A DNA stretch of 64,000 nt from the NCBI GenBank assembly GCA_900100325.1, contig LT629697.1, positions 1,671,423 through 1,735,422 on the forward strand, read 5' to 3'. The notes under the pieces were generated by a model. That model was not told the origin of the DNA, did not search any database, and was given only the letters and a program-made list of their open reading frames with translations. Both the position numbers and the translations under genes were made by a program. This DNA comes from Frankineae bacterium MT45. Its GTDB lineage: Bacteria > Actinomycetota > Actinomycetes > Mycobacteriales > Jatrophihabitantaceae. This document shows positions 1 through 64,000 of this stretch, piece after piece; positions within the stretch are counted from its first letter, which is position 1; each line of letters opens with the position of its first letter.

Positions 1-125
1 TCGAAGGGTCGGGCCAGGTCGCTGACCGAGGCGGGGCCGCGGGCCAGTCGCTCGACGATCGCTCGCCGTGTTACGTCGCCGAGAGCACGGAAAAGCAGAT
101 CAAGCCCTTCCTGATACTTAGGCAC
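1..125 (-). CDS. ArsR-family transcriptional regulator, N-terminal fragment cut by the window edge
   Basis: Reading leftwards from a GTG at 125 gives MPKYQEGLDLLFRALGDVTR followed by RRAIVERLARGPASVSDLAR. This is the typical start of an ArsR-type winged-helix repressor (LFRALGDxTRRxIxxxLxxGPxSVxDLA). Only about 41 residues lie inside the window. An ATG two bases upstream is in another frame and gives no such protein, so GTG is preferred. A 10-bp perfect inverted repeat covers the start codon and is probably its own operator. The inducer cannot be told because the sensor residues are outside the window. Confidence 0.8.
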   Translation of the reverse strand, partial: MPKYQEGLDLLFRALGDVTRRAIVERLARGPASVSDLARPF

Positions 126-137
126 ATGCCTAAGTAT
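114..137. promoter_or_regulatory. Inverted repeat over the arsR-type start codon, probable autoregulatory operator
   Basis: ATACTTAGGC (114-123) and GCCTAAGTAT (128-137) are perfect reverse complements separated by ACAT. The repeat spans the GTG start of the ArsR-family gene. ArsR proteins commonly bind such AT-flanked dyads in their own promoters. That it is bound by this protein is inferred. Confidence 0.6.
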
Positions 138-183
138 TGTCAGCGGTCATCCCGCTGTCAAGTGGAGCGACGATCGCGGCGAA

Positions 184-600
184 TTACAGGGGAATCTCGT
201 AGACGATGAAGCCGGAGTTGCTGGCGACATGGTCGTAGAGGCGGCGGGCTGTGCTGTTCGAGTCCCGGGTCAGCCAGTAGACGCGGCTGCATTCGCGGTC
301 GCGCGCCCAGTCGGTGACGGCACCGATCAGGGCCCGGCCGACCCCCTGGCCCCGCGCCTCCGGGATCGTGTACAGATCCTCCAGGTAGCAGACGTCCGGT
401 GCCGTCGTGCTGGCGTGGACGAGGAAGTGCGTCAACCCGACGAGGCGCCCGTCGATCGTCGCCCCCAGGACATGCATGACACTGTCCTGCTGGAACAAGT
501 CCCAGGCCCGGTCGTAGGTCGACTCCTCATAACGCTGCTCGTAGAAGTCGTTGTACGCGACGAAGAGTCGCTGCCATTCGGGTCGATCATCCGCGGCCAA
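184..600 (-). CDS. GNAT-family N-acetyltransferase
   Basis: A 138-residue protein with the GNAT fold. Motif A is clear: LEDLYTIPEARGQGVGRALI, with the acetyl-CoA pyrophosphate-binding RGQGVG, followed by the C-terminal N-S-T-A-R-x-L-Y helix that is typical of small-molecule acetyltransferases. The frame is open upstream of the TTG used here (600). A GGGAG sequence lies a little further upstream, so the true start may be a few codons earlier. It follows the secreted protease gene (stop at 633) with almost no gap and is probably cotranscribed with it. The substrate is unknown. Confidence 0.8.
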   Translation of the reverse strand: MAADDRPEWQRLFVAYNDFYEQRYEESTYDRAWDLFQQDSVMHVLGATIDGRLVGLTHFLVHASTTAPDVCYLEDLYTIPEARGQGVGRALIGAVTDWARDRECSRVYWLTRDSNSTARRLYDHVASNSGFIVYEIPL

Positions 601-632
601 CCGCGAGATGCTCAGCCCGCTGCTCCCTTCGA

Positions 633-3600
633 TCAGGCCCCCACACGGAAGGTGAAGGGCACCGACGCCACCTCGTCGGCGAAGCCGGAGGTGCCGGCCG
701 CAGCGAACGGCTGGAGCGTGTCGACGAAGATCGTGCCCTGCTGCAGCGAGCCGACCGATCCGCTCGGCTTCAGGTGCAGGGTCACCGTCGCACTACCGCC
801 GGCCGGCACGGTCACCGGAGTGGCGGCCGGCGCCGATGTGGAGACGGTCGCCAGCAGTGGGTCGCCGGTGCTTGAGGTGTAGTCACCGTAGAACGTCCGG
901 GCCAGAATCGTCGCCTGCATGCTGACCGATCCGACGGGCGAACCGTCGGCCGGAGCCGGACCGATGAGTGACGGGAAGGCCGCCCAGAGCGCAGAGGCGA
1001 TCGGCGAGGCGGTGTGAACCGCGGTGGCGCCGGTGCCGGTGGTCGACTCGATGTCCGGGTTGTTCGGCGCATTCAACGCCGTCGGGCTGTCCAGCGGCAT
1101 CACGTCGAAGGTGATCGGGTCGGTCGCCGAGGCACCGACGACCAGCTTCGATCCCTCGGTCGGAACCAGCCAACCCGGTACTGATTCGCTCGGCAGCGGC
1201 AGCGCGATACTCGCCGTGAACTGATCACTGGAGGCCGCCTCGGTCGCGACCAGCGGGAAGGTCTGCTGCGACGTGCCGCGCGGGTCGACGAAGTACGTCT
1301 GATCCTGCGGGCCGGTGTTGTGGATCGTGATCGTCTGCGTCGATCCGTTCTGCTTGCTGATCACCGCATTCGAGCTGTTCGGCACCCCGGAGGTGAAGAC
1401 CGGCGTGGTCGAGAGCGAGGCGATACCCGAGTAATTCTCGGGCAGTTGCGTGCCCAGGACCGGGTTCACGAGCTCCAGGGTCAACTCCCAGATGCCGGGC
1501 GTCGGGTTGGCCCTAGTCGCCTCGATGCCGGTGCCGGTGGTGCCGTCCGCCGCTGCATTGACGACGGTCGAGAGCGGCTCGCCCGAGGGGTCAGAGAGGT
1601 GCGCGACCACCTCGTTCGGGGTTGCGCCGGCCACCTTGATCTTGAAGTCGAGTCCGGCCGCCCCCCGCGGGACGCTGAAGAGGTACGTCTTCGTCTGCGC
1701 GGGGGAGAAGTCGCGACCGTTGGCCGTGGTGAATGTGCCGTCAAACGTGGTCGGTCGTCCCGCCTGCAGTGCTAGCACAGTTCTGGTCACGATCGAGGCC
1801 GTGGTGGTCTGACCGAAGGCGCCGGTGAGTACCAGCGACGAGGCCGCCGTCGTGGTCCTCGGCGAATGCGTGGTGACGGTCAGGGTGCGTGACTGACCGG
1901 CGGCCAGGCTGAAGCTGGACGGGCTCACCTGGCCGGCCGAGCCCGCCTGGTAGGAGGTGGTGGTCAGGGTGGCCGGACCGGTGTATCCGGCCGAGGTGGC
2001 CGCCGTCCAGATGATTGCGGTCCACGTGCCGGGGGCCGGCGAGTGGAGCTCGACCCGGCCGAAGTTCCCAGTGCCCTGGGGCAGCGAGTAGCCACTGAAC
2101 GTTCCCTGCGGATCGAGCAGACTCAGCCGCACGATCTGCCCGGGCCCGTTCCAGCTCACCGTCGAAGCGAGTCGATCCACCCCTGGTGCCACCTTGAATG
2201 TGGTGGTCACATACGAGCGGGTTATCCCGATGGCGTCGACGAAGGTGTGTGTCGGCGCCGAAGCGGAGAGGTTCACCGTCTTCTGCTGGGACGCGGTCTG
2301 GGTGCTCACGTTGCGCAGCACCGCACTGACCCGCTGGGTGCCGACACCGTCATTGGTTACCTTGAATTGCTTGGTGATCGTCCCCTCCGGGCCGGCTACT
2401 CCATTGAGCTGGGTCTGGTCCAGCAGCAGGTTCTGGCCGGTGTTGGTGGCCGTCCCGAGGCTGGCCGCGAGCTGCACCGCCCGGTAGCTGTTGAGCAGAC
2501 CAGAGCCCTGCAGGTCAGCCGGCAGCCCGAGGTCGTCCGCGCTGCTGTCGAGCACCTGCCGGACCTGCTGCGGGGTCGGCGAGGCACCCTGGTGGGTCTT
2601 GCGGTAGGCCTGTACGACCAGTGCCGCGGCCCCGGACGTCAGGGGCGCCGACTCGCTCGTCCCGCCGAATACCTCGAGGTTGCTCGGGTCGCCCTTGTTG
2701 TCGAAGCAGTCGTACTGCGGGTCACCCGAGGGGAGCGTCCGGTCCGAGCAGAGCGACCAGTTGAGGTCACCGGGGGCCGTCAGATCCTGCACCCGCTGGG
2801 TCTGCGAGATGCCACCCGAGGAGAGCGACGAGAGCTGGTTGCTCGTGTACTTGCCGTTGCCCAACTGGAAGCCGTACGCGGTCTGCTGCGCGTAGATCTG
2901 CTCGGCCGTGCTGGCCCCGGCGCCGATGACCCAGGGGTCGGTCGCGGCAGTGCCGATGGTGTTGCCGCCACCCGCGTCCCCGGTGCTGGCGATCACCGTC
3001 ACGCCGGCGTCCACCGCGTCGTGGTTGAAGGCGCTGATCGGGTCGGTCGCGTTGTCCGGGTAGGGGTTGGAACCGAACGATTCATTGAGGATGTCGACGT
3101 GATCGACGTTCACCGCCCAGTCGATGGCCTGGATGATGGTCGAGGTCGGCGCGGTGAGCAGCGCGTTGGAGAAGACCTTCAGCGCGACCATCGACGCACC
3201 GGGCGCCATCCCCTCGACGCGGATGTTGCAGCCGGCCGGGAGGGGATGGGCCGGGTTCATGAAGGTGGAGATGTCGTAGGTCTCGCGTCCCTGGGCCGCG
3301 ATCGAACTGGCGTCACCGAAGGCCTCACCGCCGGAGGTCGGGGCGTTCGTCCCGTCTCCGGAGAAGTCCTGGTAGTCGGTGATGACGTGCGAGCCGTCGG
3401 CCCGGATGAAGTCCGGCTGGTTGATGTCCAGTCCGTCGGCGATGAAGCCGACTTTTACCCCTGTTCCGTCATACCCCAGCGAGCGCGCCGTGGGCGTCTG
3501 GGCGTTGTCGGAGTCGGTGTGGGTGAGCGCCAGCGCCTCCGGCTCCAGCAGTGGCTTCGACGGGTCGGTCGGGCAGATGCTCTGCGCCGGTGTGGCCGTC

Positions 3601-4016
3601 CCGGCGGCGGCCTTTACCGCCTTCTCGCCAGCGGCGGAGAGCTTCCACTGCAGATCAGGGACGACCTCAGCCACCGCCGGGTCGCTCTGCAGCGCGGCGA
3701 CGGCGCTGCTCGGAAGGGTGGCCGCGACCGCATTCAGGGTCTTATAGGTCTTGGTGGTCTTGCCGCCGAGCTTTCCGATGCGCTGCCGCAGCGGGGCTTG
3801 GTCGGCGCCGACGGCTGCGGCTCGCCGGCTCATCCCGGCCTGCGTGGCGGGCTTGTCCGTGTGCTGATCGCGCAGGAGCACGATGACGTTCTGGGTAGCG
3901 CCGACGGCGTCAGCTGGTGGGGCCAATGCCACCGCGACGAGCCCGGCTCCTCCCATCGCGATTGTGGCTAGCAGGGCAGTAGCGGACTTCGCGGAGCAGA
4001 GTCTCATCTTCGTCAT
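633..4016 (-). CDS. Secreted subtilase-fold serine protease with sedolisin-like catalytic residues
   Basis: A 1127-residue exported protease. Residues 1-38 form a signal peptide ending ADA. Residues ~42-125 resemble the I9 inhibitor prodomain of subtilisins (DPAVAEVVPD near its end). The catalytic domain spans ~180-475: the first Asp motif is FIADGLD (D194), the serine motif is GGTSESAP (S454). The subtilisin His motif (HGTxVAG) is absent; the equivalent place reads GEAFGDASSIAA, giving an E231-x3-D235 pair, and the oxyanion-hole Asn is replaced by Asp in STGDAGG (D347). Glu/Asp/Asp/Ser is the arrangement of S53 sedolisins. About 650 C-terminal residues look like beta-sandwich modules, partly P-domain-like. 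No cell-wall anchor was seen, so it is probably released. It may still be scored as S8 by profile searches. Confidence 0.85.
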   Translation of the reverse strand: MTKMRLCSAKSATALLATIAMGGAGLVAVALAPPADAVGATQNVIVLLRDQHTDKPATQAGMSRRAAAVGADQAPLRQRIGKLGGKTTKTYKTLNAVAATLPSSAVAALQSDPAVAEVVPDLQWKLSAAGEKAVKAAAGTATPAQSICPTDPSKPLLEPEALALTHTDSDNAQTPTARSLGYDGTGVKVGFIADGLDINQPDFIRADGSHVITDYQDFSGDGTNAPTSGGEAFGDASSIAAQGRETYDISTFMNPAHPLPAGCNIRVEGMAPGASMVALKVFSNALLTAPTSTIIQAIDWAVNVDHVDILNESFGSNPYPDNATDPISAFNHDAVDAGVTVIASTGDAGGGNTIGTAATDPWVIGAGASTAEQIYAQQTAYGFQLGNGKYTSNQLSSLSSGGISQTQRVQDLTAPGDLNWSLCSDRTLPSGDPQYDCFDNKGDPSNLEVFGGTSESAPLTSGAAALVVQAYRKTHQGASPTPQQVRQVLDSSADDLGLPADLQGSGLLNSYRAVQLAASLGTATNTGQNLLLDQTQLNGVAGPEGTITKQFKVTNDGVGTQRVSAVLRNVSTQTASQQKTVNLSASAPTHTFVDAIGITRSYVTTTFKVAPGVDRLASTVSWNGPGQIVRLSLLDPQGTFSGYSLPQGTGNFGRVELHSPAPGTWTAIIWTAATSAGYTGPATLTTTSYQAGSAGQVSPSSFSLAAGQSRTLTVTTHSPRTTTAASSLVLTGAFGQTTTASIVTRTVLALQAGRPTTFDGTFTTANGRDFSPAQTKTYLFSVPRGAAGLDFKIKVAGATPNEVVAHLSDPSGEPLSTVVNAAADGTTGTGIEATRANPTPGIWELTLELVNPVLGTQLPENYSGIASLSTTPVFTSGVPNSSNAVISKQNGSTQTITIHNTGPQDQTYFVDPRGTSQQTFPLVATEAASSDQFTASIALPLPSESVPGWLVPTEGSKLVVGASATDPITFDVMPLDSPTALNAPNNPDIESTTGTGATAVHTASPIASALWAAFPSLIGPAPADGSPVGSVSMQATILARTFYGDYTSSTGDPLLATVSTSAPAATPVTVPAGGSATVTLHLKPSGSVGSLQQGTIFVDTLQPFAAAGTSGFADEVASVPFTFRVGA

Positions 4017-4124
4017 CCCAGGCGTGAGTGATCGAAAGGAGCGGACTCAGCCGACCTAAACACTGCCGCAGAGGATTCGCAATAGTCAGCAGCGTGTCGC
4101 CTAGTGCTTAGTTTCTGTTAGGAC

Positions 4125-5660
4125 TCACTGAGGGGCGCCGTCGAGCTGCGGCGCGGGCTGAGCAGCCCGGTAGCGGGGTAGCCAGCGCAGTGCCAACAAC
4201 CCGGCGAAGCCCATAATCCCCGCCATTACATAGAGAACCGTGCGGGTGGCCTCGGCGAAGTCGAGTTGGATGAAAGGCGGGATGCTCTCCCCGGACCCGC
4301 CGCCGCCGAGCTGCGACACCTTCGCCGCGACATCATTGGCCCGCCCTGACGGCACTCCCTGCGCGATCAGCGACGCCGCGATCTGCGTCTGCATCACGGT
4401 CACGAGGATGGTGCCCAGGATGGCCAGTCCCAGGCTGGCGCCGTAGTTGCGCACCGTCTGGGTGATGCCGGTGGCCTCGCCGTAGGCCGAGCTGGGTGCA
4501 CGATTCAGAGCGTCCGTGTTGGCCTGTCCGAGCATCAGGCCCATGCCGGCGCCGGCCATGATGATGCACCAGATCTGCTGCCCCATCACCAGCGTCGTCA
4601 CCCGGCCGGCCCAGAGCGCCAGGCCGACACAGGCCACCACGCAGCCGATGACGATCGGGCGCCGGGCGCCGCCGCGATCGAGCATCCGCCCGCCGATCTG
4701 CGCGGCGACTACGAAGCCGATGAAGAAGTACAGCAGGGTGAGGCTGGCCTTGGACGCGGCGTAGCCCAGCGAGATCTGCGAGTACTCACTGGCGAAGAAG
4801 AAGACCGGCACGAAGACCATCATCGCGACGGTGAGTATGACGTTCTGGGCCAGGAAGACGCGATCCTGAAAGATCTTCACGTTGATGAGGGGTGACTCGG
4901 TGCCCTGCTCGACCCGGAAGAAGACGAGGAGCAGCGCCGCCCCGACGACGATGCAGGCGATGGTGAGCGGGTTGCTCCAGCCCCAGCGGGCCGCCTGCTG
5001 GAAGCCGAAGACGCTGAGGCTCACCCCGAGCACGATCAGAACGAGGCCGCGGTAGTCCATCGGGGCCGGGTGCCGGCTGCTCGCCGGCTTCGCGATCACG
5101 ATGAGCAGCAGTGCGATGACCGCGACCGGGATGTTGACCCAGAAGATGGCCCGCCAGGTCCAGAGGGTGAGGTAGCCGCCGAGGGCCGGCCCGACCGCAG
5201 TGAGCCCCCCGGCGACGCCGAAGAAGAGCGCAAGTGCCTTGCCGCGCTCCCTCACCTCATAGCTGTTGAGGACGATGGCCAGCGCGGCCGGGTACATCAG
5301 CGCCCCACCGGCACCCTGTACGGCGCGGAAGGTGACGAGCCAGGCCTCGGCCCAGCGGCCGGTCGGGGTGAGGCCGCAGAGCGCGGAGGCGCCGGCGAAG
5401 ACCAGGATGCCGACGATCACCATTGGGCGGTGGCCGATGGTGTCGGCCAGCCGTCCCCCATAGGCGAAGAGGGCGGCCAGGGTCAGCAGGTAGGCGTTGA
5501 TGGCCCACTGGATTCCGGTGCTGGACAGCCCGAGTTCGCTCTGGATCTTCGGGGCCGCGACGGAGACGATCGTCTGATCGATGAAGGTCATCGCGACCGC
5601 GAAGATCATCGCGGTGAGTACAAGTCCGCGCCCGGTGCCGGTCGCTTCACGGGTTGTCAT
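4125..5660 (-). CDS. MFS multidrug exporter, DHA2 (EmrB/QacA-like) family
   Basis: A polytopic membrane protein of 511 residues, the usual size for 14-helix drug:proton antiporters. The N-terminal motif DQTIVSVAAPKIQSELG is the DHA2 signature in helix 1. GRLADTIGHRPM is the loop 2-3 motif, and GAGGALMYPAAL lies on helix 4. The start at 5660 is preferred over an upstream ATG because GGAGAGGAA lies about 5 bases before it and the protein then begins MTTREATGTGRGLVL, just before helix 1. It lies 50 bp downstream of the azoreductase gene, so the pair may be a small detoxification operon. The substrate is unknown. Confidence 0.88.
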   Translation of the reverse strand: MTTREATGTGRGLVLTAMIFAVAMTFIDQTIVSVAAPKIQSELGLSSTGIQWAINAYLLTLAALFAYGGRLADTIGHRPMVIVGILVFAGASALCGLTPTGRWAEAWLVTFRAVQGAGGALMYPAALAIVLNSYEVRERGKALALFFGVAGGLTAVGPALGGYLTLWTWRAIFWVNIPVAVIALLLIVIAKPASSRHPAPMDYRGLVLIVLGVSLSVFGFQQAARWGWSNPLTIACIVVGAALLLVFFRVEQGTESPLINVKIFQDRVFLAQNVILTVAMMVFVPVFFFASEYSQISLGYAASKASLTLLYFFIGFVVAAQIGGRMLDRGGARRPIVIGCVVACVGLALWAGRVTTLVMGQQIWCIIMAGAGMGLMLGQANTDALNRAPSSAYGEATGITQTVRNYGASLGLAILGTILVTVMQTQIAASLIAQGVPSGRANDVAAKVSQLGGGGSGESIPPFIQLDFAEATRTVLYVMAGIMGFAGLLALRWLPRYRAAQPAPQLDGAPQ

Positions 5661-5710
5661 GCGATTCCTCTCCGCTCGTCGGCGCGGCTGGTCCCGGGAC
5701 GCGCTCCCGG

Positions 5711-6373
5711 TTAGGTGGCCGCGGCCGTCGCCGTGGTCGTGGATGCCTGCCACTCGTCACTGCCGGCCAGGGTGCGGGCAGTCTCCAGCGCATTCGCTAG
5801 ATTACCGGGGCGCGTCGGCGGCATATCCATCCCCTCGGCATTGATGAAGGTGAGGTCGGTGATCCCGATCAGACCGAAGATGGAGCGAAGATAAGGCTCT
5901 TGGAAATCCAGGGTGTTCAGGTAGCCGCCGGGCGAGTAGTCGCCCCCACGTGAAGTAACACAGAGCATCTTCTTGCCCAGCACCAACGGGACGAGCTGCC
6001 CGAAGTCGTCGTAGCGAAACGCATAACCGGGCTGGACGATGCAGTCGATGTAGTACTTGAGGGCGTACGGGATGCTGAGATTCCACATGGGCGCCGAAAT
6101 CAAATAGGCGTCGGCCGAGAGAAAGTGCGCGATGAGCGCCTCGATCTGCCGCCACGACTCAATGTGTGCCCGGTCGATCGGTTGTCCCACCATCAGGGTG
6201 TATTTGACTTCGATATTCTCCCCGGCCACCGCCGGAAGTTCGTGGTTGTACAGGTCGATGACGTCCAATTCGACCTCGCCTCGCTCCTGCAGGCCCTCCA
6301 GAAATGCATCCGCCACCTGGACTGAGGTGGAGTTCTCACCGCGAGGCGAGGCGATGATGTGCAGCAGCTTCAT
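5711..6373 (-). CDS. azoR: FMN-dependent NADH-azoreductase (AzoR-like, flavodoxin-2 fold)
   Basis: A 220-residue homologue of AzoR, which uses NADH and FMN to reduce quinones and azo compounds. The protein begins MKLLHIIASPRGENSTS, the FMN-phosphate loop. It contains SAPMWNLSIPYALKYYIDC, the FMN-contacting segment, and VTSRGGDYSPGG. The ATG at 6373 is chosen because GGAG lies 8 bases before it; the longer open frame adds 18 non-homologous residues. The C-terminal ~15 residues are a Thr/Ala tail. An AT-rich stretch upstream (6430-6550) is the probable promoter region. The natural substrate is unknown. Confidence 0.87.
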   Translation of the reverse strand: MKLLHIIASPRGENSTSVQVADAFLEGLQERGEVELDVIDLYNHELPAVAGENIEVKYTLMVGQPIDRAHIESWRQIEALIAHFLSADAYLISAPMWNLSIPYALKYYIDCIVQPGYAFRYDDFGQLVPLVLGKKMLCVTSRGGDYSPGGYLNTLDFQEPYLRSIFGLIGITDLTFINAEGMDMPPTRPGNLANALETARTLAGSDEWQASTTTATAAAT

Positions 6374-6552
6374 ATGAGCTCCGAATTCCCGAGGGCGACG
6401 AAGCGAATGGCCGCTTCTGGCGTGCATTGAACCAGACTCCGGTAAACAATAAATAGCGCCGCCGCTTAATATCTCGCTATTTCCGCTCGTCGGGATCGCT
6501 CAGTTAGTAGTCAATTACCGTTCGCATTCAAGAATTCGAAAATAGGGCCGCG

Positions 6553-7590
6553 CTACAGATCTCCGGTGGCCAGCGCCGTGTGCCGCAGCGCCGGAATGAC
6601 GGTCTCTCCGTAGGCCTCCAAGGTGGCCGCTTTGGCATCGTGCTGCAGGTACAGCGCGAACTGGTCGACCCCCAGCGCCTCGAGTTCGCGCATCCGCTGA
6701 ATCTGGATCTCGGGCGGCCCGATGACACAGAACCGGTCGACGATCTCGTCCGGAACGAAGTCGGTGTGCGTGTTCCCGGCGCGGCCGTGCTCGTTGTAGT
6801 CGTAGCCCTGTCGCCCCGCGATGTAGGAGGTGAGGGCCTCGGGGACATCACCGGATTCGCCGTATTTTGCGACGATATCGGCGACATGATTGCCGACCAT
6901 GCCTCCGAACCAGCGACACTGTTCCCGGGCGTGGGCCAGTTCGGCCTCGGAGTCGCCGGCGGTCACGTAGGCCGGTGCCGCGACGCAGAACTTCACCGAC
7001 AGCGGGTCACGTCCGGCCCGTTCGGCCGAGGACCGCACTCGGGCGATCATCCAAGCTGCGATGTCGGTGTCACCCAGTTGCAGGATAAAGCCGTCGCCGA
7101 TCTCGCCGGCCAGGTCGAGGGCCATCGGACCGTAGGCCGCCACCCAGACGTCGAGGCGCGAGGCGGTACCCCAGGGGAAGCGGACCGTCGTCCCGCTGAC
7201 CTCAGCCGTCCGCCCGTTGGCCAGCTCGCGGATCACGTGCACGGCCTCCCGCAGTGTCTTGAGGTTCGACGGCTTTCCGTTGAGCGTGCGTACCGCCGAG
7301 TCACCGCGGCCGATGCCGCAGATGGTCCGGTTCCCGTACATGTCATTGAGGGTGGCGAAGGTGGAGGCGGTGAGCGTCCAGTCCCGGGTGGCCGGGTTGG
7401 TGACCATCGGCCCGACCAGAACCTTGCGGGTTTCATTGAGGATCTGGCTGTAGATGACGTACGGCTCCTGCCAGAGGAGGTGGGAGTCGAAGGTCCAGAC
7501 GTGGCTGAACCCCTCGTTCTCGGCCTGACGGGCCAGATCGATGACCTTGGACGCGGGCGGGTTGCACTGGAGAACTACACCGAAGTCCAT
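6553..7590 (-). CDS. LLM-class oxidoreductase, probably F420-dependent (TIGR03842-like)
   Basis: A 345-residue luciferase-like monooxygenase-fold protein beginning MDFGVVLQCNPPASKVIDLA. Supporting features are HVWTFDSHLLWQEPY, GIGRGDSAVRTL, and the long TIM-barrel of F420-type members. The ATG at 7590 follows GGGAGTGAGC; upstream codons in the same frame are the antisense of nothing known and were discarded. It sits 11 bp downstream of the dihydropyrimidinase gene, in the same direction as the beta-ureidopropionase-like gene. The grouping suggests a role in pyrimidine or hydantoin catabolism; the reaction it catalyses is not known. F420 rather than FMN use is inferred from the family. Confidence 0.82.
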   Translation of the reverse strand: MDFGVVLQCNPPASKVIDLARQAENEGFSHVWTFDSHLLWQEPYVIYSQILNETRKVLVGPMVTNPATRDWTLTASTFATLNDMYGNRTICGIGRGDSAVRTLNGKPSNLKTLREAVHVIRELANGRTAEVSGTTVRFPWGTASRLDVWVAAYGPMALDLAGEIGDGFILQLGDTDIAAWMIARVRSSAERAGRDPLSVKFCVAAPAYVTAGDSEAELAHAREQCRWFGGMVGNHVADIVAKYGESGDVPEALTSYIAGRQGYDYNEHGRAGNTHTDFVPDEIVDRFCVIGPPEIQIQRMRELEALGVDQFALYLQHDAKAATLEAYGETVIPALRHTALATGDL

Positions 7591-7601
7591 GCTCACTCCC
7601 T

Positions 7602-9038
7602 TCAGATGAGGTTCTGCGAGAGGCCGCGCTTGACGAACTGCCCGTGGCCGGCGCGGCCGTGGAAGGCACCGTCGTCGACGATGATCGACCCGCGAGACAG
7701 GACGGTGTCGACGTGCCCGTCGATCTCGAAGCCCTCGTAGGCGGAGTAGTCCATGTTCATGTGGTGTGTCTTGCCGACACCGATGCTGGTGTGCCCGTTC
7801 GGGTCGTAGATCACCACGTCGGCATCCGCGCCGGGGGAGATGATGCCCTTGCGCGGGTACATGCCGAACATGCGAGCCGGTGTGGTGCAGCAGACCTCCA
7901 CCCACCGCTCCAGCGAGATCTGTCCCGACTTCACGCCCTGGAACATGAGATCCATCCGGTGTTCGACCGAACCGATGCCGTTGGGGATCTTGGCGAAGTT
8001 GCCGATCCCCATATCTTTCTGGCCCTTCATGCAGAACGGGCAGTGGTCGGTGCTCACCGTCGTCACGTCGCCGGTGCGCAGGTAGCGCCAGAGTTCGTCC
8101 TGGTGCCCCTCGGCCCGTGAGCGCAGCGGCGTCGAGCAGACCCACTTCGCCCCCTCGAAGGCACCCCATTCGCCACCCTGAGCACCCAGTTGCTCCTCGA
8201 GTGAGAGGTAGAGGTACTGCGGGCAGGTCTCGGCGAAGACGTTCTGCCCACGGCCGCGGGCGGCGGCGATCTGCTCCAAGGCCTGCTTGGCCGAGACGTG
8301 CACCACGTAGAGTGGGGCGCCGGTGACGTCGGCCAGCATGATCGCCCGGTGCGTCGCCTCCTCCTCCAGCTGCCAGGCCCGGGATGTACCGTGAAAATAG
8401 GGGGCTGTGTCGCCGCGGGCCAGCGCCTGCGCGACGAGCACGTCGATGGCGATGCCGTTCTCGGCGTGCATCATCAGCAGTGAACCGGTCTCGGCCGCGG
8501 TCTGCATGGCCCGCAGGATCTGACCGTCCGTGGAGTAGAAGACGCCCGGGTAGGCCATGAAGAGCTTGAAGCTGGTGACGCCCTCGTCGACGAGTTCGGT
8601 CATCGCCTTGAGCGCATCCTCGTCCACGCCGCCGATGATCTGGTGGAAGCCGTAGTCGATGGCGCACTGGCCGGCCGCCTTGCCGTGCCAGGCAGCGAGC
8701 GTGTCCTGCAGGCGTTCGCCGGGCGTCTGCACGACGAAGTCGATGATCGAGGTGGTGCCGCCCCAGGCCGCCGCTGCGGTCCCGGTGGCGAAGGTGTCCG
8801 AGGCTTCGGTGCCACCGAAGGGCATCTGCATGTGGGTGTGGCCATCGACCCCGCCCGGGATGACGTACTTCCCGGTGGCGTCGATGGTCACGTCCGCCGT
8901 CGCGGCAAGATCGGCGCCGAGAGCGGTCGAGCCCGGCTGCAGCACCGCCACGATCGTCTCGGCGTCGATGAGCACGTCCAGCGGCTGCGAGCCGGTACTG
9001 GAGACCACCGTGCCGCCGTGGATGAATGTCGTCGTCAT
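7602..9038 (-). CDS. hydA: Dihydropyrimidinase / hydantoinase
   Basis: A 478-residue cyclic-imide amidohydrolase. It opens dihydrouracil, dihydrothymine or 5-substituted hydantoins to N-carbamoyl amino acids. The metal ligands can be placed: DGHTHMQMP (about H67 and H69), TSFKLFMAYPG with the lysine that is carboxylated (about K158), MMHAENG (H191), VVHVSAKQA (H247) and VSTDHCPF (D331). YPGVFYSTDG contains the Tyr that contacts the substrate ring. Length matches the family. It begins 10 bp after the beta-ureidopropionase-like gene ends, so the two consecutive steps are encoded together. The substrate range cannot be decided from sequence. Confidence 0.92.
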   Translation of the reverse strand: MTTTFIHGGTVVSSTGSQPLDVLIDAETIVAVLQPGSTALGADLAATADVTIDATGKYVIPGGVDGHTHMQMPFGGTEASDTFATGTAAAAWGGTTSIIDFVVQTPGERLQDTLAAWHGKAAGQCAIDYGFHQIIGGVDEDALKAMTELVDEGVTSFKLFMAYPGVFYSTDGQILRAMQTAAETGSLLMMHAENGIAIDVLVAQALARGDTAPYFHGTSRAWQLEEEATHRAIMLADVTGAPLYVVHVSAKQALEQIAAARGRGQNVFAETCPQYLYLSLEEQLGAQGGEWGAFEGAKWVCSTPLRSRAEGHQDELWRYLRTGDVTTVSTDHCPFCMKGQKDMGIGNFAKIPNGIGSVEHRMDLMFQGVKSGQISLERWVEVCCTTPARMFGMYPRKGIISPGADADVVIYDPNGHTSIGVGKTHHMNMDYSAYEGFEIDGHVDTVLSRGSIIVDDGAFHGRAGHGQFVKRGLSQNLI

Positions 9039-9048
9039 GGTCGTCCTC

Positions 9049-9897
9049 CTACGGTGCGGTGATCTTCTGGTAGCTCTCCGGGCGGCGGTCGCGGTAGAAC
9101 TGCCAGTCCTGCCGGACCTGGGTGATCTCGTCGAGGTCGAGGTCGCGGATCACAATCTCCTCCTTGTCCTGCGACGCGACCTCGCCGACGTAGTTACCCC
9201 GTGGATCGACGAAGTAGGAGGAGCCATAGAAATGCGGCGCGTCCGGGCCGAACTCGGCGATCTCCTGACCGATGCGGTTGTTCGCCGCGATGAAGTACTG
9301 GTTGGCCACCGCGGCCGCCGGCTGCTCCAGTTCCCACAGCCGGTTGGAGAGACCCGGCTTGGTGGCCGACGGGTTGAAGACGATCTGTGCGTTGTTCAGG
9401 CCAAGTTCGCGCCACCCCTCCGGAAAGTGACGGTCGTAGCAGATGTAGACACCGACCCGCCCGACCGCGGTGTTGAACACCGGATAGCCAAGATTTCCCG
9501 GGCGGAAATAGAACTTCTCCCAGAACGCCGGCAGGTTCGGGATGTGGTGCTTGCGGTACTTGCCGAGCAGGGTCCCGTCGGCATCGATGACGGCGGCGGT
9601 GTTGTAGTACTCGCCCTCGTTCTCCACTTCGTAGATCGGCAGGACGATGACGAGACGCAGTTCGGCGGCCAGGGCCTGGAATCGCTCGGTCGTCGGCCCC
9701 GGGATCGACTCGACGTAGCTGTAGTACTTAGGATCCTGGGTGGCCCCGAAGTAAGGCCCGTAGAAGAGCTCCTGGAACCCGATGATGCCGACGCCCTGAC
9801 GGCTCGCCTCGCGGGCGAGTTCCTCGTGCCGATCGATCATCGACTGCTTCTCGCCCGTCCAGGCGACCTGGGTAATCGCCGCGCGTACCACTGTCAT
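9049..9897 (-). CDS. Carbon-nitrogen hydrolase, probable beta-ureidopropionase (N-carbamoyl-beta-alanine amidase)
   Basis: A 282-residue nitrilase-superfamily amidase with the Glu-Lys-Cys triad: FQELFYGPYF (E43), YRKHHIP (K116) and VYICYDRHFPEG (C153). The family hydrolyses N-carbamoyl compounds to the amine, ammonia and CO2. Placement directly before dihydropyrimidinase supports the beta-ureidopropionase reading over N-carbamoylputrescine amidase, the nearest alternative. The ATG at 9897 has a near-perfect Shine-Dalgarno (AGGAGG) 7-8 bases upstream, so this is probably the first gene of the unit that continues into hydA and the LLM oxidoreductase. A dihydropyrimidine dehydrogenase gene is not in the window. 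Confidence 0.87.
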   Translation of the reverse strand: MTVVRAAITQVAWTGEKQSMIDRHEELAREASRQGVGIIGFQELFYGPYFGATQDPKYYSYVESIPGPTTERFQALAAELRLVIVLPIYEVENEGEYYNTAAVIDADGTLLGKYRKHHIPNLPAFWEKFYFRPGNLGYPVFNTAVGRVGVYICYDRHFPEGWRELGLNNAQIVFNPSATKPGLSNRLWELEQPAAAVANQYFIAANNRIGQEIAEFGPDAPHFYGSSYFVDPRGNYVGEVASQDKEEIVIRDLDLDEITQVRQDWQFYRDRRPESYQKITAP

Positions 9898-10036
9898 CGA
9901 AGTAACCTCCTGTTGCGAGAACCTGTGATCTAAGCCTGCAAATGTGATCGTTGATGCTGCGAAACGCGGAGCAATATTTCAGTTGTGTCAACAGTCTTGC
10001 GGTAGTCGCTTTCGCGGCGAGCCCGTTGATTCGAGA

Positions 10037-11554
10037 CTAGCCGCCGAACTGCTGGCGCAGCTTGAACTTCTGGAGTTTGCCCGTCGCGGTGCGGGAGAGC
10101 TCGCTGACGAACTCGACTCGCTTCGGGCACTTGAAGCCGGCCAGCGAGGCGCGGCAGTGCGCGATGACCTCCTCGGCGCTGAGGTCGGTTCCGTCGGTGA
10201 TCACCAGTGCCGTCACCAGCTCACCCCAGCGCTCGTCCGGCAGGCCGATGACGGCGACCTCGCGGACCGCCGGGTGGGAGTTGAGCACGTCCTCCACCTC
10301 GATCGATGAGACGTTCTCACCGCCGGTGATGATGACGTCCTTCTTCCGGTCCGAGATGACCAGGTAGGCGTCGTCGTCGATGTAGCCACCGTCGCCGGTG
10401 TGAAACCAGTTGCCGGCCAGCGCGTCGGCGGTGGCCTCCGGCTGCTCCCAGTAGCCGTCCAGGTTGTGGTTGGACTGGGCCAGCACCTCACCCTCGTCAT
10501 CGATCTTGACTCGCACGCCGAGCGCGGGGGCCCCGGCCCGGACCAGGCGGCGGGCCCGGCCGTTGGCGTCGAGGTCGTCGAACTCGGCTCGCTGCCGGTT
10601 GATGGTGAGCAGCGGAGCGGTCTCGGTGAGGCCGTAGATCTGGATGAACTCCCACCCGAGGTCGGTGAGGACCCGTTCGATGGTGCGGGTCGGCGGCGGG
10701 GCTCCGGCGACCACGATCCGGACCTTGTCCCGTCCAGGAATCGGCCCGTCCCAGTCGGCCGCGGCGTCGAGGGCGGCGTTCACCACCGCCGGCGCCGCGC
10801 ACATCAGCGTCACGCCGTGCTGCTGCACCCGGCGCAGGATCTCGCCCCCGTCGACCTGGCGTAGCACGACGTGCTGCCCACCGACTCCGGTCACCCCGTA
10901 GGGCATGCCCCAGCCGTTGCAGTGGAACATCGGCAGCGTGTGCAGCAGCACGTCGCGGTCGCTGATGCCGGTGTGCAGGCCGAAGACGGTCGCGTTCAGC
11001 CAGAGGTTGCGGTGGGTCAGCTGCACGCCCTTGGGGCGGGCGGTGGTGCCCGAGGTGTAGTTGATGGTGGCGGTGGCGCCCTCGTCGGGGGTGGCCCACT
11101 CCCGCGGCTCCGCGTCGAAGTTGTAGAGGTCGCTCTCATCGACGGACTCGCCGAAGACGAACTTGTGGGTGACGTCGAGGGAGTCGAGGACGTCCTTCAG
11201 CGCCGGGTCGGCATAGACGACGTCGGCGCCGCTGTGCTCGACGATGTAGCGGATCTCGGCCGGGGCGAGCCGGAAGTTGATCGGCACCAGGATGCGCCCC
11301 CAGCCCGAGACGCCGAAGAAGGCGGTGAAGAGGCGGGCCGAGTTCTGCGAGATGACCGCGACCCGGCCACCCACCGGCACGCCGAGACGATCCAGCTGGG
11401 CCGCCTGGGCCCGGGCCCGTCGGGCCACTTCGCGGTAGGTGAGGGCGCCCTGGCTGGCCGCCGGCTGGTCAGGCTCGTCGATGATCCCGATCCGGTCGGG
11501 GTAGACCAGTTCGGCGCGGTCGATGAAGTCACGGACGGTGAGAGGGAAGAACAC
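10037..11554 (-). CDS. AMP-forming acyl-CoA synthetase
   Basis: A 505-residue member of the ANL adenylating superfamily. It activates a carboxylic acid as an acyl-adenylate and transfers it to CoA. The phosphate-binding loop is INYTSGTTARPKGVQ; the adenine motif is YGLTETAP; the hinge region reads TGDGGYIDDDAYLVISDRKK; the C-terminal catalytic lysine lies in TGKLQKFKLR. Size and the SGIMGRPKGV-like loops resemble medium/long-chain fatty-acid ligases, but the acid is unknown. It lies 139 bp upstream of the beta-ureidopropionase-like gene on the same strand and may be part of the same catabolic region. Confidence 0.88.
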   Translation of the reverse strand: MFFPLTVRDFIDRAELVYPDRIGIIDEPDQPAASQGALTYREVARRARAQAAQLDRLGVPVGGRVAVISQNSARLFTAFFGVSGWGRILVPINFRLAPAEIRYIVEHSGADVVYADPALKDVLDSLDVTHKFVFGESVDESDLYNFDAEPREWATPDEGATATINYTSGTTARPKGVQLTHRNLWLNATVFGLHTGISDRDVLLHTLPMFHCNGWGMPYGVTGVGGQHVVLRQVDGGEILRRVQQHGVTLMCAAPAVVNAALDAAADWDGPIPGRDKVRIVVAGAPPPTRTIERVLTDLGWEFIQIYGLTETAPLLTINRQRAEFDDLDANGRARRLVRAGAPALGVRVKIDDEGEVLAQSNHNLDGYWEQPEATADALAGNWFHTGDGGYIDDDAYLVISDRKKDVIITGGENVSSIEVEDVLNSHPAVREVAVIGLPDERWGELVTALVITDGTDLSAEEVIAHCRASLAGFKCPKRVEFVSELSRTATGKLQKFKLRQQFGG

Positions 11555-11676
11555 GGTGCGGACGTCCTTTCGCGGTACCTGTGCAGCTGATTACACCCGA
11601 GTGAGCTGGGTAACGCCATAGTTGCCGGCGCGATCGGCTGCCTTGCTCGGACCATATGGCTGGGCGGGCCGGGACC

Positions 11677-11733
11677 GCCTTGTAGCCCGAACTCCAATCC
11701 GAGGCGCCGGGGCGGAAGTTCGGGCTACAAGGC
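11677..11733 (-). terminator. Long hairpin downstream of pmt1
   Basis: GCCTTGTAGCCCGAACT (11677-11693) pairs perfectly with 11717-11733 around a 23-base loop. It follows the pmt1 stop (11772) and precedes the acyl-CoA synthetase start. There is no U-tract, which is common for actinobacterial hairpin terminators. Confidence 0.6.
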
Positions 11734-11771
11734 GAGGAAGACTTCGCCTAGGTAGCCGCCTTCATGCGGCG

Positions 11772-13502
11772 TCAGATCCAGCTCGGTAGCCACATGTGGG
11801 CCTGCCACACGTCCGTCGACATCGGCGCCCCGCGGAAGAGTGGCCACATCCACAGGAAGTCGACGATGACCACAGCGAGGTAGAACGTCAACCCCAGTGA
11901 ACCCCAGAATCTTCGGCGGTCCTCGGCGAAGAGGTAGGCCCGCTCACGCAGGTCGGCGAAGGAGCGCCCAGTCTCGCGCAGGGACGGGAGTGCGACGCCG
12001 GCCGGGCCGAGGAGTGCCCCCAGCGCGAGGGTCAACCCCAGCACCAGGAACGGGATCAGCGGGGCCATGTAGAAGATGAACATGGTCCGCTTGGGGTCCT
12101 GGAACCAGACCAGCCAGCCCGGGACGAACATAAGCAGCACCACGCCGGCCCGCCAGTCACGGGTCGTCACGTACTGCCAGATGATCCAGATCAGCGCCGG
12201 GGTGAAGGCCCACCAGAGCAGCGGCGTCCCGATCAGCAGCAACTCCGACGAGCAGTGCGCCGACCCGCAGGACGTCCCGTTCCCGTCGTAGTAGAAGTCG
12301 ACCGGACGCCCCAGCACCAGCCAACCCCACGGCTTCGAGCTGAACGGGTGGGGCGAGTCCAGACCTTCGTGGAAGGTGTACGCGTTGTAGTGATAAGCGC
12401 CGAGCGAGCGGATCGCATTCGGCAGGAAGCCCCAGTTGAAGGGAATGTGTATGCCCAGCGGCAGGTGCAGGGTGGCCGATGGCGAGTGAGTGTCGGCCCA
12501 GTGCCGGTTCCAGCCGTTGTTGCCAGCGAACCAACCCGTCCACACCAACAGATAGGTGCCCAGCGGCACCAGGAAGAGAGAGCCGATCGCGTAGATCCAG
12601 GAGCGGCGCACCGCCCAGCGCCACGACGACCGCACCCCGGCCGCCCGCAGCGCGTACCGGTCCCAGACCAGGCTCATCACGAGCATCGCGATGTAGAAGA
12701 AGGCGGCCGACCACTTCACCCCGCAGGCCAGGCCGAGCATCACACCCGCGACCAGGCGCCACGGACGCGGGCCGAGATGGGGGATGCCGTTGCGCAGCGG
12801 GACACCGGCCTCCACCAGGGAGGCCAGCCGGGCCCGCATCCGCTCCCGATCTAAGAGCAGCGCACCGAAGGCCGCGATCAGGAACGGCTGCAGGAAGATG
12901 TCCAGCAGCGCGGTGCGGGAGAGGACGATCGACATCCCCTCCAGCGCCAGTAGCAGCCCGGCCACCGCGCCGAAGAAGTTCGAGCGGAACATCCGCCGGG
13001 CCACCCGGGTCAGCAGGATGACGGCGACGGTCCCCGCGATCGCTGGGGCCAGCCGCCAGCCGACCTCAGCACTCCACCCCATCCGTCCAGCGAACGCCTC
13101 GCCCAGACCGATGAGCCACTTCCCGAGCGGGGGGTGGACCACGAACATGTAACCGCGGTTGTCCTCGTAGCCGAAGCGGATCAGCTCGCGACCTTCGGTG
13201 GCGTAGTAGACCTCGTCGAAGACCTTGCCCCGCGGGTGGCCCACGTTCCAGACCCGGATGACGAAGGCGATGAGCCCGATGAGCGTCGCCGCGATGATCC
13301 CGTGCCACGGGTGCGGGTCGTGCCAGGGCTGCAGCGACGGGGCGAGCGGTTCGGCCGGAGGCTGCTCGGCGGTGGGCTGCTCGGCGGCGGGTTCCTCGGA
13401 GGCCCCGGAATCCGGCGCCTCCAGTTCGCTCGCCGCCTCGGATTCGGCCTCGGTCTCCAGTGGGGTGTCGTCCCGTACGGGGTCCTCCACTGTCGCCGTC
13501 AC
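11772..13502 (-). CDS. pmt: Dolichyl/polyprenyl-phosphate-mannose-protein mannosyltransferase (PMT, GT39)
   Basis: A 576-residue polytopic GT-C enzyme that transfers mannose from polyprenyl-phosphate-mannose to Ser/Thr of proteins being exported through Sec. The first extracytoplasmic loop has the acidic pair in GKVFDEVYYATEG, and VVHPPLGKWLIG is the second conserved loop motif. The N-terminal ~60 residues are an acidic Pro/Ala/Glu tail unlike the rest. It is divergent from rsmI with a 23-bp gap; the same divergent pair is found in mycobacteria (Rv1002c|Rv1003), so this is probably the ancestral copy. A second PMT gene lies at 32071-33669. Confidence 0.92.
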   Translation of the reverse strand: MTATVEDPVRDDTPLETEAESEAASELEAPDSGASEEPAAEQPTAEQPPAEPLAPSLQPWHDPHPWHGIIAATLIGLIAFVIRVWNVGHPRGKVFDEVYYATEGRELIRFGYEDNRGYMFVVHPPLGKWLIGLGEAFAGRMGWSAEVGWRLAPAIAGTVAVILLTRVARRMFRSNFFGAVAGLLLALEGMSIVLSRTALLDIFLQPFLIAAFGALLLDRERMRARLASLVEAGVPLRNGIPHLGPRPWRLVAGVMLGLACGVKWSAAFFYIAMLVMSLVWDRYALRAAGVRSSWRWAVRRSWIYAIGSLFLVPLGTYLLVWTGWFAGNNGWNRHWADTHSPSATLHLPLGIHIPFNWGFLPNAIRSLGAYHYNAYTFHEGLDSPHPFSSKPWGWLVLGRPVDFYYDGNGTSCGSAHCSSELLLIGTPLLWWAFTPALIWIIWQYVTTRDWRAGVVLLMFVPGWLVWFQDPKRTMFIFYMAPLIPFLVLGLTLALGALLGPAGVALPSLRETGRSFADLRERAYLFAEDRRRFWGSLGLTFYLAVVIVDFLWMWPLFRGAPMSTDVWQAHMWLPSWI

Positions 13503-13525
13503 GCCCTCGATCGTAGGGTCTAGAC

Positions 13526-14416
13526 GTGAGTAACCCCGGGACCGGCTCCCTGACCGGCGCTGATCCCGCCCGCCCGGAGGCTGGCCGGGTCATCCTGGCC
13601 GCGACGCCGCTGGGTAACCCCGGTGACGCTTCGGCCCGTCTCATCGGCGCGCTGGCCGACGCTCCGATCGTCGCCGCCGAGGACACCCGCCGGCTGCGCC
13701 GCCTCTGCGCCGACCTGCAGGTCACCCCGTCCGGGCGGATCGTCTCCTTCTTCGAGGCGAACGAGACGTCTCGGGTGCCGCAGTTGCTGGAGGCCCTCGG
13801 TGAGGGGAGTGACGTCCTGGTCGTCACCGACGCCGGCATGCCGTCGGTCTCCGACCCGGGGTACCGGTTGGTCACCGCCGCCGTGCAGGCCGGGATCGCG
13901 ATCACCGTGCTCCCCGGGCCTTCGGCGGTGACGACCGCGCTCGCCCTCTCCGGTCTGGCCGTTGATCGCTTCTGCTTCGAGGGTTTCCTGCCGCGCAAGC
14001 AGGGGGAGCGGCGGCGGGCGCTGGAGTCGCTGGCGGCCGAGCCACGCACCATGGTCTTCTTCGAGGCGCCGCACCGGCTGGTGGAGCTCCTCGCTGACAT
14101 GACGGAACTGTTCGGCGCCGACCGTCCGGCCGCCTGCTGCCGCGAACTCACCAAGACCTATGAAGAGGTGCGGCGGGGGACGCTGGCGGAGCTACTGGAG
14201 TGGGCCGCCGGCGACGTGCGGGGCGAGATCACGCTGGTCGTCGCCGGTGCCACGCCGCTCGCCGCCGAGCTCACCCCGCAGCAGTTGGCCGACGAGGTCG
14301 CGCTGCGGGAGAGTGCCGGGCAGCCGCGGAAGGAGGCGATCGCCGCGGTGGCCAAGGAGCGTGGCGTCGCCAAGCGGACGGTCTTCGACGCGGTCGTCGA
14401 GGCCAAGCGCAGCTAG
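13526..14416 (+). CDS. rsmI: 16S rRNA (cytidine-1402-2'-O)-methyltransferase
   Basis: A 296-residue tetrapyrrole-methylase-fold protein. RsmI methylates the ribose 2'-O of C1402 in the decoding centre of 16S rRNA, with S-adenosylmethionine. Motifs: ATPLGNPGD near residue 26, AAEDTRRLRRL, VVTDAGMPSVSDPGYRL, LPGPSAVTTALALSGL and FEGFLPRKQGERR. The start is a GTG at 13526, only 23 bp from the divergent pmt gene. The C-terminal basic KRTVFDAVVEAKRS segment is usual. Confidence 0.94.
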   Translation: MSNPGTGSLTGADPARPEAGRVILAATPLGNPGDASARLIGALADAPIVAAEDTRRLRRLCADLQVTPSGRIVSFFEANETSRVPQLLEALGEGSDVLVVTDAGMPSVSDPGYRLVTAAVQAGIAITVLPGPSAVTTALALSGLAVDRFCFEGFLPRKQGERRRALESLAAEPRTMVFFEAPHRLVELLADMTELFGADRPAACCRELTKTYEEVRRGTLAELLEWAAGDVRGEITLVVAGATPLAAELTPQQLADEVALRESAGQPRKEAIAAVAKERGVAKRTVFDAVVEAKRS

Positions 14417-14440
14417 CCGCCCGCCCGCTTCTCGTCCCCG

Positions 14441-14496
14441 CTTTGTACGTGGAAAGACCGGCTTCCGGCGCGAAATCGGTCCTTCCAAGTACAAGG
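14441..14496 (+). terminator. Hairpin between rsmI and birA
   Basis: The arms 14441-14460 and 14477-14496 pair at 17 of 20 positions around a 16-base loop (CTTTGTAC...GTACAAGG). The position just after the rsmI stop suggests a terminator. The stem has the same TTGTA-containing base as the hairpin at 11677. Confidence 0.5.
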
Positions 14497-14576
14497 CTGC
14501 GGTGTATACGGAGGCGACCGAGGCCGGATGGTGCAGCGGAACGACCGGCCCGACGCAGGCTGGCTAGGCTGGCCAT

Positions 14577-15392
14577 ATGAGCCTGCCCGAGCGGCCACCG
14601 CTGGACCTCGACCGCCTGCATGCGCCGGGGGCGATCGGCGACCCGTGGCATGAGATCACGGTGGTGGACCAGTCACCCTCAACCAACACGGACCTGATCA
14701 ACGCGGCGGCCAGCACTTCAACGGGGAGCGTGCTCGTCGCCGAACATCAGACGGCCGGGCTGGGACGTCTGGGGCGGCAGTGGGAGTCTCCGGCGCGCTC
14801 CAGCCTCACCGTCTCGGTGCTGCTACGCCCTAGTGTCGACCTCGCCCGCTGGGGGTGGCTGGCCCTGCTGGCCGGGGTGGCCCTCCGCGAGACGGTGGCC
14901 GGCCTCGGCCTCTCTGCCGCGCTCAAGTGGCCCAACGACTTGATGATCGGCCCGGACGAGGCGAAGGCGGCCGGCATCCTGGCTCAGGTCAGCGGCCCGG
15001 CGGTGGTCATCGGGATCGGCGTCAACGTCACGAATACCCGGGAAGAATTGCCGATTCCGACGGCAACGTCACTTCAGTTGAGCGGAGCGACCGCCCCTGA
15101 TCGCACCGGCCTGCTCCTCGATCTGTTGGCCAACGTGGGGCGCCGCTACCTGGACTGGGAGGCCGCCGGTGGGGACGCGCAGCGCAGCGGTCTAGCCGAT
15201 GAGTACCGACGGCACTGCAGCACGCTCGGACGCGCCGTAAACGTCGAGCATGCCGGCGGAGGCACGCACTCCGGCACCGCGACCGGAATTGACGCCGACG
15301 GGCGCTTGCTGCTGCGGACCAAGGGCAACGACGAGTTGGCGATCGGTGCGGGTGACGTCCACCATCTGCGGGCGATCGGCGATAGCCTGTGA
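14577..15392 (+). CDS. birA: Biotin--[acetyl-CoA-carboxylase] ligase
   Basis: A 271-residue biotin protein ligase that makes biotinyl-5'-AMP and attaches biotin to the carboxyl carrier proteins of acyl-CoA carboxylases. The nucleotide-binding loop reads GLGRLGRQWESP (the usual GRGRxGR is GLGRLGR). KWPNDLMI, AGILAQ and GIGVNVTNT follow in the expected order. There is no N-terminal helix-turn-helix, so it is a monofunctional ligase and not a repressor. The next gene is a PH-domain membrane protein, an arrangement common in actinobacteria. Confidence 0.92.
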   Translation: MSLPERPPLDLDRLHAPGAIGDPWHEITVVDQSPSTNTDLINAAASTSTGSVLVAEHQTAGLGRLGRQWESPARSSLTVSVLLRPSVDLARWGWLALLAGVALRETVAGLGLSAALKWPNDLMIGPDEAKAAGILAQVSGPAVVIGIGVNVTNTREELPIPTATSLQLSGATAPDRTGLLLDLLANVGRRYLDWEAAGGDAQRSGLADEYRRHCSTLGRAVNVEHAGGGTHSGTATGIDADGRLLLRTKGNDELAIGAGDVHHLRAIGDSL

Positions 15393-15421
15393 GGAAATCG
15401 CCAGAGAAAGGCATTCGCTAG

Positions 15422-15943
15422 ATGGGCTATCCGGAGAAACTGCTGGCCGATGACGAGACGGTCGTCGAGCACCTGCATCCGCACTGGATCACCTTGGTGC
15501 CGGCCGTGGCCTGGTTCCTGGTCATCTGCGTCTTCGTTGGTATCGGCCTGGGAAACCTCCCGGACGGGTCGACGCACAAGGCGGTCATGCTCATCATTCT
15601 CGTCGTCGCACTAGGGCTCTTCGTGTACCTGGTGCTCCGGCCGTTCATCACCTGGCGCTCGTCGCACTACGTCTTCACCACGCACCGCGTGCTGATCCGC
15701 CGGGGCATCGCCCGCCACACCGGGCGTGACATCTCGCTGCAGCGCATCAGTGACGTCTCCTTCACCCAGACGCTGCTGGATCGCATCGTGCGGGCCGGCT
15801 CCATCACCATCGAATCGGCGGGCGAGCACGGCCAGGAGACGCTGCACAATCTGCCGAACTCGGCCAAGCAGCAGCAGCTGCTCAATCAGCTCATCGAGCG
15901 GGACAGCGACCGGCGCAACGGGCGAATCAACCCGCAGGCCTGA
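15422..15943 (+). CDS. Membrane protein with bacterial PH domain (YdbS-like bPH2)
   Basis: A 173-residue protein with two N-terminal membrane helices (about 22-44 and 55-73) followed by a bPH2 domain: HYVFTTHRVLIRRGIARHTG, then DISLQRISDVSFTQTLLDRI and AGSITIESAG. The family is widespread and its molecular role is poorly known; some members take part in membrane stress or competence. It begins 29 bp after birA and is probably cotranscribed with it. Confidence 0.82.
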   Translation: MGYPEKLLADDETVVEHLHPHWITLVPAVAWFLVICVFVGIGLGNLPDGSTHKAVMLIILVVALGLFVYLVLRPFITWRSSHYVFTTHRVLIRRGIARHTGRDISLQRISDVSFTQTLLDRIVRAGSITIESAGEHGQETLHNLPNSAKQQQLLNQLIERDSDRRNGRINPQA

Positions 15944-15975
15944 GCCTCGAACTACCGGGTGTGCAAAGGGATGTG

Positions 15976-16019
15976 GAGGTAGCTCCGACCCGACCCCTCC
16001 GCCGAGTCGGAACTACCTC
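15976..16019. terminator. Hairpin between convergent genes
   Basis: GAGGTAGCTCCGAC (15976-15989) pairs with 16006-16019 with one mismatch. It lies between the PH-domain gene and the last gene of the pilus locus, which face each other, so it may serve both. Confidence 0.5.
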
Positions 16020-16089
16020 ATCCATACGGTCGGTGATCCGGGCGAACGCCTGAATCCGCCGAACAACCAACCGCAGGCTCTAGATCCAG

Positions 16090-16689
16090 CTATTTGCTGG
16101 AAGATGGCACCGCCGCAGACACGCTTGATGTGGCCGAGCTTGACGTCGCGAAGAGCGTCAAGTTGCAGGACGTCTTGGCGTCGGCGCTGATCGCCGCGAG
16201 GGCTGCGGTCTGTGCGCTCTGGTCGGCCGCCGAGAAAGACGGCAACGCGGCGGTCGGCTTAGTCGCGGCGCTCAGCAGGGCGAGAATGCCGGTGCTGTAC
16301 GTCTTCCACGACGGTGCCAGTTCTGCCGGGGCAAGCGCGGTCAGCTCGGCCAGCCAAGCCTGAGTTGACGCCCCGACCGCCGGATCGTCGCTGGAGAATC
16401 CTGAGAACGGCGTCTTGCCGGCAGCCATGGTGGATGAGAGCACCGAGCAGTAGGACTTGGTGTCTGGCTTCAGGTTCGCCGCATCAGCGGTCGGGTTCTT
16501 CATGTCGATCTTGCTGCCATTGGCACCCGCAGCGTCGGTCCACCAGCGGATGGCCTGGTGGCTAGTCGACTTCTGTGCGTGCTTCTGCCCGGAGGAGCAT
16601 CCGACGAGGGCAGTCAGCGCGACCGCCGCGCAGCCGGTCAACGCGACTCCGCGTCGAAGCCCGTCGCGGATCGAATCATGTGTCTTCAT
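16090..16689 (-). CDS. Lipoprotein, last gene of the type IV pilus locus
   Basis: A 199-residue protein with a lipoprotein signal peptide ending LTALVGC, so it should be anchored in the outer leaflet of the cell membrane. The mature part has two further Cys (SYCSVLSS and SCNLTLFA), is Ala/Ser-rich and helical, and ends in a Ser-rich tail. No known domain was recognised. It starts 1 bp after the pilO stop, so it is translationally coupled to pilMNO. In Gram-negative bacteria the gene after pilO is pilP, also a lipoprotein; similarity in position is clear, but homology is not visible. Confidence 0.75.
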   Translation of the reverse strand: MKTHDSIRDGLRRGVALTGCAAVALTALVGCSSGQKHAQKSTSHQAIRWWTDAAGANGSKIDMKNPTADAANLKPDTKSYCSVLSSTMAAGKTPFSGFSSDDPAVGASTQAWLAELTALAPAELAPSWKTYSTGILALLSAATKPTAALPSFSAADQSAQTAALAAISADAKTSCNLTLFATSSSATSSVSAAVPSSSK

Positions 16690-16690
16690 A

Positions 16691-17389
16691 TCAGTGTCCC
16701 GTGGTCGAGCTGGTCGAACTGGTCGAGCTGGTCGAGCTGGTCGAGCTGGTTGAGCTCCGCGAACTGGTCGGCGAGGCGAAGATCGTGATCGAGACCTGCA
16801 TCGTCGACTGGCCCTTGAGTGAGGAGCCGGTCGATCCGGAGGACTTCAGGTCTACGTTGTTGATCAATACCGCCCGGGCCTGCTGGTTCTGCAGCTGATC
16901 GAGGAACGACTGCAACTGGTCGCCGCCGCCGAGCACGGTGAGACTTAGCTGGATCGCGTAGGTCCCGGTCGCCGCCGTTGCGCCGGTACCAGCCGCCGTT
17001 CCGGTGGCAGATGTAGCGGCACCCAGTGCTGTGGAGCCCCCCGAGCTATTGGTCCCGGTGCTGATCGAGCTCGCCGTGATCCGGACCTTCGCCGAGCCGG
17101 CCGCGGTCTGGAGCTGACGAATGAAGTCAGTCAGATCGTCGGTCGGCGGGAGCGCGAGCTGCTGCTGGGCAAGCTTGGCCTTATATTCGTTGAGAGAAGA
17201 GTTCTGGGTCTCAAGAACGTTGAGCTTCATCTTCGTGCGGTCGTTGGTGAGATTGGTCGAGGCAAGCTGCGTCTGCAGAGCGGCTGTCTGCGAGTTCTGC
17301 GGGCTGATGAGTACGAAGTAGCCGATCAGGAGGAGCAGAAAACTGCCGATCGCCCCTCCGATGTACCACCGGTTTCCGGCCTGCATCAT
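16691..17389 (-). CDS. pilO: Type IV pilus alignment protein, PilO-like
   Basis: A 232-residue bitopic protein: short cytoplasmic N-terminus, membrane helix about 10-28 (IGGAIGSFLLLLIGYFVLIS), a coiled coil (~30-75, many Gln/Leu), then a ferredoxin-like periplasmic-side domain (TDDLTDFIRQLQTAA, VKVRIT-like strand, QLQSFLDQLQ). This is the PilO layout. The start is one of two ATGs at 17389/17386, overlapping the pilN stop (ATGA). The C-terminus is a run of Ser-Ser-Thr repeats encoded by a 9-bp tandem repeat. Together with PilM and PilN it should form the inner-membrane platform of the pilus. Confidence 0.8.
   Translation of the reverse strand: MMQAGNRWYIGGAIGSFLLLLIGYFVLISPQNSQTAALQTQLASTNLTNDRTKMKLNVLETQNSSLNEYKAKLAQQQLALPPTDDLTDFIRQLQTAAGSAKVRITASSISTGTNSSGGSTALGAATSATGTAAGTGATAATGTYAIQLSLTVLGGGDQLQSFLDQLQNQQARAVLINNVDLKSSGSTGSSLKGQSTMQVSITIFASPTSSRSSTSSTSSTSSTSSTSSTTGH
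16702..16755. repeat. Six tandem copies of a 9-bp unit in the 3' end of pilO
   Basis: The plus-strand unit TGGTCGAGC is present six times, with variants TGGTCGAAC (second) and TGGTTGAGC (sixth). On the coding strand it encodes Ser-Ser-Thr. A change in copy number would alter the tail length without a frameshift. Confidence 0.9.
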
Positions 17390-18114
17390 TTTCCAACTTT
17401 CGGAGTAGGAGACGCCTGGACGTACTTGCCGTTCAGCGCACTGGGCGACAGGTTGAACGTGGCGGAGAAGCTGTAGCCGCCGGTGCTCTGATTGAGCGAC
17501 GTCGGCGTTGGAGCGACGACGCCAGGTACCTGCGCAAGTGTGTCGAGCATCGTCGCCACCAGACTCGGGTCGTTCGCGAGACCGGTCAGCGTCACCAGGC
17601 CGACGGTGTTGGCCGCCGTTGCACTGAGCGGCGCTGCACCCGCCGTCTTGCTGTTGTTGAGGCCGGCGTCGATGCTGCTGATCGTGAGTCCAGCCGGGGC
17701 GGTGGCTCGCACCTGGCTGAGCAACTTCTCCCACTGAAGGTCGGTTGCGAATAGGCTCTTCAGCTCAGAGGAGATCTGCGCCGACCCGGCCTGGGCGTTG
17801 ACCAGCTCCGAGTAGGTGTGCGTCTTCGCCATCTGCGCGTTGCCGGCCGAGACTGCTGCGTTCAGCTCCGATTGCGCGTTTGACGTGTGCCAGCGCGCAA
17901 CACCGTCTCCGACGAGTACCAGGGCGAGTGCGATTCCCATCGCTGCGATCCCGCGAGTACGGGACAACTTCTCTTTCCGGCCTTCCACGATCTCCTGGGG
18001 CAGGAGGTCGGCGTAGACGGAGATCAGCGTCATCGGGCTCTCGGCTGGCCCTTGCCGGGATTGCCGTGGTTTGGAGTCGGCTTCAGGCCGCCGCTTCGTC
18101 AATGTCGGCATCAT
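17386..18114 (-). CDS. pilN: Type IV pilus assembly protein, PilN-like
   Basis: A 242-residue bitopic protein. The cytoplasmic N-terminus holds VYADLLPQEIVEGRK, the counterpart of the INLLPWREER segment that docks into PilM. A membrane helix follows at about 56-73 (IAAMGIALALVLVGDGVA), then a coiled coil and an alpha/beta domain with DLQWEKLLSQVRATAPAGLTISSI and VGLVTLTGLANDPSLVATMLDTLAQ, typical of PilN. It overlaps pilM (stop 18111) by ATGATG and pilO by ATGA, so translation is coupled. About 27 residues lie before the PilM-docking segment; a start at the MTLISVYADLLP methionine is also possible. Confidence 0.87.
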   Translation of the reverse strand: MMPTLTKRRPEADSKPRQSRQGPAESPMTLISVYADLLPQEIVEGRKEKLSRTRGIAAMGIALALVLVGDGVARWHTSNAQSELNAAVSAGNAQMAKTHTYSELVNAQAGSAQISSELKSLFATDLQWEKLLSQVRATAPAGLTISSIDAGLNNSKTAGAAPLSATAANTVGLVTLTGLANDPSLVATMLDTLAQVPGVVAPTPTSLNQSTGGYSFSATFNLSPSALNGKYVQASPTPKVGK

Positions 18115-19139
18115 GCAGCTCCCAGCGTGAGGCCGACCGACACCGCGGCGGCTGACTCGAATCGGCTCATGGCGTCATGGCGTCCAACGCGCCGCGAGTC
18201 CTGAACCCGAACTAGTGGATCGGCTACGTAGGTCTCGACTTTAAGTTCCCGCGTCAGCATGTCGGCTAGGCCGGGGAGCTGAGCTCCTCCGCCGAAGAGA
18301 GCGAGACGCGAGACGGGATCTGTCGGGCGGGTCGAACGGAAGTACGTGAATGACGAACGAATCTCGTTCACCAACGGTCGAAGTGCCTCGTATACGACCT
18401 CGGCGGTCTCCGGCCCCTCCTCATCGTTGAGACCGACCCGCCGCTTCAGCGACTCGGCCTCTTCGATATTCGCTCCGAGACGGGAGGCGATCATCGTGGT
18501 GATCTCTCCAGCTCCGCGCGGGATGGTCCGCACGACTCGAGGCGCGTACTCGCTGTAGACGATCAGGTTTGTGGCATGCGCGCCCAGATCCACTACGGCC
18601 TGGGCCGACGGTCCAGCCGCCGTCGAGGCGCGAAGTGCGGCGAAGGAAGCTAGATCGACCTGCTTGACCGTCAACCCGGCCTTTTCGACTGCTCGTACCG
18701 AAGCCAGAACGCCTGACTTTGGCACGGCGATGAGCAGGCCGTGCATGAGATCGGTGTCCGGTACTTCTTCAAGCGGATAGAAGTCGAGGAGGGCATCTTC
18801 AACGGAGAACGGCACGACGTCGCGCACCTGGAACGGCAGAGCGAGCCGCCGCTCCTTCTGGCTCAGCTTCGGTAGGTCGATCTCGCGCACGACGATCTGC
18901 TGGTTGTTCACGCCGAGAACGACTTGCTTGCTCTTGAAGTTCTGAGTGCTCCACATCAGGCGCAGCGCGTTTGTGATCGTGTCTTCGTCCTGAACCACCC
19001 CGGCGACGACGGCACCCTCGGGCAGCGGGAGTTGGCCGAAGTTGGTGACGATTGGCTGGTCCTTGGTCCGCGTCGCCTCGATGGCGCGAATCGAGGTCGA
19101 TCCGATATCGAGACCGGTGAGAGCCGTTGATGCAGCCAT
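18111..19139 (-). CDS. pilM: Type IV pilus assembly actin-like ATPase PilM
   Basis: A 342-residue protein of the FtsA/actin fold, beginning MAASTALTGLDIGSTSIRAI (phosphate-1 loop). VVDLGAHATNLIVYS is phosphate-2 and LALFGGGAQLPGLADML the adenosine motif. PilM sits on the cytoplasmic side and binds the PilN N-terminus. The ATG at 19139 has GAAGG about 10 bases upstream; an in-frame ATG 9 bases earlier is too close to that site. It follows pilD by 62 bp. Confidence 0.93.
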   Translation of the reverse strand: MAASTALTGLDIGSTSIRAIEATRTKDQPIVTNFGQLPLPEGAVVAGVVQDEDTITNALRLMWSTQNFKSKQVVLGVNNQQIVVREIDLPKLSQKERRLALPFQVRDVVPFSVEDALLDFYPLEEVPDTDLMHGLLIAVPKSGVLASVRAVEKAGLTVKQVDLASFAALRASTAAGPSAQAVVDLGAHATNLIVYSEYAPRVVRTIPRGAGEITTMIASRLGANIEEAESLKRRVGLNDEEGPETAEVVYEALRPLVNEIRSSFTYFRSTRPTDPVSRLALFGGGAQLPGLADMLTRELKVETYVADPLVRVQDSRRVGRHDAMSRFESAAAVSVGLTLGAA

Positions 19140-19201
19140 TCTGGGCATTCCTTCGCTTGGGGGGAGCGGAAATGGAGCTATGAAGCGGTCGAACGAACGC
19201 G

Positions 19202-19984
19202 CTACCCCGGGCTCAAGATTGATCCGTACCAAGTGGCGATCGGTGCGGACACGAAGAGCGCCAGGACGGCAGCGCTCAGCATGAATGGGCCGAAGGGTAT
19301 TGCCCTCTTACGATCGGCAGTTCTACTCAGAAGTAGAGCGATTCCGACGACTGATCCGAGGACGAATGCCCCGAACGCCGCCACAATGACGGCTGACCAG
19401 GAGAGGCTTCCGATGAAGAGGCCGATCAAGCCCGCCAGTTTGACGTCTCCGTAACCCATGCCAGCCGGATAGAGCATGCGGATCGCAAAGAAGACAGTCC
19501 ACAGTGCGCACATCGCCGTCAGTGCCCGCATCGCCGGCGCCCAGTCGTGGTTGACGATAGCCGCGACCGTCAGCAGCGATACGCCGACCAGGTACGAGGG
19601 GAGCACGATGGCATTCGGCAACCGCTTCACGTCGTAGTCGATCATCGTCAGCGCAACCGCCATCGCGCTGAGATAGAGGAACGCCGGGAGTTCGACGGTG
19701 ATCCCGAACTGGGTAGTCATCACGACGAAGAGGGCGGCGGTGGCCACCTCGACGAGCGGGTAGCGAATGCTGATCGGCGAACGGCAGCTCGCACACTTGC
19801 CACGCAGGACCAGCCAGCTGATCAACGGGATATTGTGCCGCGATTTGATGGCGGTTGCGCAGGTCGGGCAGTGCGAACGCGGGAAGAGCAGCGATTCGTT
19901 GCGAGGAACCCGATAGATCACGACGTTGAGAAAGGAACCTATCGCGAGCCCGAGGATCGCGGCCAGTGCCTGTAGCGGGAGCAT
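19202..19984 (-). CDS. pilD: Type IV prepilin peptidase / N-methyltransferase
   Basis: A 260-residue polytopic A24A aspartic peptidase that cleaves prepilin leaders and methylates the new N-terminus. The N-terminal methylase part has the zinc motif CPTCATAI...CASCRSPI. The two catalytic Asp lie in MIDYDVKRLPN and GMGYGDVKLAGL. The ATG at 19984 is one base after the stop of the preceding gene; a GTG at 19999 would add five residues. Every prepilin-like protein of the locus is a likely substrate. Confidence 0.93.
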   Translation of the reverse strand: MLPLQALAAILGLAIGSFLNVVIYRVPRNESLLFPRSHCPTCATAIKSRHNIPLISWLVLRGKCASCRSPISIRYPLVEVATAALFVVMTTQFGITVELPAFLYLSAMAVALTMIDYDVKRLPNAIVLPSYLVGVSLLTVAAIVNHDWAPAMRALTAMCALWTVFFAIRMLYPAGMGYGDVKLAGLIGLFIGSLSWSAVIVAAFGAFVLGSVVGIALLLSRTADRKRAIPFGPFMLSAAVLALFVSAPIATWYGSILSPG

Positions 19985-19985
19985 G

Positions 19986-22900
19986 TCAACTGCCGCCACT
20001 GACCGCAGATGCCGACGAGGTGGTGATGAGCGTCCAGGGCGAGCCGATGCTGTCGGTCATCGTCGGTGGCAGCCACGATCCGGTGAGTTTCGCGGGCAGG
20101 TTCGCGTCGTAGTTGTACACCAGGCTGTAGCCGGTGCCGGTGCCGTCCTCCAACGTTGTGCCCATGGAGCCGCGATGCTGCTGCAGCACACTGCCGTTGA
20201 GGGTGAGATATGAGCAGTCGGTACCGCGGTCGGGATTGTCGCCGGTGAAGGAGCCATCGTTGATCGAGGTCTGGCCGACGGTGGTGTCGCCCAGGCCGAA
20301 GACGGCGCCGTCGACCGTGATCGGCGAGCAGGTGGTTCCGGATTGTGTCTGGTCCTGCTGCAGGTTGATGTACTGCTTCGACGGGTGCTGGAGCCCGAGC
20401 GGCGCGGCGATGGTCGTGTAGTTGAAGAGACCGGTCGTGTCGTTCGGGCAGAAGCCGGCCGAGGTGGCCGCCAGCGCGCTGGCTGAGACTGATGAGAGGC
20501 AGCCGACGGGGTGGTAGATCCGCACATTCTGCCCAGCGATGAGCGCGGCTGCGGGTTCGTTCGCCGCGGGAACGCCGCTTGTGGCATCGCTCGGTGTGAT
20601 CGATCCGGTGGTGACTATGTCGTTCTCGGCGATCAGGCTGATCGACTGCGATCCGGCCGCACCGAGCTTGCCGGCGACGTACAGGTCACCTGGCCCGTTG
20701 GCACCCGTGCTGTCGAAGGTGTCGTAGACCGTTCGATCGGCCGCTAACGGGAATGTTGATGTTGTCTGACCTATCGCGTTTACGGTGGCAATCTGCGTTC
20801 CCGTGCCATCGGCGCTCCAGGCGTAGGTGGTGGTGCTGCCTCCAGCCACGCACTTGATGCCTGTGCCCAGCCCGAGCCAGGATGTCAGGATCTGCTGGTT
20901 GAGCGAGGTGCACGATCCGCAAGCGGTCGCATCGCAGGCGGACGTGCCGCCGAAGCAAGTCCAGATGATCGCGATGATCGTGCAGGATTGCTGAGCCCAG
21001 CACCCGGAACTGTTCTGGTACCCGGTGCAGGTGGTGGTCCCGACGCTGGTCTGGCGCTCGATGTTTGCCGTCGAACCTGACTGCCCGGTGTAAAGCAGCG
21101 GATCCGTGGCGGTGCCGTCCTGCTTGACCGTTGTCTCGTTGACGGCCCGGTAGCGCCAGGAGGCGGCGCCGGTCGGCTGTGCCTTCCCGCCGGTGCTGTC
21201 GGGGAGGATCTTGTTCAGCGACGCTGCGAGGCCGGCCGGTGACCCGCTAACGGCGAGAGGCTTGAATCCGGCCCAGTCCGGGTACGTCGGCTTCGCGGTT
21301 CCGCTTCCGGTTCCGGTGCCGCTGGCGTTGATGTCACTGCTGAATTGGTTCCACGCGGGCGAGTTGCGGGCCGGCTCACTCGGCCAGGTCCAGATCGGGG
21401 ACGTGAGCGTCGTCCCGACGGTGAAGATCGGGTTGGAGTTGGTCTTGGTGACACCGCCAACGGATGGGATGGGCGAACCCGCCGAGGCGCTACCGGTGGT
21501 CGCGGCCCAACTGCTCGACGTTCCGACGCTACGGACGATGATCGTCGGCGCCTGCGTGGAACTGCTCGAGAGGTTTACAGTTGCCCCGACCACGCCGGTG
21601 GTACCGGGACTGCTGAGCTTCCCGGATACGGCGTCGATCGGCGGGGTGCTCATCGGCGTCAATGTCTGCGTGGCGCTGGAGGTGTAGCACGGGTTCGCCG
21701 GGTTACTGGCCGTCATCGGGCTGGTGACCGTGGCGGTGACGGCACCGGAAGCGTTCACGCCATTGAGGAGCACTCGAGTCGGCCCGTAGTACACGCAGGT
21801 GTTGGGCTGCGCAGGCCCCGACGTGATCTGCTGGTAGTGGAAGCCGTACGCGGTGGGCTCGATGTCCGGCAGGTTGTGCGGCAACGACGGAGACTGGGTC
21901 GTCGACTGAATCGGATTGGAGGCGAACGCAGCCGAGTCCGCATTGGGAACGACGGCCGGCGTGAAGATGAACCTGCTGTCGAGGCCTTTCAGGTTGAAAA
22001 GGGCCTGGTCGGTGTTGTACAGGTTGCCGACCGGCGCCGGGTACGTGCTCTGATTCCAACCGGTGGTCACCGCGGGGCGGCCGGTGGCGGTGCTGGACTG
22101 GACAACGGTCGGCGTGCCGCTCAGGTAGAACGCGTCCATGCTCTGGATCGGCCCGGTGAAGGTGTTCTTGCTGGTGAGTGAGACCTGGCACTGACCGTTG
22201 TGCGTCACGGCCGTGGTGGCGGCGTCGTTGGTGGTGCCGCTCTCGGTCCAGTCGAAGCCAAGCAGTGACTGGGTCGAGATTGCCCGGCCCTGGCCGCCGG
22301 CGTCATAGGCGGCGTTGTTGTACCAGAGGCTGTCGCATACCTGCTGCGTTGAGTTGTACGTGGTGGGTGATCCGGTCGGCGGGCTGGCTCCGTCCCACGA
22401 CACCGCACTGACGCCCTGGCTGCCGAGCGCTTGATTCGCGGCAGAGAGAATCGAAGTGTCGGGAAGGGCGATGCTCCGCTTCGGGAACTCCTGGGCCAGC
22501 AGTCCGCTGCCGACCGTCTCATAGGTTGAGTAGTAGGCAAGTTTCGTGCTCGCTACCTGCGCGCTGATATCGGCCTGGATCGCTCGGGCGACGCCGGGCG
22601 CGGCACACGTCTGAACGCCGGTGGCCGTCGTGCTGTAGCCGGTGCTACACCCGATCGAGTAGACCCGCGCGAAACCGTCCTTGACGTAGTTGTTGGTGAT
22701 CTTGGCCGAATACCACGACTTTCCCTGGCCATCGGTACCGCCCAGCTGGGCCTGCAAGTATGTGGTGGTGGTCAACGCGGGGCACGTGTTGCCCATGGTC
22801 ACGCTGCCGCAGCCCGCCGCACTGGTGTTGTTGAGCAGGGCGAAGTAGGCCTGCACGCCGGCCTGGGCGGCGGCTGACGCCGAGGCTGAGTCCACACTGG

Positions 22901-23069
22901 CCTGGGTGGGCTTGATCTCGCTCGCGGTGACGACGAGCATGGCACTTACGGCGGTCGTCACCATGGCGATGACGACCAGCACGAAAATCATGGCGAAACC
23001 GGAATCGTCGGCATCACGGCCCTGAGTCGAACGCAGGCGTCTCATCGCCGCGGAGTGAATACGTCTCAT
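19986..23069 (-). CDS. Giant PilX-like pilus protein with a prepilin-type N-terminal helix
   Basis: A 1027-residue protein. After a basic leader (MRRIHSAAMRRLRSTQGR) it has a single hydrophobic helix, SGFAMIFVLVVIAMVTTAVS, with the PilX-like pattern but without the Glu5 of major pilins. The following helix (ASASAAAQAGVQAYFALLNN) matches PilX proteins. The rest is a very long Ser/Thr/Gly-rich exported region with a Cys cluster near 790-830 (CTGYQNSSGCWAQQSC and following CDATACGSC) and a C-terminal part with beta-rich repeats. AGGAAAG precedes the ATG; the start lies 7 bp after the pilW stop. By position and size it could be a tip or adhesin subunit. That function is inferred. Confidence 0.75.
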   Translation of the reverse strand: MRRIHSAAMRRLRSTQGRDADDSGFAMIFVLVVIAMVTTAVSAMLVVTASEIKPTQASVDSASASAAAQAGVQAYFALLNNTSAAGCGSVTMGNTCPALTTTTYLQAQLGGTDGQGKSWYSAKITNNYVKDGFARVYSIGCSTGYSTTATGVQTCAAPGVARAIQADISAQVASTKLAYYSTYETVGSGLLAQEFPKRSIALPDTSILSAANQALGSQGVSAVSWDGASPPTGSPTTYNSTQQVCDSLWYNNAAYDAGGQGRAISTQSLLGFDWTESGTTNDAATTAVTHNGQCQVSLTSKNTFTGPIQSMDAFYLSGTPTVVQSSTATGRPAVTTGWNQSTYPAPVGNLYNTDQALFNLKGLDSRFIFTPAVVPNADSAAFASNPIQSTTQSPSLPHNLPDIEPTAYGFHYQQITSGPAQPNTCVYYGPTRVLLNGVNASGAVTATVTSPMTASNPANPCYTSSATQTLTPMSTPPIDAVSGKLSSPGTTGVVGATVNLSSSSTQAPTIIVRSVGTSSSWAATTGSASAGSPIPSVGGVTKTNSNPIFTVGTTLTSPIWTWPSEPARNSPAWNQFSSDINASGTGTGSGTAKPTYPDWAGFKPLAVSGSPAGLAASLNKILPDSTGGKAQPTGAASWRYRAVNETTVKQDGTATDPLLYTGQSGSTANIERQTSVGTTTCTGYQNSSGCWAQQSCTIIAIIWTCFGGTSACDATACGSCTSLNQQILTSWLGLGTGIKCVAGGSTTTYAWSADGTGTQIATVNAIGQTTSTFPLAADRTVYDTFDSTGANGPGDLYVAGKLGAAGSQSISLIAENDIVTTGSITPSDATSGVPAANEPAAALIAGQNVRIYHPVGCLSSVSASALAATSAGFCPNDTTGLFNYTTIAAPLGLQHPSKQYINLQQDQTQSGTTCSPITVDGAVFGLGDTTVGQTSINDGSFTGDNPDRGTDCSYLTLNGSVLQQHRGSMGTTLEDGTGTGYSLVYNYDANLPAKLTGSWLPPTMTDSIGSPWTLITTSSASAVSGGS

Positions 23070-23076
23070 GACTTTC

Positions 23077-23970
23077 CTAGCTGCCGATGGAGGTGGTGAG
23101 GGTGCCGGTGATCGCCGCCGCGGAGACGTAGCTCTGCTGGTGTAGGTCGCCGTTGCTGTCATGGTTGGTGACGGTGAACGCGATCACGATCGTCGAGACC
23201 GGCGATCCGGAGATCAGCGCGTTCACGTTCGAGGTGGAGATGATGGAGGGGTCTTCGGCCGTGCTGCGGCAGAGACCATCGCCGTCGAGCACGCAGGCCG
23301 CGCTGAGCGTCTTGGCGGCCGGTGCACCATTCGAGCAAGCGGTGAAGAGCCGGGTCTGTGCGACGGTGGAGGAGTCACCGCAGGCATCGGTCGCCGATTG
23401 TGCCCCGGCCTGGGCGTGGGTGACGAGAACCCGCGTGTTCATGATCGTGAGCAGATTGCTGGGTGAATACCGGGTCTCTACGAGGCAACCGGGGGCGGCC
23501 GAGATCGGACAGATAGTGGCTGCTGCACCTGCGGCGTCGCTAGGGCGCCACTCAAGCTTGACCAGGGTACTGGCCGTGGTGACGGCCACCTTGTTGATGT
23601 CCACGCTGCGGTTGTTCAGGTTCGTGAAGAACAGGACGCTCGTAGGTGTCAGTGACGAGATGATCTGCCCCTTGCCCAGCGGGTTGGTGATCGTGTTGGC
23701 CAGCGTGGCCGGCGAACCCGTGCCGGGGAGTGCGGCCGTCTGCACCATCGACGTCCACGAATCGAGGGCACCCCGCGCGGACGCTGTCGAGAGGTTGGCG
23801 TCGATGTCGGCGCCGGTGGCCTTGTTCGAGGCCAGGAACATACCCAAGGCGGCGACGGCCAGGATGCTGGTCAGCGTCATCGTGACCATCAACTCGACCA
23901 GCGTGACGCCGGCGTCACCCTGTGCCCGGTGGCGGATGCGCGCAACGGCTCGGGTCAGGATCGGTTGCAT
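23077..23970 (-). CDS. Minor prepilin, PilW-like
   Basis: A 297-residue protein with a class III-like cleavage site: basic leader, then DAG|VTLVELMVTMTLTSILAVAA, with Glu at +5 of the mature protein. The long C-terminal domain has paired Cys (ICPISAAPGCLVETR; ACGDSS...TACSNG; ACVLDGDGLC) that may form disulfides. The ATG at 23970 overlaps the end of the PilV-like gene by 16 bases. PilW-type minor pilins prime pilus assembly together with PilV and PilX types, which flank it here. Confidence 0.82.
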   Translation of the reverse strand: MQPILTRAVARIRHRAQGDAGVTLVELMVTMTLTSILAVAALGMFLASNKATGADIDANLSTASARGALDSWTSMVQTAALPGTGSPATLANTITNPLGKGQIISSLTPTSVLFFTNLNNRSVDINKVAVTTASTLVKLEWRPSDAAGAAATICPISAAPGCLVETRYSPSNLLTIMNTRVLVTHAQAGAQSATDACGDSSTVAQTRLFTACSNGAPAAKTLSAACVLDGDGLCRSTAEDPSIISTSNVNALISGSPVSTIVIAFTVTNHDSNGDLHQQSYVSAAAITGTLTTSIGS

Positions 23971-24461
23971 GCCATCACCGTGTCCGAGCGAAGTGTCTTG
24001 GCGCCCGATGGCGTGCTCCACCGCACGACGATCGAGATGTAGTACTGCTGCCCGGCGGTGGTGCTGTTGCACCCGGTGTCGCTGTTCGTCGCGCACGAGG
24101 TTGACGTCGACGCCGAGGGTGCGGCCGTCGTCGAGCCAAGGTTTCGGCAGTAGCTGTATGGCGTGTTCGGAACGGCGGTCCAGCTCGTTGTCGGTGTCAC
24201 GGCCAGGCCTTGGGCCCGGGCCGACTCGAGGTACTGCCGGGCGATGTTGCTGGCGGCCGCGCGCTGCTGGCTGGCTGTGGTCGCCCGGGCGCCGTTTACC
24301 AGCGAAGCGACGACACCGGCGCCGATGATGACCATCAGGGTGAAGGCGACGACGACCTCGATGAGTGTGAAGCCGTCGTCGGCCGGTCGGTCCAAGTTAT
24401 CCGGCAGGTAGCGCTGAGAGGTGCCGGGCACGACGCTTCGTGCGAGACGAATGAAGTACAT
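23955..24461 (-). CDS. Minor prepilin, PilV-like
   Basis: A 168-residue prepilin with a 30-residue leader and the cleavage motif DDG|FTLIEVVVAFTLMVIIGAGV (Glu5 present), followed by the amphipathic helix QQRAAASNIARQYLESARAQGL found in PilV/GspI-type minor pilins. The C-terminal domain contains four Cys. The ATG at 24461 is preceded by AGGGGG. A hairpin at 24519-24560 separates it from the major pilin gene upstream, suggesting lower expression. Confidence 0.85.
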   Translation of the reverse strand: MYFIRLARSVVPGTSQRYLPDNLDRPADDGFTLIEVVVAFTLMVIIGAGVVASLVNGARATTASQQRAAASNIARQYLESARAQGLAVTPTTSWTAVPNTPYSYCRNLGSTTAAPSASTSTSCATNSDTGCNSTTAGQQYYISIVVRWSTPSGAKTLRSDTVMACNRS

Positions 24462-24518
24462 GGCAACCCCCTAACGGAAAGGATCGGAGTTCAAGTCGCG
24501 AATGGCTCTCCGACGGCC

Positions 24519-24560
24519 GATCGGAGCGCCAGGATCAGTCGATTCCTGGACGCCCCGATC
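24519..24560 (-). terminator. Hairpin after the second major prepilin gene
   Basis: GATCGGAGCGCCAGGA (24519-24534) pairs with 24544-24560 with one mismatch and one bulge. It lies in the 144-bp gap between pilA2 and the minor pilin genes and may attenuate transcription or protect the pilin mRNA end. Confidence 0.55.
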
Positions 24561-24605
24561 GAATCGTCGAGACCTTTCGAGCCCCAATCGAAGAGCGGAG
24601 AACGT

Positions 24606-25082
24606 TTAGCAGTTGGTCGGCATCGAAGACGGGGTCGTCGGGACGGTGGATCCGTTGCTGCTGTCGTAGGTGTAGAGCGTCTGACCGTCCGAGTTCCAGG
24701 CGCAGACCTTGTAGCTCTTGCCATCCTGAGATGGCGTGTAGCCGATGAAGTTTCCGTTGGAGACGTTGATGACATGCGTGAACGGCGCAACAGCCTCGAA
24801 CTTGATGACGCTTGCGGCCAGCGGGACAGTGGCCGTCGGGTAGGCGGGGGTCGCCTGGTCGGTGTAGTACTGCTCGACAACCGGGATCGCGTTGCGGACG
24901 TCGGAGGCGGCCGACTTGTTCTCGGCGCCCTTCTTGTAGTTGTTGTAGAGCGGGATGGCGATGGCGATGAGGATGCCGATGATGACGACAACCACGAGCA
25001 GCTCGATGAGGGTGAAGCCGCGGTCGCCTTCGACGCGCTCTTCACGAATCTTGCTGAGTTTTGCCTGCATTTTTGCGAGCAT
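24606..25082 (-). CDS. pilA: Major type IV prepilin, second tandem copy
   Basis: A 158-residue prepilin: 22-residue leader rich in Lys/Arg/Glu ending GDRG, then FTLIELLVVVVIIGILIAIA with Glu5. After the alpha-helix (NNYKKGAENKSAASDVRNAI) the globular domain is short, with Cys in YKVCAWNSDG and a Cys as the last residue, probably a disulfide that closes a D-region-like loop. The ATG at 25082 has AGGAG about 11 bases upstream; the longer frame upstream has no pilin character. The N-terminal half is almost identical to the neighbouring pilA, the C-terminal half is not. Confidence 0.92.
   Translation of the reverse strand: MLAKMQAKLSKIREERVEGDRGFTLIELLVVVVIIGILIAIAIPLYNNYKKGAENKSAASDVRNAIPVVEQYYTDQATPAYPTATVPLAASVIKFEAVAPFTHVINVSNGNFIGYTPSQDGKSYKVCAWNSDGQTLYTYDSSNGSTVPTTPSSMPTNC
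24861..25050 (-). repeat. Copy 2 of a 190-bp direct repeat shared by the tandem prepilin genes
   Basis: The segment aligns without gaps to 25547-25736 (offset 686 bp) and is nearly identical at DNA level. It encodes the end of the leader, the whole hydrophobic helix and the start of the globular domain. Confidence 0.85.
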
Positions 25083-25184
25083 CTTGACGTTCTCCTGTGG
25101 ACGGGGGTTGACAGGGGTATTCCGTAGCACCTTGCAGCCGGTGGCGGGGGGTCCACAGGAGGTGCTGGGGTGGTGCGTTCTTGC

Positions 25185-25233
25185 GGTCGCCGTAGTGCGG
25201 TGGTCCCTATCGGAACGCCGCACCACGGCGACC
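25185..25233 (-). terminator. Strong hairpin between the two major prepilin genes
   Basis: GGTCGCCGTAGTGCGG (25185-25200) pairs with 25218-25233 at 15 of 16 positions around a 17-base loop. It starts 22 bp after the pilA1 stop. Confidence 0.65.
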
Positions 25234-25255
25234 AGAGCTGACTACCGGACGCTAG

Positions 25256-25768
25256 CTAGGAGATGCCGGCCGCGGTCCCACAGGTTGTGATCGTCGGGGC
25301 CTGGGTCGGGTTAGAAGGCGTTGTGGTCTTGCCGGTCACGCTGCTGTACACGTAAAGCGTCTGGCCGTCGGTGTTCCAGCCGCAGACTCCGTACGTGTTG
25401 GGGTTGTTTGTGCCCTTGACGTACGCGATTGTGTTGCCATTCGAAAGGTTGATGACGTGCGTCGAACCCGACCCGTCGAGGTTCAGCAACGAGGTGGTGC
25501 TGCTCTGGGTCGCGGCCGCGCTGGTCGGGTACGTGCTGCTGTTGTCGGTGTAGTACTGCTCGATCACCGGGATGGCGTTGCGGACGTCGGAGGCGGCCGA
25601 CTTGTTCTCGGCGCCCTTCTTGTAGTTGCTGTAGAGCGGGATGGCGATGGCGATGAGGATGCCGATGATGACGACAACCACAAGGAGCTCGATGAGGGTG
25701 AAGCCGCGGTCGCCTTCGGCGCGCTCTTCACGAATCGTCTTGAGCTTGGTGAGCAGTGATCCGAGCAT
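25256..25768 (-). CDS. pilA: Major type IV prepilin, first tandem copy
   Basis: A 170-residue prepilin. The leader MLGSLLTKLKTIREERAEGDRG is followed by the conserved pilin helix starting FTLIELLVVVVIIG. The C-terminal domain includes VINLSNGNTIAYVKGT, VCGWNTDGQTLYVYSS and TTCGTAAGIS, so the two Cys near the end probably bond. AGGAGAG lies 6 bases before the ATG at 25768, the strongest site in the locus. It is bounded by hairpins on both sides. It and the second copy share the motif NxDGQTLYxY, showing they are paralogues beyond the helix. Confidence 0.93.
   Translation of the reverse strand: MLGSLLTKLKTIREERAEGDRGFTLIELLVVVVIIGILIAIAIPLYSNYKKGAENKSAASDVRNAIPVIEQYYTDNSSTYPTSAAATQSSTTSLLNLDGSGSTHVINLSNGNTIAYVKGTNNPNTYGVCGWNTDGQTLYVYSSVTGKTTTPSNPTQAPTITTCGTAAGIS
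25547..25736 (-). repeat. Copy 1 of the 190-bp direct repeat in the tandem prepilin genes
   Basis: Partner of 24861-25050. Near-identity includes third codon positions, which points to recent duplication or gene conversion as well as protein constraint. Confidence 0.85.
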
Positions 25769-25879
25769 GGGGGTTCTCTCCTGATTGGGGGATGGAGTTG
25801 TGGTCCGGGGACCCGGGCCTTTGGTCACCCACCATGCCGGTGAGTTTCCATCCGTGCTGGGGCACGGAAGTGGTGGAGC

Positions 25880-25914
25880 GGCGGCCGAAGCCTCTACCTG
25901 TGGATTCGGCCGCC
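25880..25914 (-). terminator. Hairpin just upstream of the first prepilin gene
   Basis: GGCGGCCGAA (25880-25889) and TTCGGCCGCC (25905-25914) are perfect complements with a 15-base loop. It begins 7 bp after the stop of the 585-residue protein gene. It may end the upstream transcript or act in the pilA 5' leader. Confidence 0.5.
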
Positions 25915-25921
25915 ACGAGCC

Positions 25922-27679
25922 TTACTTGAGGTTCGGTGGGGGCAACTTTCCGACTTGTGAAAGATCCGGAGTGGCAACCGGAACCACGGCATTACCGAGA
26001 GTCACCACGGTTGGTGCAGAGGTCGAGGGCGCGAACTTGGTGAGGTCCGCTGGGGTAAAGACCGCGGTCAGGGTGTGCGTTCCATCGGCGAAGGACTGGC
26101 CGGTGAGGCTGGCGACCCCGTTGGTCACCTTCACTGACGAGCCGACTGCGCCCAGACCGTCATAGAACTGAACCGATCCGGTAGCCGTGGCCGGTGCCAC
26201 CGTCTCCTTCAGATCCAGCTTGGTACCCGAGGTGATGCCGGTTGTGCCGCTCGGGTAGACCGTTGAGCCACCGTTCTTGGAAACGACCAGCGTCGAACTC
26301 GTACCGACCGCAGACGCGCTGTGGCAGGAGGTGTATGCGTACTTGACGTCCAGGCTGTTCGTGCGGTCGAAGGGAACCTGCACCCCTCCGGTCGAGGCAC
26401 CCAGGCCGCCGGTGCCGAGGTACCCGAGTCCGAGCGGAAGCGACAGATCGAAGTAGGGACCGATGCCGACCTTGGTGCCCCACGCCTCGGCCGAGGTGGC
26501 CGTGGTGCGCCCACCGGCTCCGACCGAGATCGCGATTCCGGCACCGAAGTTGCCGAGCAGGTTGGTCGTGCTCATGACGTTGACCGTCTTGCCACTCGGA
26601 TCAATGCTGGAGATGAATGCGGCGCTGTTCCAGCCGATCTTCGTCAGCAGGGTGGAGCCGTCGGCGCTCAGCCCAGCGAGGACGAGGCCGAGCGGGCCGG
26701 CGACGACGCTCTGCCCGGTGGCCGTGTACTTCAGACCGAGGACGTTGATCGAGGCCGAGACCGGCTTCGTGACGCCGGTGGCCGAGCCCTGGCTCCCGAG
26801 TGAGGAGACCGAGATCAGGCCGTTGGTTGCGCCGGGCAGCGAGAGCAGGTTGACCGACGGGTTACCGGCGATCATTGCCTTGTACGAGGGCTTCTGACCC
26901 GAGGTCGACGTCGGGCAGGAGGTCGACGAGAGCGGCCCTGAGGTCGGGCTGTTGATGCTCAGGATCTTGATCGGCCACTTGGGAAGTCCGATTCCGAATG
27001 AGACGTTGTTGCCCTGGGCCGAGGAGCTGTAGGTGTTGGCGGCATCGTCGGAGGTGAAACCGGTGACGCCCGTCGGCAGCCCGAACTGCATGCTGAGGCC
27101 ACCGCCGCTGCTCGTGTTGTCCGTGCTGACGAGCGCACTGCTCAGCGACGAGGTACCGGGGAAGCAGTTGATCGAGTTGTAGCTGCCGGTTCCACAGACC
27201 GGGAAGTTGCCGGTGTTCTGCGTGGTGACCGCAGCGTTCGTCGGCGACGGATCGAACCATCCACTCACCGGCAGGACGCTCGAGGGCGGTGTTGTGGCCT
27301 TCTGGCCGCCGGTCGACAGTACTGAACCGAGCGAGTTCACCAGCGGCGATAGGAAGAACGAGAAGATCGAGCAGATGATGGGATTCACCATGTTCAACAC
27401 AGGGTTGACGACGTTGTTCACGATCGGGCTCAGGAATCCGATGATCGACGTCGGTGGGATGAACATCTGGATTCCCCAAGCCGCATCACCCGTGCAGCTC
27501 TCAGCCTTCATCGGCTGCGAGGTCGCGCAGCCGACGCCGGCGGCACCAGTCGTGCAGGTCGAGCTGACGGTCGCCGCCTGGGCCGGGGCCGAGGTGGTCA
27601 CCGCTATCGACGTCGAGATGATCACGGCCGCTACGAAGGCGGTGAGAAGGACCTTGATCCTTGAGTGTGAACGCATCAT
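25922..27679 (-). CDS. Secreted protein of unknown function inside the pilus locus, with C-terminal Ig-like domain
   Basis: A 585-residue exported protein. It has a signal peptide (residues ~1-36, ending PAQAA), not a prepilin leader. Residues ~70-130 hold hydrophobic, Pro/Asn-rich stretches (IIGFLSPIVNNVVNPVLNMV) that look membrane-active or assembly-related. The middle is Gly/Ser/Thr-rich with paired Cys. Residues ~465-560 look like a bacterial Ig-like module (ATGSVQFYDGLGAVGSSVKV, then DGTHTLTAVFTP). The ATG overlaps the pilC stop (ATGA), so it is translated with the pilus motor proteins. No family was recognised beyond the Ig-like part. A surface or pilus-associated adhesin is a guess from position. 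Confidence 0.75.
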   Translation of the reverse strand: MMRSHSRIKVLLTAFVAAVIISTSIAVTTSAPAQAATVSSTCTTGAAGVGCATSQPMKAESCTGDAAWGIQMFIPPTSIIGFLSPIVNNVVNPVLNMVNPIICSIFSFFLSPLVNSLGSVLSTGGQKATTPPSSVLPVSGWFDPSPTNAAVTTQNTGNFPVCGTGSYNSINCFPGTSSLSSALVSTDNTSSGGGLSMQFGLPTGVTGFTSDDAANTYSSSAQGNNVSFGIGLPKWPIKILSINSPTSGPLSSTSCPTSTSGQKPSYKAMIAGNPSVNLLSLPGATNGLISVSSLGSQGSATGVTKPVSASINVLGLKYTATGQSVVAGPLGLVLAGLSADGSTLLTKIGWNSAAFISSIDPSGKTVNVMSTTNLLGNFGAGIAISVGAGGRTTATSAEAWGTKVGIGPYFDLSLPLGLGYLGTGGLGASTGGVQVPFDRTNSLDVKYAYTSCHSASAVGTSSTLVVSKNGGSTVYPSGTTGITSGTKLDLKETVAPATATGSVQFYDGLGAVGSSVKVTNGVASLTGQSFADGTHTLTAVFTPADLTKFAPSTSAPTVVTLGNAVVPVATPDLSQVGKLPPPNLK

Positions 27680-28905
27680 GAGGTTCCCCCAACGTGCTGG
27701 TAAATGGTGAACATGGGTAGGTACAGGCAGACGACCATCGAACCCACGATGACGCCCATTAGTACGACCATGATCGGTTCGATGGCAGCGGTGAGGGCCT
27801 CAGTTGCATCCTCGACTTCCTGGTCGTAGAAGTCGGCTACCTTGTCGAGCATTGTGCTGATCTGGCCGGTCTGCTCGCCGACCTCGATCATCTGGGTCAC
27901 CATCGGCGGGAAGACCGCATGCTTGCGTAGCGGCGACGTCATGGGCTGTCCGTCGCGGACCGCCTGCTGGACGTCCTTGGTCGCCTCGGTGATGACCTGG
28001 TTTCCGGTGGTGTCACCGACGACGTCGAGAGCTTGCATGACCGGTACACCCACCGCGAGCAATGTGCCAAGATTCCGGGTGAAGCGTGAGATCGCCACCT
28101 TGCGCAGTAGCGGCCCGAAGACCGGAACCCGCAGCTTGAAGCGGTCGAAGCCCAGGCGGATCGCCGGGTTGGTACGGAGAAGGTGCTTGAAAGTAACGGT
28201 AAACGCGATCGCCGAACCCAGAATGAGGGGGAACATCCACCACATCTGGTGACTCACCAGAACCAACATCCGGGTCGGCAGCGGCAGCTGGCCGCCGAGT
28301 GATTTGAACATCTTCTCGAAGACCGGAACGATGAAGACGACGACGCCGACGATCATGATGAGGCTGAACGCCAGCACGATCACCGGGTAGGTCAGGGCGC
28401 TCTTGATCTTGCTGTGCAGCGCGGCTTCCTTCTCCAGCGTCTTGGCGATACCGTCGAGGGCGCCGTCGAGGAAACCGCCCACCTCGCCGGCGCGGATCAT
28501 CGCGATCATGAGTTTGGGGAAGACCTTGTCGTGCTTGCTCAGCGCGTACGACAGCTGGGCACCGCCCTCGACATCGTTACGGACGTCGCGGAGAGCTTCG
28601 CGGAGCTTGGGCTTCTCCTGCTGCTCCTCCAGGATGGCCAGCGAGCGGATCAGCGACATTCCGGACGAGGTCATGGTGGCGAACTGGCGGGCCAGCACTG
28701 CGAGATCGCGGGTCTTGACGCGGCCGCCGAAGCCCGGGATCGAGATCTCCTTCTGCATGCCGGTGCCGGCTTCAGAGATCTTCAGAGGAGTGAGACCCTG
28801 CTGCTCCAGAGTTGCGGCGGCCGCAACCTGGGACTTGGCCTCGATCTTGCCCTTTGCGCGACTACCGTCGGGGGAGATGGTCTCGTAGTCGAACGTCATG
28901 GTCAT
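27676..28905 (-). CDS. pilC: Type IV pilus platform protein PilC (GspF family)
   Basis: A 409-residue inner-membrane protein with two GspF domains. The first has FATMTSSGMSLIRSLAILEEQ and MIAMIRAGEVGGFLDGAL; the second has FTRNLGTLLAVGVPVMQALDV and MIEVGEQTGQISTMLDKVADFY. Membrane helices lie about 170-195, 220-240 and 375-400. PilC couples the assembly and retraction ATPases to the pilus base. It starts 5 bp after the pilT stop. Confidence 0.95.
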   Translation of the reverse strand: MTMTFDYETISPDGSRAKGKIEAKSQVAAAATLEQQGLTPLKISEAGTGMQKEISIPGFGGRVKTRDLAVLARQFATMTSSGMSLIRSLAILEEQQEKPKLREALRDVRNDVEGGAQLSYALSKHDKVFPKLMIAMIRAGEVGGFLDGALDGIAKTLEKEAALHSKIKSALTYPVIVLAFSLIMIVGVVVFIVPVFEKMFKSLGGQLPLPTRMLVLVSHQMWWMFPLILGSAIAFTVTFKHLLRTNPAIRLGFDRFKLRVPVFGPLLRKVAISRFTRNLGTLLAVGVPVMQALDVVGDTTGNQVITEATKDVQQAVRDGQPMTSPLRKHAVFPPMVTQMIEVGEQTGQISTMLDKVADFYDQEVEDATEALTAAIEPIMVVLMGVIVGSMVVCLYLPMFTIYQHVGGTS

Positions 28906-28910
28906 GTTCT

Positions 28911-30044
28911 TTACCGCCGTCCGAAGAGTCGGTCGAAGTCCTCGGGGGAGTGGGCCAGCCCGCGCGCGGTGCGTTCGTCGATGGCGCCGGCCCGCACGTG
29001 CGAGGCCAGTGAGGAGTCGAAGGTGTGCATGCCGTTGAGGCTGGAGGACTGCATGAAGGACGGGATCTGGTGGATCTTCCCCTCGCGAACCAGGTTGCGA
29101 ATGGCCGACGTGGCGACCAGCACTTCAGTCACGGCAACCCGCCCCGGACGGTCGATGCGGCGCACGAGGGCCTGAGTGACGATCCCCTGCAGGGTGTTGG
29201 CCAGCTGCGCGCGGATCGTGTTCTGCTGCTCGTGCGGGAACATGTCGATGAGACGGTCGATCGTCTGGGCCGCGCTCGAGGTGTGCAGCGTGGCCAGCAC
29301 GAGGTGACCGGTTTCGGCTGCGGTGATGGCGACGGCGGCCGTCTCGATGTCTCGCATTTCTCCGACCAGGATCACGTCCGGGTCCTGGCGCAGGGCTGCC
29401 TTAAGGGCGATGGCGAAGGAGGCGGTGTCACTCCCCACCTCGCGCTGGGTGATCTTGCTCTTCCGGCCGCGGTGCACGAACTCGATCGGGTCCTCAATGG
29501 TGAGGATGTGCCCGGAGCGGCGGCGGTTGATCTCATCCAGCAGCGCGGCCAGGGTGGTCGTCTTACCCGAACCGGTCGGGCCGGTGACCAGCACCAGTCC
29601 GCGGTGCAGATTGCCGAAGTCGCCGAGAACTGACGGCATCTCGAGCTCGGCCAGCGAGCGGATTTCGTGGGGGATGGCGCGGAAGACGGCGCCGTAGCCA
29701 CCGCGCTCGCAGAAGACGTTGACTCGGAACCGGGAGACACCGGGCACGTCGTGGGCCAAGTCGAGTTCCTGGGTGCGTTCGAAGCGCTCCCACTGGCCGT
29801 CGGTAACGATCGAGCGGATGAGCATCGCGATGTCGGTGGCGGTGAGCTCGGGGTAGCCGTGCATGTCGTAGAGGTCGCCGCTGACCCGCAGCTTCGGAGC
29901 GACGCCGGCACCGAGGTGCAGGTCGGAGCCCTTGGCCTGGACGAGCTCGGCGAGCATCGTGTCCAGGGCAGCACGCTCTTCGCTCAGATCTACCGATCCA
30001 TGCGAACGCTGCTGCGAGACGTCTCCGACGGTGTGACTGGTCAC
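28911..30044 (-). CDS. pilT: Type IV pilus retraction ATPase PilT
   Basis: A 377-residue hexameric ATPase. Walker A is GPTGSGKTT (~155-163). The Asp box reads EDPIEFVH, the Walker B region QDPDVILVGEMRD, and the His box GHLVLATLHTSSAAQTIDR. The PilT-specific motif AIRNLVREGKIHQIPSFMQ (canonical AIRNLIRE) separates it from PilB. The start is a GTG at 30044; the N-terminal ~20 residues are an extra tail. A 159-bp gap to pilB may carry its own promoter. Presence of PilT implies retractile pili, able in principle to pull the cell or take up DNA. Confidence 0.95.
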   Translation of the reverse strand: MTSHTVGDVSQQRSHGSVDLSEERAALDTMLAELVQAKGSDLHLGAGVAPKLRVSGDLYDMHGYPELTATDIAMLIRSIVTDGQWERFERTQELDLAHDVPGVSRFRVNVFCERGGYGAVFRAIPHEIRSLAELEMPSVLGDFGNLHRGLVLVTGPTGSGKTTTLAALLDEINRRRSGHILTIEDPIEFVHRGRKSKITQREVGSDTASFAIALKAALRQDPDVILVGEMRDIETAAVAITAAETGHLVLATLHTSSAAQTIDRLIDMFPHEQQNTIRAQLANTLQGIVTQALVRRIDRPGRVAVTEVLVATSAIRNLVREGKIHQIPSFMQSSSLNGMHTFDSSLASHVRAGAIDERTARGLAHSPEDFDRLFGRR

Positions 30045-30203
30045 CAGTGCACCCTTAGCCCTTCCGTGGCCTTAACTCCTTTACGAACGCTTTACGCGTC
30101 GTCGGCTAACGGTAGGGGTGATGTGGGCAACTCGCAATTCGGAACGGAAATTAGTTTCCCGAGAATGCGTGGATAACTTGACTTTACGTCGAACTAACTT
30201 TGG

Positions 30204-31874
30204 CTAGACAGCCACACGTAGAACTTCTGCGACCGTCGTAAGACCGTCGGCGGCCTTACGCAAGCCGTCGGTGCGCAGGCTGTGCATGCCTTCCGCGGTG
30301 GCTACCTTGCGGATCTCATTGGCCGAGGCGCGCTCGACCGCCAGTCGTTCGACCTGTTCGCTGACGGTCATTACCTCGTGCAGGGCAACCCGTCCGCGAT
30401 ACCCGGTACCGGCGCAGGAGCGGCAGCCCACCGGATGCCAGAGTTCCTTCGGCAACTCGATGAGGTCCACCGGCCAGCGCGAGGCCAGCAGGTCAACCTC
30501 CTCGGGGCGGTAGGACTCCCGGCACCACTCGCAGAGTCGGCGGGCCAGGCGCTGGGCCAGGATGCAGTCGACCGATGAGCCGACGAGAAATGGTTCGATC
30601 CCCATCTCGACAAGCCTTGTAATTGCGCTGGGTGCGTCGTTGGTGTGGAGCGTGGAGAGCACGAGGTGACCGGTGAGCGAGGCTTCGACGGCGAGCTGAG
30701 CCGTCACCTTGTCCCGGATCTCACCGACCAGGGCGACGTCGGGGTCCGAGCGCAGGATGGCCGGCAGGACAGCGGCGAAGGTGAGCCCAGCCTTGATGTT
30801 CACCTGTACCTGATTGATGCCAGGTAGGCGGTACTCGACCGGGTCCTCAACGGTGATGATGTTGACCTCGGGCGTACTGATCTTGCTCAGCGTCGCATAG
30901 AGCGTGGTCGACTTTCCCGACCCGGTCGGACCGGTTACTAGGAGCATGCCGTGTGGCTTGGCGAAGGACGTAGAGAAGCGCGCGTAGTTCTCATCGGTGA
31001 AGCCGAGCTTGCGCAGATCGAGGTCGATACCGCCGGTGTCGAGAACTCGGAGGACCACCTTCTCGCCCCAGACCGTCGGTAGCGTAGCGCTACGAAGGTC
31101 TACTGAGCGTGACCCTAGGTTGACCGTCATTCGGCCGTTCTGGGGTACGCGGCGCTCCGTGATGTCCAGGGCCGACATGATCTTGATGCGGGAGATGAGC
31201 GCGGACTGCACCGCGTGCGGCACGGTGTCGATCTCATGGAGCACGCCGTCGATGCGGTAGCGCACCCGCAGGTCGCTCTCGGTCGGCTCCAGGTGCAGGT
31301 CGGAGGCCCGGTTGGCGATCGCCTGCTCGATGAGCGAGTTGACGTAGCGCACGATCGGCGCGTCCTCGCCGCTGGCCTGCAGATCGGCGTTGGTGTTCTG
31401 GGTCGGCGATCCGAGCGCCGCCGCGACCTCGCCGAGGTCGGTCTCCTCGCGCTGCAGTCGCTCGATCGCCTTCAGCAGGTCGTCGCGAGCCGCCACCACC
31501 GGCCGGATCGACATGCCGGTCGAGGCCCGCAGGTCATCCAGCGCCATCACGTCGTTGGGGTCGCTCATCGCGACAATCAGCTCGCCGAGCTCGATCCCGA
31601 CTCCGAGGACGGTGTGGCGGCGGGCCAGGGCCAGCGGCACCTTCTGGGCGGCCTCATTGTTCAGGTCGTAGTTGACCAGGTCGATGACGCGCAGGCCGTA
31701 CGCTTCGGCCGTCGCCTCGGCGAGATCCGCTTCGGTGATGACGTGGTCATTGACCAGGACGTCGCGAAGCTCCCGGCCGCTGGCGTGTGCGCTGGCGATG
31801 GCCTGATCGATCGCAGGCTCGTGGGCCCCACGCTCGATCAGCTTCTCCAGCACAGGGGCCAACGACTGATACAT
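30204..31874 (-). CDS. pilB: Type IV pilus extension ATPase PilB (GspE family)
   Basis: A 556-residue ATPase. The N-terminal MshEN-like domain (~1-140) lacks the RLG of the c-di-GMP-binding motif (here ELRDVLVNDHVITEADL), so binding is doubtful. Walker A is GPTGSGKST (315-323); EDPVEYRLPGINQVQ is the Asp box; RSDPDVALVGEIRDK is Walker B; HLVLSTLHTNDAPSAITRL the His box. A zinc motif, CEWC...CRSCAGTGYRGR, is kept. The first gene of the pilus locus; it is divergent from the second O-mannosyltransferase gene with 196 bp between them, which should hold both promoters. Confidence 0.95.
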   Translation of the reverse strand: MYQSLAPVLEKLIERGAHEPAIDQAIASAHASGRELRDVLVNDHVITEADLAEATAEAYGLRVIDLVNYDLNNEAAQKVPLALARRHTVLGVGIELGELIVAMSDPNDVMALDDLRASTGMSIRPVVAARDDLLKAIERLQREETDLGEVAAALGSPTQNTNADLQASGEDAPIVRYVNSLIEQAIANRASDLHLEPTESDLRVRYRIDGVLHEIDTVPHAVQSALISRIKIMSALDITERRVPQNGRMTVNLGSRSVDLRSATLPTVWGEKVVLRVLDTGGIDLDLRKLGFTDENYARFSTSFAKPHGMLLVTGPTGSGKSTTLYATLSKISTPEVNIITVEDPVEYRLPGINQVQVNIKAGLTFAAVLPAILRSDPDVALVGEIRDKVTAQLAVEASLTGHLVLSTLHTNDAPSAITRLVEMGIEPFLVGSSVDCILAQRLARRLCEWCRESYRPEEVDLLASRWPVDLIELPKELWHPVGCRSCAGTGYRGRVALHEVMTVSEQVERLAVERASANEIRKVATAEGMHSLRTDGLRKAADGLTTVAEVLRVAV

Positions 31875-32070
31875 GGGGCCAGGCTAACCGAGAATTACAC
31901 AGAGTGCCCTGTTGAAAGCGCCGTTTGTGCACCGGTTGAACAAGCTCTTTCGGACACCTGACCAGCACCTGACCGGCGACGCCGTAACCATGGCCGGTTG
32001 ATGCCAGTTCGGCGGCAAGTCCCGGCGGACCCTCACTTCTCAATGCCTGCTGCGTTATTCTGCGCCAGTG

Positions 32071-33669
32071 ATGTCGCCGAACCCCTCCGCCCGCGTTCCG
32101 ACGAAGGCGCGCGTGAAGTCGTCCAGCAAGACCTCCACCGACCGCGTGAAGAGTGGTGCCGACGATCCCGTCGCCCGTCGTGAGCCGCGCGATGCGAAGG
32201 CGAGCGGCAGTCGCTGGGAACGCTTGCAAGGGTGGGGTGAGCGCCAGCTGACCTACCGCCCCGAGCTGGTCATCCTCACGCTGTTGGCCCTCCTCACCCG
32301 TTTCTGGGACATCAACAGCCAGCAGACGGTGGTCTTTGACGAGGTGTACTTCAAGACCGCGGCCGGCGACTACCGCACCCACCAGTACTTCTTCGACCCG
32401 CACCCGCCGCTGTCGAAGATGCTGATCTCGCTCTGGTCGTGGCTGTCCGGGCAGAACCCCAATGTGGTGGCCAGCAGCACCGAGGCCGACAGCGTCGTTC
32501 GCTACCTACCGGCCTTCGCCGGGGCCATGCTGGTGCCGATCGTCTGGGTCATCCTGCGCCAGCTCAAGGCCAGCCGCCGCGTCGCCGCCCTCGGGGCCGC
32601 TGCGGTGCTGCTGGACAACGCGCTCATCGTCGAGTCCCGCTTCGTCCTCACCGACTCGCTGCTGATCGCCTTCGGCGTCGGCGCCGTCGCGGCGTACCTG
32701 GCCACCCGCACCCGCACCGGCTGGCGCTTCTGGGCCTTCGTCGTCCTCGCTGCGCTGCTCGGTGGAGCCGCCTTCGCGACCAAGTGGACCGGCGCCACCG
32801 CGCTCGCCCTCATCGCTCTGATCTGGCTCTACGACGTGGGTCAGAAGGTCTACACCGAAATGTTCCGGGGGCGCCGCGGTTTCGACCGTAGCTGGTGGCG
32901 CATCGCTGGCGTTGCGGCCATCTTCCTGGTGCTGCCGCCACTGCTCTACTTCGGGGCGTTCTGGATCCACTTCCAGCTGCTGACTCACTCCGGACCGGGT
33001 GACGCCTACATGTCGGCCCGCTTCCAGCGCACCCTGATCGGCAACCCGAACTACGACCCGAACTATCACATGACGTTCTGGGGCAAGTTCTGGGACACGT
33101 ACCACGCCTCGACGCTCTATGAGAAGGAAGTCACCAAGATCGGGCACCCGTACGGGTCGCGCTGGAACCAGTGGCCGCTGATGAACCGCTCCATCTACTA
33201 CTGGGCCGGTCCATCGGTGGGCGGCGAACAGGGGAACATCTACCTGATCGGCAACCCGATGGTCTGGTGGGGTGCGGTGATCGGCATGATCGCGGTCGCG
33301 TCGAACATGCTCTTCCAGCTGCGCCGCTTCGCCGGCTATATCTTCGCGCTCTGCCTGCTCGGCGTGGCCTACCTGATGAACTGGCTGCCCTTCGAGCGCA
33401 TCCACCGCGTGATGTTCCTGTACCACTACCTCTTCGCGCTGCTCTACTGCGTCATGTTCGCTGTCCTCGGCCTCGGTGTGCTGATGAACTGGAACCGCGA
33501 GTCGGATGAGCATTTCTGGCAGACCTGGGCGTGGAAGCGGGACTGGCTATACGTCACGATCCTCGGCCTGATCGTGGTCGGCTACCTCTTCATCTTCCCG
33601 CTCACCTACGGCTGGCGGCTGACGCCGGGTGCCCTCGACTTCCGGATGCTCCTCAACAAGTGGCGCTAG
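32071..33669 (+). CDS. Second protein O-mannosyltransferase (PMT, GT39)
   Basis: A 532-residue GT-C membrane protein. The acidic pair is in TVVFDEVYFKTAAGDY, and FDPHPPLSKMLISLWSWLSG is the conserved loop. Further PMT-type segments are ESRFVLTDSLLIAFGVG, ATKWTGATAL and GSRWNQWPLMNRSIYYW, and LPFERIHRVMFLYHYLFALLYC near the C-terminus. About 60 basic Ser/Lys-rich residues precede the first helix. An in-frame GTG lies 3 bases before the ATG used here. It is only distantly like the PMT at 11772-13502. Its position back-to-back with pilB suggests a link with pilus protein modification, which is inferred. Confidence 0.9.
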   Translation: MSPNPSARVPTKARVKSSSKTSTDRVKSGADDPVARREPRDAKASGSRWERLQGWGERQLTYRPELVILTLLALLTRFWDINSQQTVVFDEVYFKTAAGDYRTHQYFFDPHPPLSKMLISLWSWLSGQNPNVVASSTEADSVVRYLPAFAGAMLVPIVWVILRQLKASRRVAALGAAAVLLDNALIVESRFVLTDSLLIAFGVGAVAAYLATRTRTGWRFWAFVVLAALLGGAAFATKWTGATALALIALIWLYDVGQKVYTEMFRGRRGFDRSWWRIAGVAAIFLVLPPLLYFGAFWIHFQLLTHSGPGDAYMSARFQRTLIGNPNYDPNYHMTFWGKFWDTYHASTLYEKEVTKIGHPYGSRWNQWPLMNRSIYYWAGPSVGGEQGNIYLIGNPMVWWGAVIGMIAVASNMLFQLRRFAGYIFALCLLGVAYLMNWLPFERIHRVMFLYHYLFALLYCVMFAVLGLGVLMNWNRESDEHFWQTWAWKRDWLYVTILGLIVVGYLFIFPLTYGWRLTPGALDFRMLLNKWR

Positions 33670-33690
33670 TCCGCTAGCTGCCAGATACGA

Positions 33691-33724
33691 GAGAACTCCG
33701 TCGGCATTGGCCGGCGGAGTTCTC
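33691..33724. terminator. Hairpin between convergent pmt2 and GT2 genes
   Basis: GAGAACTCCGTCGGC (33691-33705) pairs with GCCGGCGGAGTTCTC (33710-33724) through a 4-base loop with one T/G pair. Confidence 0.65.
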
Positions 33725-33787
33725 ATCGTCTATGAGGTCGGTGCTGCCCTGTGCTCAGTGCCGACCGAAGCTGTGCTGCTGGGGCTC

Positions 33788-34531
33788 CTACTTGGAGACC
33801 TTCGACGCGCTGCGCTTGACGCGCTCGACGCGGTGGATCTTCACCCGGAGGGCAACGAGTTCGACGAAGGCCTTGGCGATGACCTTGAGGCTGGCGCCGG
33901 TCGCCTCACCGGCGGTGCGCTCGAAGTGCTGGACGCCCACCTGGGCGAAGGGGTGGTCGGCCCGCTTGAGTTTGCAGAGCAGCTCGGCCGAGATGACGGC
34001 GCCGTCGGACTCGAGCGGCATGATGTCCTGCAGTGCGCTGTTGCGGATCAGCTTGAAGGCGCAGTCGAGGTCCTTCACTCCGACGTTGAGCACCATGCGA
34101 ACGACGAGCGCCCAGAGCTTGGCGTTCACCTTCCGGCCGAAGTGGTCCTTGCGCCCCTCACGGAAACCGAGGACGACGTCGAACTTGTCGGTGCTCGGCA
34201 GGAAGCGAGCGAGGTCTCCGACGTCGAACTGGCCGTCACTGTCAGTGAAGAGCACCCACTCTTTCGTAGCGGACGTGAACCCGGTGCGCAGTGCCGCTCC
34301 GTAGCCTCCGTTGACCGTGTGGTGCACGACGCGGACGCCGGCTACCTCGTCGGCCAGTCGATCAGCCAGCTCACTCGAACCGTCGCTGGAGCCGTCGTCG
34401 ACCAGGATGATCTCGAAGTCCGAGATGCCGATCTGGGCGATCGCCTTGGCAGCGTCGGTCGTGGTCTGCTCCAACAAGGCGACCTCGTTGTAGACCGGAA
34501 AAAAGAGGCTGAGAGAGGTGAGCTGGCTCAT
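33788..34531 (-). CDS. GT2 glycosyltransferase, polyprenyl-phosphate-mannose-synthase-like
   Basis: A 247-residue GT-A enzyme. LFFPVYNEVALLEQT opens the fold, ILVDDGSSDGS is the nucleotide site, LFTDSDGQFDVGDL carries the DxD-like metal motif, and RKVNAKLWALVVRMVLN plus DLDCAFKLI are typical of dolichol-phosphate-mannose synthase relatives. There are no membrane helices. The ATG at 34531 starts MSQLTSLSLFF; the longer frame adds 22 non-homologous residues. If it makes polyprenyl-phosphate-mannose it would supply donor for the adjacent O-mannosyltransferase. A different sugar or acceptor is possible. Confidence 0.82.
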   Translation of the reverse strand: MSQLTSLSLFFPVYNEVALLEQTTTDAAKAIAQIGISDFEIILVDDGSSDGSSELADRLADEVAGVRVVHHTVNGGYGAALRTGFTSATKEWVLFTDSDGQFDVGDLARFLPSTDKFDVVLGFREGRKDHFGRKVNAKLWALVVRMVLNVGVKDLDCAFKLIRNSALQDIMPLESDGAVISAELLCKLKRADHPFAQVGVQHFERTAGEATGASLKVIAKAFVELVALRVKIHRVERVKRSASKVSK

Positions 34532-34613
34532 AGTTACCGAAGCGTAGCTGCTATTACTTTCGACGCCAAGTGATAGCGAAATGTTAGGGTGACCCAATGT
34601 CTGAGCGGCCCGT

Positions 34614-36647
34614 ATGACCGCGCTGCTCTACCTGATTGTAGGCCTTGCGTTCGGTGTGAGCGCTGCTCGCTGGGTAGGCCTGCGCCTCAACTATCTTGAG
34701 TTCGCCGCGGTATCGATCGTGGTCGGAACCTTCGGGTTTACCTGGATCATGCTGCTGCCCTGCATCGTGTTTCCGTACTCGGCGGCGCTGCCGCTTGGCG
34801 TGCTCCTCGTGGTGGCGGTCGGGGTGCTCCTCTGGCTCCGGGGTCAGTGGCGCGGCTTCGAGCAGCTGAGTCGCAGGATGCTCATCAGCTGGTCGGTGAT
34901 CGCACTGCTGTCGTTCGTCTTCTGGGTGACGCTGAGCTGGTCGCACGACCTGAACCCGGTCAACGGAACGCTGATGTCGGCCGGCTCGACGTGGGCCGAC
35001 TTCGGCCTGCACGCCAACCTCGTCACCCATCAGGCCTACGCCGATCATCTGCCGGGGAATCTCCCCATCGCCAGCGGCACCAACCTGACGTACCCCTTCC
35101 TGATCGACTTCCTCTCCGCCCTCTTCCTCAAGGGGGGCTGGAGCCTGCACATGGCACTCGCCGTGCCCGGAACGCTGCTCTGCTGGTCGATCACCCAACT
35201 CGTCCTCGGATTCGGCCGGCGCCTCTTCGGCAGCTTCGCCGGAGCCGTCGTCGGGTGCGTGCTGACCCTCGCCGGTGGCTCCTTCATCGGCATCACGCTG
35301 GCCTGGCACGACTACTCCAAGAGCGGCGAGAGCCTGCTGAAGTTCCTCGGCAAGCTCCCGGACGGGTACGCCGGATCCTGGGCCCACAACGCGCCGTTCT
35401 TCAACCCGGTCGCCGACCTGCTCCTGCCGCAGCGGGCCTTCCTCTTCGGGCTCGGTATCTGGCTGATCATCGCGATCCTCTGGCATCGCAGTTTCGTCGG
35501 GGATGCCGGTATGCCGGTGCCGCTCGGTGACGGTGGCGCATCTGGAGCCACACCCCGAGCCGACAAGTCCCGACCGGCGCGGTCGGGTAGCAAGGCGGCG
35601 GCCCGCAGCAGCACCAAGGCCGAAGCCGTAGCCCCCAAGCCGGCCGAGGTCGCGCTCGACGCCACCGGCCGCCGCACCCTCTTCACGGGCGCGGTGCTCT
35701 TCGGCCTGCTGCCGATGACCCACGCGCACTCCTTCATCTGCGCCGGCGTGCTCTTCGCCGGCCTCTTCGTCTGGGTCGTCATCAACCGGCGAGCGGAGCT
35801 GCGGGCCTGGCTCATCGCTGCCGGCGTCGCCATCGTCCTCGCGGTTCCGCAGCTGGCCTGGCAGCAGTTCGCCGTCGAGAACGGCACCGGTGGCCACTTC
35901 ACGCACGGATGGGTGCGCGCTGAGGGTGACCCGCTCCTCTCCTTCGAGTGGCGCAACTTCGGCTTCCTGCTGATCGTGCTGCTGGTCATCATCGTGCTGC
36001 TCTTCCGGTCAAGCTGGCGGCTCTACCGGCCCTGGTACATCCCGTTCCTGGTGCTGTTCGTGGTGGCTCAGCTCTACAGCGTCCAGCCGCTGGCCTATGA
36101 CAACCTGAAGCTCTTCTTCTACGTCTTCATGATGGCGATGCTCTTCCTCGGCGCACTGATCATGCGGATCAAGCTGCCGACGTCCTGGGCCACCGGTGGG
36201 CTGCGGAGCATCGCCGTGATTGCCGCGTTCGCGGTCCTCGGAACCGGTGGGGCGCTGACGATCGTGCGTGAATATCAGCTCAAATACCAATTCGCGTCGG
36301 CCGATGACCTGGCGCTGGCCGCCTGGGTCAAGGCGAACACGTCGATCAATGCGGTCTTCGCCGGAACACCCTCCACCGGTGAGTCGGCCGGGACGGTGGC
36401 CGGCCGCAACCTGCTCCAGGCCTATCCGGGGTGGCTCTTCAACTACAACCTCGATGCCACCGGGCGCAACGCGGCCCTGGCCGCCCTGATGCGCGGCGAC
36501 GTCAGTGACCCGAACGTCGCCAAGTACAAGCCGGACTATCTCGTGGTCGGCAGCAATGAGGCTCCGGGTACGACTGATCCGGCGGGGCTGGCCAAGCTGA
36601 ACAAGGTCTACAGCAACGACACTTGGACCGTCTACAAGCTCCGCTAG
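34614..36647 (+). CDS. Large polytopic membrane protein, possible GT-C glycosyltransferase
   Basis: A 677-residue protein with roughly twelve or more membrane helices. The first large outer loop, SAGSTWADFGLHANLVTHQA, contains an acidic residue in the place where GT-C enzymes keep their catalytic Asp/Glu, followed by GTNLTYPFLIDFLSALFL. A cytoplasmic-looking insert of about 55 Ala/Lys/Arg/Pro-rich residues (~300-350) interrupts the helices. The C-terminal ~100 residues are soluble and end VGSNEAPGTTDPAG. It overlaps no gene and is divergent from the GT2 gene with 82 bp between. No specific family was identified; the GT-C reading is tentative. Confidence 0.7.
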   Translation: MTALLYLIVGLAFGVSAARWVGLRLNYLEFAAVSIVVGTFGFTWIMLLPCIVFPYSAALPLGVLLVVAVGVLLWLRGQWRGFEQLSRRMLISWSVIALLSFVFWVTLSWSHDLNPVNGTLMSAGSTWADFGLHANLVTHQAYADHLPGNLPIASGTNLTYPFLIDFLSALFLKGGWSLHMALAVPGTLLCWSITQLVLGFGRRLFGSFAGAVVGCVLTLAGGSFIGITLAWHDYSKSGESLLKFLGKLPDGYAGSWAHNAPFFNPVADLLLPQRAFLFGLGIWLIIAILWHRSFVGDAGMPVPLGDGGASGATPRADKSRPARSGSKAAARSSTKAEAVAPKPAEVALDATGRRTLFTGAVLFGLLPMTHAHSFICAGVLFAGLFVWVVINRRAELRAWLIAAGVAIVLAVPQLAWQQFAVENGTGGHFTHGWVRAEGDPLLSFEWRNFGFLLIVLLVIIVLLFRSSWRLYRPWYIPFLVLFVVAQLYSVQPLAYDNLKLFFYVFMMAMLFLGALIMRIKLPTSWATGGLRSIAVIAAFAVLGTGGALTIVREYQLKYQFASADDLALAAWVKANTSINAVFAGTPSTGESAGTVAGRNLLQAYPGWLFNYNLDATGRNAALAALMRGDVSDPNVAKYKPDYLVVGSNEAPGTTDPAGLAKLNKVYSNDTWTVYKLR

Positions 36648-36697
36648 TCCTCAGCCGCCCGCCTACCGTTGCCGCTCGCCATCCGTTGGCCACCCGC

Positions 36698-39600
36698 TCA
36701 GCGGAAGTCGCGTGAGGTCGAACGGAGTCCGAGGGGCAGCCGCTCTATTCGTTCGGCGCTGACGTTGGTGACCCCGTCGGCCCGCTCCAGCATGCCGCGG
36801 ATGAGCAGGCCGCCCGAGACTCGGGCCACCTTGCGGTAGCGGGTCCAGACGATCGGATCGCAGATGACGTTGACCATGCCGCTCTCGTCCTCGAGGTTGA
36901 TGAAGGTGACCCCGCGAGCAGTGGCCGGGCGCTGCCGATGGGTGACGATCCCCCCGACGATCACCCGTGTTCCATTGCTGATTCCCTTCAGCTGGGCCGA
37001 CGGGATCACCCCGAGCGCATCCAATCGGGGGCGGATCAGGGCGGTGGGGTAGTGCTCCCGTGATATCCCGGTGGCCCAGAGGTCGGCCATCAACTGCTCG
37101 GGTTCGGTCATCTCGGGTAGGTCGGGGACGCCCGTCTCGTCGAAGGTGCGGACGTCGAGCTGCCCTGGCCGGGATGAGGCGACGGCACCGGCGATCCAGA
37201 GGGCGTCCCGGCGCCCGATCTCGAAACTGGCAAAGGCGCCAGCGGTGGCCAGCGCCTCCACCTGGTCGCTGCTCAGCCCGACCCGGCGGGTCAGGTCGGC
37301 CATCGAGGTGAAGGGCCCGTTGCTCTCCCGCTCGGCCACGATCCGCTCGGCGTGGGTGTCGCTGATGCTGCGTACGCTGCTCAGCCCGAGCCGCACCGCA
37401 GGCTGCGCCGGGCCGGGGCCGGAGTACGGGCCGTTCGGCAACTCTCCTGCCATTTCAGCGTCAGGGCCCGCAGAATGCAGGAGGTTTGCCGAGGCTGGGT
37501 CGTCGGCCGGCCACTCCAGGTTGGCCGCGGCGAGGGAGATGTTGATGCTCGGGCCGAGCACGGTGACGCCGTGGCGCTTGGCGTCATGCACCAGCGTCTG
37601 CGGGGAGTAGAAGCCCATCGGCTGCGCATTGAGGAGTGCGGCGCAGAAGGCCGCCGGGTGATACAGCTTCAGCCACGACGATGCGTAGACCAGGAACGCA
37701 AAGCTGATCGAATGACTCTCGGCGAAGCCGAAGGCGGCGAAGGCCTTGATCTTCGTGAAGATCTCATCGGCCACCTTCCCGACGATCCCATTGGCCGCCA
37801 TCCCGTCGTAGAGCCGCTGCCGCAGCGCCTCCATCTTCTCGTGGGAGCGCTTCGAGCCCATCGCGCGCCGCACCGCATCCGCCTCGCTCGGCGAGCAGCC
37901 GGCCGCGTCGATGGCCAGCTGCATCAGTTGCTCCTGAAAGAGGGGAATACCCAGCGTCTTTTTAAGGTGTTTCTTCAACTTCGGGTGCGGGAAGGTGACC
38001 TTCTCCAGACCCTTCCGTCGACGGATGTAGGGGTGTACCGACTCACCCTGGATCGGCCCCGGACGGATCAGCGCGATCTCGATGACCAGGTCGTAGAACT
38101 TTCGCGGCCGCAGGCGGGGGAGGGTCCCCATCTGAGCTCGGGATTCGATCTGGAAGACGCCGACGGTGTCGGCTTCGCAGAGCATGTCGTAGACGAGCGG
38201 ATCCTCGGGCGGCACCTCGTGCAGGCCATAGCGCTGGCCGTGGAACTGTTCGACGAAGTCGAAGCAGTACTTCAGGGCCGAGAGCATCCCCAGCCCGAGC
38301 AGGTCGAACTTGACCAGCCCGATCGAGGCGCAGTCGTCCTTGTCCCACTGCAGCACGGTGCGGTTCGGCATCCGCCCCCACTCGACCGGGCAGACCTCGA
38401 CGATCGGGCGGTCGCAGATAACCATGCCGCCGGAGTGGATGCCGAGATGGCGGGGGGCGTTCTGCAGCTCGGCGGCCAGATCGAGGACCCGCTGGGGCAC
38501 CGCCGACTCGCCGGGCTCCTGCGGATCGGGCTCGACGGCGGCGAAGGTGTCCGGGGTCCAGTAGTAGCTCAGGTCGATCTCCTTGCTCCAGGCGTCCTGC
38601 TGTCCGGCGGAGTAACCGAGGGCCTTGGCCACGTCACGCAGCGCCGACTTGGGGCGGTAGCTGATCACGTTGGCCACCTGGGCGGCATGGTCTCGGTCGT
38701 AACGCTCGTAGACGAATTGGATGGCCTCCTCGCGGCGATCGGATTCGATATCGACGTCGATGTCGGGCGGGCCGTCCCGGTCGGGGGAGAGGAAGCGTTC
38801 GAAGAGCAGGCCGTACCTCACCGGGTCGACCGCGGTGATGCCGATGGCGAAGCAGACGGCCGAGTTGGCCGCCGACCCGCGACCCTGGCAGAGAATGCCC
38901 CGGGCGTGGCAGAACTGGGTGATGCCCCAGACGACCAGGAAGTAGCCGGGAAAGTTGAGCTGATTGATGATCCGCAGTTCGTGCTCGATCTGCCGGTAGG
39001 CCTTCTCCGTCTTGGCCGAGCGGGGGCCGTACCGCTCCTGGGCACCGCTCAGCGCCAGTTCGCGCAGGTAGGTCATCTCGTCGTGGCCGGGCGGCACCGG
39101 GAAGGGGGGCAACTCCGGGGCGATGAGTTTCAACTTGAAGGCGAGCTCGCGGGCCAGCCCGGCTGCGGTGTCGGTGAGGCCGGGCCAGCGGGCGAAGCGG
39201 GCGGCCATCTCCGTACCGCTGCGCAGGTGCTGATCCGACCAGCCGGGCAGCCAGCCGTCCATCTCGTCCAGCGTGCTGCGGGCCCGGACCGCGGCCATCG
39301 CGGTGGCCAGCGGTCGTCGGGGTGGTGCGTGATAGTGCGCCGCGGTGCTGGCGATCATCGGCAACCGGGCCTCCCCGGCCAGCAGTGCGAGAGCGTCGTA
39401 GCGGTCGTCGGCCAGCGGATCGAGGCTGTGGGTCAACTCCACGACCACGTTCTCCCGGCCGAAACGGCCGACCAGCTCGTCCAGGGCGCGCCGGGCCGGG
39501 TCGAGGGCGAAGGTGCCGTAGCTCGCCGGGCTCTCCAGCGCCCCCCGAACGCTGCCCTTGCGGCAGCCGGTGAGGATCAGCCAGTGCCCGTCGGCGGCCG

Positions 39601-40225
39601 CGGTGAGCTCGTCCAGGTGATACACCGGCCGCCCCTTCACGCCGCCGCGCCGGTGGGCCGCACTCATCGTCCGGCAGAGCGAGGCGTACCCGATCGGATC
39701 GCGGGCCAGCACGAGCAGGTGCCGCCCGGGTGGATCGGGGACGCCGGCCCGGGCCGCGATCATCCGCTCGGACTGGGTGCGGGGAATCTCGACGTCCAGG
39801 CTCAGCTCGGCTCCGAAGATGGTGGGCAGCCCCAGCGCGTCGGCCGCCTCGGCGAAGCGGACGATGCCGTAGACCCCGTCATGGTCGGTGAGGGCGAGCC
39901 CCTGCAGGCCGAGCCGGACCGCCTCCTCGGCCAGCTCCTCCGGGGAGCTGGCCCCGTCCAGGAAGCTGAAGGAGGAGTGGGCGTGCAGTTCGGCGTAGGG
40001 CGTCCGGCTCGACTCGGGAAGCTCAGGGAGAAGGTGACCCGAGGGGGAGTAGGCCTCGCGTTTGCGTGACCAGGCTGGTGAGTCGCCGCCGTCACCCTGC
40101 ACATCACCCGGACGCGCGTGAGCGCCATGCCCATCAGCGTGCCCGTCGCTGTGCCCGTCACCGCGGCCGGAGAGGCGCCGCTCCAGCTCGCGCCAGGGGA
40201 TCGGCGGGTTCTGGAATCCCATCAC
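36698..40225 (-). CDS. dnaE2: Error-prone DNA polymerase III alpha subunit DnaE2
   Basis: A 1175-residue C-family polymerase for translesion synthesis. A PHP domain begins at YAELHAHSSFSFLDGASSPE. The palm motif DGPPDIDVDIESDRREEAI holds the catalytic acidic residues; GRGSAANSAVCF and MGSKRSHEKM are fingers/palm segments; the C-terminal OB-fold contains GTRVIVGGIVTHRQRPATA. The first ~70 residues are an unusual His/Gly/Asp-rich tail (GDGHSDGHADGHGAH). A perfect SOS box lies 8 bp upstream of the start. With ImuA' and ImuB (49782-52177) it makes the mutasome responsible for damage-induced mutagenesis in other actinobacteria. Confidence 0.95.
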   Translation of the reverse strand: MMGFQNPPIPWRELERRLSGRGDGHSDGHADGHGAHARPGDVQGDGGDSPAWSRKREAYSPSGHLLPELPESSRTPYAELHAHSSFSFLDGASSPEELAEEAVRLGLQGLALTDHDGVYGIVRFAEAADALGLPTIFGAELSLDVEIPRTQSERMIAARAGVPDPPGRHLLVLARDPIGYASLCRTMSAAHRRGGVKGRPVYHLDELTAAADGHWLILTGCRKGSVRGALESPASYGTFALDPARRALDELVGRFGRENVVVELTHSLDPLADDRYDALALLAGEARLPMIASTAAHYHAPPRRPLATAMAAVRARSTLDEMDGWLPGWSDQHLRSGTEMAARFARWPGLTDTAAGLARELAFKLKLIAPELPPFPVPPGHDEMTYLRELALSGAQERYGPRSAKTEKAYRQIEHELRIINQLNFPGYFLVVWGITQFCHARGILCQGRGSAANSAVCFAIGITAVDPVRYGLLFERFLSPDRDGPPDIDVDIESDRREEAIQFVYERYDRDHAAQVANVISYRPKSALRDVAKALGYSAGQQDAWSKEIDLSYYWTPDTFAAVEPDPQEPGESAVPQRVLDLAAELQNAPRHLGIHSGGMVICDRPIVEVCPVEWGRMPNRTVLQWDKDDCASIGLVKFDLLGLGMLSALKYCFDFVEQFHGQRYGLHEVPPEDPLVYDMLCEADTVGVFQIESRAQMGTLPRLRPRKFYDLVIEIALIRPGPIQGESVHPYIRRRKGLEKVTFPHPKLKKHLKKTLGIPLFQEQLMQLAIDAAGCSPSEADAVRRAMGSKRSHEKMEALRQRLYDGMAANGIVGKVADEIFTKIKAFAAFGFAESHSISFAFLVYASSWLKLYHPAAFCAALLNAQPMGFYSPQTLVHDAKRHGVTVLGPSINISLAAANLEWPADDPASANLLHSAGPDAEMAGELPNGPYSGPGPAQPAVRLGLSSVRSISDTHAERIVAERESNGPFTSMADLTRRVGLSSDQVEALATAGAFASFEIGRRDALWIAGAVASSRPGQLDVRTFDETGVPDLPEMTEPEQLMADLWATGISREHYPTALIRPRLDALGVIPSAQLKGISNGTRVIVGGIVTHRQRPATARGVTFINLEDESGMVNVICDPIVWTRYRKVARVSGGLLIRGMLERADGVTNVSAERIERLPLGLRSTSRDFR

Positions 40226-40232
40226 TCCATTG

Positions 40233-40248
40233 TCGAACGTAAGTTCGA
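40233..40248. promoter_or_regulatory. LexA (SOS) box upstream of dnaE2
   Basis: TCGAACGTAAGTTCGA is an exact match to the mycobacterial/actinobacterial SOS consensus TCGAAC-N4-GTTCGA. It is 8 bp from the dnaE2 ATG, so the transcript start must be very near the start codon. The divergent chemoreceptor gene begins at 40363 and could also be affected. Confidence 0.9.
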
Positions 40249-40362
40249 AATGTCAAATTCTGGGCCCCGCGCAGCAGCGGAGTACTCGGGGCCGGTCACG
40301 TCTCATGTTCGGCCCGGCGCGGCCGAATGAGATGGGTAATGACCTCCGGAAGGAACACATAG

Positions 40363-41967
40363 ATGTCTGCCCGCACCAACCGCCTCGGCGCCCTGCTCGA
40401 CAACCAGTCGCTACCGGTCAAGATCCTGTCGGCCGTCGTGGTCTCGCTGATCGCGACCCTCGGTATCACCTGGATCTCCGTCACGTCGATGAGGTCGATC
40501 CGCTCCACTTCGCAGCACACCGCAGGTGTGGCGTTGGTGGCCCAGGGTGCGCTGGCGGACTACCGCGAGAACGCGGCGCGCCTCACCGGTGACTCGCTCG
40601 CCCGGCAGATGCCGCCGTACGCCGCGGCCGGTGCCAAGGCCTTCCCGGTCGACCAGAAGGCGGCCTCTGACGCGGTGACCGTGCTGGTCGGCGCCCTCAA
40701 GGGCACGCCGGGCGAATCGGTGGCCAATGAGGTCGCCACGGCCTGGAACGCGATGGTCGACTTCAGCAACACCACGCGCAACCCCACCACCGCCGCCGAA
40801 GGCGCGGCGATCGTCACCCAGTACAACAGCCTGGTCGCCGCCGAGGGGAAGTCCTCAGCCGACGCCGACGCCTACATGAACGAGCTGATCGCGCAGAGCA
40901 ACAAGGACAGCGAAAACGCTCAGAACGCGGCCATCCGCAACGTGGTCATTGCGCTCATCATCTCGGCGATCATCTCCCTCGGCCTGGCCTGGGTGGTCGC
41001 CTCCCGTACCCGTCGTAACCTCGGCGCCCTCGGCGTCGTCGTGGACGCACTGGCCGCCGGTGACCTCACCAAGCGCACCGGACTCGACTGCAAGGACGAG
41101 GTCGGCACGATGGCCAAGGCGCTGGACGAGGCCGGAGTGCAGTTGCAGAAGGACTTCTCGCTGGTCGCCTCCAACGCCCGTGACCTCTCGGCCGCATCGG
41201 GCCGCCTGATCTCGGTCGCGGCGACGGCTGCCGGTTCGGTCGAGGAGGCGTCGGTGAAGTACGAGCAGGTGGCCGAGAACGCCCAGGCGGTCTCCAGCGA
41301 CGTGCACACCATCGCCACCGCCGGCGAGCAGATGGCCGCTTCGATTCGCGAGATCAGCACCAACTCCTCGGAGGCCACCCAGTTCGCCTCGCACGCGGTG
41401 GAGGTCGTCGAGAGCACCAACGCGACGGTTACCCGCCTCGGTGTCTCCTCGTCGCAGATCGGTGACGTCGTCAAGGTGATCACCACGATCGCCGCCCAGA
41501 CCAACCTGTTGGCCCTCAACGCCACCATCGAGGCAGCTCGCGCCGGAGATGCCGGCAAGGGCTTCGCAGTCGTCGCCGGTGAGGTCAAGGACCTGGCCCG
41601 CGAGACGGCCAAGGCGACCGAGGACATCACCCGCCGGGTGCAGGCGATCCAGGCCGACACCACCGGTGCCGTCCAGGCGATCGCGGAGATTGGCGAGATC
41701 ATCGAGAACATCAACCGGTTCCAGCTGACCATCGCGTCGGCCGTCGAGGAGCAGAGCGCCACCACGGACGCGATCAACTCGACGCTGAACTCGACGGCCA
41801 ACCAGTCCGGTCAGATCGCCAGCAACATCAGCGACATCGCTGCAGCCACGCAGCAGACCGCCGCGGTGGTCGCCGAGACCAACGCCTCGGCGCGCAACCT
41901 CTCCGAGATGTCGGCCCAGCTCGACACGCTGGTCGGGCGCTTCCAGTTCAGCGAGACCGCCAAGTAG
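40363..41967 (+). CDS. Methyl-accepting chemotaxis protein
   Basis: A 534-residue transmembrane chemoreceptor. Helix 1 lies at ~20-42, an extracellular four-helix-bundle-like sensor at ~43-185, helix 2 at ~188-208, HAMP at ~209-262 ([20 protein letters not shown]) and the coiled-coil signalling domain after that. The hairpin tip binding CheA/CheW is intact: [20 protein letters not shown] followed by [23 protein letters not shown] precedes the ATG. No other che or flagellar gene is in the window. An imperfect inverted repeat (40301-40332) lies in its 5' region. The signal is unknown. Confidence 0.92.
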
Positions 41968-41970
41968 TCG

Positions 41971-42014
41971 CTTTTGGCAATATTGCATCGTCGGCGATGC
42001 AATATTGCCAAAAG
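41971..42014 (+). terminator. Perfect 20-bp hairpin after the chemoreceptor gene
   Basis: CTTTTGGCAATATTGCATCG (41971-41990) and 41995-42014 are perfect complements with a TCGG loop. It begins 3 bp after the stop codon. The stem is AT-rich for this genome. Confidence 0.75.
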
Positions 42015-42018
42015 TTCA

Positions 42019-42054
42019 GGCTCCGTCCGGACGTCTTCACGTCCGGGCGGAGCC
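42019..42054 (+). terminator. Second hairpin, with short T-run
   Basis: GGCTCCGTCCGGACG (42019-42033) pairs with CGTCCGGGCGGAGCC (42040-42054) with one T/G pair and a 6-base loop, then TTT. This looks like a classical intrinsic terminator placed directly after the first hairpin. Confidence 0.75.
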
Positions 42055-42207
42055 TTTCGCGTGTCAGCAACCCTCGTGGATTGGTTCGGCGACGGGATTG
42101 TTCGATCCTCTAAAGACTCCGGTGCGCTGACCGATGTGGTTCACGACACCCCGATTCCGGGTGCCGCTGAGTACGAATTTTTCCGCCGATTGAGCAGGAG
42201 ATTGCCA

Positions 42208-42429
42208 ATGACCGCGTTGATGGATTCTGTAGTCACCGAGATCGCCCCGCGTCGCGAGGCGAAGCGAACCCAGTGCGCGAGCCGCATGCTCCGCCCCGCC
42301 ACCACCTTCACCGACTCCGGCGTCGCCGACCCGCTGAGCCTGCTCACGCCGGCCGACCGGACCGCGCTCACCAATGACACGGCCGTCACCTGGCTGCTCC
42401 TGCTGCTCAGCCAGTCGCAGACCGCCTGA
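42208..42429 (+). CDS. Small protein of unknown function, 73 residues
   Basis: MTALMDSVVTEIAPRREAKR and onward, with a Leu-rich C-terminus (TAVTWLLLLLSQSQTA). An AGGAG lies about 9 bases before the ATG, the gene is bounded by terminators on both sides (42019-42054 and 42465-42490), and codon third positions are GC-rich. These three facts support a real gene. No family was recognised; the C-terminal hydrophobic patch is too short to be sure of a membrane helix. Confidence 0.6.
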   Translation: MTALMDSVVTEIAPRREAKRTQCASRMLRPATTFTDSGVADPLSLLTPADRTALTNDTAVTWLLLLLSQSQTA

Positions 42430-42464
42430 GCAACCAGTCGCAGACTGACCAGCCAGTGCAGTCT

Positions 42465-42490
42465 GCCGTCGGCGACCAATCGCCGACGGC
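42465..42490. terminator. Hairpin between convergent genes
   Basis: GCCGTCGGCGA (42465-42475) and TCGCCGACGGC (42480-42490) are perfect complements with a CCAA loop. It lies just after the 73-residue gene and just before the end of the minus-strand DUF1905 gene. Confidence 0.7.
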
Positions 42491-42492
42491 CT

Positions 42493-42945
42493 TCAGCGGT
42501 CGGCGCGCCCTTCGCGCAGCTGTTGCACCGCCTGCGGTACCCGGCGCTGCCGCGTCTCCTCTTTCTTGGCCTGCTGGATCCAGTCGACGTAGCCGCGCCG
42601 TCGGCTGAGGGAGAGGCCGGCGAAGAACTCCGCGGCCACCGGATCCTGCGCGAGTGCCGCCTCGAAGTCCTCCGGGACTTCGAGGGTCCGCTCCTCGGTG
42701 TCGAGTTCGAGTTCAACCTCCAGCTCGTCGCCGGCCGCGATCCCGGCACCGGCACGCACCTCGGCGCTCACCGGAATCAGAAACTGGCCGCCGCGCGCAG
42801 CGATCGTGCTCCGGTAGTTGTAGCCATTGAGCGTCACCCGAACCGCCGGGCGGCGACCGGAGCCGAGGGCTTCGACCACCTCATCCGGCACGACGAGGCC
42901 GGTCGCTGTCTTACCGTGCAGGTCAAGGGTGCTGCGGAAGTTCAT
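42493..42945 (-). CDS. DUF1905 / YdeI-type protein
   Basis: A 150-residue protein. The N-terminal half ([20 protein letters not shown], then [20 protein letters not shown]) is a DUF1905 beta-barrel. The C-terminal half ([20 protein letters not shown], then [20 protein letters not shown]) is the YdeI/OmpD-associated helical region. This two-part layout is common in actinobacteria and its role is unknown. The ATG at 42945 is chosen over two upstream TTG codons; no good ribosome-binding site is visible, so it may be leaderless. Confidence 0.82.
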
Positions 42946-43093
42946 GTACAACAAGGTACGTCTGGGCTGGTGCCTCGCGGCAGCGGGCGCTGGCTGGCTA
43001 GGGTGGAGTGTTCAGGCCGCAACCCCCGGTCGTAACCCCCCGCCCACGCCGAGACCAGGTGCCCGGCGACCAATTGCAGAGACGAGGCATCCC

Positions 43094-44152
43094 ATGCCAG
43101 CGAGTGCGACCTCAACCCCGGCTCTGGCCGTCGCCGAAGTCGGCGCCCCGGCCCAGCCGACGACGATCACCCGACGCGCGGTCGGCCCCCACGACGTCGC
43201 GATCGACATCAAATTCGTCGGCATCTGCCACACCGATATCCACCAGGTCAATGGCGACTGGGGCCGGGGAAACTACCCGATGGTCCCCGGGCACGAGATC
43301 GCCGGCGAGGTGAGCGCGGTCGGTGACGAGGTGACGAAGTTCGCCGTCGGTGACCGGGTCGGGGTCGGTTGCTTCGTCGACTCGTGTGCCGAGTGCGAGT
43401 ACTGCCGGGCCGGCGAGGAGCAGTTCTGCGTTAAGGGTGTTGTCGCGACGTACAACTCCCGCGGCTACGACGGCGAGCTCACCTACGGCGGCTACAGCCA
43501 GTCGATCGTGGTCACCGATCGCTTCGTCGTGCGCATCCCCGACTCACTTCCTTTGGACGCGGCGGCCCCGCTCCTCTGCGCCGGAATCACCGTCTACAGC
43601 CCGCTGAAGCGCTATGACTGCGCCAAGAAGAAGGTCGCCATCGTCGGTATGGGCGGCCTGGGGCACGTGGCCATCAAGATCGCGCACGCGATGGGGGCCG
43701 ACGTCACGGTGCTCTCGCAGACGCTCTCCAAGCAGGCCGACGGCCTGGCCTATGGGGCCAATGCGTACTACGCGACGAGTGATCCGGCCACCTTCAAGGA
43801 GCTCTCGAAGAAGTTCGACGTCATCCTGAACACGGTGTCGGTGAACCTTGATGTGAACGCCTACCTAAAGATGCTGCGGATCGACGGGGCGATTGTGAAC
43901 CTGGGAATCCCCGCAAAACCCGACACATTCGGTCCAGGTCTGCTGGTCGGGGCCCGGCGCAGCATCACCGGTTCGAACGTCGGTGGGATCGCCGAGACCC
44001 AACAGATGCTGGACTTCTGCGCCGAACACGGCATCACGGCCGACATCGAACTCATCGATGCCAGCCGGGTCTCCGAGGCCTACGAGCGGATCCTGGCCAG
44101 CGATGTGCGCTACCGATTCGTGATCGACGTAGCGACGATCCCGTCGTCATAG
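43094..44152 (+). CDS. Zinc-dependent alcohol dehydrogenase (cinnamyl-alcohol-dehydrogenase/YahK-like)
   Basis: A 352-residue medium-chain dehydrogenase. The catalytic zinc site is [15 protein letters not shown] (Cys, His) and [10 protein letters not shown] (His-Glu); the structural zinc site is the four-Cys [15 protein letters not shown] segment. The Rossmann loop is [14 protein letters not shown]. The proteins of this group usually reduce aldehydes with NADPH. The ATG at 43094 begins [15 protein letters not shown]; upstream codons in the frame have no homology and lie in the divergent gene's promoter. An old yellow enzyme gene follows by 135 bp. Confidence 0.92.
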
Positions 44153-44287
44153 CCAAATCTGCCGGTTCTGTAACGCGATCGTGGCGAAGCTCTCGAAATT
44201 GCCCGGCGCGGAATCTGACACCCGTCGCCGGAGGTTCCGTCCCTTGGGCTGATCCGAGCCCATACCGACGATGCGAGGAACGTGACG

Positions 44288-45373
44288 ATGACAGACCTCT
44301 TTGAACCAGCGACCGCAGGAAAGCTCAATCTGGCCAATCGGATCGTGATGGCCCCGCTTACCCGCAACCGGGCCGGAACCGGGCAGGTGCCCCGTGACAT
44401 CGCCGCCACGTATTACGGGCAGCGTGCCGGTGCCGGCTTGATCATCACTGAGGGGACGCAGCCCAGCGCGGTCGGGCAGGGGTACCTGAACACCCCGGGT
44501 ATCCACACGCCGGCTCAGATCGAAGGCTGGCGCAGTGTGGCCGACGCCGTGCATGCCGCCGGTGGTCAGATCGTCGTCCAGTTGATGCACGCCGGGCGCA
44601 TCGCCCACCCGGAGAACAAGAACGGGCTCGAGTCGGTGGCTCCCAGCGCGATCCCGCTCGAAGGCGAGATCGTCACCGCGGCCGGTCCGCAGCCGCACGC
44701 CGTACCGCGGGCGCTGGAGACGGCCGAGATCGCCGATGTCGTCGGTGAGTTCGTCCACGCCGCCCGCTCGGCCATCGAGGCCGGACTGGATGGGGTGGAG
44801 ATCCACGCCGCGAACGGTTACCTGATCCACCAGTTCCTGGCCCCGTCGGCCAACCAGCGCAGCGACGAGTTCGGCGGTTCGCCCGAGGCTCGCGCGCAGT
44901 TTGCGATCGCGGTGACCAAGGCGGTCGCCGAGGCGATCGGACCGGAGCGCGTCGGTATCCGCATCTCGCCGGCCCACAACGTCCAGGGCGCGATCGAGGC
45001 CGATCCGGTGGAGACGGCGCAGACCTACACGACGCTGGTCGAGGCCATTGCGCCGCTGGGACTGGCCTACCTGCACATCCTGGCCGACCCCAGCAGCGAC
45101 CTGGTGCGCAGCCTACGGGCCAAGTTCGGCGGCACCGTGATCGTGAACGACGGATTCGGCTCGGTCACCGACTTGGCCACCGCGCAGCGCTTCATCGACG
45201 ACGACCTCGGCGATCTGGTTGCGGTCGGACGCTACTTCATCGCGAACCCTGACCTGGTGCAGCGCTGGAAGCAGGGGGCTGCGCTCAATGAGCCGGATCA
45301 GTCGACTTTCTATGGTGGAGACGCCGTGGGCTACACCGACTACCCGTTCCTGGAGCCGTCTCCCAGCGCATGA
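44288..45373 (+). CDS. Old yellow enzyme family flavin oxidoreductase (alkene reductase)
   Basis: A 361-residue FMN-binding TIM-barrel enzyme that reduces activated C=C bonds with NAD(P)H. Motifs: NRIVMAPLTRNRAG at the N-terminus, QLMHAGRIAHPE, GVEIHAANGYLIHQFL (His/Asn pair that binds the carbonyl of the substrate), NQRSDEFGGS, RISP, and AVGRYFIANPDLVQR at the phosphate site. An ATG at 44288 is 8 bases from GAGGA and preferred over the GTG at 44282. Together with the ADH and the aldo/keto reductase nearby it forms a group of carbonyl/enone-reducing enzymes. Confidence 0.92.
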   Translation: MTDLFEPATAGKLNLANRIVMAPLTRNRAGTGQVPRDIAATYYGQRAGAGLIITEGTQPSAVGQGYLNTPGIHTPAQIEGWRSVADAVHAAGGQIVVQLMHAGRIAHPENKNGLESVAPSAIPLEGEIVTAAGPQPHAVPRALETAEIADVVGEFVHAARSAIEAGLDGVEIHAANGYLIHQFLAPSANQRSDEFGGSPEARAQFAIAVTKAVAEAIGPERVGIRISPAHNVQGAIEADPVETAQTYTTLVEAIAPLGLAYLHILADPSSDLVRSLRAKFGGTVIVNDGFGSVTDLATAQRFIDDDLGDLVAVGRYFIANPDLVQRWKQGAALNEPDQSTFYGGDAVGYTDYPFLEPSPSA

Positions 45374-45428
45374 GGTGCTCGTCGAGTACCGCCACGCGAC
45401 GTACGGTGTAGGTAGAGAGGAGTGAACT

Positions 45429-46478
45429 ATGTCCGGAGCAACACCGGCCTTGGGTAACCGCCCCTCACGCGGACGGTTCGCCTGGGTCAGGGCCTTTACC
45501 GGTTTCTACCCAGCGCAGGCCAGCGATCTGCAGGGCTTGGATCCGGTGACCCGCTTCCTCTACGCCGCCCGCAGCGTCATCCTGGTGATCTCGGCCCAGG
45601 CGGCCGTGATCGCCGGGCTGCTGGCGGCGACTGATCGGCGCTTCGAGGCGCTGCCGTTCATCCTGGTTTTCGTGGGGTATGTGGTGCTGCACGGCATCAG
45701 CAACCTCTCCAACGACTACTTCGGATACCGGCGCGGGCACGACACCGAAGACTCGCCGCGGCGCCGGTACACGCTGCACCCGATCTCCAGTGGCGCCTTT
45801 ACGATGCGTTTCCTGGCCACCGGGTTGCTCATACTGGGCGCGGTCGCCGTCGCGATCGCCGTGTATTTCATTGCTCTTCGTGGCGTGGCCGCGCTTCTGC
45901 TCGCCCTCGTCGGCGGGCTGCTTCTCTACGCCTACGACGCGGCGCCGCGGGCGCTGAAGGAGCTCGGCCTCGGCGAGGTGGCCGCGTTCCTGGTCTGGGG
46001 ACCGCTGATGATCGGCGGTGGCTACTTCGTCATCACCGGGCACTGGTCAGGCGATGCGTTCCTGGCCAGCGTGCCGTACGGACTCGGCGTCGCCTCCATC
46101 CTGATCGGCAAGCACATCGATCAGCGGTCCTTCGACACCTCGCAGCAGCAGCGCACCCTGCCGGTGCTCCTCGGTGAGCGGCGAGCCCGACGGCTCAACG
46201 AGTCGGTGCTGGTGCTGATGTACGTCTTCACCGTGGTCGGTATCGCGTTCGGCGCGCTGAGCCCGTTCCTGGCCGTGGTGCTGCTGGCCGCTCCGCGGGC
46301 CCGGCGGGCGTTGTCGGTCATGTCGCAGCCGGCGCCGGCACAGGCTCCGGAGGGGTACATCGGCTGGCCGCTCTGGTATCACCGCGTCTGCCTGATCCAC
46401 AACCGCGCATTCGGCTGGCTCTTCATCGGCGGTCTCGCCGTGGGTGCGATCTGGCCGTCGCTGCGTATCGGAAGTTGA
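45429..46478 (+). CDS. UbiA-family prenyltransferase
   Basis: A 349-residue membrane enzyme with about eight helices. The first Asp-rich motif is SNDYFGYRRGHDTEDSPRR and the second GKHIDQRSFDTSQQQRTLP; both bind Mg-prenyl-diphosphate. GLLLYAYDAAPRALKELGLG is the conserved segment between. GAGAGGAG precedes the ATG. The acceptor could be dihydroxynaphthoate (menaquinone), a heme precursor or another aromatic; no other quinone gene is near. It is spaced 55 bp from the upstream flavoenzyme gene. Confidence 0.87.
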   Translation: MSGATPALGNRPSRGRFAWVRAFTGFYPAQASDLQGLDPVTRFLYAARSVILVISAQAAVIAGLLAATDRRFEALPFILVFVGYVVLHGISNLSNDYFGYRRGHDTEDSPRRRYTLHPISSGAFTMRFLATGLLILGAVAVAIAVYFIALRGVAALLLALVGGLLLYAYDAAPRALKELGLGEVAAFLVWGPLMIGGGYFVITGHWSGDAFLASVPYGLGVASILIGKHIDQRSFDTSQQQRTLPVLLGERRARRLNESVLVLMYVFTVVGIAFGALSPFLAVVLLAAPRARRALSVMSQPAPAQAPEGYIGWPLWYHRVCLIHNRAFGWLFIGGLAVGAIWPSLRIGS

Positions 46479-46541
46479 CCGGCCAGCGACCGGGCCTGTC
46501 GTCCGTCGCTGCGCCGATCGACCTTACTTATTAGGAGAATC

Positions 46542-47363
46542 GTGACCGTCCCCAACGTAACCCTCAACAATGGCGTCGAGATTCCGCAGCTGGGATTCGG
46601 CGTCTTTCAGGTGAAACCGGCCGACACGGTGGAGGCCGTCTCCGCCGCCTTCAAGGTCGGCTACCGGCACATCGACACCGCCGAGATGTACGGTAACGAG
46701 AAGGAGGTCGGCCAGGCGCTGCAGCAGTCGGGCCTTGACCGTGCGGACGTCTTCGTCACCAGCAAGTTGAACAACCCCTTCCACGGTTTCGACAGCGCGC
46801 TGCGAGCGTTCGACCAGACGCTCACCGATCTGCAACTGGAGAAGATCGACCTCTTCCTCATCCACTGGCCGCAGCCGAAGACCGGCGACATCGTGCAGAC
46901 GTGGAAGGCGTTTGAACGGATCTACGCCGAGGGTCGGGCCCGCGCCATCGGTGTGTCGAACTTCCACCCGCACCATCTGCGCCGGCTGCACGAGGAGACT
47001 GAGATAACCCCGGCCGTGAACCAGATCGAGGCCCATCCGTACCTGACCCAGCAGGAACTGCTCGACTTCGATGCTGAGCACGGAATCGCCACCGAGGCGT
47101 GGTCGCCGATCGCGCGGGGTCGGGTCCTGGACGATCCGACCGTCACCTCAATCGCCCGGGACCACGGCAAGAGCCCGGCCCAGGTCGTGCTGCGCTGGCA
47201 CATCCAACTCGGCAGCATCGTCTTCCCGAAGTCGGTCACGCCGTCCCGGATTCAGGAGAATTTTGAGATCTTTGACTTCGAATTGACCCCGGCTGAGGTC
47301 GGCCTCATCTCCGCGCTGAACAAGAACGAGCGGACCGGCCCCAACCCGGACGAGTTCAACTGA
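46542..47363 (+). CDS. Aldo/keto reductase
   Basis: A 273-residue (beta/alpha)8 NADPH reductase. The catalytic tetrad is visible: HIDTAEMYGNE (Asp and Tyr), VTSKLNN (Lys) and LFLIHWPQP (His). The NADPH site is KSVTPSRIQENFEIFDFEL near the C-terminus. The start is a GTG at 46542 with TTAGGAG upstream. It resembles 2,5-diketo-gluconate reductase-type enzymes of actinobacteria; the substrate is not predictable. Confidence 0.92.
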   Translation: MTVPNVTLNNGVEIPQLGFGVFQVKPADTVEAVSAAFKVGYRHIDTAEMYGNEKEVGQALQQSGLDRADVFVTSKLNNPFHGFDSALRAFDQTLTDLQLEKIDLFLIHWPQPKTGDIVQTWKAFERIYAEGRARAIGVSNFHPHHLRRLHEETEITPAVNQIEAHPYLTQQELLDFDAEHGIATEAWSPIARGRVLDDPTVTSIARDHGKSPAQVVLRWHIQLGSIVFPKSVTPSRIQENFEIFDFELTPAEVGLISALNKNERTGPNPDEFN

Positions 47364-47382
47364 GACGTGTTTTCGACGGCGG

Positions 47383-48129
47383 CTACTTCGCCGTGTGGCG
47401 ACCTCTCGTGCGTCGCCAGGTGAGCCCGAGGAGCCCGGCGAGGGTGAGCACGGCAGTGATCCCGAGGGCCACCTTGACGACCAGGTTTCCGGTCTTGGCT
47501 GCCTTGTGGCCAAGGTTGTCATCGACCTTGAAGTCGATGGAGATCGGCTCAAGCTGCACCAGCGGGGTTGACGAGTCCTGATCGAGGACCGTTCCCTGCA
47601 CCGCGAGCCGGTAGTCCCCGGGATTGGTTCCGGTCGAGGAGAAGCTCCAGGTGGCCCGTTCGCCCGGATCCAGCAGAGGCTGCTTCTCCGGGGAGAGGGC
47701 CACCACCGTCACGCCGCTGTCGCCGGAGATGACGTTGAGATCCACGATGCCACCGCCGAAGAACGGCGCCGAGGTGAGTGTTGGCGACGTGCGTGACGGT
47801 GATGGTGTTGGCCGGACGGGTGTGGCGATGGCGAGTTGGCGCGGCACGACCATGCTCAGGTTAAAGGTCGCGGCCTCGCCGATTCCGCTCTCCACCTGAG
47901 GTGGGTAATCCACCTCGGCCTTCACCAAGGATGACCGGTCCTGGTCCAGTTTGGTCCGGAACTGCACCTGTCCAGCTTCCAGGGTGGCCTGCGCGCCGCT
48001 CCCGCTGGGCGCCTCATCGGCGGCACCGCAGGCGGCGCTACCGACGAGGAGTGCCATCGCGATCGCCACATGGAGCAGGCGCCGGATCGGGCTCCGACTG
48101 GAGAGATCGGCGCTGCGGACTCGTGTCAT
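47383..48129 (-). CDS. Membrane-anchored lipoprotein of unknown function
   Basis: A 248-residue protein with a lipoprotein signal peptide (VGSAAC) and a C-terminal membrane helix (~215-235, NLVVKVALGITAVLTLAGLL) followed by a basic tail, so it is anchored at both ends with the middle outside. The middle holds beta-strand-rich regions with FNLSMVVPRQLAIATP and TWSFSSTGTNPGDYRLAVQG, a possible Ig/CARDB-like fold. A Pro/Ser/Thr linker lies at ~100-120 and could be O-mannosylated. No family was recognised. Confidence 0.72.
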   Translation of the reverse strand: MTRVRSADLSSRSPIRRLLHVAIAMALLVGSAACGAADEAPSGSGAQATLEAGQVQFRTKLDQDRSSLVKAEVDYPPQVESGIGEAATFNLSMVVPRQLAIATPVRPTPSPSRTSPTLTSAPFFGGGIVDLNVISGDSGVTVVALSPEKQPLLDPGERATWSFSSTGTNPGDYRLAVQGTVLDQDSSTPLVQLEPISIDFKVDDNLGHKAAKTGNLVVKVALGITAVLTLAGLLGLTWRRTRGRHTAK

Positions 48130-48280
48130 GAATTTCGGACGATTCTCATGAAGATCGCTAACCCCCCGGTTAAGGGAAGGTTAGGTCATCGGGGCGCAGG
48201 CTGGCAACGGGGGTGCGTGCCGCCTCGCGGTCGGCGCGGTGCAGCGCAGATGCGCTACGGGGATGGGCTAATTTGGGGCG

Positions 48281-48739
48281 GTGGCGAATCCAGTCCTGCT
48301 CGTCGTGCACCACACCACGTCGCCGGCGCTGGCCGCGCTGCTGGAGTCGGTGCTGAGTGGAACGCGGGCCGATGGGCTCGACGGTGTTGACGTCGAGGTA
48401 CGTCCGGCGCTGGCGGCTACGTCCGTCGACGTGCTCGCGGCTGACGCGTTCCTGCTCGGAACGCCCGCAAATATCGGGTACATGTCCGGGGCGTTGAAGC
48501 ACTTCTTCGACCAGATTTATTACCCCACGTTGACGGCGAAGGTCGGAGCGCCGTACGGGTGCTTCATCCACGGCAACAGTGACACCGGCGGCGCCCTGCG
48601 TGCGGTGCAGGGCATCGCCAAGGGGCTCGGTTGGCGTGAGGTCCACGATCCGGTGCTGACGATCGGCACGCCGGGGAAGAGCGACCTGGATGCCTGCTGG
48701 GATCTGGGAGCGACCGTGGCCGCCAGCCTGCTGCTCTGA
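48281..48739 (+). CDS. Flavodoxin-like NADPH-dependent FMN reductase family protein
   Basis: A 152-residue flavodoxin-fold protein. VVHHTTSPALAALLESVL replaces the usual TGNT phosphate loop; FLLGTPANIGYMSGALKHFF is the FMN-contacting loop; FIHGNSDTGGALRAVQ the third. The GTG at 48281 gives the first residues MANPVLLVV at the beta-1 strand. The redox partner is unknown. Confidence 0.8.
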   Translation: MANPVLLVVHHTTSPALAALLESVLSGTRADGLDGVDVEVRPALAATSVDVLAADAFLLGTPANIGYMSGALKHFFDQIYYPTLTAKVGAPYGCFIHGNSDTGGALRAVQGIAKGLGWREVHDPVLTIGTPGKSDLDACWDLGATVAASLLL

Positions 48740-48761
48740 AACCCTTGTTTTTGTTGGGCAA

Positions 48762-48792
48762 TCAGTCGGACAACGTATTCAGTCGGACAACG
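48762..48792. repeat. Two direct copies of a 14-bp unit between convergent genes
   Basis: TCAGTCGGACAACG occurs at 48762-48775 and 48779-48792 (period 17 bp), in the gap between the flavodoxin-like gene and the Rpf-like gene. Confidence 0.8.
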
Positions 48793-48831
48793 CCTGGGCG
48801 CTCAACTACTCGGCAAGTGAGGGGGAAGGGG

Positions 48832-49593
48832 TTAGTACTTGCCGTTCCAGGCGAGCGCCCAGGTGTTGGGTCCGATGATGCCGGTGACGGGAAGGCCGTT
48901 GCGCGCCTGCAGTCGCTTGGCGACGGCCACCGTCTTGGGTCCGAATTGGCCGGTTCCGACGAGGGGAGCGCCGCGCTTACCCATCTGGACCTGCCAGGCG
49001 GCGATCACCGAGTTGTGGTCACCGACGTAGTAGTTGCGGCTGCCGTGCCAGGCGGGGGCCTTGTTCTTGGTCGGGATCGCGACCGCGCCGTCGCTGGCGA
49101 CCGTGATGTCGCTGGTGCGTCCGCTGCGGGCATCGGAGTCGTTGGTGAGCCCAATGATTCGGGCGCACTGCCACGGCTGCCAGCCACGCTTGCGGTAGAG
49201 GATCAGTGCGCGCCTGTCCTGCTCGGCCGGTGAGGCGAGGTTCGGGTACCCGGTGCCACCGACACTGCGCCAGGTCGAGAGGTCGAACTGGTAGGCGCCG
49301 TAGTGATCGTTGCCGGTGTTGATGTCGTAGCGGTTGCTTGATTCGCACATGCGCAGCCGGTACCAGGCGTTGGCTGACGGATCAGCCGAGGCGGTGCTCA
49401 GCGGCACGAGAGTGATGGAGGCCGCGGCCAGCGCCACGATGGCGGCGATTCGGCGTGGACGGCGCCAGCGCTTCACGGCCGGGACCGGCTCGCCAGCCTC
49501 TTCGATGAGCAACTGCTGCTCAAGGACGTCCTCGTCTTCATTGGTGCGTCCGAAGAACGAAAGACTGCTGGTGGGGCCTAGTAGCTGCGACAA
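48832..49593 (-). CDS. Rpf-domain cell-wall hydrolase with peptidoglycan-binding domain
   Basis: A 253-residue protein (start TTG at 49593, with AGAGG 7 bases upstream; an in-frame TTG at 49659 would add 22 residues). About 50 cytoplasmic residues precede an export helix (IAAIVALAAASITLVPLSTA). The resuscitation-promoting-factor domain follows: WYRLRMCESSNRYDINTGND, with the catalytic Glu in CESSNRY, then YGAYQFDLSTWRSVGGTGYP and CA at the end for the disulfide. The C-terminal half is a PG_binding_1 domain (VAVAKRLQARNGLPVTGIIG, preceded by TGQFGPKT). Rpf proteins cleave peptidoglycan and wake dormant cells. A c-di-AMP riboswitch, often found before rpf genes, was looked for and not seen. Confidence 0.88.
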   Translation of the reverse strand: MSQLLGPTSSLSFFGRTNEDEDVLEQQLLIEEAGEPVPAVKRWRRPRRIAAIVALAAASITLVPLSTASADPSANAWYRLRMCESSNRYDINTGNDHYGAYQFDLSTWRSVGGTGYPNLASPAEQDRRALILYRKRGWQPWQCARIIGLTNDSDARSGRTSDITVASDGAVAIPTKNKAPAWHGSRNYYVGDHNSVIAAWQVQMGKRGAPLVGTGQFGPKTVAVAKRLQARNGLPVTGIIGPNTWALAWNGKY

Positions 49594-49781
49594 AACATTG
49601 CCTCTTTGGTCTGAGGGGATCGACGTCTGTACCGATCGACCGCCCCAAACGTAAATCAAGTCCCACTAGACCACAAGTGCATCACAGAACTCACAAGTAT
49701 CTAACTGTCCCACGCGTTTCGGGTAGCGACACGCCGATGAGGTGCCGATTCTGCGCAGAATTCCTTGCTGTCAGTGCCGCT

Positions 49782-51422
49782 CTAGTCGTAGGTGGCGTGC
49801 AGGCTCCAACGCGCCATGTACTCCTGGGCGCCTTCGGTCGCGGTCTGACTGCTGAGCATCTCGCAGCCGACCAGGTAGGCCCGGCCGTGTACGTCGACGA
49901 GCTGGAAGCGAGCCAGTTGCCGTCCTGACTCGTTGCTCCACCAGCGCTCGTCCACCGGCCACGGACCGGCCCATGACGTCACCGCAACAGTCCGCTTTTC
50001 TATGACCAAACTCGCCGGCGGGCTGGGTACCGTGCCGCGCGGCGTGATCGTGACCGGGCGTCCGGCGAGGTCCAGCACCTGGGCCGGACGCGGTGGGTCG
50101 AAGAGGACCGAGGGAGCGGGTGCCGGCAGTCGGCCGGGCCAGGGTTGCGTGGGTGGGCGCAGCGGTGCGGGTTCGTCACCCCAGGCGGTCAGTCCGGTGC
50201 GCTGCAACGGATCTCGCCCGCCTTGAATCACCGCGGTGAGCACGGACCCGTGACCCAGTAGCGTCTGGACGCGGGCCAGGGCGCGGTGGGCCCGCTCGTC
50301 GTTCGCCCCCGATCCACCCCACAACGCTTGCTGGTGCGCCCCGGTGGGGACCGTCTCGAGGGGGATCAGGCAGAGGCGGCTGACCCCGCCGGAGTTCGGG
50401 CCGTGCCTGCTCATCCAGCCTTCGAGCTGCCAGCGAATCCGGTCCAGGACGTCTATCGAGCTGAGCACACCGGCGTGCCGCCACCGGCGGACCGCTTCGG
50501 ATCCGTTTTCGGTGAGCACCTGCAGCTCGAAGCAGGTGCAGGCGAGTCCATGGTCGGCCAGGTCGGCGACGAACTTCTCGGTGCTGGCCCGGGCGCTGAA
50601 GGCGACGGTGTCGACGCGATCCAGGGCTGGTTCGAAGTCCAGGGTGACGGTGAATTCGGCGGGTGGACGGCGGCCGGCAACCGGTCGGTCGTCGCGTCCA
50701 CCGGCTTGGCGATGGGCCCATGCGCCGTCCGGGCCGAACCGGGCCAGCACCTCTCGGGGCGGTAGCGCGGCGAAGGCGCCCAGCGTGCGCAGGCCAAGCC
50801 GGAGCAGGAGGTCGACCAGGGCCGAAGTGCCCGACGGATCAAGGGTGCGAACCGACAATGGCGCGAGAAAATCAGCAGATTCTCCGGCCGGGACGATGAG
50901 CCCGCGACGGGCCGCCTGCTCGGCGGCGAAGGATCCGTCGGCCACCCCGAGCAGCAGGTTGGCGCCGACCCCATCGGCCAACTGCAGTTCAGCGACGGCG
51001 CGGGAGAGCACCTGTAGCACCTGAGCCTCGCCGCCGAAGTAACGCGTGGGACCCCGGACGCCGATCGCGGCCAGACCGGGACGGGTGACCTCGACCCCGG
51101 GAGCAAGTGACTCCAGAGCCAGGACCACCGGCTCGAAGGCGCGGGCCTCGGCGGCCTCATTGCGGGTGAGCACGGTCAGTTCGGGGCAGCGGGCCTGGGC
51201 CTCGCGCCGGCGTAGACCACGGCGCACCCCGGCCTCCCGGGCCGAGTGCGAGCAGGCCACCACGCGGTTGGCGGTGAAGACGGCCGCCGGTACCTCCGCT
51301 GGATCACCACTGGCTCGCCCTGCATCAGCGGCGGCTAGCTGGGCCGCGGTAACCGGCCAATCCGGGCACCAGATGGCGATCATCCGGGTGGGGGAGGTGG
51401 GGGAGGTGACGGCGGGGAGCAT
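49782..51422 (-). CDS. imuB: Y-family polymerase-like mutasome protein ImuB
   Basis: A 546-residue DinB/UmuC-fold protein. IAIWCPDWPVTAAQ opens the fold but the palm lacks the catalytic acidic residues of active Y-family polymerases, as in other ImuB proteins. Helix-hairpin-helix-like LGLRTLGAFAALPPREVLAR and the little-finger region follow. The C-terminal extension ends YMARWSLHATYD. The start ATG overlaps the imuA' stop as TAATG. ImuB is the adaptor binding the beta clamp, DnaE2 and ImuA'. Confidence 0.93.
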   Translation of the reverse strand: MLPAVTSPTSPTRMIAIWCPDWPVTAAQLAAADAGRASGDPAEVPAAVFTANRVVACSHSAREAGVRRGLRRREAQARCPELTVLTRNEAAEARAFEPVVLALESLAPGVEVTRPGLAAIGVRGPTRYFGGEAQVLQVLSRAVAELQLADGVGANLLLGVADGSFAAEQAARRGLIVPAGESADFLAPLSVRTLDPSGTSALVDLLLRLGLRTLGAFAALPPREVLARFGPDGAWAHRQAGGRDDRPVAGRRPPAEFTVTLDFEPALDRVDTVAFSARASTEKFVADLADHGLACTCFELQVLTENGSEAVRRWRHAGVLSSIDVLDRIRWQLEGWMSRHGPNSGGVSRLCLIPLETVPTGAHQQALWGGSGANDERAHRALARVQTLLGHGSVLTAVIQGGRDPLQRTGLTAWGDEPAPLRPPTQPWPGRLPAPAPSVLFDPPRPAQVLDLAGRPVTITPRGTVPSPPASLVIEKRTVAVTSWAGPWPVDERWWSNESGRQLARFQLVDVHGRAYLVGCEMLSSQTATEGAQEYMARWSLHATYD

Positions 51423-52177
51423 TAGCTGGCTTGGGCGGGCAGGGGCGCAGCGGCGTCGGTGGCCGCGACCGGGAGAGGGATCGGGACGGCAGAGGAGGCG
51501 GCGGAGGGGACGACGGAGGGGGCGACCTGGGCGCCGCCGCCCCGAGCCGGTAGCCAGAGAGTGGTGGTGCGGGGTCGGGCCGCCTGCCCGCGCCCCTGGA
51601 CGGTGACCGAGAGTTGCCGCTGCCTCAGCCGGCCGTACCCCTCTCCGATCCCGAGCCACTCGCCACCCTCCGCGGACAGCCGAAGGTCGGCCCCCGGCCA
51701 CTGCGAGGTGCCGGACCCGGCCGGGCGGTTCGCGGTGGTGCCGAACGGCAGCAGGACCGCCTCGCGGGTGCGCACACGGGCGCTGAGGCGACGGATATCG
51801 CCATCGGTGACCCGGTTGGGCACCCGGGTGGCCACCACGTCGACGGCATCCAGCAGTGCCCCGACCGCTGTCGTCCAGCTCTTGCCGGGGGAGGGGACGA
51901 AGGCGAGGCGGGAGAGTTCGATGCCGTATTCACTGGCCGCCTCGGCGCTGATATGCGGCATTCCGACCAGCGCGCACCACGCTCCGTCGGCCGAGGCCGC
52001 CCCCATCACAGCGAGGAGCAGGGAGACCGACCCGGTGATGCTCACCGTGCTGCCCCGCCGCAGGCCATTCGGGAGAAGGGGTTCGAGGGCGGGGAGTACC
52101 GGTAACGGGGGAGCAGCGCGCGAGCCCAGATCGATGACGGTGTCACCGTCTAGTCTGCGAATCGCGACATCCAACAT
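51422..52177 (-). CDS. imuA': Mutasome accessory protein ImuA'
   Basis: A 251-residue RecA-fold-like protein. PNGLRRGSTVSITGSVSLLL is a degenerate Walker A region without the Lys of a functional P-loop; WCALVGMPHISAEAASEYGI follows. A Pro/Ala/Val-rich tail ends it. Gene order imuA'-imuB with 1-bp overlap, under an SOS box, identifies it. It is needed with ImuB for DnaE2-dependent mutagenesis in mycobacteria. Confidence 0.88.
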   Translation of the reverse strand: MLDVAIRRLDGDTVIDLGSRAAPPLPVLPALEPLLPNGLRRGSTVSITGSVSLLLAVMGAASADGAWCALVGMPHISAEAASEYGIELSRLAFVPSPGKSWTTAVGALLDAVDVVATRVPNRVTDGDIRRLSARVRTREAVLLPFGTTANRPAGSGTSQWPGADLRLSAEGGEWLGIGEGYGRLRQRQLSVTVQGRGQAARPRTTTLWLPARGGGAQVAPSVVPSAASSAVPIPLPVAATDAAAPLPAQAS

Positions 52178-52187
52178 CCCTCAATAT

Positions 52188-52203
52188 TCGAATACATGTT
52201 CGA
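52188..52203. promoter_or_regulatory. LexA (SOS) box upstream of imuA'-imuB
   Basis: TCGAATACATGTTCGA differs at one position from TCGAAC-N4-GTTCGA. It lies 10 bp before the imuA' ATG. Confidence 0.8.
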
Positions 52204-52349
52204 CGCTGTCAAGTTGGCCTCGGCCCGTAGTGGGAGGGTGTCGGCAGGTGGTCTGTGAGCGGCTGGAGCCCCGGTGACACCGCCGAGATCCGGCCCGTAA
52301 GATCGCCGGATTGCTTCGAGCACGTCGAAGCAAAAGGGAGGACACAGCA

Positions 52350-52856
52350 ATGACAGATGTAGCGCCCGGCTGGTACCCGGATCCGGCTGGAACGCCCACG
52401 GCTCGTTGGTGGGACGGTGTGAAGTGGAGTGACGCCACCCGTGCGCTGCAGGGCGCGCCGCACGTCCAGCAGTCGACCTACGAAACCCAGCCTCCGCAAG
52501 GCGGTCAGCCCTTCTACGGCGGCCAGCCTGTCTACGGCGAGCAGCCTGTCTACGGCGAGCGGCCGCAGCAGTCAGGCGGCTCCTATCCGCCGCCCCCTGT
52601 CGAGACCTACGGGCCGCAGAACTCTGCGCCGCAGACGCCCGCGGGGGCACTGCAGCGGAACAGGTTCACTGCCATCACCGTGGCTGTCTGCGCGGTCTAT
52701 GCATTCCTGGCCGTCGAGGCACACATTGCGGTGCTCGGTGTGCTGCCGGTCCTCTTGACCGTTCGCGCTTTTCGGGCCCGCGAGCCATACGCCATCCTGG
52801 CCGCGATCGTGGCCACGGTGGCCGTCATCTTCGGCATCACCCAGTTCGCGCACTAG
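52350..52856 (+). CDS. DUF2510 membrane protein
   Basis: A 168-residue protein. The N-terminal DUF2510 motif is APGWYPDPAG followed by RWWDGVKW. A Pro/Gln/Tyr/Gly-rich linker with near-repeats (GGQPFYGGQPVYGEQPVYGE) leads to two C-terminal membrane helices (~110-128 and ~145-163). GGGAGGA lies before the ATG. DUF2510 modules are thought to sit at the membrane with unknown partners. Confidence 0.85.
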   Translation: MTDVAPGWYPDPAGTPTARWWDGVKWSDATRALQGAPHVQQSTYETQPPQGGQPFYGGQPVYGEQPVYGERPQQSGGSYPPPPVETYGPQNSAPQTPAGALQRNRFTAITVAVCAVYAFLAVEAHIAVLGVLPVLLTVRAFRAREPYAILAAIVATVAVIFGITQFAH

Positions 52857-52927
52857 TCAAGACGGGCTCGTGCCTGTGCCGCTGACCCCTCTGGAGTCGG
52901 CGGCGCAGGTACTGCGAGACTTGCCAA

Positions 52928-53740
52928 ATGTCTTCGAGCACCCCAGTCACCGACACCGCGACCGAAGCGACGGTCACTCTTGAGCGGCGCGGTCACGTCC
53001 TGCTGATCGGGCTGAACCGGCCGGCCAAGCGGAACGCAGTCAACGTCGAGATGTGGGACGCGCTGGCGCAGGCCTACGGCGAACTCGAACGCGACGACGA
53101 CCTGTGGGCCGGCGTCGTATTCGCGCACGGGCCGCACTTCACCGCCGGCTTCGACCTGGCCGAGATCGCCCCGCGAATCCAGGACGGCACTCTCGGCATT
53201 CCCGAGGGGGGCGCCGACCCGTGGAACCTGCGGGAGCCGCTGCGTCGCAAACCGATCGTCGCCGCCGTTCACGGGATGTGCCTGACCCTGGGCATCGAAC
53301 TCCTGCTGGCCTCGGACATCCGCATCAGCGCGGACGATGCCAAGTTCGGGCAGATCGAGGTGGCTCGCGGCATCTACCCGTTCCTCGGGGCCACGGTGCG
53401 CATGCCGCAGGTGGCGGGCTGGGGCAACGCGATGCGCTGGTTGCTCACCGGTGACCTCTTCGATGCCGAGGAGGCGCTGCGGCTCGGGCTCGTCCAGGAG
53501 GTCGTCCCGGCCGGGGAGCAGTTGGCCAAGGCGATCGAGATCGCCGACCGGATCTGCGCCCAGGCGCCACTCGGCGTACAGGCCACTATCCGCAGCGCCC
53601 GCGGCGTCATCCGCGACGGGGAGGAGGCGGCCATCGCGGCACTGCTGGAGGATGCGGTGACGCTCTTCGGCACCGAGGACGCCGCTGAGGGCGTCGCCTC
53701 CTTCGTGGAGCGTCGTACCGCGAAGTTCAGCGGACGCTAG
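52928..53740 (+). CDS. Enoyl-CoA hydratase/isomerase family protein
   Basis: A 270-residue crotonase-fold protein. LNRPAKRNAVNVEMWDALA at the N-terminus, HFTAGFDLAEIAP for the first oxyanion-hole loop, and VHGMCLTLGIELLLASDIRI for the second. FGQIEVARGIYPFLGATVRM contains the region of the second catalytic acid. Usual length. Not in an obvious beta-oxidation operon; the substrate is unknown. Confidence 0.88.
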   Translation: MSSSTPVTDTATEATVTLERRGHVLLIGLNRPAKRNAVNVEMWDALAQAYGELERDDDLWAGVVFAHGPHFTAGFDLAEIAPRIQDGTLGIPEGGADPWNLREPLRRKPIVAAVHGMCLTLGIELLLASDIRISADDAKFGQIEVARGIYPFLGATVRMPQVAGWGNAMRWLLTGDLFDAEEALRLGLVQEVVPAGEQLAKAIEIADRICAQAPLGVQATIRSARGVIRDGEEAAIAALLEDAVTLFGTEDAAEGVASFVERRTAKFSGR

Positions 53741-53755
53741 CGGCGGCTGATACAG

Positions 53756-54520
53756 ATGGCCCGTCGTGTCCCGGAAGGCCCGCCTCCGCCGCCGATAGTG
53801 CAGCGCGTACGGCTGCGCTACGCCAAGCGGGGTCGGCTGCGCTTCACGTCGCATCGTGACTTTGCCCGCGCCTTCGAACGGGCGCTGCGCCGGGGAAATG
53901 TCCCAATGGCCTACTCTGCCGGCTTCTCGCCGCACCCCAAGATCAGCTACCTCGGGGCGGCTCCGACCGGTGTGGCGAGCGAGGCGGAGTACCTCGAGAT
54001 CGGCCTGGCGACCCGGATGGACGTCGAGGAATTGCGGGTGCGGATCGACGAGGCGCTGCCCGAGGGCCTGGACATCGTCGAGGCGGTCGAGTCGGCCGGC
54101 GGTTCGCTGGCCGAGCAGATGCAGGCCTCCAGCTGGGAGATCCAGCTTCCTGGGGTCACCCAGACGCAGGCCCGCGCGGCGGTGGAGGCCTTTCTGGCCC
54201 AGTCCGAGGTGCCTGTCGAGCGACTCACAAAAGACGGTCGACGCACCATAAATGCTCGGGGAGCGGTACTTGCGGCGACCGTGCATGGCGCGTCTGCAGA
54301 GCCGGAGGATGAGAACCGTGCGATACTGGCTCTGGTAGTACGGCAGGAAACCCCTGCGGTGCGCCCCGATGATGTACTTGCCGCCTTGCGATCCGTCGCG
54401 GGTCTCGCCCTTGCTCTGCCGCCCCTGGCGGTTCGGCTGGCGCAGGGACCACTCGATGAATCAGGTGTGATCGGCGACCCGCTCGCCGCAGACCGAGCAG
54501 CGCGGCAGTCAGATTCGTAG
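53756..54520 (+). CDS. TIGR03936-family (DUF2344) radical-SAM-associated protein
   Basis: A 254-residue protein: RVRLRYAKRGRLRFTSHRDF, then ALRRGNVPMAYSAGFSPHPK and ISYLGAAPTGVASEAEYLEI are the family signature. The function is unknown; the family is normally coded directly after a B12-binding radical SAM protein (TIGR03960) and before RNase E/G, rplU and rpmA. Here the downstream synteny is kept but the gene before it is a crotonase. Confidence 0.9.
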   Translation: MARRVPEGPPPPPIVQRVRLRYAKRGRLRFTSHRDFARAFERALRRGNVPMAYSAGFSPHPKISYLGAAPTGVASEAEYLEIGLATRMDVEELRVRIDEALPEGLDIVEAVESAGGSLAEQMQASSWEIQLPGVTQTQARAAVEAFLAQSEVPVERLTKDGRRTINARGAVLAATVHGASAEPEDENRAILALVVRQETPAVRPDDVLAALRSVAGLALALPPLAVRLAQGPLDESGVIGDPLAADRAARQSDS

Positions 54521-54683
54521 CTTTTGATTTGAACGATCTACCCGCGAACCCACGGGAAGATCGCCCGCAGACTTTGCAGTCGGCCCAAACTGGACCGGTT
54601 GCCAGAACCGCCTCCGTGCGGCCGCGAGTACTCGCTATGTGTGAGTGCCTGCGCCCGGGGGTGAGAAGGAGTGACACAAGTAC

Positions 54684-57600
54684 ATGTCCGAACCAGAAAA
54701 CCCGACAGAGTCGACCGCAAGCGCTTCAGACTCAGCCGAGACGGCGCCCCCGGCCCCGCGGAAGGCGCCTCGCAAGTCCGCCCCGCGCAAGTCAGCCGCC
54801 GCCGCGGAGTCCCCCGTTGCCGCATCTGCTGATTCCTCTGACGCCGTCGCACCGACGGTGAAGAAGGCTCGCAAGAGCGCCAAGAAGGCCGCGCAGCCTG
54901 AACTCGTTGAGGCCGCCAGCGCTGACGCCGGCCCGGATGTCGCCGCCGAAACCGCTGGTGCTCCCGACGCGGCGCCGGTGAAGGCCCCGCGCCGTCGCGC
55001 CGCCAAGAAGGCGCCCGCCACCGTCGCTGAGGCCACCCCGGCTGACTCCGCTGAGGCCGCCCCGCTCGAATCGCCGGCCGTCGCCGAGGCCGGCGATGCC
55101 CCGGCCGCAGCCGCGCGCCCAGCCCGCCGCCGGTCATCACGCGCCGCTGGTGCCTCGACCTCCACTGAAGCTTCAGCCGATGAGGCGGCCGACGCTCCAG
55201 CGTCCGCCGTCGCGGCGCCGTCCTTCGTGGCACCGACGGTGCTCTTCGTGCCGCCGTCCGAGGCGATCGCTCCCGCTCCCCGCACCCGTCGCCGGAGCAG
55301 TTCTGCCTCCACCTCGCCGGCCGCTGAGCACCCGATTCCACCCACTGACGTCGATGGGGAACTCTCCGAAGAGGAGATCATCGAGGCCCTCGACGCCGCC
55401 GGTGGCTTGGACACCGTTGACGTCATGGACGCCGAGGAGGCCCGTGAGGTTGCCGCCGAGGAGGCCACCGGGGCGCGCCGCCGACGTCGCCGTGGTCGTC
55501 GTGGTCGCGGCGGACGCAACGGTGGCGACACCGGCGCCGAGAACAGCGCTGAAGGTGCCGACGGAGCAGCCGAAGGCGACGCTACTGACACCGACGCTGC
55601 TTCCGATGGTGACTCGTCGGCCGAGGTAACGGACTCCGCCGGCAGTGACGAGCAGAGTGACGGGGGCGGCGGAAGCACGTCCTCGCGCCGCCGTCGGCGC
55701 CGTCGCCGGTCGGCCGATGGAGCCGCCGATTCGGCCGAAGGCAGTGACAGCGACGACCCGCCGAACACGGTGGTGCACGTCCGCAACACCCGTGGTGGTG
55801 GCGGCGGTGGCGCCTCTGACGATGACGGTGTCCGCGGCGTCCGGGGTTCGACCCGGCTCGAAGCGAAGCGGCAGCGGCGACGGGACGGGCGCGACACGAG
55901 CCGTCGTCGTCCACCGATCCTCACCGAGTCTGAGTTCCTGGCTCGCCGGGAGTCGGTCGACCGGGTCATGGCCGTTCGCGAACTCGGCGACCGCACCCAG
56001 ATCGCCGTCCTCGAAGACAACATCCTGGTCGAGCACTACGTCACCCGGGCATCAAGCACCGCCTACGCCGGCAACGTCTACCTCGGCCGCGTGCAGAACG
56101 TGCTGCCGAGCATGGAGGCCGCGTTCATCGACATCGGCAAGGCGCGCAATGGCGTGCTCTACGCCGGTGAGGTCAACTGGGACGCCGCCGGAATCGACGG
56201 TAAATCACGGGCGATCGAGAATGCACTGAGCTCCGGCGACACGGTGCTGGTCCAGGTCACCAAGGACCCGGTGGGCCAGAAGGGCGCTCGCCTGACCAGC
56301 CAGATCTCGCTGCCGGGGCGCTTCCTGGTCTACGTGCCGAACGGCGCTATGACCGGAATCAGCCGCAAACTTCCCGATGTTGAGCGCACTCGCTTGAAGT
56401 CGATCCTCAAGAAGATCGTCCCCGAAGATGCTGGCGTCATCGTCCGCACGGCCGCCGAGGGGGCCAGCGAGGCTGATCTCACTCACGACGTCGAGCGTCT
56501 GAAGGCGCAGTGGGAGGCGATTCAGGCCAAGGCGGCTTCCCCGAAGTCGGCGCCGACGCTGCTCTACGGCGAGCCGGATCTGGCGATCCGCGTGGTACGT
56601 GACGTCTTCAACGAGGACTTCAACCGCCTTGTCGTGCAGGGTGACCGGGCCTGGTCGGAGATCTCGGGCTATGTGAACGATGTCGCCCCCGATCTGGCCG
56701 AGCGGGCCAGCAAGTACGTCGGAACCGGTGATCTCTTTGGTGACCTGCGGGTCGACGAGCAGCTGACGAAGGCCTTGGATCGCAAGGTGTATCTGCCGTC
56801 CGGTGGATCTCTGGTGATCGACCGCACCGAAGCGATGACGGTGGTCGACGTGAACACCGGCAAGTTCGTCGGTGCCGGCGGAAACCTTGAGCAGACGGTG
56901 ACCCGGAACAACCTCGAAGCGGCCGAAGAGATCGTGCGCCAGTTGCGTCTGCGTGACGTCGGCGGCATCGTCGTCATCGACTTCATCGACATGGTGCTCG
57001 AGAGCAACCGCGATCTGGTGCTGCGTCGCCTGACCGAATGCCTCGGCCGCGACCGGACGAAGCATCAGGTCGCCGAAGTGACCTCGCTCGGCTTGGTGCA
57101 GATGACCCGTAAGCGCGTCGGTGAAGGATTGCTCGAAGCGTTCAGCGAGCCTTGCGAACACTGCAAGGGGCGTGGCGTGATCGTGCACAGCGAGCCGGTC
57201 GGCATCGCCTCGGCCGCGGTCGAGACGGTCGAAGAGGGCGGCTCGAAGCGTCGGGGCCGGCGCAATCGCGGCAAGGGCGCAGCCGTCGCCGAGCCGATCG
57301 AGCTGCCGGAGCCGATGACCGAGGAGCAGCGTCGTGCTGCGGCCACCGCGATGGCCGCTATGGCCGGTGTCCTCCACCACGACCACGACGGTCACGACCA
57401 CGATGGTCACGACCACGATGACCATGGCGTCGATACGGCTGAATCAGTCGATAGTTTCGACGATTCGCTTGAGATCGCACCGGTGTCGGAGGCGACGGAC
57501 GGCGTGGCTGACGAATCGAACCTGGCTGACGAGATCCTCAACGGCTCGGACGATGCGGATCTGATCGGGGCGTCGGCGGAGGTCGATGCCGCGGCCGCTG

Positions 57601-57917
57601 AAGATGTCGACCCGGCCGGTGACTCGCAGGCTAATGGCCGCGATCTGAATGGCCAGGACCTGAATGGGCACGGTCTCCACGGTGGATCTGAGTCCGGATT
57701 CTCGGTGGCCGTCGACTGGGTCAGCGATTCCACCGCGGAGCTCGGCGCGACCGTCACGATGGAGCACGTTGGTGCGTCGGCCAGCGAGCTGACCGAGTCG
57801 GAGCCGGCTGGCGTCGTCGTGGAGCCGATCATCGAGCCGGTCACTGTGCCGGCCGGTCGCCGTCCGCGTCGCCGCGCCGCAAGCCGTCCTGCGGGTCCGC
57901 CGACCACCTCCAGCTGA
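54684..57917 (+). CDS. rne: Ribonuclease E/G
   Basis: A 1077-residue endoribonuclease for rRNA maturation and mRNA decay. The catalytic core is ~430-840: S1 domain (VYLGRVQNVLPSMEAAFIDI, then GKARNGVLYAGEV), DNase-like site with the Mg-binding Asp in VVDVNTGKFVGAG (~719) and IDFIDM (~765), and the zinc-link CEHCKGRG (~824). The N-terminal ~400 residues are disordered: Ala/Lys/Pro repeats like histone tails (APRKAPRKSAPRKSAAA), then acidic and Arg-rich stretches. The C-terminal ~230 residues include a His/Asp run (57376-57426). Such tails are usual in actinobacterial RNase E and may bind RNA or partners. It begins 163 bp after the TIGR03936 gene. Confidence 0.94.
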   Translation: MSEPENPTESTASASDSAETAPPAPRKAPRKSAPRKSAAAAESPVAASADSSDAVAPTVKKARKSAKKAAQPELVEAASADAGPDVAAETAGAPDAAPVKAPRRRAAKKAPATVAEATPADSAEAAPLESPAVAEAGDAPAAAARPARRRSSRAAGASTSTEASADEAADAPASAVAAPSFVAPTVLFVPPSEAIAPAPRTRRRSSSASTSPAAEHPIPPTDVDGELSEEEIIEALDAAGGLDTVDVMDAEEAREVAAEEATGARRRRRRGRRGRGGRNGGDTGAENSAEGADGAAEGDATDTDAASDGDSSAEVTDSAGSDEQSDGGGGSTSSRRRRRRRRSADGAADSAEGSDSDDPPNTVVHVRNTRGGGGGGASDDDGVRGVRGSTRLEAKRQRRRDGRDTSRRRPPILTESEFLARRESVDRVMAVRELGDRTQIAVLEDNILVEHYVTRASSTAYAGNVYLGRVQNVLPSMEAAFIDIGKARNGVLYAGEVNWDAAGIDGKSRAIENALSSGDTVLVQVTKDPVGQKGARLTSQISLPGRFLVYVPNGAMTGISRKLPDVERTRLKSILKKIVPEDAGVIVRTAAEGASEADLTHDVERLKAQWEAIQAKAASPKSAPTLLYGEPDLAIRVVRDVFNEDFNRLVVQGDRAWSEISGYVNDVAPDLAERASKYVGTGDLFGDLRVDEQLTKALDRKVYLPSGGSLVIDRTEAMTVVDVNTGKFVGAGGNLEQTVTRNNLEAAEEIVRQLRLRDVGGIVVIDFIDMVLESNRDLVLRRLTECLGRDRTKHQVAEVTSLGLVQMTRKRVGEGLLEAFSEPCEHCKGRGVIVHSEPVGIASAAVETVEEGGSKRRGRRNRGKGAAVAEPIELPEPMTEEQRRAAATAMAAMAGVLHHDHDGHDHDGHDHDDHGVDTAESVDSFDDSLEIAPVSEATDGVADESNLADEILNGSDDADLIGASAEVDAAAAEDVDPAGDSQANGRDLNGQDLNGHGLHGGSESGFSVAVDWVSDSTAELGATVTMEHVGASASELTESEPAGVVVEPIIEPVTVPAGRRPRRRAASRPAGPPTTSS

Positions 57918-57923
57918 TCAGAG

Positions 57924-57953
57924 GATCTGGCCGATCAGCTGATCGGCCAGATC
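57924..57953. terminator. 30-bp perfect palindrome after the RNase E gene
   Basis: The sequence from GATCTGGCCGATCAG to its exact reverse complement has no spacer. It lies 7 bp after the stop codon and 28 bp before the end of the convergent gene, so a bidirectional terminator is likely. Confidence 0.6.
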
Positions 57954-57980
57954 GCAGTGCGGTGGAGGCTGCTGACGAGT

Positions 57981-58430
57981 TCAGTCTTCGACAGTTGTCG
58001 TTGGAGTGGTTTTCAGCGAGATACATCGTCCGGCGGGGAGTATGCCGACCAGGTGACACTGGTCCAGTGAGCTCGCGAACGCCTGTTGGGTGCCAAACGT
58101 GCGCGCAACGGCGAGCTGGATATGGCCGTCGATCGCCATCAGCGTGGGATCCCAACGCCCAAACTCCGCCGATGGTCGGTCTGGCGCGACGGCCCAGTTG
58201 GCGAGTTCTCCGTCCGGGAGTGGGACACCTTCATCGAGGAGCATGTGCCCCAGCCCGTGGACTGCGGCACCGAATAGTCCCAGAAGTTCAGTGGATTCCT
58301 GGGCCGAATCAGCAGGGTGCGCCCAGTCGTAGGTCAGGACGGCCCACACGCCGTCCGTGCTCGACGCGTGCTGCAGTGAACCGTGTCGGCGTGCGGGCGG
58401 AAGGTCCTCATCGAACCAGAGTTCTGTCAC
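57981..58430 (-). CDS. Hypothetical protein, 149 residues
   Basis: Starts with GTG at 58430 (MTELWFDEDLPPARR). It is mixed alpha/beta with YDWAHPADSAQESTELLGLF and LGHMLLDEGVPLPDGELANW. No signal peptide or membrane helix. Third-position GC is lower than in neighbours, which may mean later acquisition. No Shine-Dalgarno is evident. No family was recognised. Confidence 0.6.
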   Translation of the reverse strand: MTELWFDEDLPPARRHGSLQHASSTDGVWAVLTYDWAHPADSAQESTELLGLFGAAVHGLGHMLLDEGVPLPDGELANWAVAPDRPSAEFGRWDPTLMAIDGHIQLAVARTFGTQQAFASSLDQCHLVGILPAGRCISLKTTPTTTVED

Positions 58431-58588
58431 GCCGTGAAGGCTAGTTGCCGTCGCCGGACGATGTGTTCAGCTTGGTGGTGCTCGCCCGACTCAGCGTGTC
58501 GTAGCTAGGGAGTGAGCAGACCCGCCCGCGATATGGCCTCATAGGTATGCCGGGCGTGCCTCAGACCTGAACTCAGGAGGTGTGTGGC

Positions 58589-58735
58589 GTGAACCCAGGG
58601 GTGCGTGGGGTGGTCGCGGCAGGCAGGGGACGAGATGTTATCCACAGTCGCTCCGAAGGTGCTTCCGAGGCGATGCCGGTCATGAGAAGGTATCCGGCAT
58701 GGGGAGGAAGGTCGCGCTTGTCGCGACGGTATTGA
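58589..58735 (+). CDS. Possible small ORF / leader peptide before the DUF6318 gene
   Basis: AGGAGG (58575-58580) is spaced 8 bases before a GTG that opens a 48-codon frame, rich in Arg and Gly (VNPGVRGVVAAGRGRDVIHS at the start). Its end overlaps the start of the lipoprotein gene by 37 bases in another frame. The site is unusually strong for no gene, but the peptide itself shows no conserved feature. Confidence 0.3.
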   Translation: MNPGVRGVVAAGRGRDVIHSRSEGASEAMPVMRRYPAWGGRSRLSRRY

Positions 58736-59307
58736 CGGCTGTTCTCGTTGTTGCTGCGTGCTCGAAGAAGGAGTCACCCAAGCCGGTTGTGACGTCCGCA
58801 GTGCCTGCAACATCGGCTAGCCCGTCGGCGGCGGCCTTGCCGACCTTCCCGACGACAGGGCCCGACATCAAACCAGGCGAGACCCCACCGACCCTCAGCA
58901 GTGAGACCCAAGCGAACGCTCCGGAGAATGCTGCCGACTTCGTCCTCTACTACGTAGCTGCGATTGACTGGGCATACAAGTCGATGGACCCGCAGGCGAT
59001 TCAGAAGCTTTCGCTGTCTGAATGCAAGACGTGCGCGGGCAATATCGTTGACGAATTGGTGAAGGACCAAGGCGCTGGGTTGCACTGGGCGGGCACCAAG
59101 ACCAAGGTGACCGCAATCGCCGTCGACGCTTCTGCGGGCGCCAATGACGCGACGATTGTCATGCGCGCGAATCTCGTGCGAGCACCAGAACAGCTCCTGA
59201 CAGCCTCGAACTCCGTCGTGCGTAACGTCACCAACACATCAGGGATTTATCAGTTCTTCCTAAAATGGCTGAGCGGTCACTGGATGATGTCGGAGATCCG
59301 TCATTGA
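58699..59307 (+). CDS. DUF6318-like lipoprotein
   Basis: A 202-residue lipoprotein: signal peptide VLTAVLVVAAC, a Ser/Thr/Pro/Ala linker (~25-70), then a globular domain with ADFVLYYVAAIDWAYKSMDP and LSECKTCAGNIVDELVKDQG, the Cys pair typical of DUF6318 proteins. The domain resembles NTF2-like folds. AGAAGG precedes the ATG. First gene of a three-gene set with a secreted protein and a TadG-like protein. Confidence 0.82.
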   Translation: MGRKVALVATVLTAVLVVAACSKKESPKPVVTSAVPATSASPSAAALPTFPTTGPDIKPGETPPTLSSETQANAPENAADFVLYYVAAIDWAYKSMDPQAIQKLSLSECKTCAGNIVDELVKDQGAGLHWAGTKTKVTAIAVDASAGANDATIVMRANLVRAPEQLLTASNSVVRNVTNTSGIYQFFLKWLSGHWMMSEIRH

Positions 59308-60320
59308 GGGCGCGAAACCTGCTGCCGGCAATCGTTCTGCTGGCGCCCATCTTGGTTGGTAGCTCGGAATCGGCGGCCAGTGCTCTCCCGTTGGTCAGCT
59401 CGTGCGACGTCCCTCAGTCCGCCACTACTGCACCGTCAGGGACTGGCTTCAACGGTGAGCCCTCGCTCGGCGGAGGCGTAACTGTGTCCGCAAGCAGCAG
59501 TGTGCACAGCTCAAACTGCAAACCATCACAGTCGCGCGGAGGTACCCGTTCGTCTGCAAATGTGGCCGTCATCGAGGCCATGACGGTGACGTGCGATGGA
59601 ACCACTGCGCCGGTGCCGTCGGCCGGCTCGGTTGGTGTAGCTGATACGCCGACGACGATTGCGCAGCATGGGTGCGAGGTGGCTGGCACCTGCGTTACCA
59701 ATGATCCGGCGCATCCGCAGAAGGCCGTCGTGACCTATACGCGCTTGACCTCACCGCCGAATGCGCCTTGGGGTTATGCGGGGATGCGTTGTGTCCCGGT
59801 TACTGCCGCCGCGCCGGCCACCCCGCAGGTGACGGCCGCGATGGTTCGCGCCGCGGTTACCAAACTCCTGCCGACGGCGCCGCTCGGCGTCACGCCCGCC
59901 GGTGGCCAGACTCTCGTCAATATGCAGACGATCTTCTGGCTCGATACGCCAGCTCAGCGGACATTGGCCGATGTCACCCTGCTCGGACATCAGGTGCGCA
60001 TAACCATCCGGCTGCACGATGTCGCCTGGGATTTCGGTGACGGCAATCAAGTCACCGCGACGAGTGCGGGTCGGCCGTACACGTCGGCTGATCGTTGCTC
60101 CACGCCAGACTGCCCTGGGTTCTTCGGTCATACCTACACGCAGACCACCCCGGTCGGTCATACGGACTCGATCACGGCCACCCCGACCTGGAGCGCGAGC
60201 TACACCGTCGACAACGGACCAGCCAACGCCATTCCCGGCACGATCGTGGCCAAACCGACTCGGACCACAATCACCATCGCTCAACAACGCGGACGCCTCG
60301 TCCCCGAACCCACCCCGTGA
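59304..60320 (+). CDS. Secreted protein of unknown function
   Basis: A 338-residue exported protein. TTG at 59304 overlaps the preceding stop (TTGA) and has GGAG 9 bases upstream; an in-frame ATG at 59265 has no such site. A hydrophobic signal segment (LLPAIVLLAPILVG) is followed by a Ser/Thr-rich region and a C-terminal domain with VAWDFGDGNQV, a PKD-like motif, and paired Cys (CSTPDCPGFFGHTYT). The next gene starts within its stop codon. Confidence 0.72.
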   Translation: MRARNLLPAIVLLAPILVGSSESAASALPLVSSCDVPQSATTAPSGTGFNGEPSLGGGVTVSASSSVHSSNCKPSQSRGGTRSSANVAVIEAMTVTCDGTTAPVPSAGSVGVADTPTTIAQHGCEVAGTCVTNDPAHPQKAVVTYTRLTSPPNAPWGYAGMRCVPVTAAAPATPQVTAAMVRAAVTKLLPTAPLGVTPAGGQTLVNMQTIFWLDTPAQRTLADVTLLGHQVRITIRLHDVAWDFGDGNQVTATSAGRPYTSADRCSTPDCPGFFGHTYTQTTPVGHTDSITATPTWSASYTVDNGPANAIPGTIVAKPTRTTITIAQQRGRLVPEPTP

Positions 60321-60754
60321 GCACCCGGAGGCCGAGGCGCGACGACGACCGCGGGTCGACCATCCCACTCATCCTCGGATTTTTCGTCCTGGCCATGCTC
60401 GTCGTGGCCGGCTCGATTGCGGCCGGTGATGCGGCGATCGACCAGCAGGGCCTGCAGAGCCTCTGCGACTCCGCCTCCCTGGCGATCGTGCATCCCGATC
60501 TTGCTGATCTCAGAGAAACCGGCAAAACGGAGAAAACGCTAAGCGAGAGCAGCACCACCGCGGCCCTCGATGCCTACGTCAGCCGCGATCCAGAGCGCCA
60601 GAACGTCGATTTCAAGGTCGCCATCGCGCCGGACCGGGCGAGTCTCGTCCTCCACTGCTCCGAGGAGATCCCGGTCGCCATGGGCTGGCTCTTCGGCCGC
60701 TCCAGCGTCCGTCACAACGCCTATTCACCGGCCGACGCCCCGACGACGGCTTGA
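60317..60754 (+). CDS. TadE/TadG-like pilus assembly protein
   Basis: A 145-residue protein. The GTG start overlaps the previous stop (GTGA). DDDRGSTIPLILGFFVLAML and VVAGSIAAGDAAIDQQGLQS form the single N-terminal helix and following helix of TadG-like proteins; the extracytoplasmic domain has Cys in QSLCDSAS and VLHCSEE. Such proteins belong to Flp/Tad pilus or secretion loci; no tad ATPase gene is in the window. Confidence 0.8.
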   Translation: MSTRRPRRDDDRGSTIPLILGFFVLAMLVVAGSIAAGDAAIDQQGLQSLCDSASLAIVHPDLADLRETGKTEKTLSESSTTAALDAYVSRDPERQNVDFKVAIAPDRASLVLHCSEEIPVAMGWLFGRSSVRHNAYSPADAPTTA

Positions 60755-61081
60755 CCGGAACAGGTAACGCTCCTGCCAAACGGAGGCCAGAGCGTCACAA
60801 TGGCAGGAACGATCGGCGCGCGAACGGCCGAACGGAGCGCTTTCGCCGGCCGACGCCCTGACCACCACCTGACCGGTAGGCTTGAGTGATCACCTCGTCA
60901 ACAGCAGTTCACGCGGCTCGGGCACTGTTTTGCATTGCCAGTGCCGGATAACGTACTCTGTACAACGGCCCTCGTGAGAGGGTCCTCATTTTGCGTGCGT
61001 CAGTCAGCGCGGCCATTTTCCGGCTGAGCGCGAGGCAGCGCCGCAGAAATTGCTCATAGACCCAAAGAATGGAAGTTCTCG
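60755..61081 (+). other. 327-bp gap: rplU promoter and leader region
   Basis: Besides the hairpin at 60768-60811 it holds an imperfect copy (60843-60877) of the end of the TadG-like gene (60726-60760). A possible promoter is TTGCAT (60930-60935), 18 bp, TACTCT (60954-60959). After it a small stem, CCCTC-GTGA-GAGGG (60969-60982), lies in the presumed rplU leader. Nothing here looks like a gene. Confidence 0.4.
60768..60811 (+). terminator. Hairpin after the TadG-like gene
   Basis: CGCTCCTGCCA (60768-60778) pairs with TGGCAGGAACG (60801-60811) with one mismatch and a 22-base loop. Confidence 0.45.
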
Positions 61082-61405
61082 ATGTACGCGATCGTCAAGA
61101 CCGGCGGCAAGCAGTACAAGGTCGCCGTCGGCGATGTCGTCCAGGTCGAGAAGCTCGACGCCTCCGCCGGCGAAGAGGTCGCCCTGCTGGCGACCCTCCT
61201 CGTCGATGGTGAGAGCGTCACCCACGAGGCTGACAAGCTCGCCGGCGTCGCCGTCACGGCTGAGGTCGTCGCCCAGGTCAAGGGCCCGAAGATCAAGATC
61301 CACAAGTACAAGAACAAGACCGGCTACCACAAGCGTATGGGCCACCGTCAGAAGCTGACCGAGCTCAAGGTCACCGGTATCGACGCATCCTCCGGAAAGA
61401 AGTAA
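61082..61405 (+). CDS. rplU: 50S ribosomal protein L21
   Basis: 107 residues, of usual length, beginning [20 protein letters not shown]. The [20 protein letters not shown] segment is the conserved rRNA-binding part. First gene of the rplU-rpmA pair. Confidence 0.98.
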
Positions 61406-61409
61406 CGAC

Positions 61410-61676
61410 ATGGCACACAAAAAGGGCGCGTCCAGCTCGCGCAACGGTCGCGATTCAAATCCGCAGTACCTGGGCGTCAAGCGCTTCGGTGGCCAGACGG
61501 TCAACGCCGGTGAGATCCTGATCCGCCAGCGCGGCACCAAGTTCCACCCGGGCGACGGCGTCGGACGTGGCAGCGATGACACGCTCTTCGCGCTCGTCGA
61601 GGGCAGCGTTCTCTTCGGTCGCCGTCGTGGCCGCAAGACGGTCAGCATCGTTCCGCCGGTCCTCGTCGAGGCCTGA
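61410..61676 (+). CDS. rpmA: 50S ribosomal protein L27
   Basis: 88 residues beginning [20 protein letters not shown], so the flexible N-terminus that reaches the peptidyl-transferase centre has no cleaved extension of the Firmicutes type. [20 protein letters not shown] follows. It starts 4 bp after the rplU stop. Confidence 0.98.
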
Positions 61677-61706
61677 GCGCATCAGCTGATCCACAGAAGC
61701 TCATGA

Positions 61707-61740
61707 GAAGCGGGCCCCGGGTGATCCCGGAGCCCGCTTC
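61707..61740 (+). terminator. Terminator hairpin after rpmA
   Basis: GAAGCGGGCCCCGGG (61707-61721) pairs with CCCGGAGCCCGCTTC (61726-61740) at 14 of 15 positions around TGAT. It separates the ribosomal pair from obgE. Confidence 0.8.
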
Positions 61741-61823
61741 TCGCGTTTCACCCAAGAATTACTGCAGTTCATCAGTGCCGCAGTCCCCGCCGACAGTGTC
61801 GGCACAAGAGTCGAGGAGTACTC

Positions 61824-63374
61824 GTGGCGTCATTCGTTGACCGGGTCGTACTGCACGTCACCGGTGGCAATGGCGGTCACGGCGTGGCCTCCATCCATCG
61901 TGAGAAGTTCAAGCCGCTCGGTGGCCCCGACGGCGGCAACGGGGGCAAGGGCGGCGACGTCATCCTCGAGGTCGACCCGAACGTCCATACCCTTCTGGAC
62001 TTCCACCACCACCCGCACCAGAAGGCCGGCAACGGCAAGGGCGGCGCCGGCAGTCACCGCAACGGAGCCAGCGCCGAAGACGTGATCCTCCGCGTCCCGA
62101 ACGGCACCGTCGTGCACGACACCGACGGCACCGTGCTGGCCGACCTCTTCGGCGCGGGCACCCGCTTCGTCGCCGCCCGTGGTGGGCGCGGCGGACTGGG
62201 CAACGCCGCGCTGGCAAACAACCGGCGCAAGGCCCCCGGCTTCGCGCTGCTCGGTGAGCCCGGCGAGCCGCGTGACGTCGTACTCGAGTTGAAGAGTGTC
62301 GCCGACGTCGGACTCGTCGGATTCCCGTCGGCCGGAAAGTCGTCACTCATCGCGGCCATGTCGGCCGCCCGCCCCAAGATCGCCGACTACCCCTTCACCA
62401 CGCTGGTGCCGAACCTCGGCGTGGTCAGCGCGGGCAGCGAAGTCTTCACGATGGCCGACGTGCCGGGCCTCATTCCGGGTGCCGCGCAGGGCAAGGGGCT
62501 GGGCCTGGAGTTCCTGCGCCACATCGAGCGCTGCGCCGTGCTGCTGCACGTACTCGACTGCGGCACGCTGGAACCAGGACGCGACCCGCTGACCGACCTT
62601 GACCTCCTTGAGGCGGAGTTGGCGCAGTACGAGGGCTCGCTGGGTGATCTCCTCGAGCGGCCCCGCTTGGTGGCGTTGAACAAGACTGACCTCCCCGAGG
62701 CGAAGGAACTGGCCGAACTGGTCCGTCCCGACCTCGAGGCCCGTGGCCTCACCGTCTTCGAGGTGTCGGCGACCAGCCACGCCGGGCTGCGTGAACTCGG
62801 CTTCGCGCTCGCCGCTGCGGTCGCGGCCGATCGGCTCGCCCGCCCCGAGCCCGAGCCGGCACGCATCGTCATTGCCCCGCGCGCCCACGGCGATGCCGGC
62901 TTCACCGTCACGCCGAACCCGGCCGAGGAGGGGGCTTTTATCGTCCGCGGCGAGAAGCCCGAACGCTGGATCCGGCAGACCGACTTCTCCAACGAAGAGG
63001 CGATCGGCTTCCTGGCCGACCGGCTGGCCCGCCTCGGCGTCGAGGAGGAACTGGGCAAGCAGGGCGCTGTGCCGGGAGCCGCTGTCACCATCGGCCTTGT
63101 CACCTTCGACTTCGAACCGACGCTCGGGATGGCCGACTCGGAGTACAGCCCGACGCGACGCGGCACCGACGAACGGCTCGCCACCGACACCCGCCCGCGC
63201 GCAGAGGACCGGCTGGCCTCGAAGAAGGCTCGGCGGCAGCGCGACGACGACGTCTTCTACGGCGAATGGGACGACGAAGGCCTCCCCATCTACGACGAAG
63301 CAGACGCCGCCGAGGGATCCGCCGCCGACGATGCCAACGAGCAGGACGAGGCTGACGACGAGGTCACGGAGTAG
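61824..63374 (+). CDS. obgE: Obg-family GTPase ObgE/CgtA
   Basis: A 516-residue GTPase linked with 50S assembly and stress. The Gly-rich Obg fold (~1-158) has [20 protein letters not shown] and [14 protein letters not shown]1 is GFPSAGKSS (~166), followed by [21 protein letters not shown] (G3), NKTDL (G4) and SATSHAGL (G5). The C-terminal OCT domain contains [20 protein letters not shown]. An acidic tail of ~60 residues follows. Start GTG at 61824 with GAGGAG upstream. Confidence 0.97.
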
Positions 63375-63376
63375 CA

Positions 63377-64000
63377 ATGAGTCGCGAAGGCATCGCCGCC
63401 GCCTCCCGCAGCGTCGTGAAAGTGGGCTCATCGTCGCTCACCGCTGCCGGTCGCTTGGAGCCGAGCCGCCTCGACGCGCTCGTCGACGCGCTCGCCGCTC
63501 GCCGGGCCAGCGGCCAGCAGGTCGTACTCGTCTCATCCGGTGCCATCGCGGCTGGAATCGCACCGCTGGGCCTGCGCAGCCGCCCCCGTGACCTGGCCAC
63601 CCAGCAGGCCGCGGCCAGCGTCGGGCAACTGCTGCTCGTCGAGCGCTACGCCGCTTCCTTTGCCCGGCACGGGCTGCAGGTCGGGCAGGTGCTGCTGACC
63701 GCCGACGATCTGCACCGGCGCGGCCACTATCGCAACGCCAGTCGCACTCTGGAGCGGCTCCTCGCGCTCGGCGTCATCCCGATCGTCAACGAGAACGACA
63801 CCGTCGCCACCCATGAGATCCGCTTCGGCGACAACGACCGCCTCGCCGCGCTGGTCGCTCACCTGGTGCACGCCGACGCATTGGTCCTCCTCTCCGACGT
63901 CGACGGCCTCTATACCGGCGACCCGCGGCTGCCCGACTCCAAACTGATCAGCGACGTCTACGGCCCCGATGATCTGCGCGAAGTCAGCATCGGCGGCTCC
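63377..64000 (+). CDS. proB: Glutamate 5-kinase, 5' part (cut by the window end)
   Basis: 208 codons of an amino-acid kinase. [15 protein letters not shown] is the phosphate loop; [50 protein letters not shown] and [13 protein letters not shown] are the glutamate- and ATP-binding segments of ProB. It catalyses the first step of proline synthesis. It starts 2 bp after the obgE stop, the usual arrangement in actinobacteria. A C-terminal PUA domain, if any, is outside the window. Confidence 0.97.

What the first reader, a model, noticed from the sequence alone, without database searches (positions are those of the whole stretch)
633..4016. Subtilase-type secreted protease with a sedolisin-type active site
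The protein has an I9-like prodomain and S8-type domain order, but where S8 enzymes have His in HGTxVAG it has E231-x3-D235 (GEAFGDASS), and where S8 has the oxyanion Asn it has D347 (STGDAGG). The Ser motif GTSESAP is intact. Glu/Asp/Asp/Ser is the S53 sedolisin set, whose enzymes use a different, S53-type propeptide and work at acid pH. This looks like an evolutionary intermediate or a convergent change within S8, and predicts acid-active proteolysis.
Basis: partly seen in the sequence, partly recalled or inferred. Interest (0 to 1): 0.75.

Follow-up and report, generated by a model that had tools for sequence, protein, structure and literature searches.

The report
Subtilisin-bodied protease with sedolisin active site
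This is a large secreted bacterial protease whose body, prodomain and C-terminal part belong to the subtilisin (S8) family but whose catalytic residues are those of the acid-active sedolisin (S53) family; they are fixed in a large, apparently undescribed family, so it bears directly on how subtilisins and sedolisins are related.

Summary
Observation confirmed. The gene lies on the minus strand (633-4016, 1127 aa). E231-x3-D235, D347 and S454 are where stated, and the subtilisin Asp32 column is Ala (A193). This is a family trait: in 81 relatives (minimum pairwise identity 45%) A193, E231, D235, D347 and S454 are all invariant. E231, D235 and D347 are the only invariant acidic residues of the 381-residue domain, and no invariant His can serve as base. 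Apart from the active site it is S8: I9 prodomain in 73/79 members, sedolisin propeptide (PF09286) in none; AlphaFold model (pLDDT 88) whose 50 best PDB matches are all S8; S8-type C-terminus without the sedolisin calcium motif; accessory region related only to TPP II-like Asp-His-Ser subtilases. Similarity to S53 above the S8 background vanishes when active-site motifs are masked. Most likely it is a secreted serine-carboxyl endopeptidase, active at acid pH, using Ser454/Glu231/Asp235 with Asp347 in the oxyanion hole, in a body of S8 origin. Whether the site arose twice or this is a surviving intermediate is not settled: trees depend on alignment and masking. No paper found describes the family. 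Activity and pH optimum are inferred.

The parts
633..4016 (-). whole gene, 1127 aa, ATG at 4016, stop at 635-633
3906..4016 (-). N-terminal signal sequence, about residues 1-37 (charged start, hydrophobic stretch, PADA-like cleavage site)
   Evidence: read directly from the translation; no signal-peptide program was available
3642..3905 (-). I9-type prodomain, about residues 38-125; modelled beta-alpha-beta-beta-alpha-beta
   Evidence: PF05922; secondary structure of model m86958d12bc85
3576..3641 (-). low-confidence linker between prodomain and catalytic domain, about residues 126-147; presumed maturation site
   Evidence: model residues 95-107 (protein 131-143) have pLDDT below 50; role inferred
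2457..3575 (-). peptidase domain of S8 fold, about residues 148-520
   Evidence: PF00082 93.8 bits; Foldseek
3438..3440 (-). A193: Ala in the column of subtilisin catalytic Asp32
3324..3326 (-). E231: Glu in the column of subtilisin His64, inferred general base
   Evidence: 81/81 invariant; N-terminus of helix 230-240
3312..3314 (-). D235: four residues after E231 on the same helix, inferred catalytic acid, as in S53
   Evidence: 81/81 invariant
2976..2978 (-). D347: Asp in the column of the oxyanion Asn155
   Evidence: 81/81 invariant
2655..2657 (-). S454: nucleophile in GTSESAP, N-terminus of a long helix
   Evidence: 81/81 invariant
636..2456 (-). C-terminal accessory region, about residues 521-1127, all-beta (pLDDT 91), weakly related to TPP II-like subtilases
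   Evidence: fn3_5 28.0 bits, GBD_Hemicentin; model mef136238ccef; TPP II 3lxu in Foldseek; profile hits L028/L029

Best explanation
The gene encodes a secreted endopeptidase of S8 body plan (signal sequence, I9 prodomain, S8 catalytic domain, all-beta C-terminal region like that of TPP II-like subtilases) whose catalytic machinery is that of sedolisins. The prodomain is presumed to assist folding and be cut off in the linker after secretion. Ser454 attacks the peptide bond, Glu231 (in the His64 place) is the general base, Asp235 one helical turn further replaces Asp32 as the charge-relay acid, and Asp347 replaces Asn155 in the oxyanion hole. Because carboxylates must be partly protonated for this to work, the enzyme should be active at acid pH (about 3-6) and not at the alkaline pH of subtilisins. 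The body derives from S8, most probably from the TPP II-like actinobacterial branch. Shown: sequence, conservation, prodomain type, fold similarity, accessory-region relationship. Inferred: activity, roles of the residues, pH range, maturation.
For: Invariance of A193, E231, D235, D347, S454 in 81 members, the only invariant acids being E231, D235, D347. Model pLDDT 88, pTM 0.92, with E231/D235 at the start of helix 230-240 and S454 at the start of helix 453-474. Foldseek top 50 all S8, the best being pro-subtilisins aligned including the prodomain, target-normalised TM about 0.8 for pro-subtilisin E. Profile against PDB: the 60 best are all S8. I9 in 73/79, S53 propeptide in 0/79. E-x3-D on one helix plus Asn-to-Asp in the oxyanion hole is what structurally defines serine-carboxyl proteinases (PMC11593635). 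hhalign score with S8 258 against 134 with S53, and 223 against 78 after masking the motifs. C-terminal region: the only non-family proteins of the reference set hit are L028/L029 (54 and 43 bits), which are D-H-S subtilases, L028 with TPP II as best PDB match; shared AYxxTHxGxxP segment after the Ser helix. K+R 4.0% of the catalytic domain, as in S53 (4.4%) and unlike the nearest S8 (7.7%). A characterised actinobacterial E/D/D/S enzyme, E40, works at pH 3-6 (PMC6739405).
Against: No activity data. Distances in the model could not be measured. The sedolisin calcium motif (DxT-x-G-x-N ... GWD) is absent and the acidic residue that S53 keeps in the Asp32 column is Ala here, so the surroundings of the site differ from S53. 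Catalytic-domain trees do not firmly place the family inside S8. The composition comparison is partly confounded by which genomes supplied the groups.
Confidence: 0.75

Rival explanations
1. Single origin: the sedolisin active site arose once, in a subtilase with an I9 prodomain, and this family is the surviving branch nearest to S53, a true intermediate that kept the old prodomain and C-terminus.
For: In the L-INS-i tree with catalytic columns removed, family + S53 are one side of a branch (78/84); with E-INS-i 969 of 1000 bootstraps; never rejected (AU p 0.62 and 0.35). The same substitutions at homologous positions are more economical to explain once.
Against: Support falls to 122/1000 when the flanks of the active-site motifs are also removed, so the signal sits in and beside the active site, where convergence acts. 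Outside the motifs the family is no closer to S53 than S8 is. The accessory region and the THxGxxP segment tie it to TPP II-like S8. S53 is known from bacteria, archaea and eukaryotes (PMC6278154 and general knowledge), this family was found mainly in Actinomycetota.
Confidence: 0.3
2. Inactive homologue: the His/Asp triad was lost and the protein is a pseudoprotease with a binding role.
For: Classical Asp32, His64 and Asn155 are all replaced; S8 pseudoproteases exist (CspC is among the weak NCBIfam matches).
Against: All residues of a complete alternative machinery, nucleophile included, are invariant across 81 proteins down to 45% identity while only 29 of 381 columns are invariant; the I9 prodomain is retained.
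Confidence: 0.08
3. A fusion: a true S53 catalytic domain joined to an S8 prodomain and accessory domains.
For: S53 motifs next to an I9 prodomain; six S53 genes exist in the same genome.
Against: The catalytic domain itself is S8-like throughout, has an S8-type end (QGxGLLxxxxAV) and lacks the S53 calcium motif found in the own-genome S53s.
Confidence: 0.03
4. Ordinary subtilase chemistry with another His as base, for example H475.
For: H475 is the one invariant His.
Against: H475 lies just past the far end of the 22-residue helix that starts at S454 and the same THxGxxP His is present in L028/L029, which have a normal D-H-S triad; E231 sits in the His64 column.
Confidence: 0.02

Closest known systems
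Actinobacterial TPP II-like S8 subtilases (L028, L029 and kin; best PDB match of L028 is tripeptidyl-peptidase II 3lxu)
   Same: About 1100 aa, secreted, S8 fold, similar C-terminal beta region, in L028/L029 the same AYxxTHxGxxP segment after the Ser helix
   Different: They have the classical D-H-S triad and oxyanion Asn and a large insertion before the His helix
Subtilisin family S8A (pro-subtilisin E 3whi, Tk-SP 3afg)
   Same: Fold, I9 prodomain and its position, GTSxxxP motif, C-terminal part of the domain
   Different: D32/H64/N155 are A/E/D here; a long extra segment lies between the E-D helix and the APGA motif
Sedolisins, family S53 (kumamolisin 1t1e; own-genome L008, L006)
   Same: E-x3-D on one helix, oxyanion Asp, Ser in GTS; low K+R content
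   Different: S53 have the Pro-kuma propeptide or none detected, the C-terminal calcium motif, a short E-D-helix-to-APGA distance, and keep an acidic residue in the Asp32 column in most members
E40, acid glutenase of Actinoallomurus A8 (PMC6739405)
   Same: Actinobacterial, secreted, E/D/D/S set, active at pH 3-6
   Different: 398 aa, assigned to S53 by its authors; sequence not compared here
Sedolisin-like subset with Asp on a beta strand (Siezen, Renckens and Boekhorst 2007, recalled from memory, not in the library)
   Same: Subtilases with Glu in place of His
   Different: There the Asp is on another element, here it is on the same helix as Glu

Membership tests
S8 (subtilases) | S8 fold and profile PF00082 | tested here: met
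   93.8 bits; 79/79 members; Foldseek top 50 all S8. PF00082 also covers S53, so the Foldseek and PDB profile results carry the weight
S8 (subtilases) | Asp-His-Ser triad with oxyanion Asn | tested here: not met
   A193/E231/D347 in those columns
S8 (subtilases) | I9-type prodomain | tested here: met
S53 (sedolisins) | Glu-x3-Asp on one helix, oxyanion Asp, Ser | tested here: met
   definition PMC11593635
S53 (sedolisins) | Pro-kuma propeptide PF09286 | tested here: not met
   0 of 79 members; some own-genome S53s also give no hit
S53 (sedolisins) | C-terminal calcium motif DxTxGxN...GWDxxTGxG | tested here: not met
S53 (sedolisins) | overall sequence closest to S53 | tested here: not met
   hhalign 134 with S53 against 258 with S8; no S53 among the 60 best PDB profile hits
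S53 (sedolisins) | branches with S53 in a tree | tested here: inconclusive
S53 (sedolisins) | acid pH optimum, resistance to classical serine-protease inhibitors | not testable with these tools
   needs purified enzyme
TPP II-like S8 | related catalytic domain and C-terminal beta region | tested here: inconclusive
   C-terminal profile hits L028/L029, 3lxu in Foldseek, first tree 93 SH-aLRT unstarred, not recovered in the later tree

The most novel reading that the evidence does not exclude
A whole protease family independently rebuilt the complete sedolisin catalytic set inside a TPP II-like subtilisin (loss of Asp32, His64 to Glu, position 68 to Asp, Asn155 to Asp), giving acid-active S8-bodied enzymes: a natural repeat of the transition that produced S53. 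If the origin is instead shared, it is the surviving link between S8 and S53.
Probability: 0.55. Interest if true: 0.75.

Novelty: new variant of a known kind. Interest (0 to 1): 0.64.

Why it matters
How the His-based subtilisins and the Glu-based sedolisins are related, and how a catalytic triad can be exchanged within one fold, rests on comparing two families far apart in sequence. This family has one body and the other active site, in many culturable actinobacteria, so the transition can be examined directly by structure, mutation and pH profile. It may also be a source of acid-stable proteases, and it shows that annotation by fold (S8) or by active site (S53) alone would misplace it.

Tried and rejected
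hmmscan of the full-length protein missed PF00082; the isolated domain gives 93.8 bits, so the first result was a search artefact. The first tree put the family beside TPP II-like S8 (93, unstarred) and S53 apart; the constrained tree with S53 then had a higher likelihood, so that placement is not claimed. Three MAFFT strategies failed to put the S53 E-x3-D helix in register with the family, so that region was left out of the later trees. hhalign placed the S53 GExxLD motif on QGRETYD; rejected because that Glu is not conserved. No coordinates of the AlphaFold models could be obtained, so no distances are given. No intermediate active site turned up: family hits score above about 340 bits over the whole domain (lower only for gene fragments) and the next best below about 98 bits. 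A plasmid record with a 57% relative had no annotation at the match. Literature searches found no description of the family.

Full report
What is there. The gene occupies 633-4016 on the minus strand and encodes 1127 residues: a signal sequence, an I9-type prodomain, a low-confidence linker, a peptidase domain (about 148-520) and an all-beta C-terminal region (about 521-1127). In addition the column of subtilisin Asp32 holds Ala193, so all three of Asp32, His64 and Asn155 are replaced (Ala, Glu, Asp), and Asp235 sits four residues after Glu231. This matches the definition of serine-carboxyl proteinases: base and acid at positions 1 and 5 of one helical pentapeptide, and Asn to Asp in the oxyanion hole (PMC11593635).

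Is it more than chance. Whole-domain searches of 101 related genomes found strong relatives (45-93% identity). A scan of genome contigs found 159 relatives, of which 80 were kept, mainly Actinomycetota (Amycolatopsis, Kutzneria, Kitasatospora, Streptantibioticus, Catenulispora, Actinomadura, Solirubrobacter) with some MAGs named Gammaproteobacteria, Dormiibacter and Acidiferrales; several come from bog or palsa samples. In 396 genomes drawn evenly from the phylum 3 had a clear member, in 395 of the class about 8: the family is widespread but thinly spread. In 81 aligned members, 29 of 381 columns are invariant; they include A193, E231, D235, D347 and S454, and E231, D235 and D347 are the only invariant acidic residues. 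The scan patterns covered D235 and D347, but not A193, E231 or S454. Members found without patterns show the same E/D/D/S set, with Thr instead of Ala at 193 in one subgroup.

Body. PF00082 is matched by 79/79 and I9 (PF05922) by 73/79, the sedolisin propeptide by none. The profile against PDB sequences returns only S8 chains among the 60 best. The AlphaFold model (pLDDT 88, pTM 0.92) has 50 best Foldseek matches that are all S8, led by pro-subtilisins aligned over prodomain and peptidase domain. In the model E231 is the second residue of helix 230-240, as His64 is near the start of its helix, and S454 is the second residue of the long helix 453-474, matching the place of Ser221. No distances could be measured. 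The end of the domain is S8-like (QGxGLLxxxxAV) and lacks the S53 calcium motif that the own-genome S53s have.

Relationship to S8 and S53. Profile-profile scores are 258 to canonical S8, 261 to a second actinobacterial S8 group and 134 to S53; with the motif columns masked they become 223, 230 and 78, the last within the range for masked S8 against S53 (61-87). So the similarity to S53 beyond the S8 background lies in the active-site motifs. The C-terminal region, searched as a profile over all S8 and S53 references, hits outside the family only L028 and L029, which are D-H-S subtilases (TPP II is the best PDB match of L028) and share the AYxxTHxGxxP segment; the C-terminal model also finds TPP II by Foldseek, though that match is weak by TM-score. 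This favours an origin of the family from TPP II-like S8.

Trees do not decide. With catalytic columns removed, family + S53 form one side of a branch with 78/84 or 969/1000 bootstraps with another alignment; with wider removal around the motifs this falls to 122/1000 and the AU test does not reject it (p 0.35). An earlier, larger tree put the family beside the TPP II-like group (93, unstarred). Both convergence and shared origin therefore remain open; I favour convergence within S8 because of the full-length architecture and the masked comparisons.

Function. Expected mechanism: Ser454 nucleophile, Glu231 base, Asp235 acid, Asp347 oxyanion, active at acid pH. Supporting but indirect: the catalytic domains are poor in Lys+Arg (median 4.0%, S53 4.4%, nearest S8 7.7%); in 31 genomes all 8 with a family member also have a Pro-kuma S53, against 12 of 23 without (Fisher p 0.028, not corrected for relatedness or completeness). 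The actinobacterial enzyme E40, with the same residue set, works at pH 3-6 (PMC6739405). None of this shows activity for the present family.

Known or new. No paper in the library searched describes the family; MEROPS and CDD could not be consulted, so members may be listed there without comment. A 2007 survey of prokaryotic subtilases (recalled, not in the library) described a sedolisin-like subset whose Asp lies on a strand, which differs from the same-helix arrangement here. I file it as a new variant of a known kind: clan SB, S8 body, S53 active site, full member of neither family by the tested features.

Noticed in passing
G000 (own genome) C1: 473963-475486, 4102303-4103565, 1641531-1642064, 1658837-1659382, 1511275-1511736, 1222060-1222611 (L006/L044, L008, L205-L208): The same genome carries six sedolisins: two with the Pro-kuma propeptide and four without a detected propeptide; several have long C-terminal extensions. 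Two of the four lie within 30 kb upstream of the window.
   Followed up: partly
G001:C1:4301788-4302929 (same genus): The same-genus copy (88-93% identical) is read in two overlapping frames, which suggests a frameshift in the gene or an assembly error.
   Followed up: no
window 633-4016: hmmscan of the full-length 1127-aa protein against Pfam misses Peptidase_S8, although the domain alone scores 93.8 bits; automatic annotation of such proteins may be affected.
   Followed up: partly
L022-L025 (family members): A divergent subgroup with VTTN-like sequence in place of IADG at the Asp32 region, so that no acid is left at 193 or 194, while E/D/D/S is kept.
   Followed up: no
window 184-600, 4125-5753, 5711-6427, 7602-9038: Neighbouring minus-strand ORFs look like a GNAT acetyltransferase, an MFS transporter, an azoreductase-like protein and a dihydropyrimidinase (by eye, not searched); no obvious link to the protease.
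   Followed up: no

Follow-up and report, generated by a model that had tools for sequence, protein, structure and literature searches.

How did three glycosyltransferase genes come to lie beside the type IV pilus genes of Frankineae bacterium MT45, and which proteins might they modify? Within the window analysed here, a stretch of 64,000 nucleotides from contig LT629697.1, an earlier note had described a second protein O-mannosyltransferase (PMT), a GT2 enzyme and a GT-C-like protein next to pilB, and these genes and their coordinates were borne out by Pfam and by an AlphaFold model with the GT-C fold. The reading that we favour, with a probability of roughly 0.6, is that the trio represents a polyprenyl-phosphate-dependent protein glycosylation cassette that was taken up in one piece from a Saccharimonadia lineage and inserted between dnaE2 and pilB.

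Three glycosyltransferase genes between pilB and dnaE2

The first gene, PMT2 (32071..33669, plus strand, with an alternative GTG start at 32068), encodes a GT39-type protein of 533 aa, compared with 759-817 aa for the PMT chains in the PDB. It matches both PF02366 (E 1.2e-43, 149.9 bits against a cut-off of 22.7) and PF16192 (E 1.5e-27, 96.8 bits against 32.4), and carries the motifs FDEVYF, SRFVLTD and RVMF at residues 90, 190 and 447 of the predicted protein (P0001). The loop-1 DE motif, the second Asp of loop 2 (Rx4D) and the loop-5 Rx2(F/Y) motif are thus all present, with retention of the catalytic D91/E92, R191/D196 and R447/F450, residues whose roles are those given for MtPMT in the excerpted text of PMC12331936. 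PMT2 shares with the fungal enzymes (Pmt4, Pmt1-Pmt2) both the catalytic N-terminal part, with its SGPGD loop, and a C-terminal region of four TM segments, but the fungal proteins possess a MIR domain between the two parts, and none was found in PMT2 by Pfam at E 0.01.

The window also contains PMT1 (11772..13502, minus strand), an ordinary actinobacterial Pmt outside the trio, which, as the earlier note held, adjoins a TP_methylase ORF (13526-14416, the rsmI of that note). Actinobacterial Pmt (NF058602) and PMT2 are both PF02366+PF16192 membrane O-mannosyltransferases with a DE motif, but PMT2 resembles fungal Pmt4 more closely (31-32% across the N-terminal part). Against the NF058602 profile, for which the equivalog cut-off is 800 bits, PMT2 scores 34.6 bits over just 143 residues; PMT1, at 284.5 bits, also falls below the cut-off yet is matched over its full length. 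With 23% identity between them and different subfamilies, PMT2 is not a duplicate of PMT1. On Pfam matches, homology to Pmt4 in the PDB and trees, PMT2 is assigned to a eukaryote-like, MIR-less PMT subfamily that is widespread in Patescibacteria, and should, by family, O-glycosylate Ser/Thr.

GT2 (33788..34531, minus strand, probable ATG start at 34531) has a domain of the DPM1/ArnC kind, as judged by Pfam (PF00535, E 6.5e-28), by PDB matches to ArnC (1.6e-16) and dolichol monophosphate mannose synthase (1.3e-6), and by trees; no equivalog cut-off was reached among the NCBIfam profiles. It has in common with ArnC and the polyprenyl-/dolichyl-phosphate mannose synthases the GT2 fold and the DxDxQ motif typical of such enzymes, and its family predicts that it attaches a sugar to a polyprenyl phosphate. 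The 677-aa GT-C protein (34614..36647, plus strand) has no Pfam match above cut-off, and is 18.7 bits against the DPY19 profile PF10034 (curated cut-off 27.2). Its AlphaFold model (pLDDT 87, pTM 0.89), compared by Foldseek and VIA-align, nevertheless has the GT-C fold, aligning with DPY19, STT3/AglB, AftA and ArnT over about 440-485 residues at Z 14-18 (18.0 for STT3, 16.6 for DPY19), albeit at only 9-12% identity. D129 and H133 are invariant in 17 sequences and the loop-1 acidic residue is present; judged by family, the modelled protein should transfer a further sugar.

On one side of the trio lie pilB (30204..31874), a native actinobacterial T4P assembly ATPase with MshEN and T2SSE domains (Pfam; relatives), pilT (28911..30044; Pfam) and pilC (27676..28905; T2SSF by Pfam), all on the minus strand. 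The names PilM, PilN, PilO, PilD and PilX are presumptive labels, some of them given by eye. On the other side is a DnaE2-like error-prone polymerase (36698..40225, minus strand; Pfam), whose plasmid matches are annotated as error-prone DNA polymerase, the eight best among those listed being all actinobacterial.

The trio had been described as sharing a 196-bp divergent promoter region with pilB. There are indeed 196 bp between the pilB start and the PMT2 ATG (31875..32070, no strand), but GT2 runs on the minus strand and converges on PMT2, and PMT2 alone is head-to-head with pilB. Comparison with the sister species reveals one conserved block by pilB and one by PMT2 flanking a variable middle, so a shared promoter and a pair of separate ones are equally likely; a sigma-70 scan found none. 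Between the convergent PMT2 and GT2 is a hairpin (33691..33724, no strand) with a 15-bp stem and 4-nt loop, which is very stable, the 76-nt stretch having a folding energy of -42.7 kcal/mol (z -6.55; 0/200 shuffles as stable). The terminator/promoter scan did not score it as terminator-like, but it is possibly a two-way terminator. Strands and hairpin together rule out a single operon.

Relatives in Saccharimonadia

Saccharibacteria are tiny bacteria, and cultured members live on actinobacterial surfaces. The nearest relatives of PMT2 are found in Saccharimonadia, at about 50% identity, and the proteins of the trio are 36-59% identical to their counterparts there. In three Saccharimonadia genomes (L034, L035 and L106), PMT (plus), GT2 (minus) and GT-C (plus) are followed by a pilB-type ATPase, and since the same order and orientation recurs in all three, the arrangement is not due to chance. 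The two kinds of locus differ in that pilB lies 3' of GT-C on the same strand in Saccharimonadia, whereas the native pilB of the window is on the opposite side, divergent from PMT2. The flanking genes (argS, smpB, CHAP, pilB, ROK) recur at a fourth Saccharimonadia locus, L107, which is without GT2 and GT-C. The PMT family is present in 11/244 sampled Saccharimonadia, and PMT and GT-C adjoin in 17/55 loci. The search that traced the family through Patescibacteria used two peptide patterns and misses PMTs without them.

Trees for each of the three proteins group the window genus with Saccharimonadia. In a PMT tree of 35 rows, ten Saccharimonadia and the window genus form a clade (100/100), and the genus groups with L034, L035 and L106 at 100/99; pairing with L034 is seen for GT-C (97/95) and GT2 (97/94). 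For GT-C, the AU test rejected both a clade of the three Saccharimonadia alone (p 4e-4) and a single actinobacterial clade (p 5e-5). For PMT, the pairing with L034 fell from 95/93 to 84/76 once the actinobacterial genus g298 was added. These careful trees used 35 hand-chosen rows out of the 66 of a broad tree, and then 34 of those 35 plus three g298 rows; sampling was one genome per species. L114 (the same locus as L036) and PMT1 were left out of the broad tree, and L083 was dropped from the PMT set as its predicted protein was not >350 aa. A quick tree was set aside, its placing of locus L163 as a GT2 being an artefact (branch length 10).

Assembly or binning error in the window or the Saccharimonadia contigs is barely credible: the named Saccharimonadia genomes are metagenome-assembled, but the three (1.1-1.7 Mb) agree with one another, and the window genome and its sister (G017) are both single-contig with an identical arrangement. 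An unlikely alternative is that the trio moved the other way, with actinobacterial hosts as donors and episymbiotic Saccharimonadia as recipients, or that it reached both from an unsampled third lineage. Consistent with this, GT-C of the trio's clade was seen in three Saccharimonadia and five actinobacterial genomes, and the AU tests for PMT alone are weak, rejecting neither a single actinobacterial clade (p 0.146) nor a clade of the three trio-bearing Saccharimonadia (p 0.277). Against it, the PMT family is widespread in Patescibacteria with the window genus nested inside, the locus holds a conserved chromosomal place in Saccharimonadia, and the PMT2 family is rare in actinobacteria, with 1/396 genomes in the phylum sample (the window genome only) and 4/394 in the class sample, where g298 was found. 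These two counts are lower bounds, at most three candidates having been scored per genome.

In the favoured reading, acquisition from Saccharimonadia, an ancestor of the window genus would have taken up the trio as a block, with insertion between dnaE2 and pilB. With just 36-59% identity between the trio and its Saccharimonadia counterparts, either the true donor is unsampled or the transfer is old. Composition of the trio is host-like (GC3 0.88-0.92), so no donor trace is left in it. In scans for carriers, none of 98 pattern matches in viral_contigs was confirmed as a relative, and plasmids yielded only three Nitratiruptor records at 25-28% identity. A first genome_contigs scan with PMT2 alone gave nine pattern matches and no relative.

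A proposed insertion in one actinobacterial genus

Both sampled species of the genus, the window genome and G017, carry the trio in the same arrangement beside pilB, and PMT2 is absent from the other 22 of 24 genomes in the family. The site is empty in relatives, with dnaE2-pilB gaps of 120 bp (G058), 122 bp (G049) and 372 bp (G001), and dnaE2 is the ancestral neighbour of pilB. Between the window and the sister species, dN/dS is 0.17 for PMT2, 0.05 for GT2 and 0.15 for GT-C, with dS of 0.41-0.50 in the trio and 0.34-0.66 in pilB, pilT, pilC and dnaE2; the trio is under purifying selection in the genus.

The earlier note had gone further, suggesting a dedicated pilin O-mannosylation system proper to the actinobacterial pilus locus. 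A distinct extracytoplasmic glycosylation set does lie by the pilus locus in both species, head-to-head with pilB, but it is related to Saccharimonadia and looks imported rather than home-grown. Across the order sample pilB occurs in 47/150 genomes, PMT2 and GT-C in 2/150 each, and 45 of the 47 pilB-bearing genomes are without PMT2. Fourteen other actinobacterial pilB loci (L116-L129) gave no match to PMT2, GT2 or GT-C, and the g298 genomes have PMT and GT-C next to an EF-G gene (L163), where 16-20 kb of sequence showed no pilus gene. A system of this dedicated or general kind is accordingly quite improbable. On the co-occurrence that the note proposed to check, the picture is mixed: the set adjoins pilus genes in both genus members and in four Saccharimonadia loci, but PMT2 is missing from most pilB-bearing genomes.

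Pilins as candidate acceptors

We tentatively propose the following mechanism. GT2 would load a hexose, probably mannose, onto polyprenyl phosphate inside the cell; the lipid-linked sugar would be flipped, and PMT2 would then transfer it to Ser/Thr of secreted proteins. GT-C, using the same kind of donor, may add a further sugar or modify a second acceptor. These roles are suggested by enzyme family; with less support, the acceptors may include type IV pilins or other pilus proteins, which is plausible because pilus genes adjoin the trio in both phyla. Candidates are the products of a pilin gene pair (24606-25226 and 25256-25828, minus strand), both with N_methyl PF07963. The pilins had been noted as Ser/Thr-rich, and mature PilA1 and PilA2 contain 25.7% and 18.4% Ser+Thr, but ten PilA from nine of ten trio-less loci (L129 gave none) reach 16.4-25.6%, which rules out this richness as a sign of modification.

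The trio could instead glycosylate the general secretome or envelope, its site beside pilB being an accident of insertion, a reading to which we give somewhat less than an even chance. It is favoured by the g298 locus, by the equally Ser/Thr-rich pilins of trio-less relatives and by eight further Saccharimonadia PMT loci (L037, L042, L108-L113) in which no pilus gene, GT2 or GT-C was found in the stretch read; moreover, the abstract of PMC5882110 presents Pmt as an enzyme that, in most Actinobacteria, acts as a general O-mannosyl transferase for proteins. It sits less well with pilus-gene neighbours in two phyla and with a T2SSE gene in 7/50 PMT loci, where 2.7 were expected under uniform placement (P 0.017; 50 of 55 loci, T2SSE genes only, about five independent lineages by our grouping).

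Pilin O-glycosylation is familiar from Neisseria and Pseudomonas, where PglL and TfpO decorate Ser/Thr of pilins from a polyprenyl donor, although these ligases belong to families different from PMT. The saccharibacterium TM7x binds its hosts by type IV pili, and three of its pilins are predicted to be O-glycosylated, with no enzyme named in the excerpted part of that report (PMC12206443). The PMT family would be a candidate for such an enzyme in those Saccharimonadia that have it.

Bacterial protein O-mannosylation has seemed restricted to Actinomycetota (PMC12331936, in part); in contrast to this view, a PMT family of eukaryote-like type, lacking MIR, is present in Patescibacteria. A PMT domain is present in 13/13 TM7x-susceptible and 0/10 resistant Actinomyces genomes, although susceptibility also follows phylogeny, as the excerpt of PMC7784981 has it. 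It is a long shot, but an episymbiont-derived cassette beside host pilus genes might alter recognition by Saccharibacteria, a sugar coat common to the pili of both partners serving as docking sign or disguise. The transfers tabulated in the excerpt of one survey run mainly into Patescibacteria (PMC12455944). If our reading is true, a whole ordered enzyme set has been exchanged between Saccharimonadia and an actinobacterium, and gene flow from ultra-small bacteria can run toward the phylum of their cultured hosts, reaching the cell surface.

A glycosylation trio beside the pilus locus

The window's genome is complete, a single contig of 4.23 Mb, and its type IV pilus locus (pilB, pilT, pilC and two pilins) is adjoined by a PMT gene (PMT2, 32071-33669, +), a GT2 gene (33788-34531, -) and a GT-C gene (34614-36647, +), as the gene list of the earlier note for 32071-36647 correctly has it. 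PMT2 and pilB (30204-31874, -) stand head to head across 196 bp, while the convergent PMT2 and GT2 genes meet at a very stable hairpin. The proposal that the whole set shares the promoter region of pilB was wrong: PMT2 alone faces pilB, and comparison with the sister species (G017) reveals a separate conserved block beside each gene and a variable middle. The GC3 of the pilus genes (16691-31874) is 0.72-0.87, lower than the 0.88-0.94 of the trio and other measured neighbours.

PMT2 matches PF02366 and PF16192, both well over the Pfam cut-off, and retains the catalytic motifs. It aligns to fungal Pmt4 at 1e-40 and is 31-32% identical to it in the N-terminal part; the Pfam search gave no match to a MIR domain. 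It shares 23% identity with the resident PMT1 (11772-13502, -) and, by sequence, belongs to another type of PMT. The GT2 protein is similar to ArnC and dolichyl-phosphate mannose synthase, and the 677-aa protein yields a confident predicted GT-C model, to which the nearest structures are DPY19, STT3/AglB, AftA and ArnT.

Insertion site and distribution in actinobacteria

Both the window and G017 carry the trio exactly between pilB and its ancestral neighbour dnaE2 (36698-40225, -). The dnaE2 product of the window finds its best matches, among those listed, in Tsukamurella and Amycolatopsis, and together with PMT1 this suggests an actinobacterial genome. Three members of the family, G058, G049 and G001, have a dnaE2-pilB gap of 120, 122 and 372 bp, respectively, which holds none of the trio genes; three others (G040, G065, G030) have bigger gaps holding other sequence. 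The trio is under purifying selection in both genus members, with dS similar to that of the flanks, which shows it to be older than the separation of the two and to be functional in both.

PMT2 is rare. At E <= 1e-20 it is present in 2/150 genomes of the order sample, in 2/24 of the family (both from one genus) and in 4/394 of the class sample, namely the window genome and three of g298, a single distant genus; at E <= 1e-15 it is found in 1/396 of the phylum sample. The order sample holds GT-C in 2/150 genomes and pilB in 47/150, so that 45 of the 47 pilB-bearing genomes manage without PMT2. The g298 PMTs are 42-44% identical to PMT2 and form, with GT-C, a pair (L163, L164 and L165, in G834, G853 and G882) in the same clade as the trio's. 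At L163 the pair lies near an EF-G gene with a further GT-C-like match close by, and no pilus gene was found near it. Two actinobacterial GT2 homologues, L132 (G019, 41%) and L133 (G114, 33%), fall inside the trio GT2 clade; a search of both genomes found no PMT2.

Relatives in Saccharimonadia and the direction of transfer

A motif scan with one genome per species gave 55 loci with PMT2 relatives. The top five identities are 51, 50, 45, 41 and 40%; four of these are titled Saccharibacteria or Saccharimonadia and one Patescibacteria (L035), its genome belonging to the same class, while further down the ranking stand other Patescibacteria, together with some members of the Pseudomonadota, Myxococcota and Bdellovibrionota. 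Sampling the class to which the best match belongs showed a PMT2 relative in 11/244 genomes. The Saccharimonadia loci L034, L035 and L106 contain the complete trio in the same order and orientation as the window, followed by a pilB-type ATPase, and L107 has PMT, then pilB. All four are flanked by argS, smpB, a CHAP protein, pilB and a ROK protein, which marks the position as old in that lineage. PMT adjoins GT-C in 17/55 loci (L034-L084), a module recurring in all four phyla, and this neighbourhood supports the two working together.

In the PMT tree the window genus forms a 100/100 clade with 10 Saccharimonadia, and groups with L034, L035 and L106 at 100/99; the class has three more PMTs (L111-L113), which take other positions among the Patescibacteria. 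Restricting the clade to the 10 Saccharimonadia is rejected (p 0.037; 0.043 once g298 is added). The window also pairs with L034 for GT2 (97/94) and GT-C (97/95 or 98/95), and for GT-C the AU test rejects a clade of the 3 Saccharimonadia alone (p 4e-4) as well as one uniting the actinobacteria (p 5e-5). We read these sequence relationships as pointing to block transfer of the trio from Saccharimonadia into the window genus, with the g298 pair probably a separate event. Counting against this reading, PMT alone does not reject one actinobacterial clade (p 0.146) or the grouping of the three Saccharimonadia that bear the trio (p 0.277), and support for the window-L034 pairing drops to 84/76 once g298 is added. 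A limited literature search, covering few subscription journals, listed no paper describing this trio, a Saccharibacteria PMT that acts on pilins or such transfer into actinobacteria. According to a passage of PMC8406219, Saccharibacteria are frequently found together with Actinobacteria in soil and plant samples, and Table 1 of PMC7784981 records a PMT C-terminal domain in 13/13 TM7x-susceptible vs 0/10 resistant Actinomyces genomes.

The pilus as a possible target

Whether the trio glycosylates the pilus we place at even odds or less, since evidence falls on both sides. Pilus genes neighbour PMT in two phyla, and a T2SSE gene (the domain of pilB-type ATPases) occurs in 7/50 loci against 2.7 expected (P 0.017), in about five independent lineages by our own grouping. 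However, the pilus locus often occurs where the trio is absent, the g298 pair adjoins an EF-G gene, and pilin Ser/Thr content is equal with and without the trio. The PilO-like ORF at 16691-17734 (-) has a long C-terminal Ser/Thr repeat tail (25/30 residues S/T/P) and is a candidate acceptor of O-linked sugars. A 585-aa protein with 26% Ser/Thr (25922-27679, -) is encoded between the pilin genes and pilC; its only matches among the 15 loci compared are in the sister species (28%) and a weak one in G093.

The second glycosylation set beside the pilus locus, reported in the earlier note, is confirmed. Its interpretation as a pilin-dedicated system is partly supported. The stronger finding is an order-preserving, cross-phylum glycosylation cassette, related to that of Saccharimonadia and set beside pilus genes.
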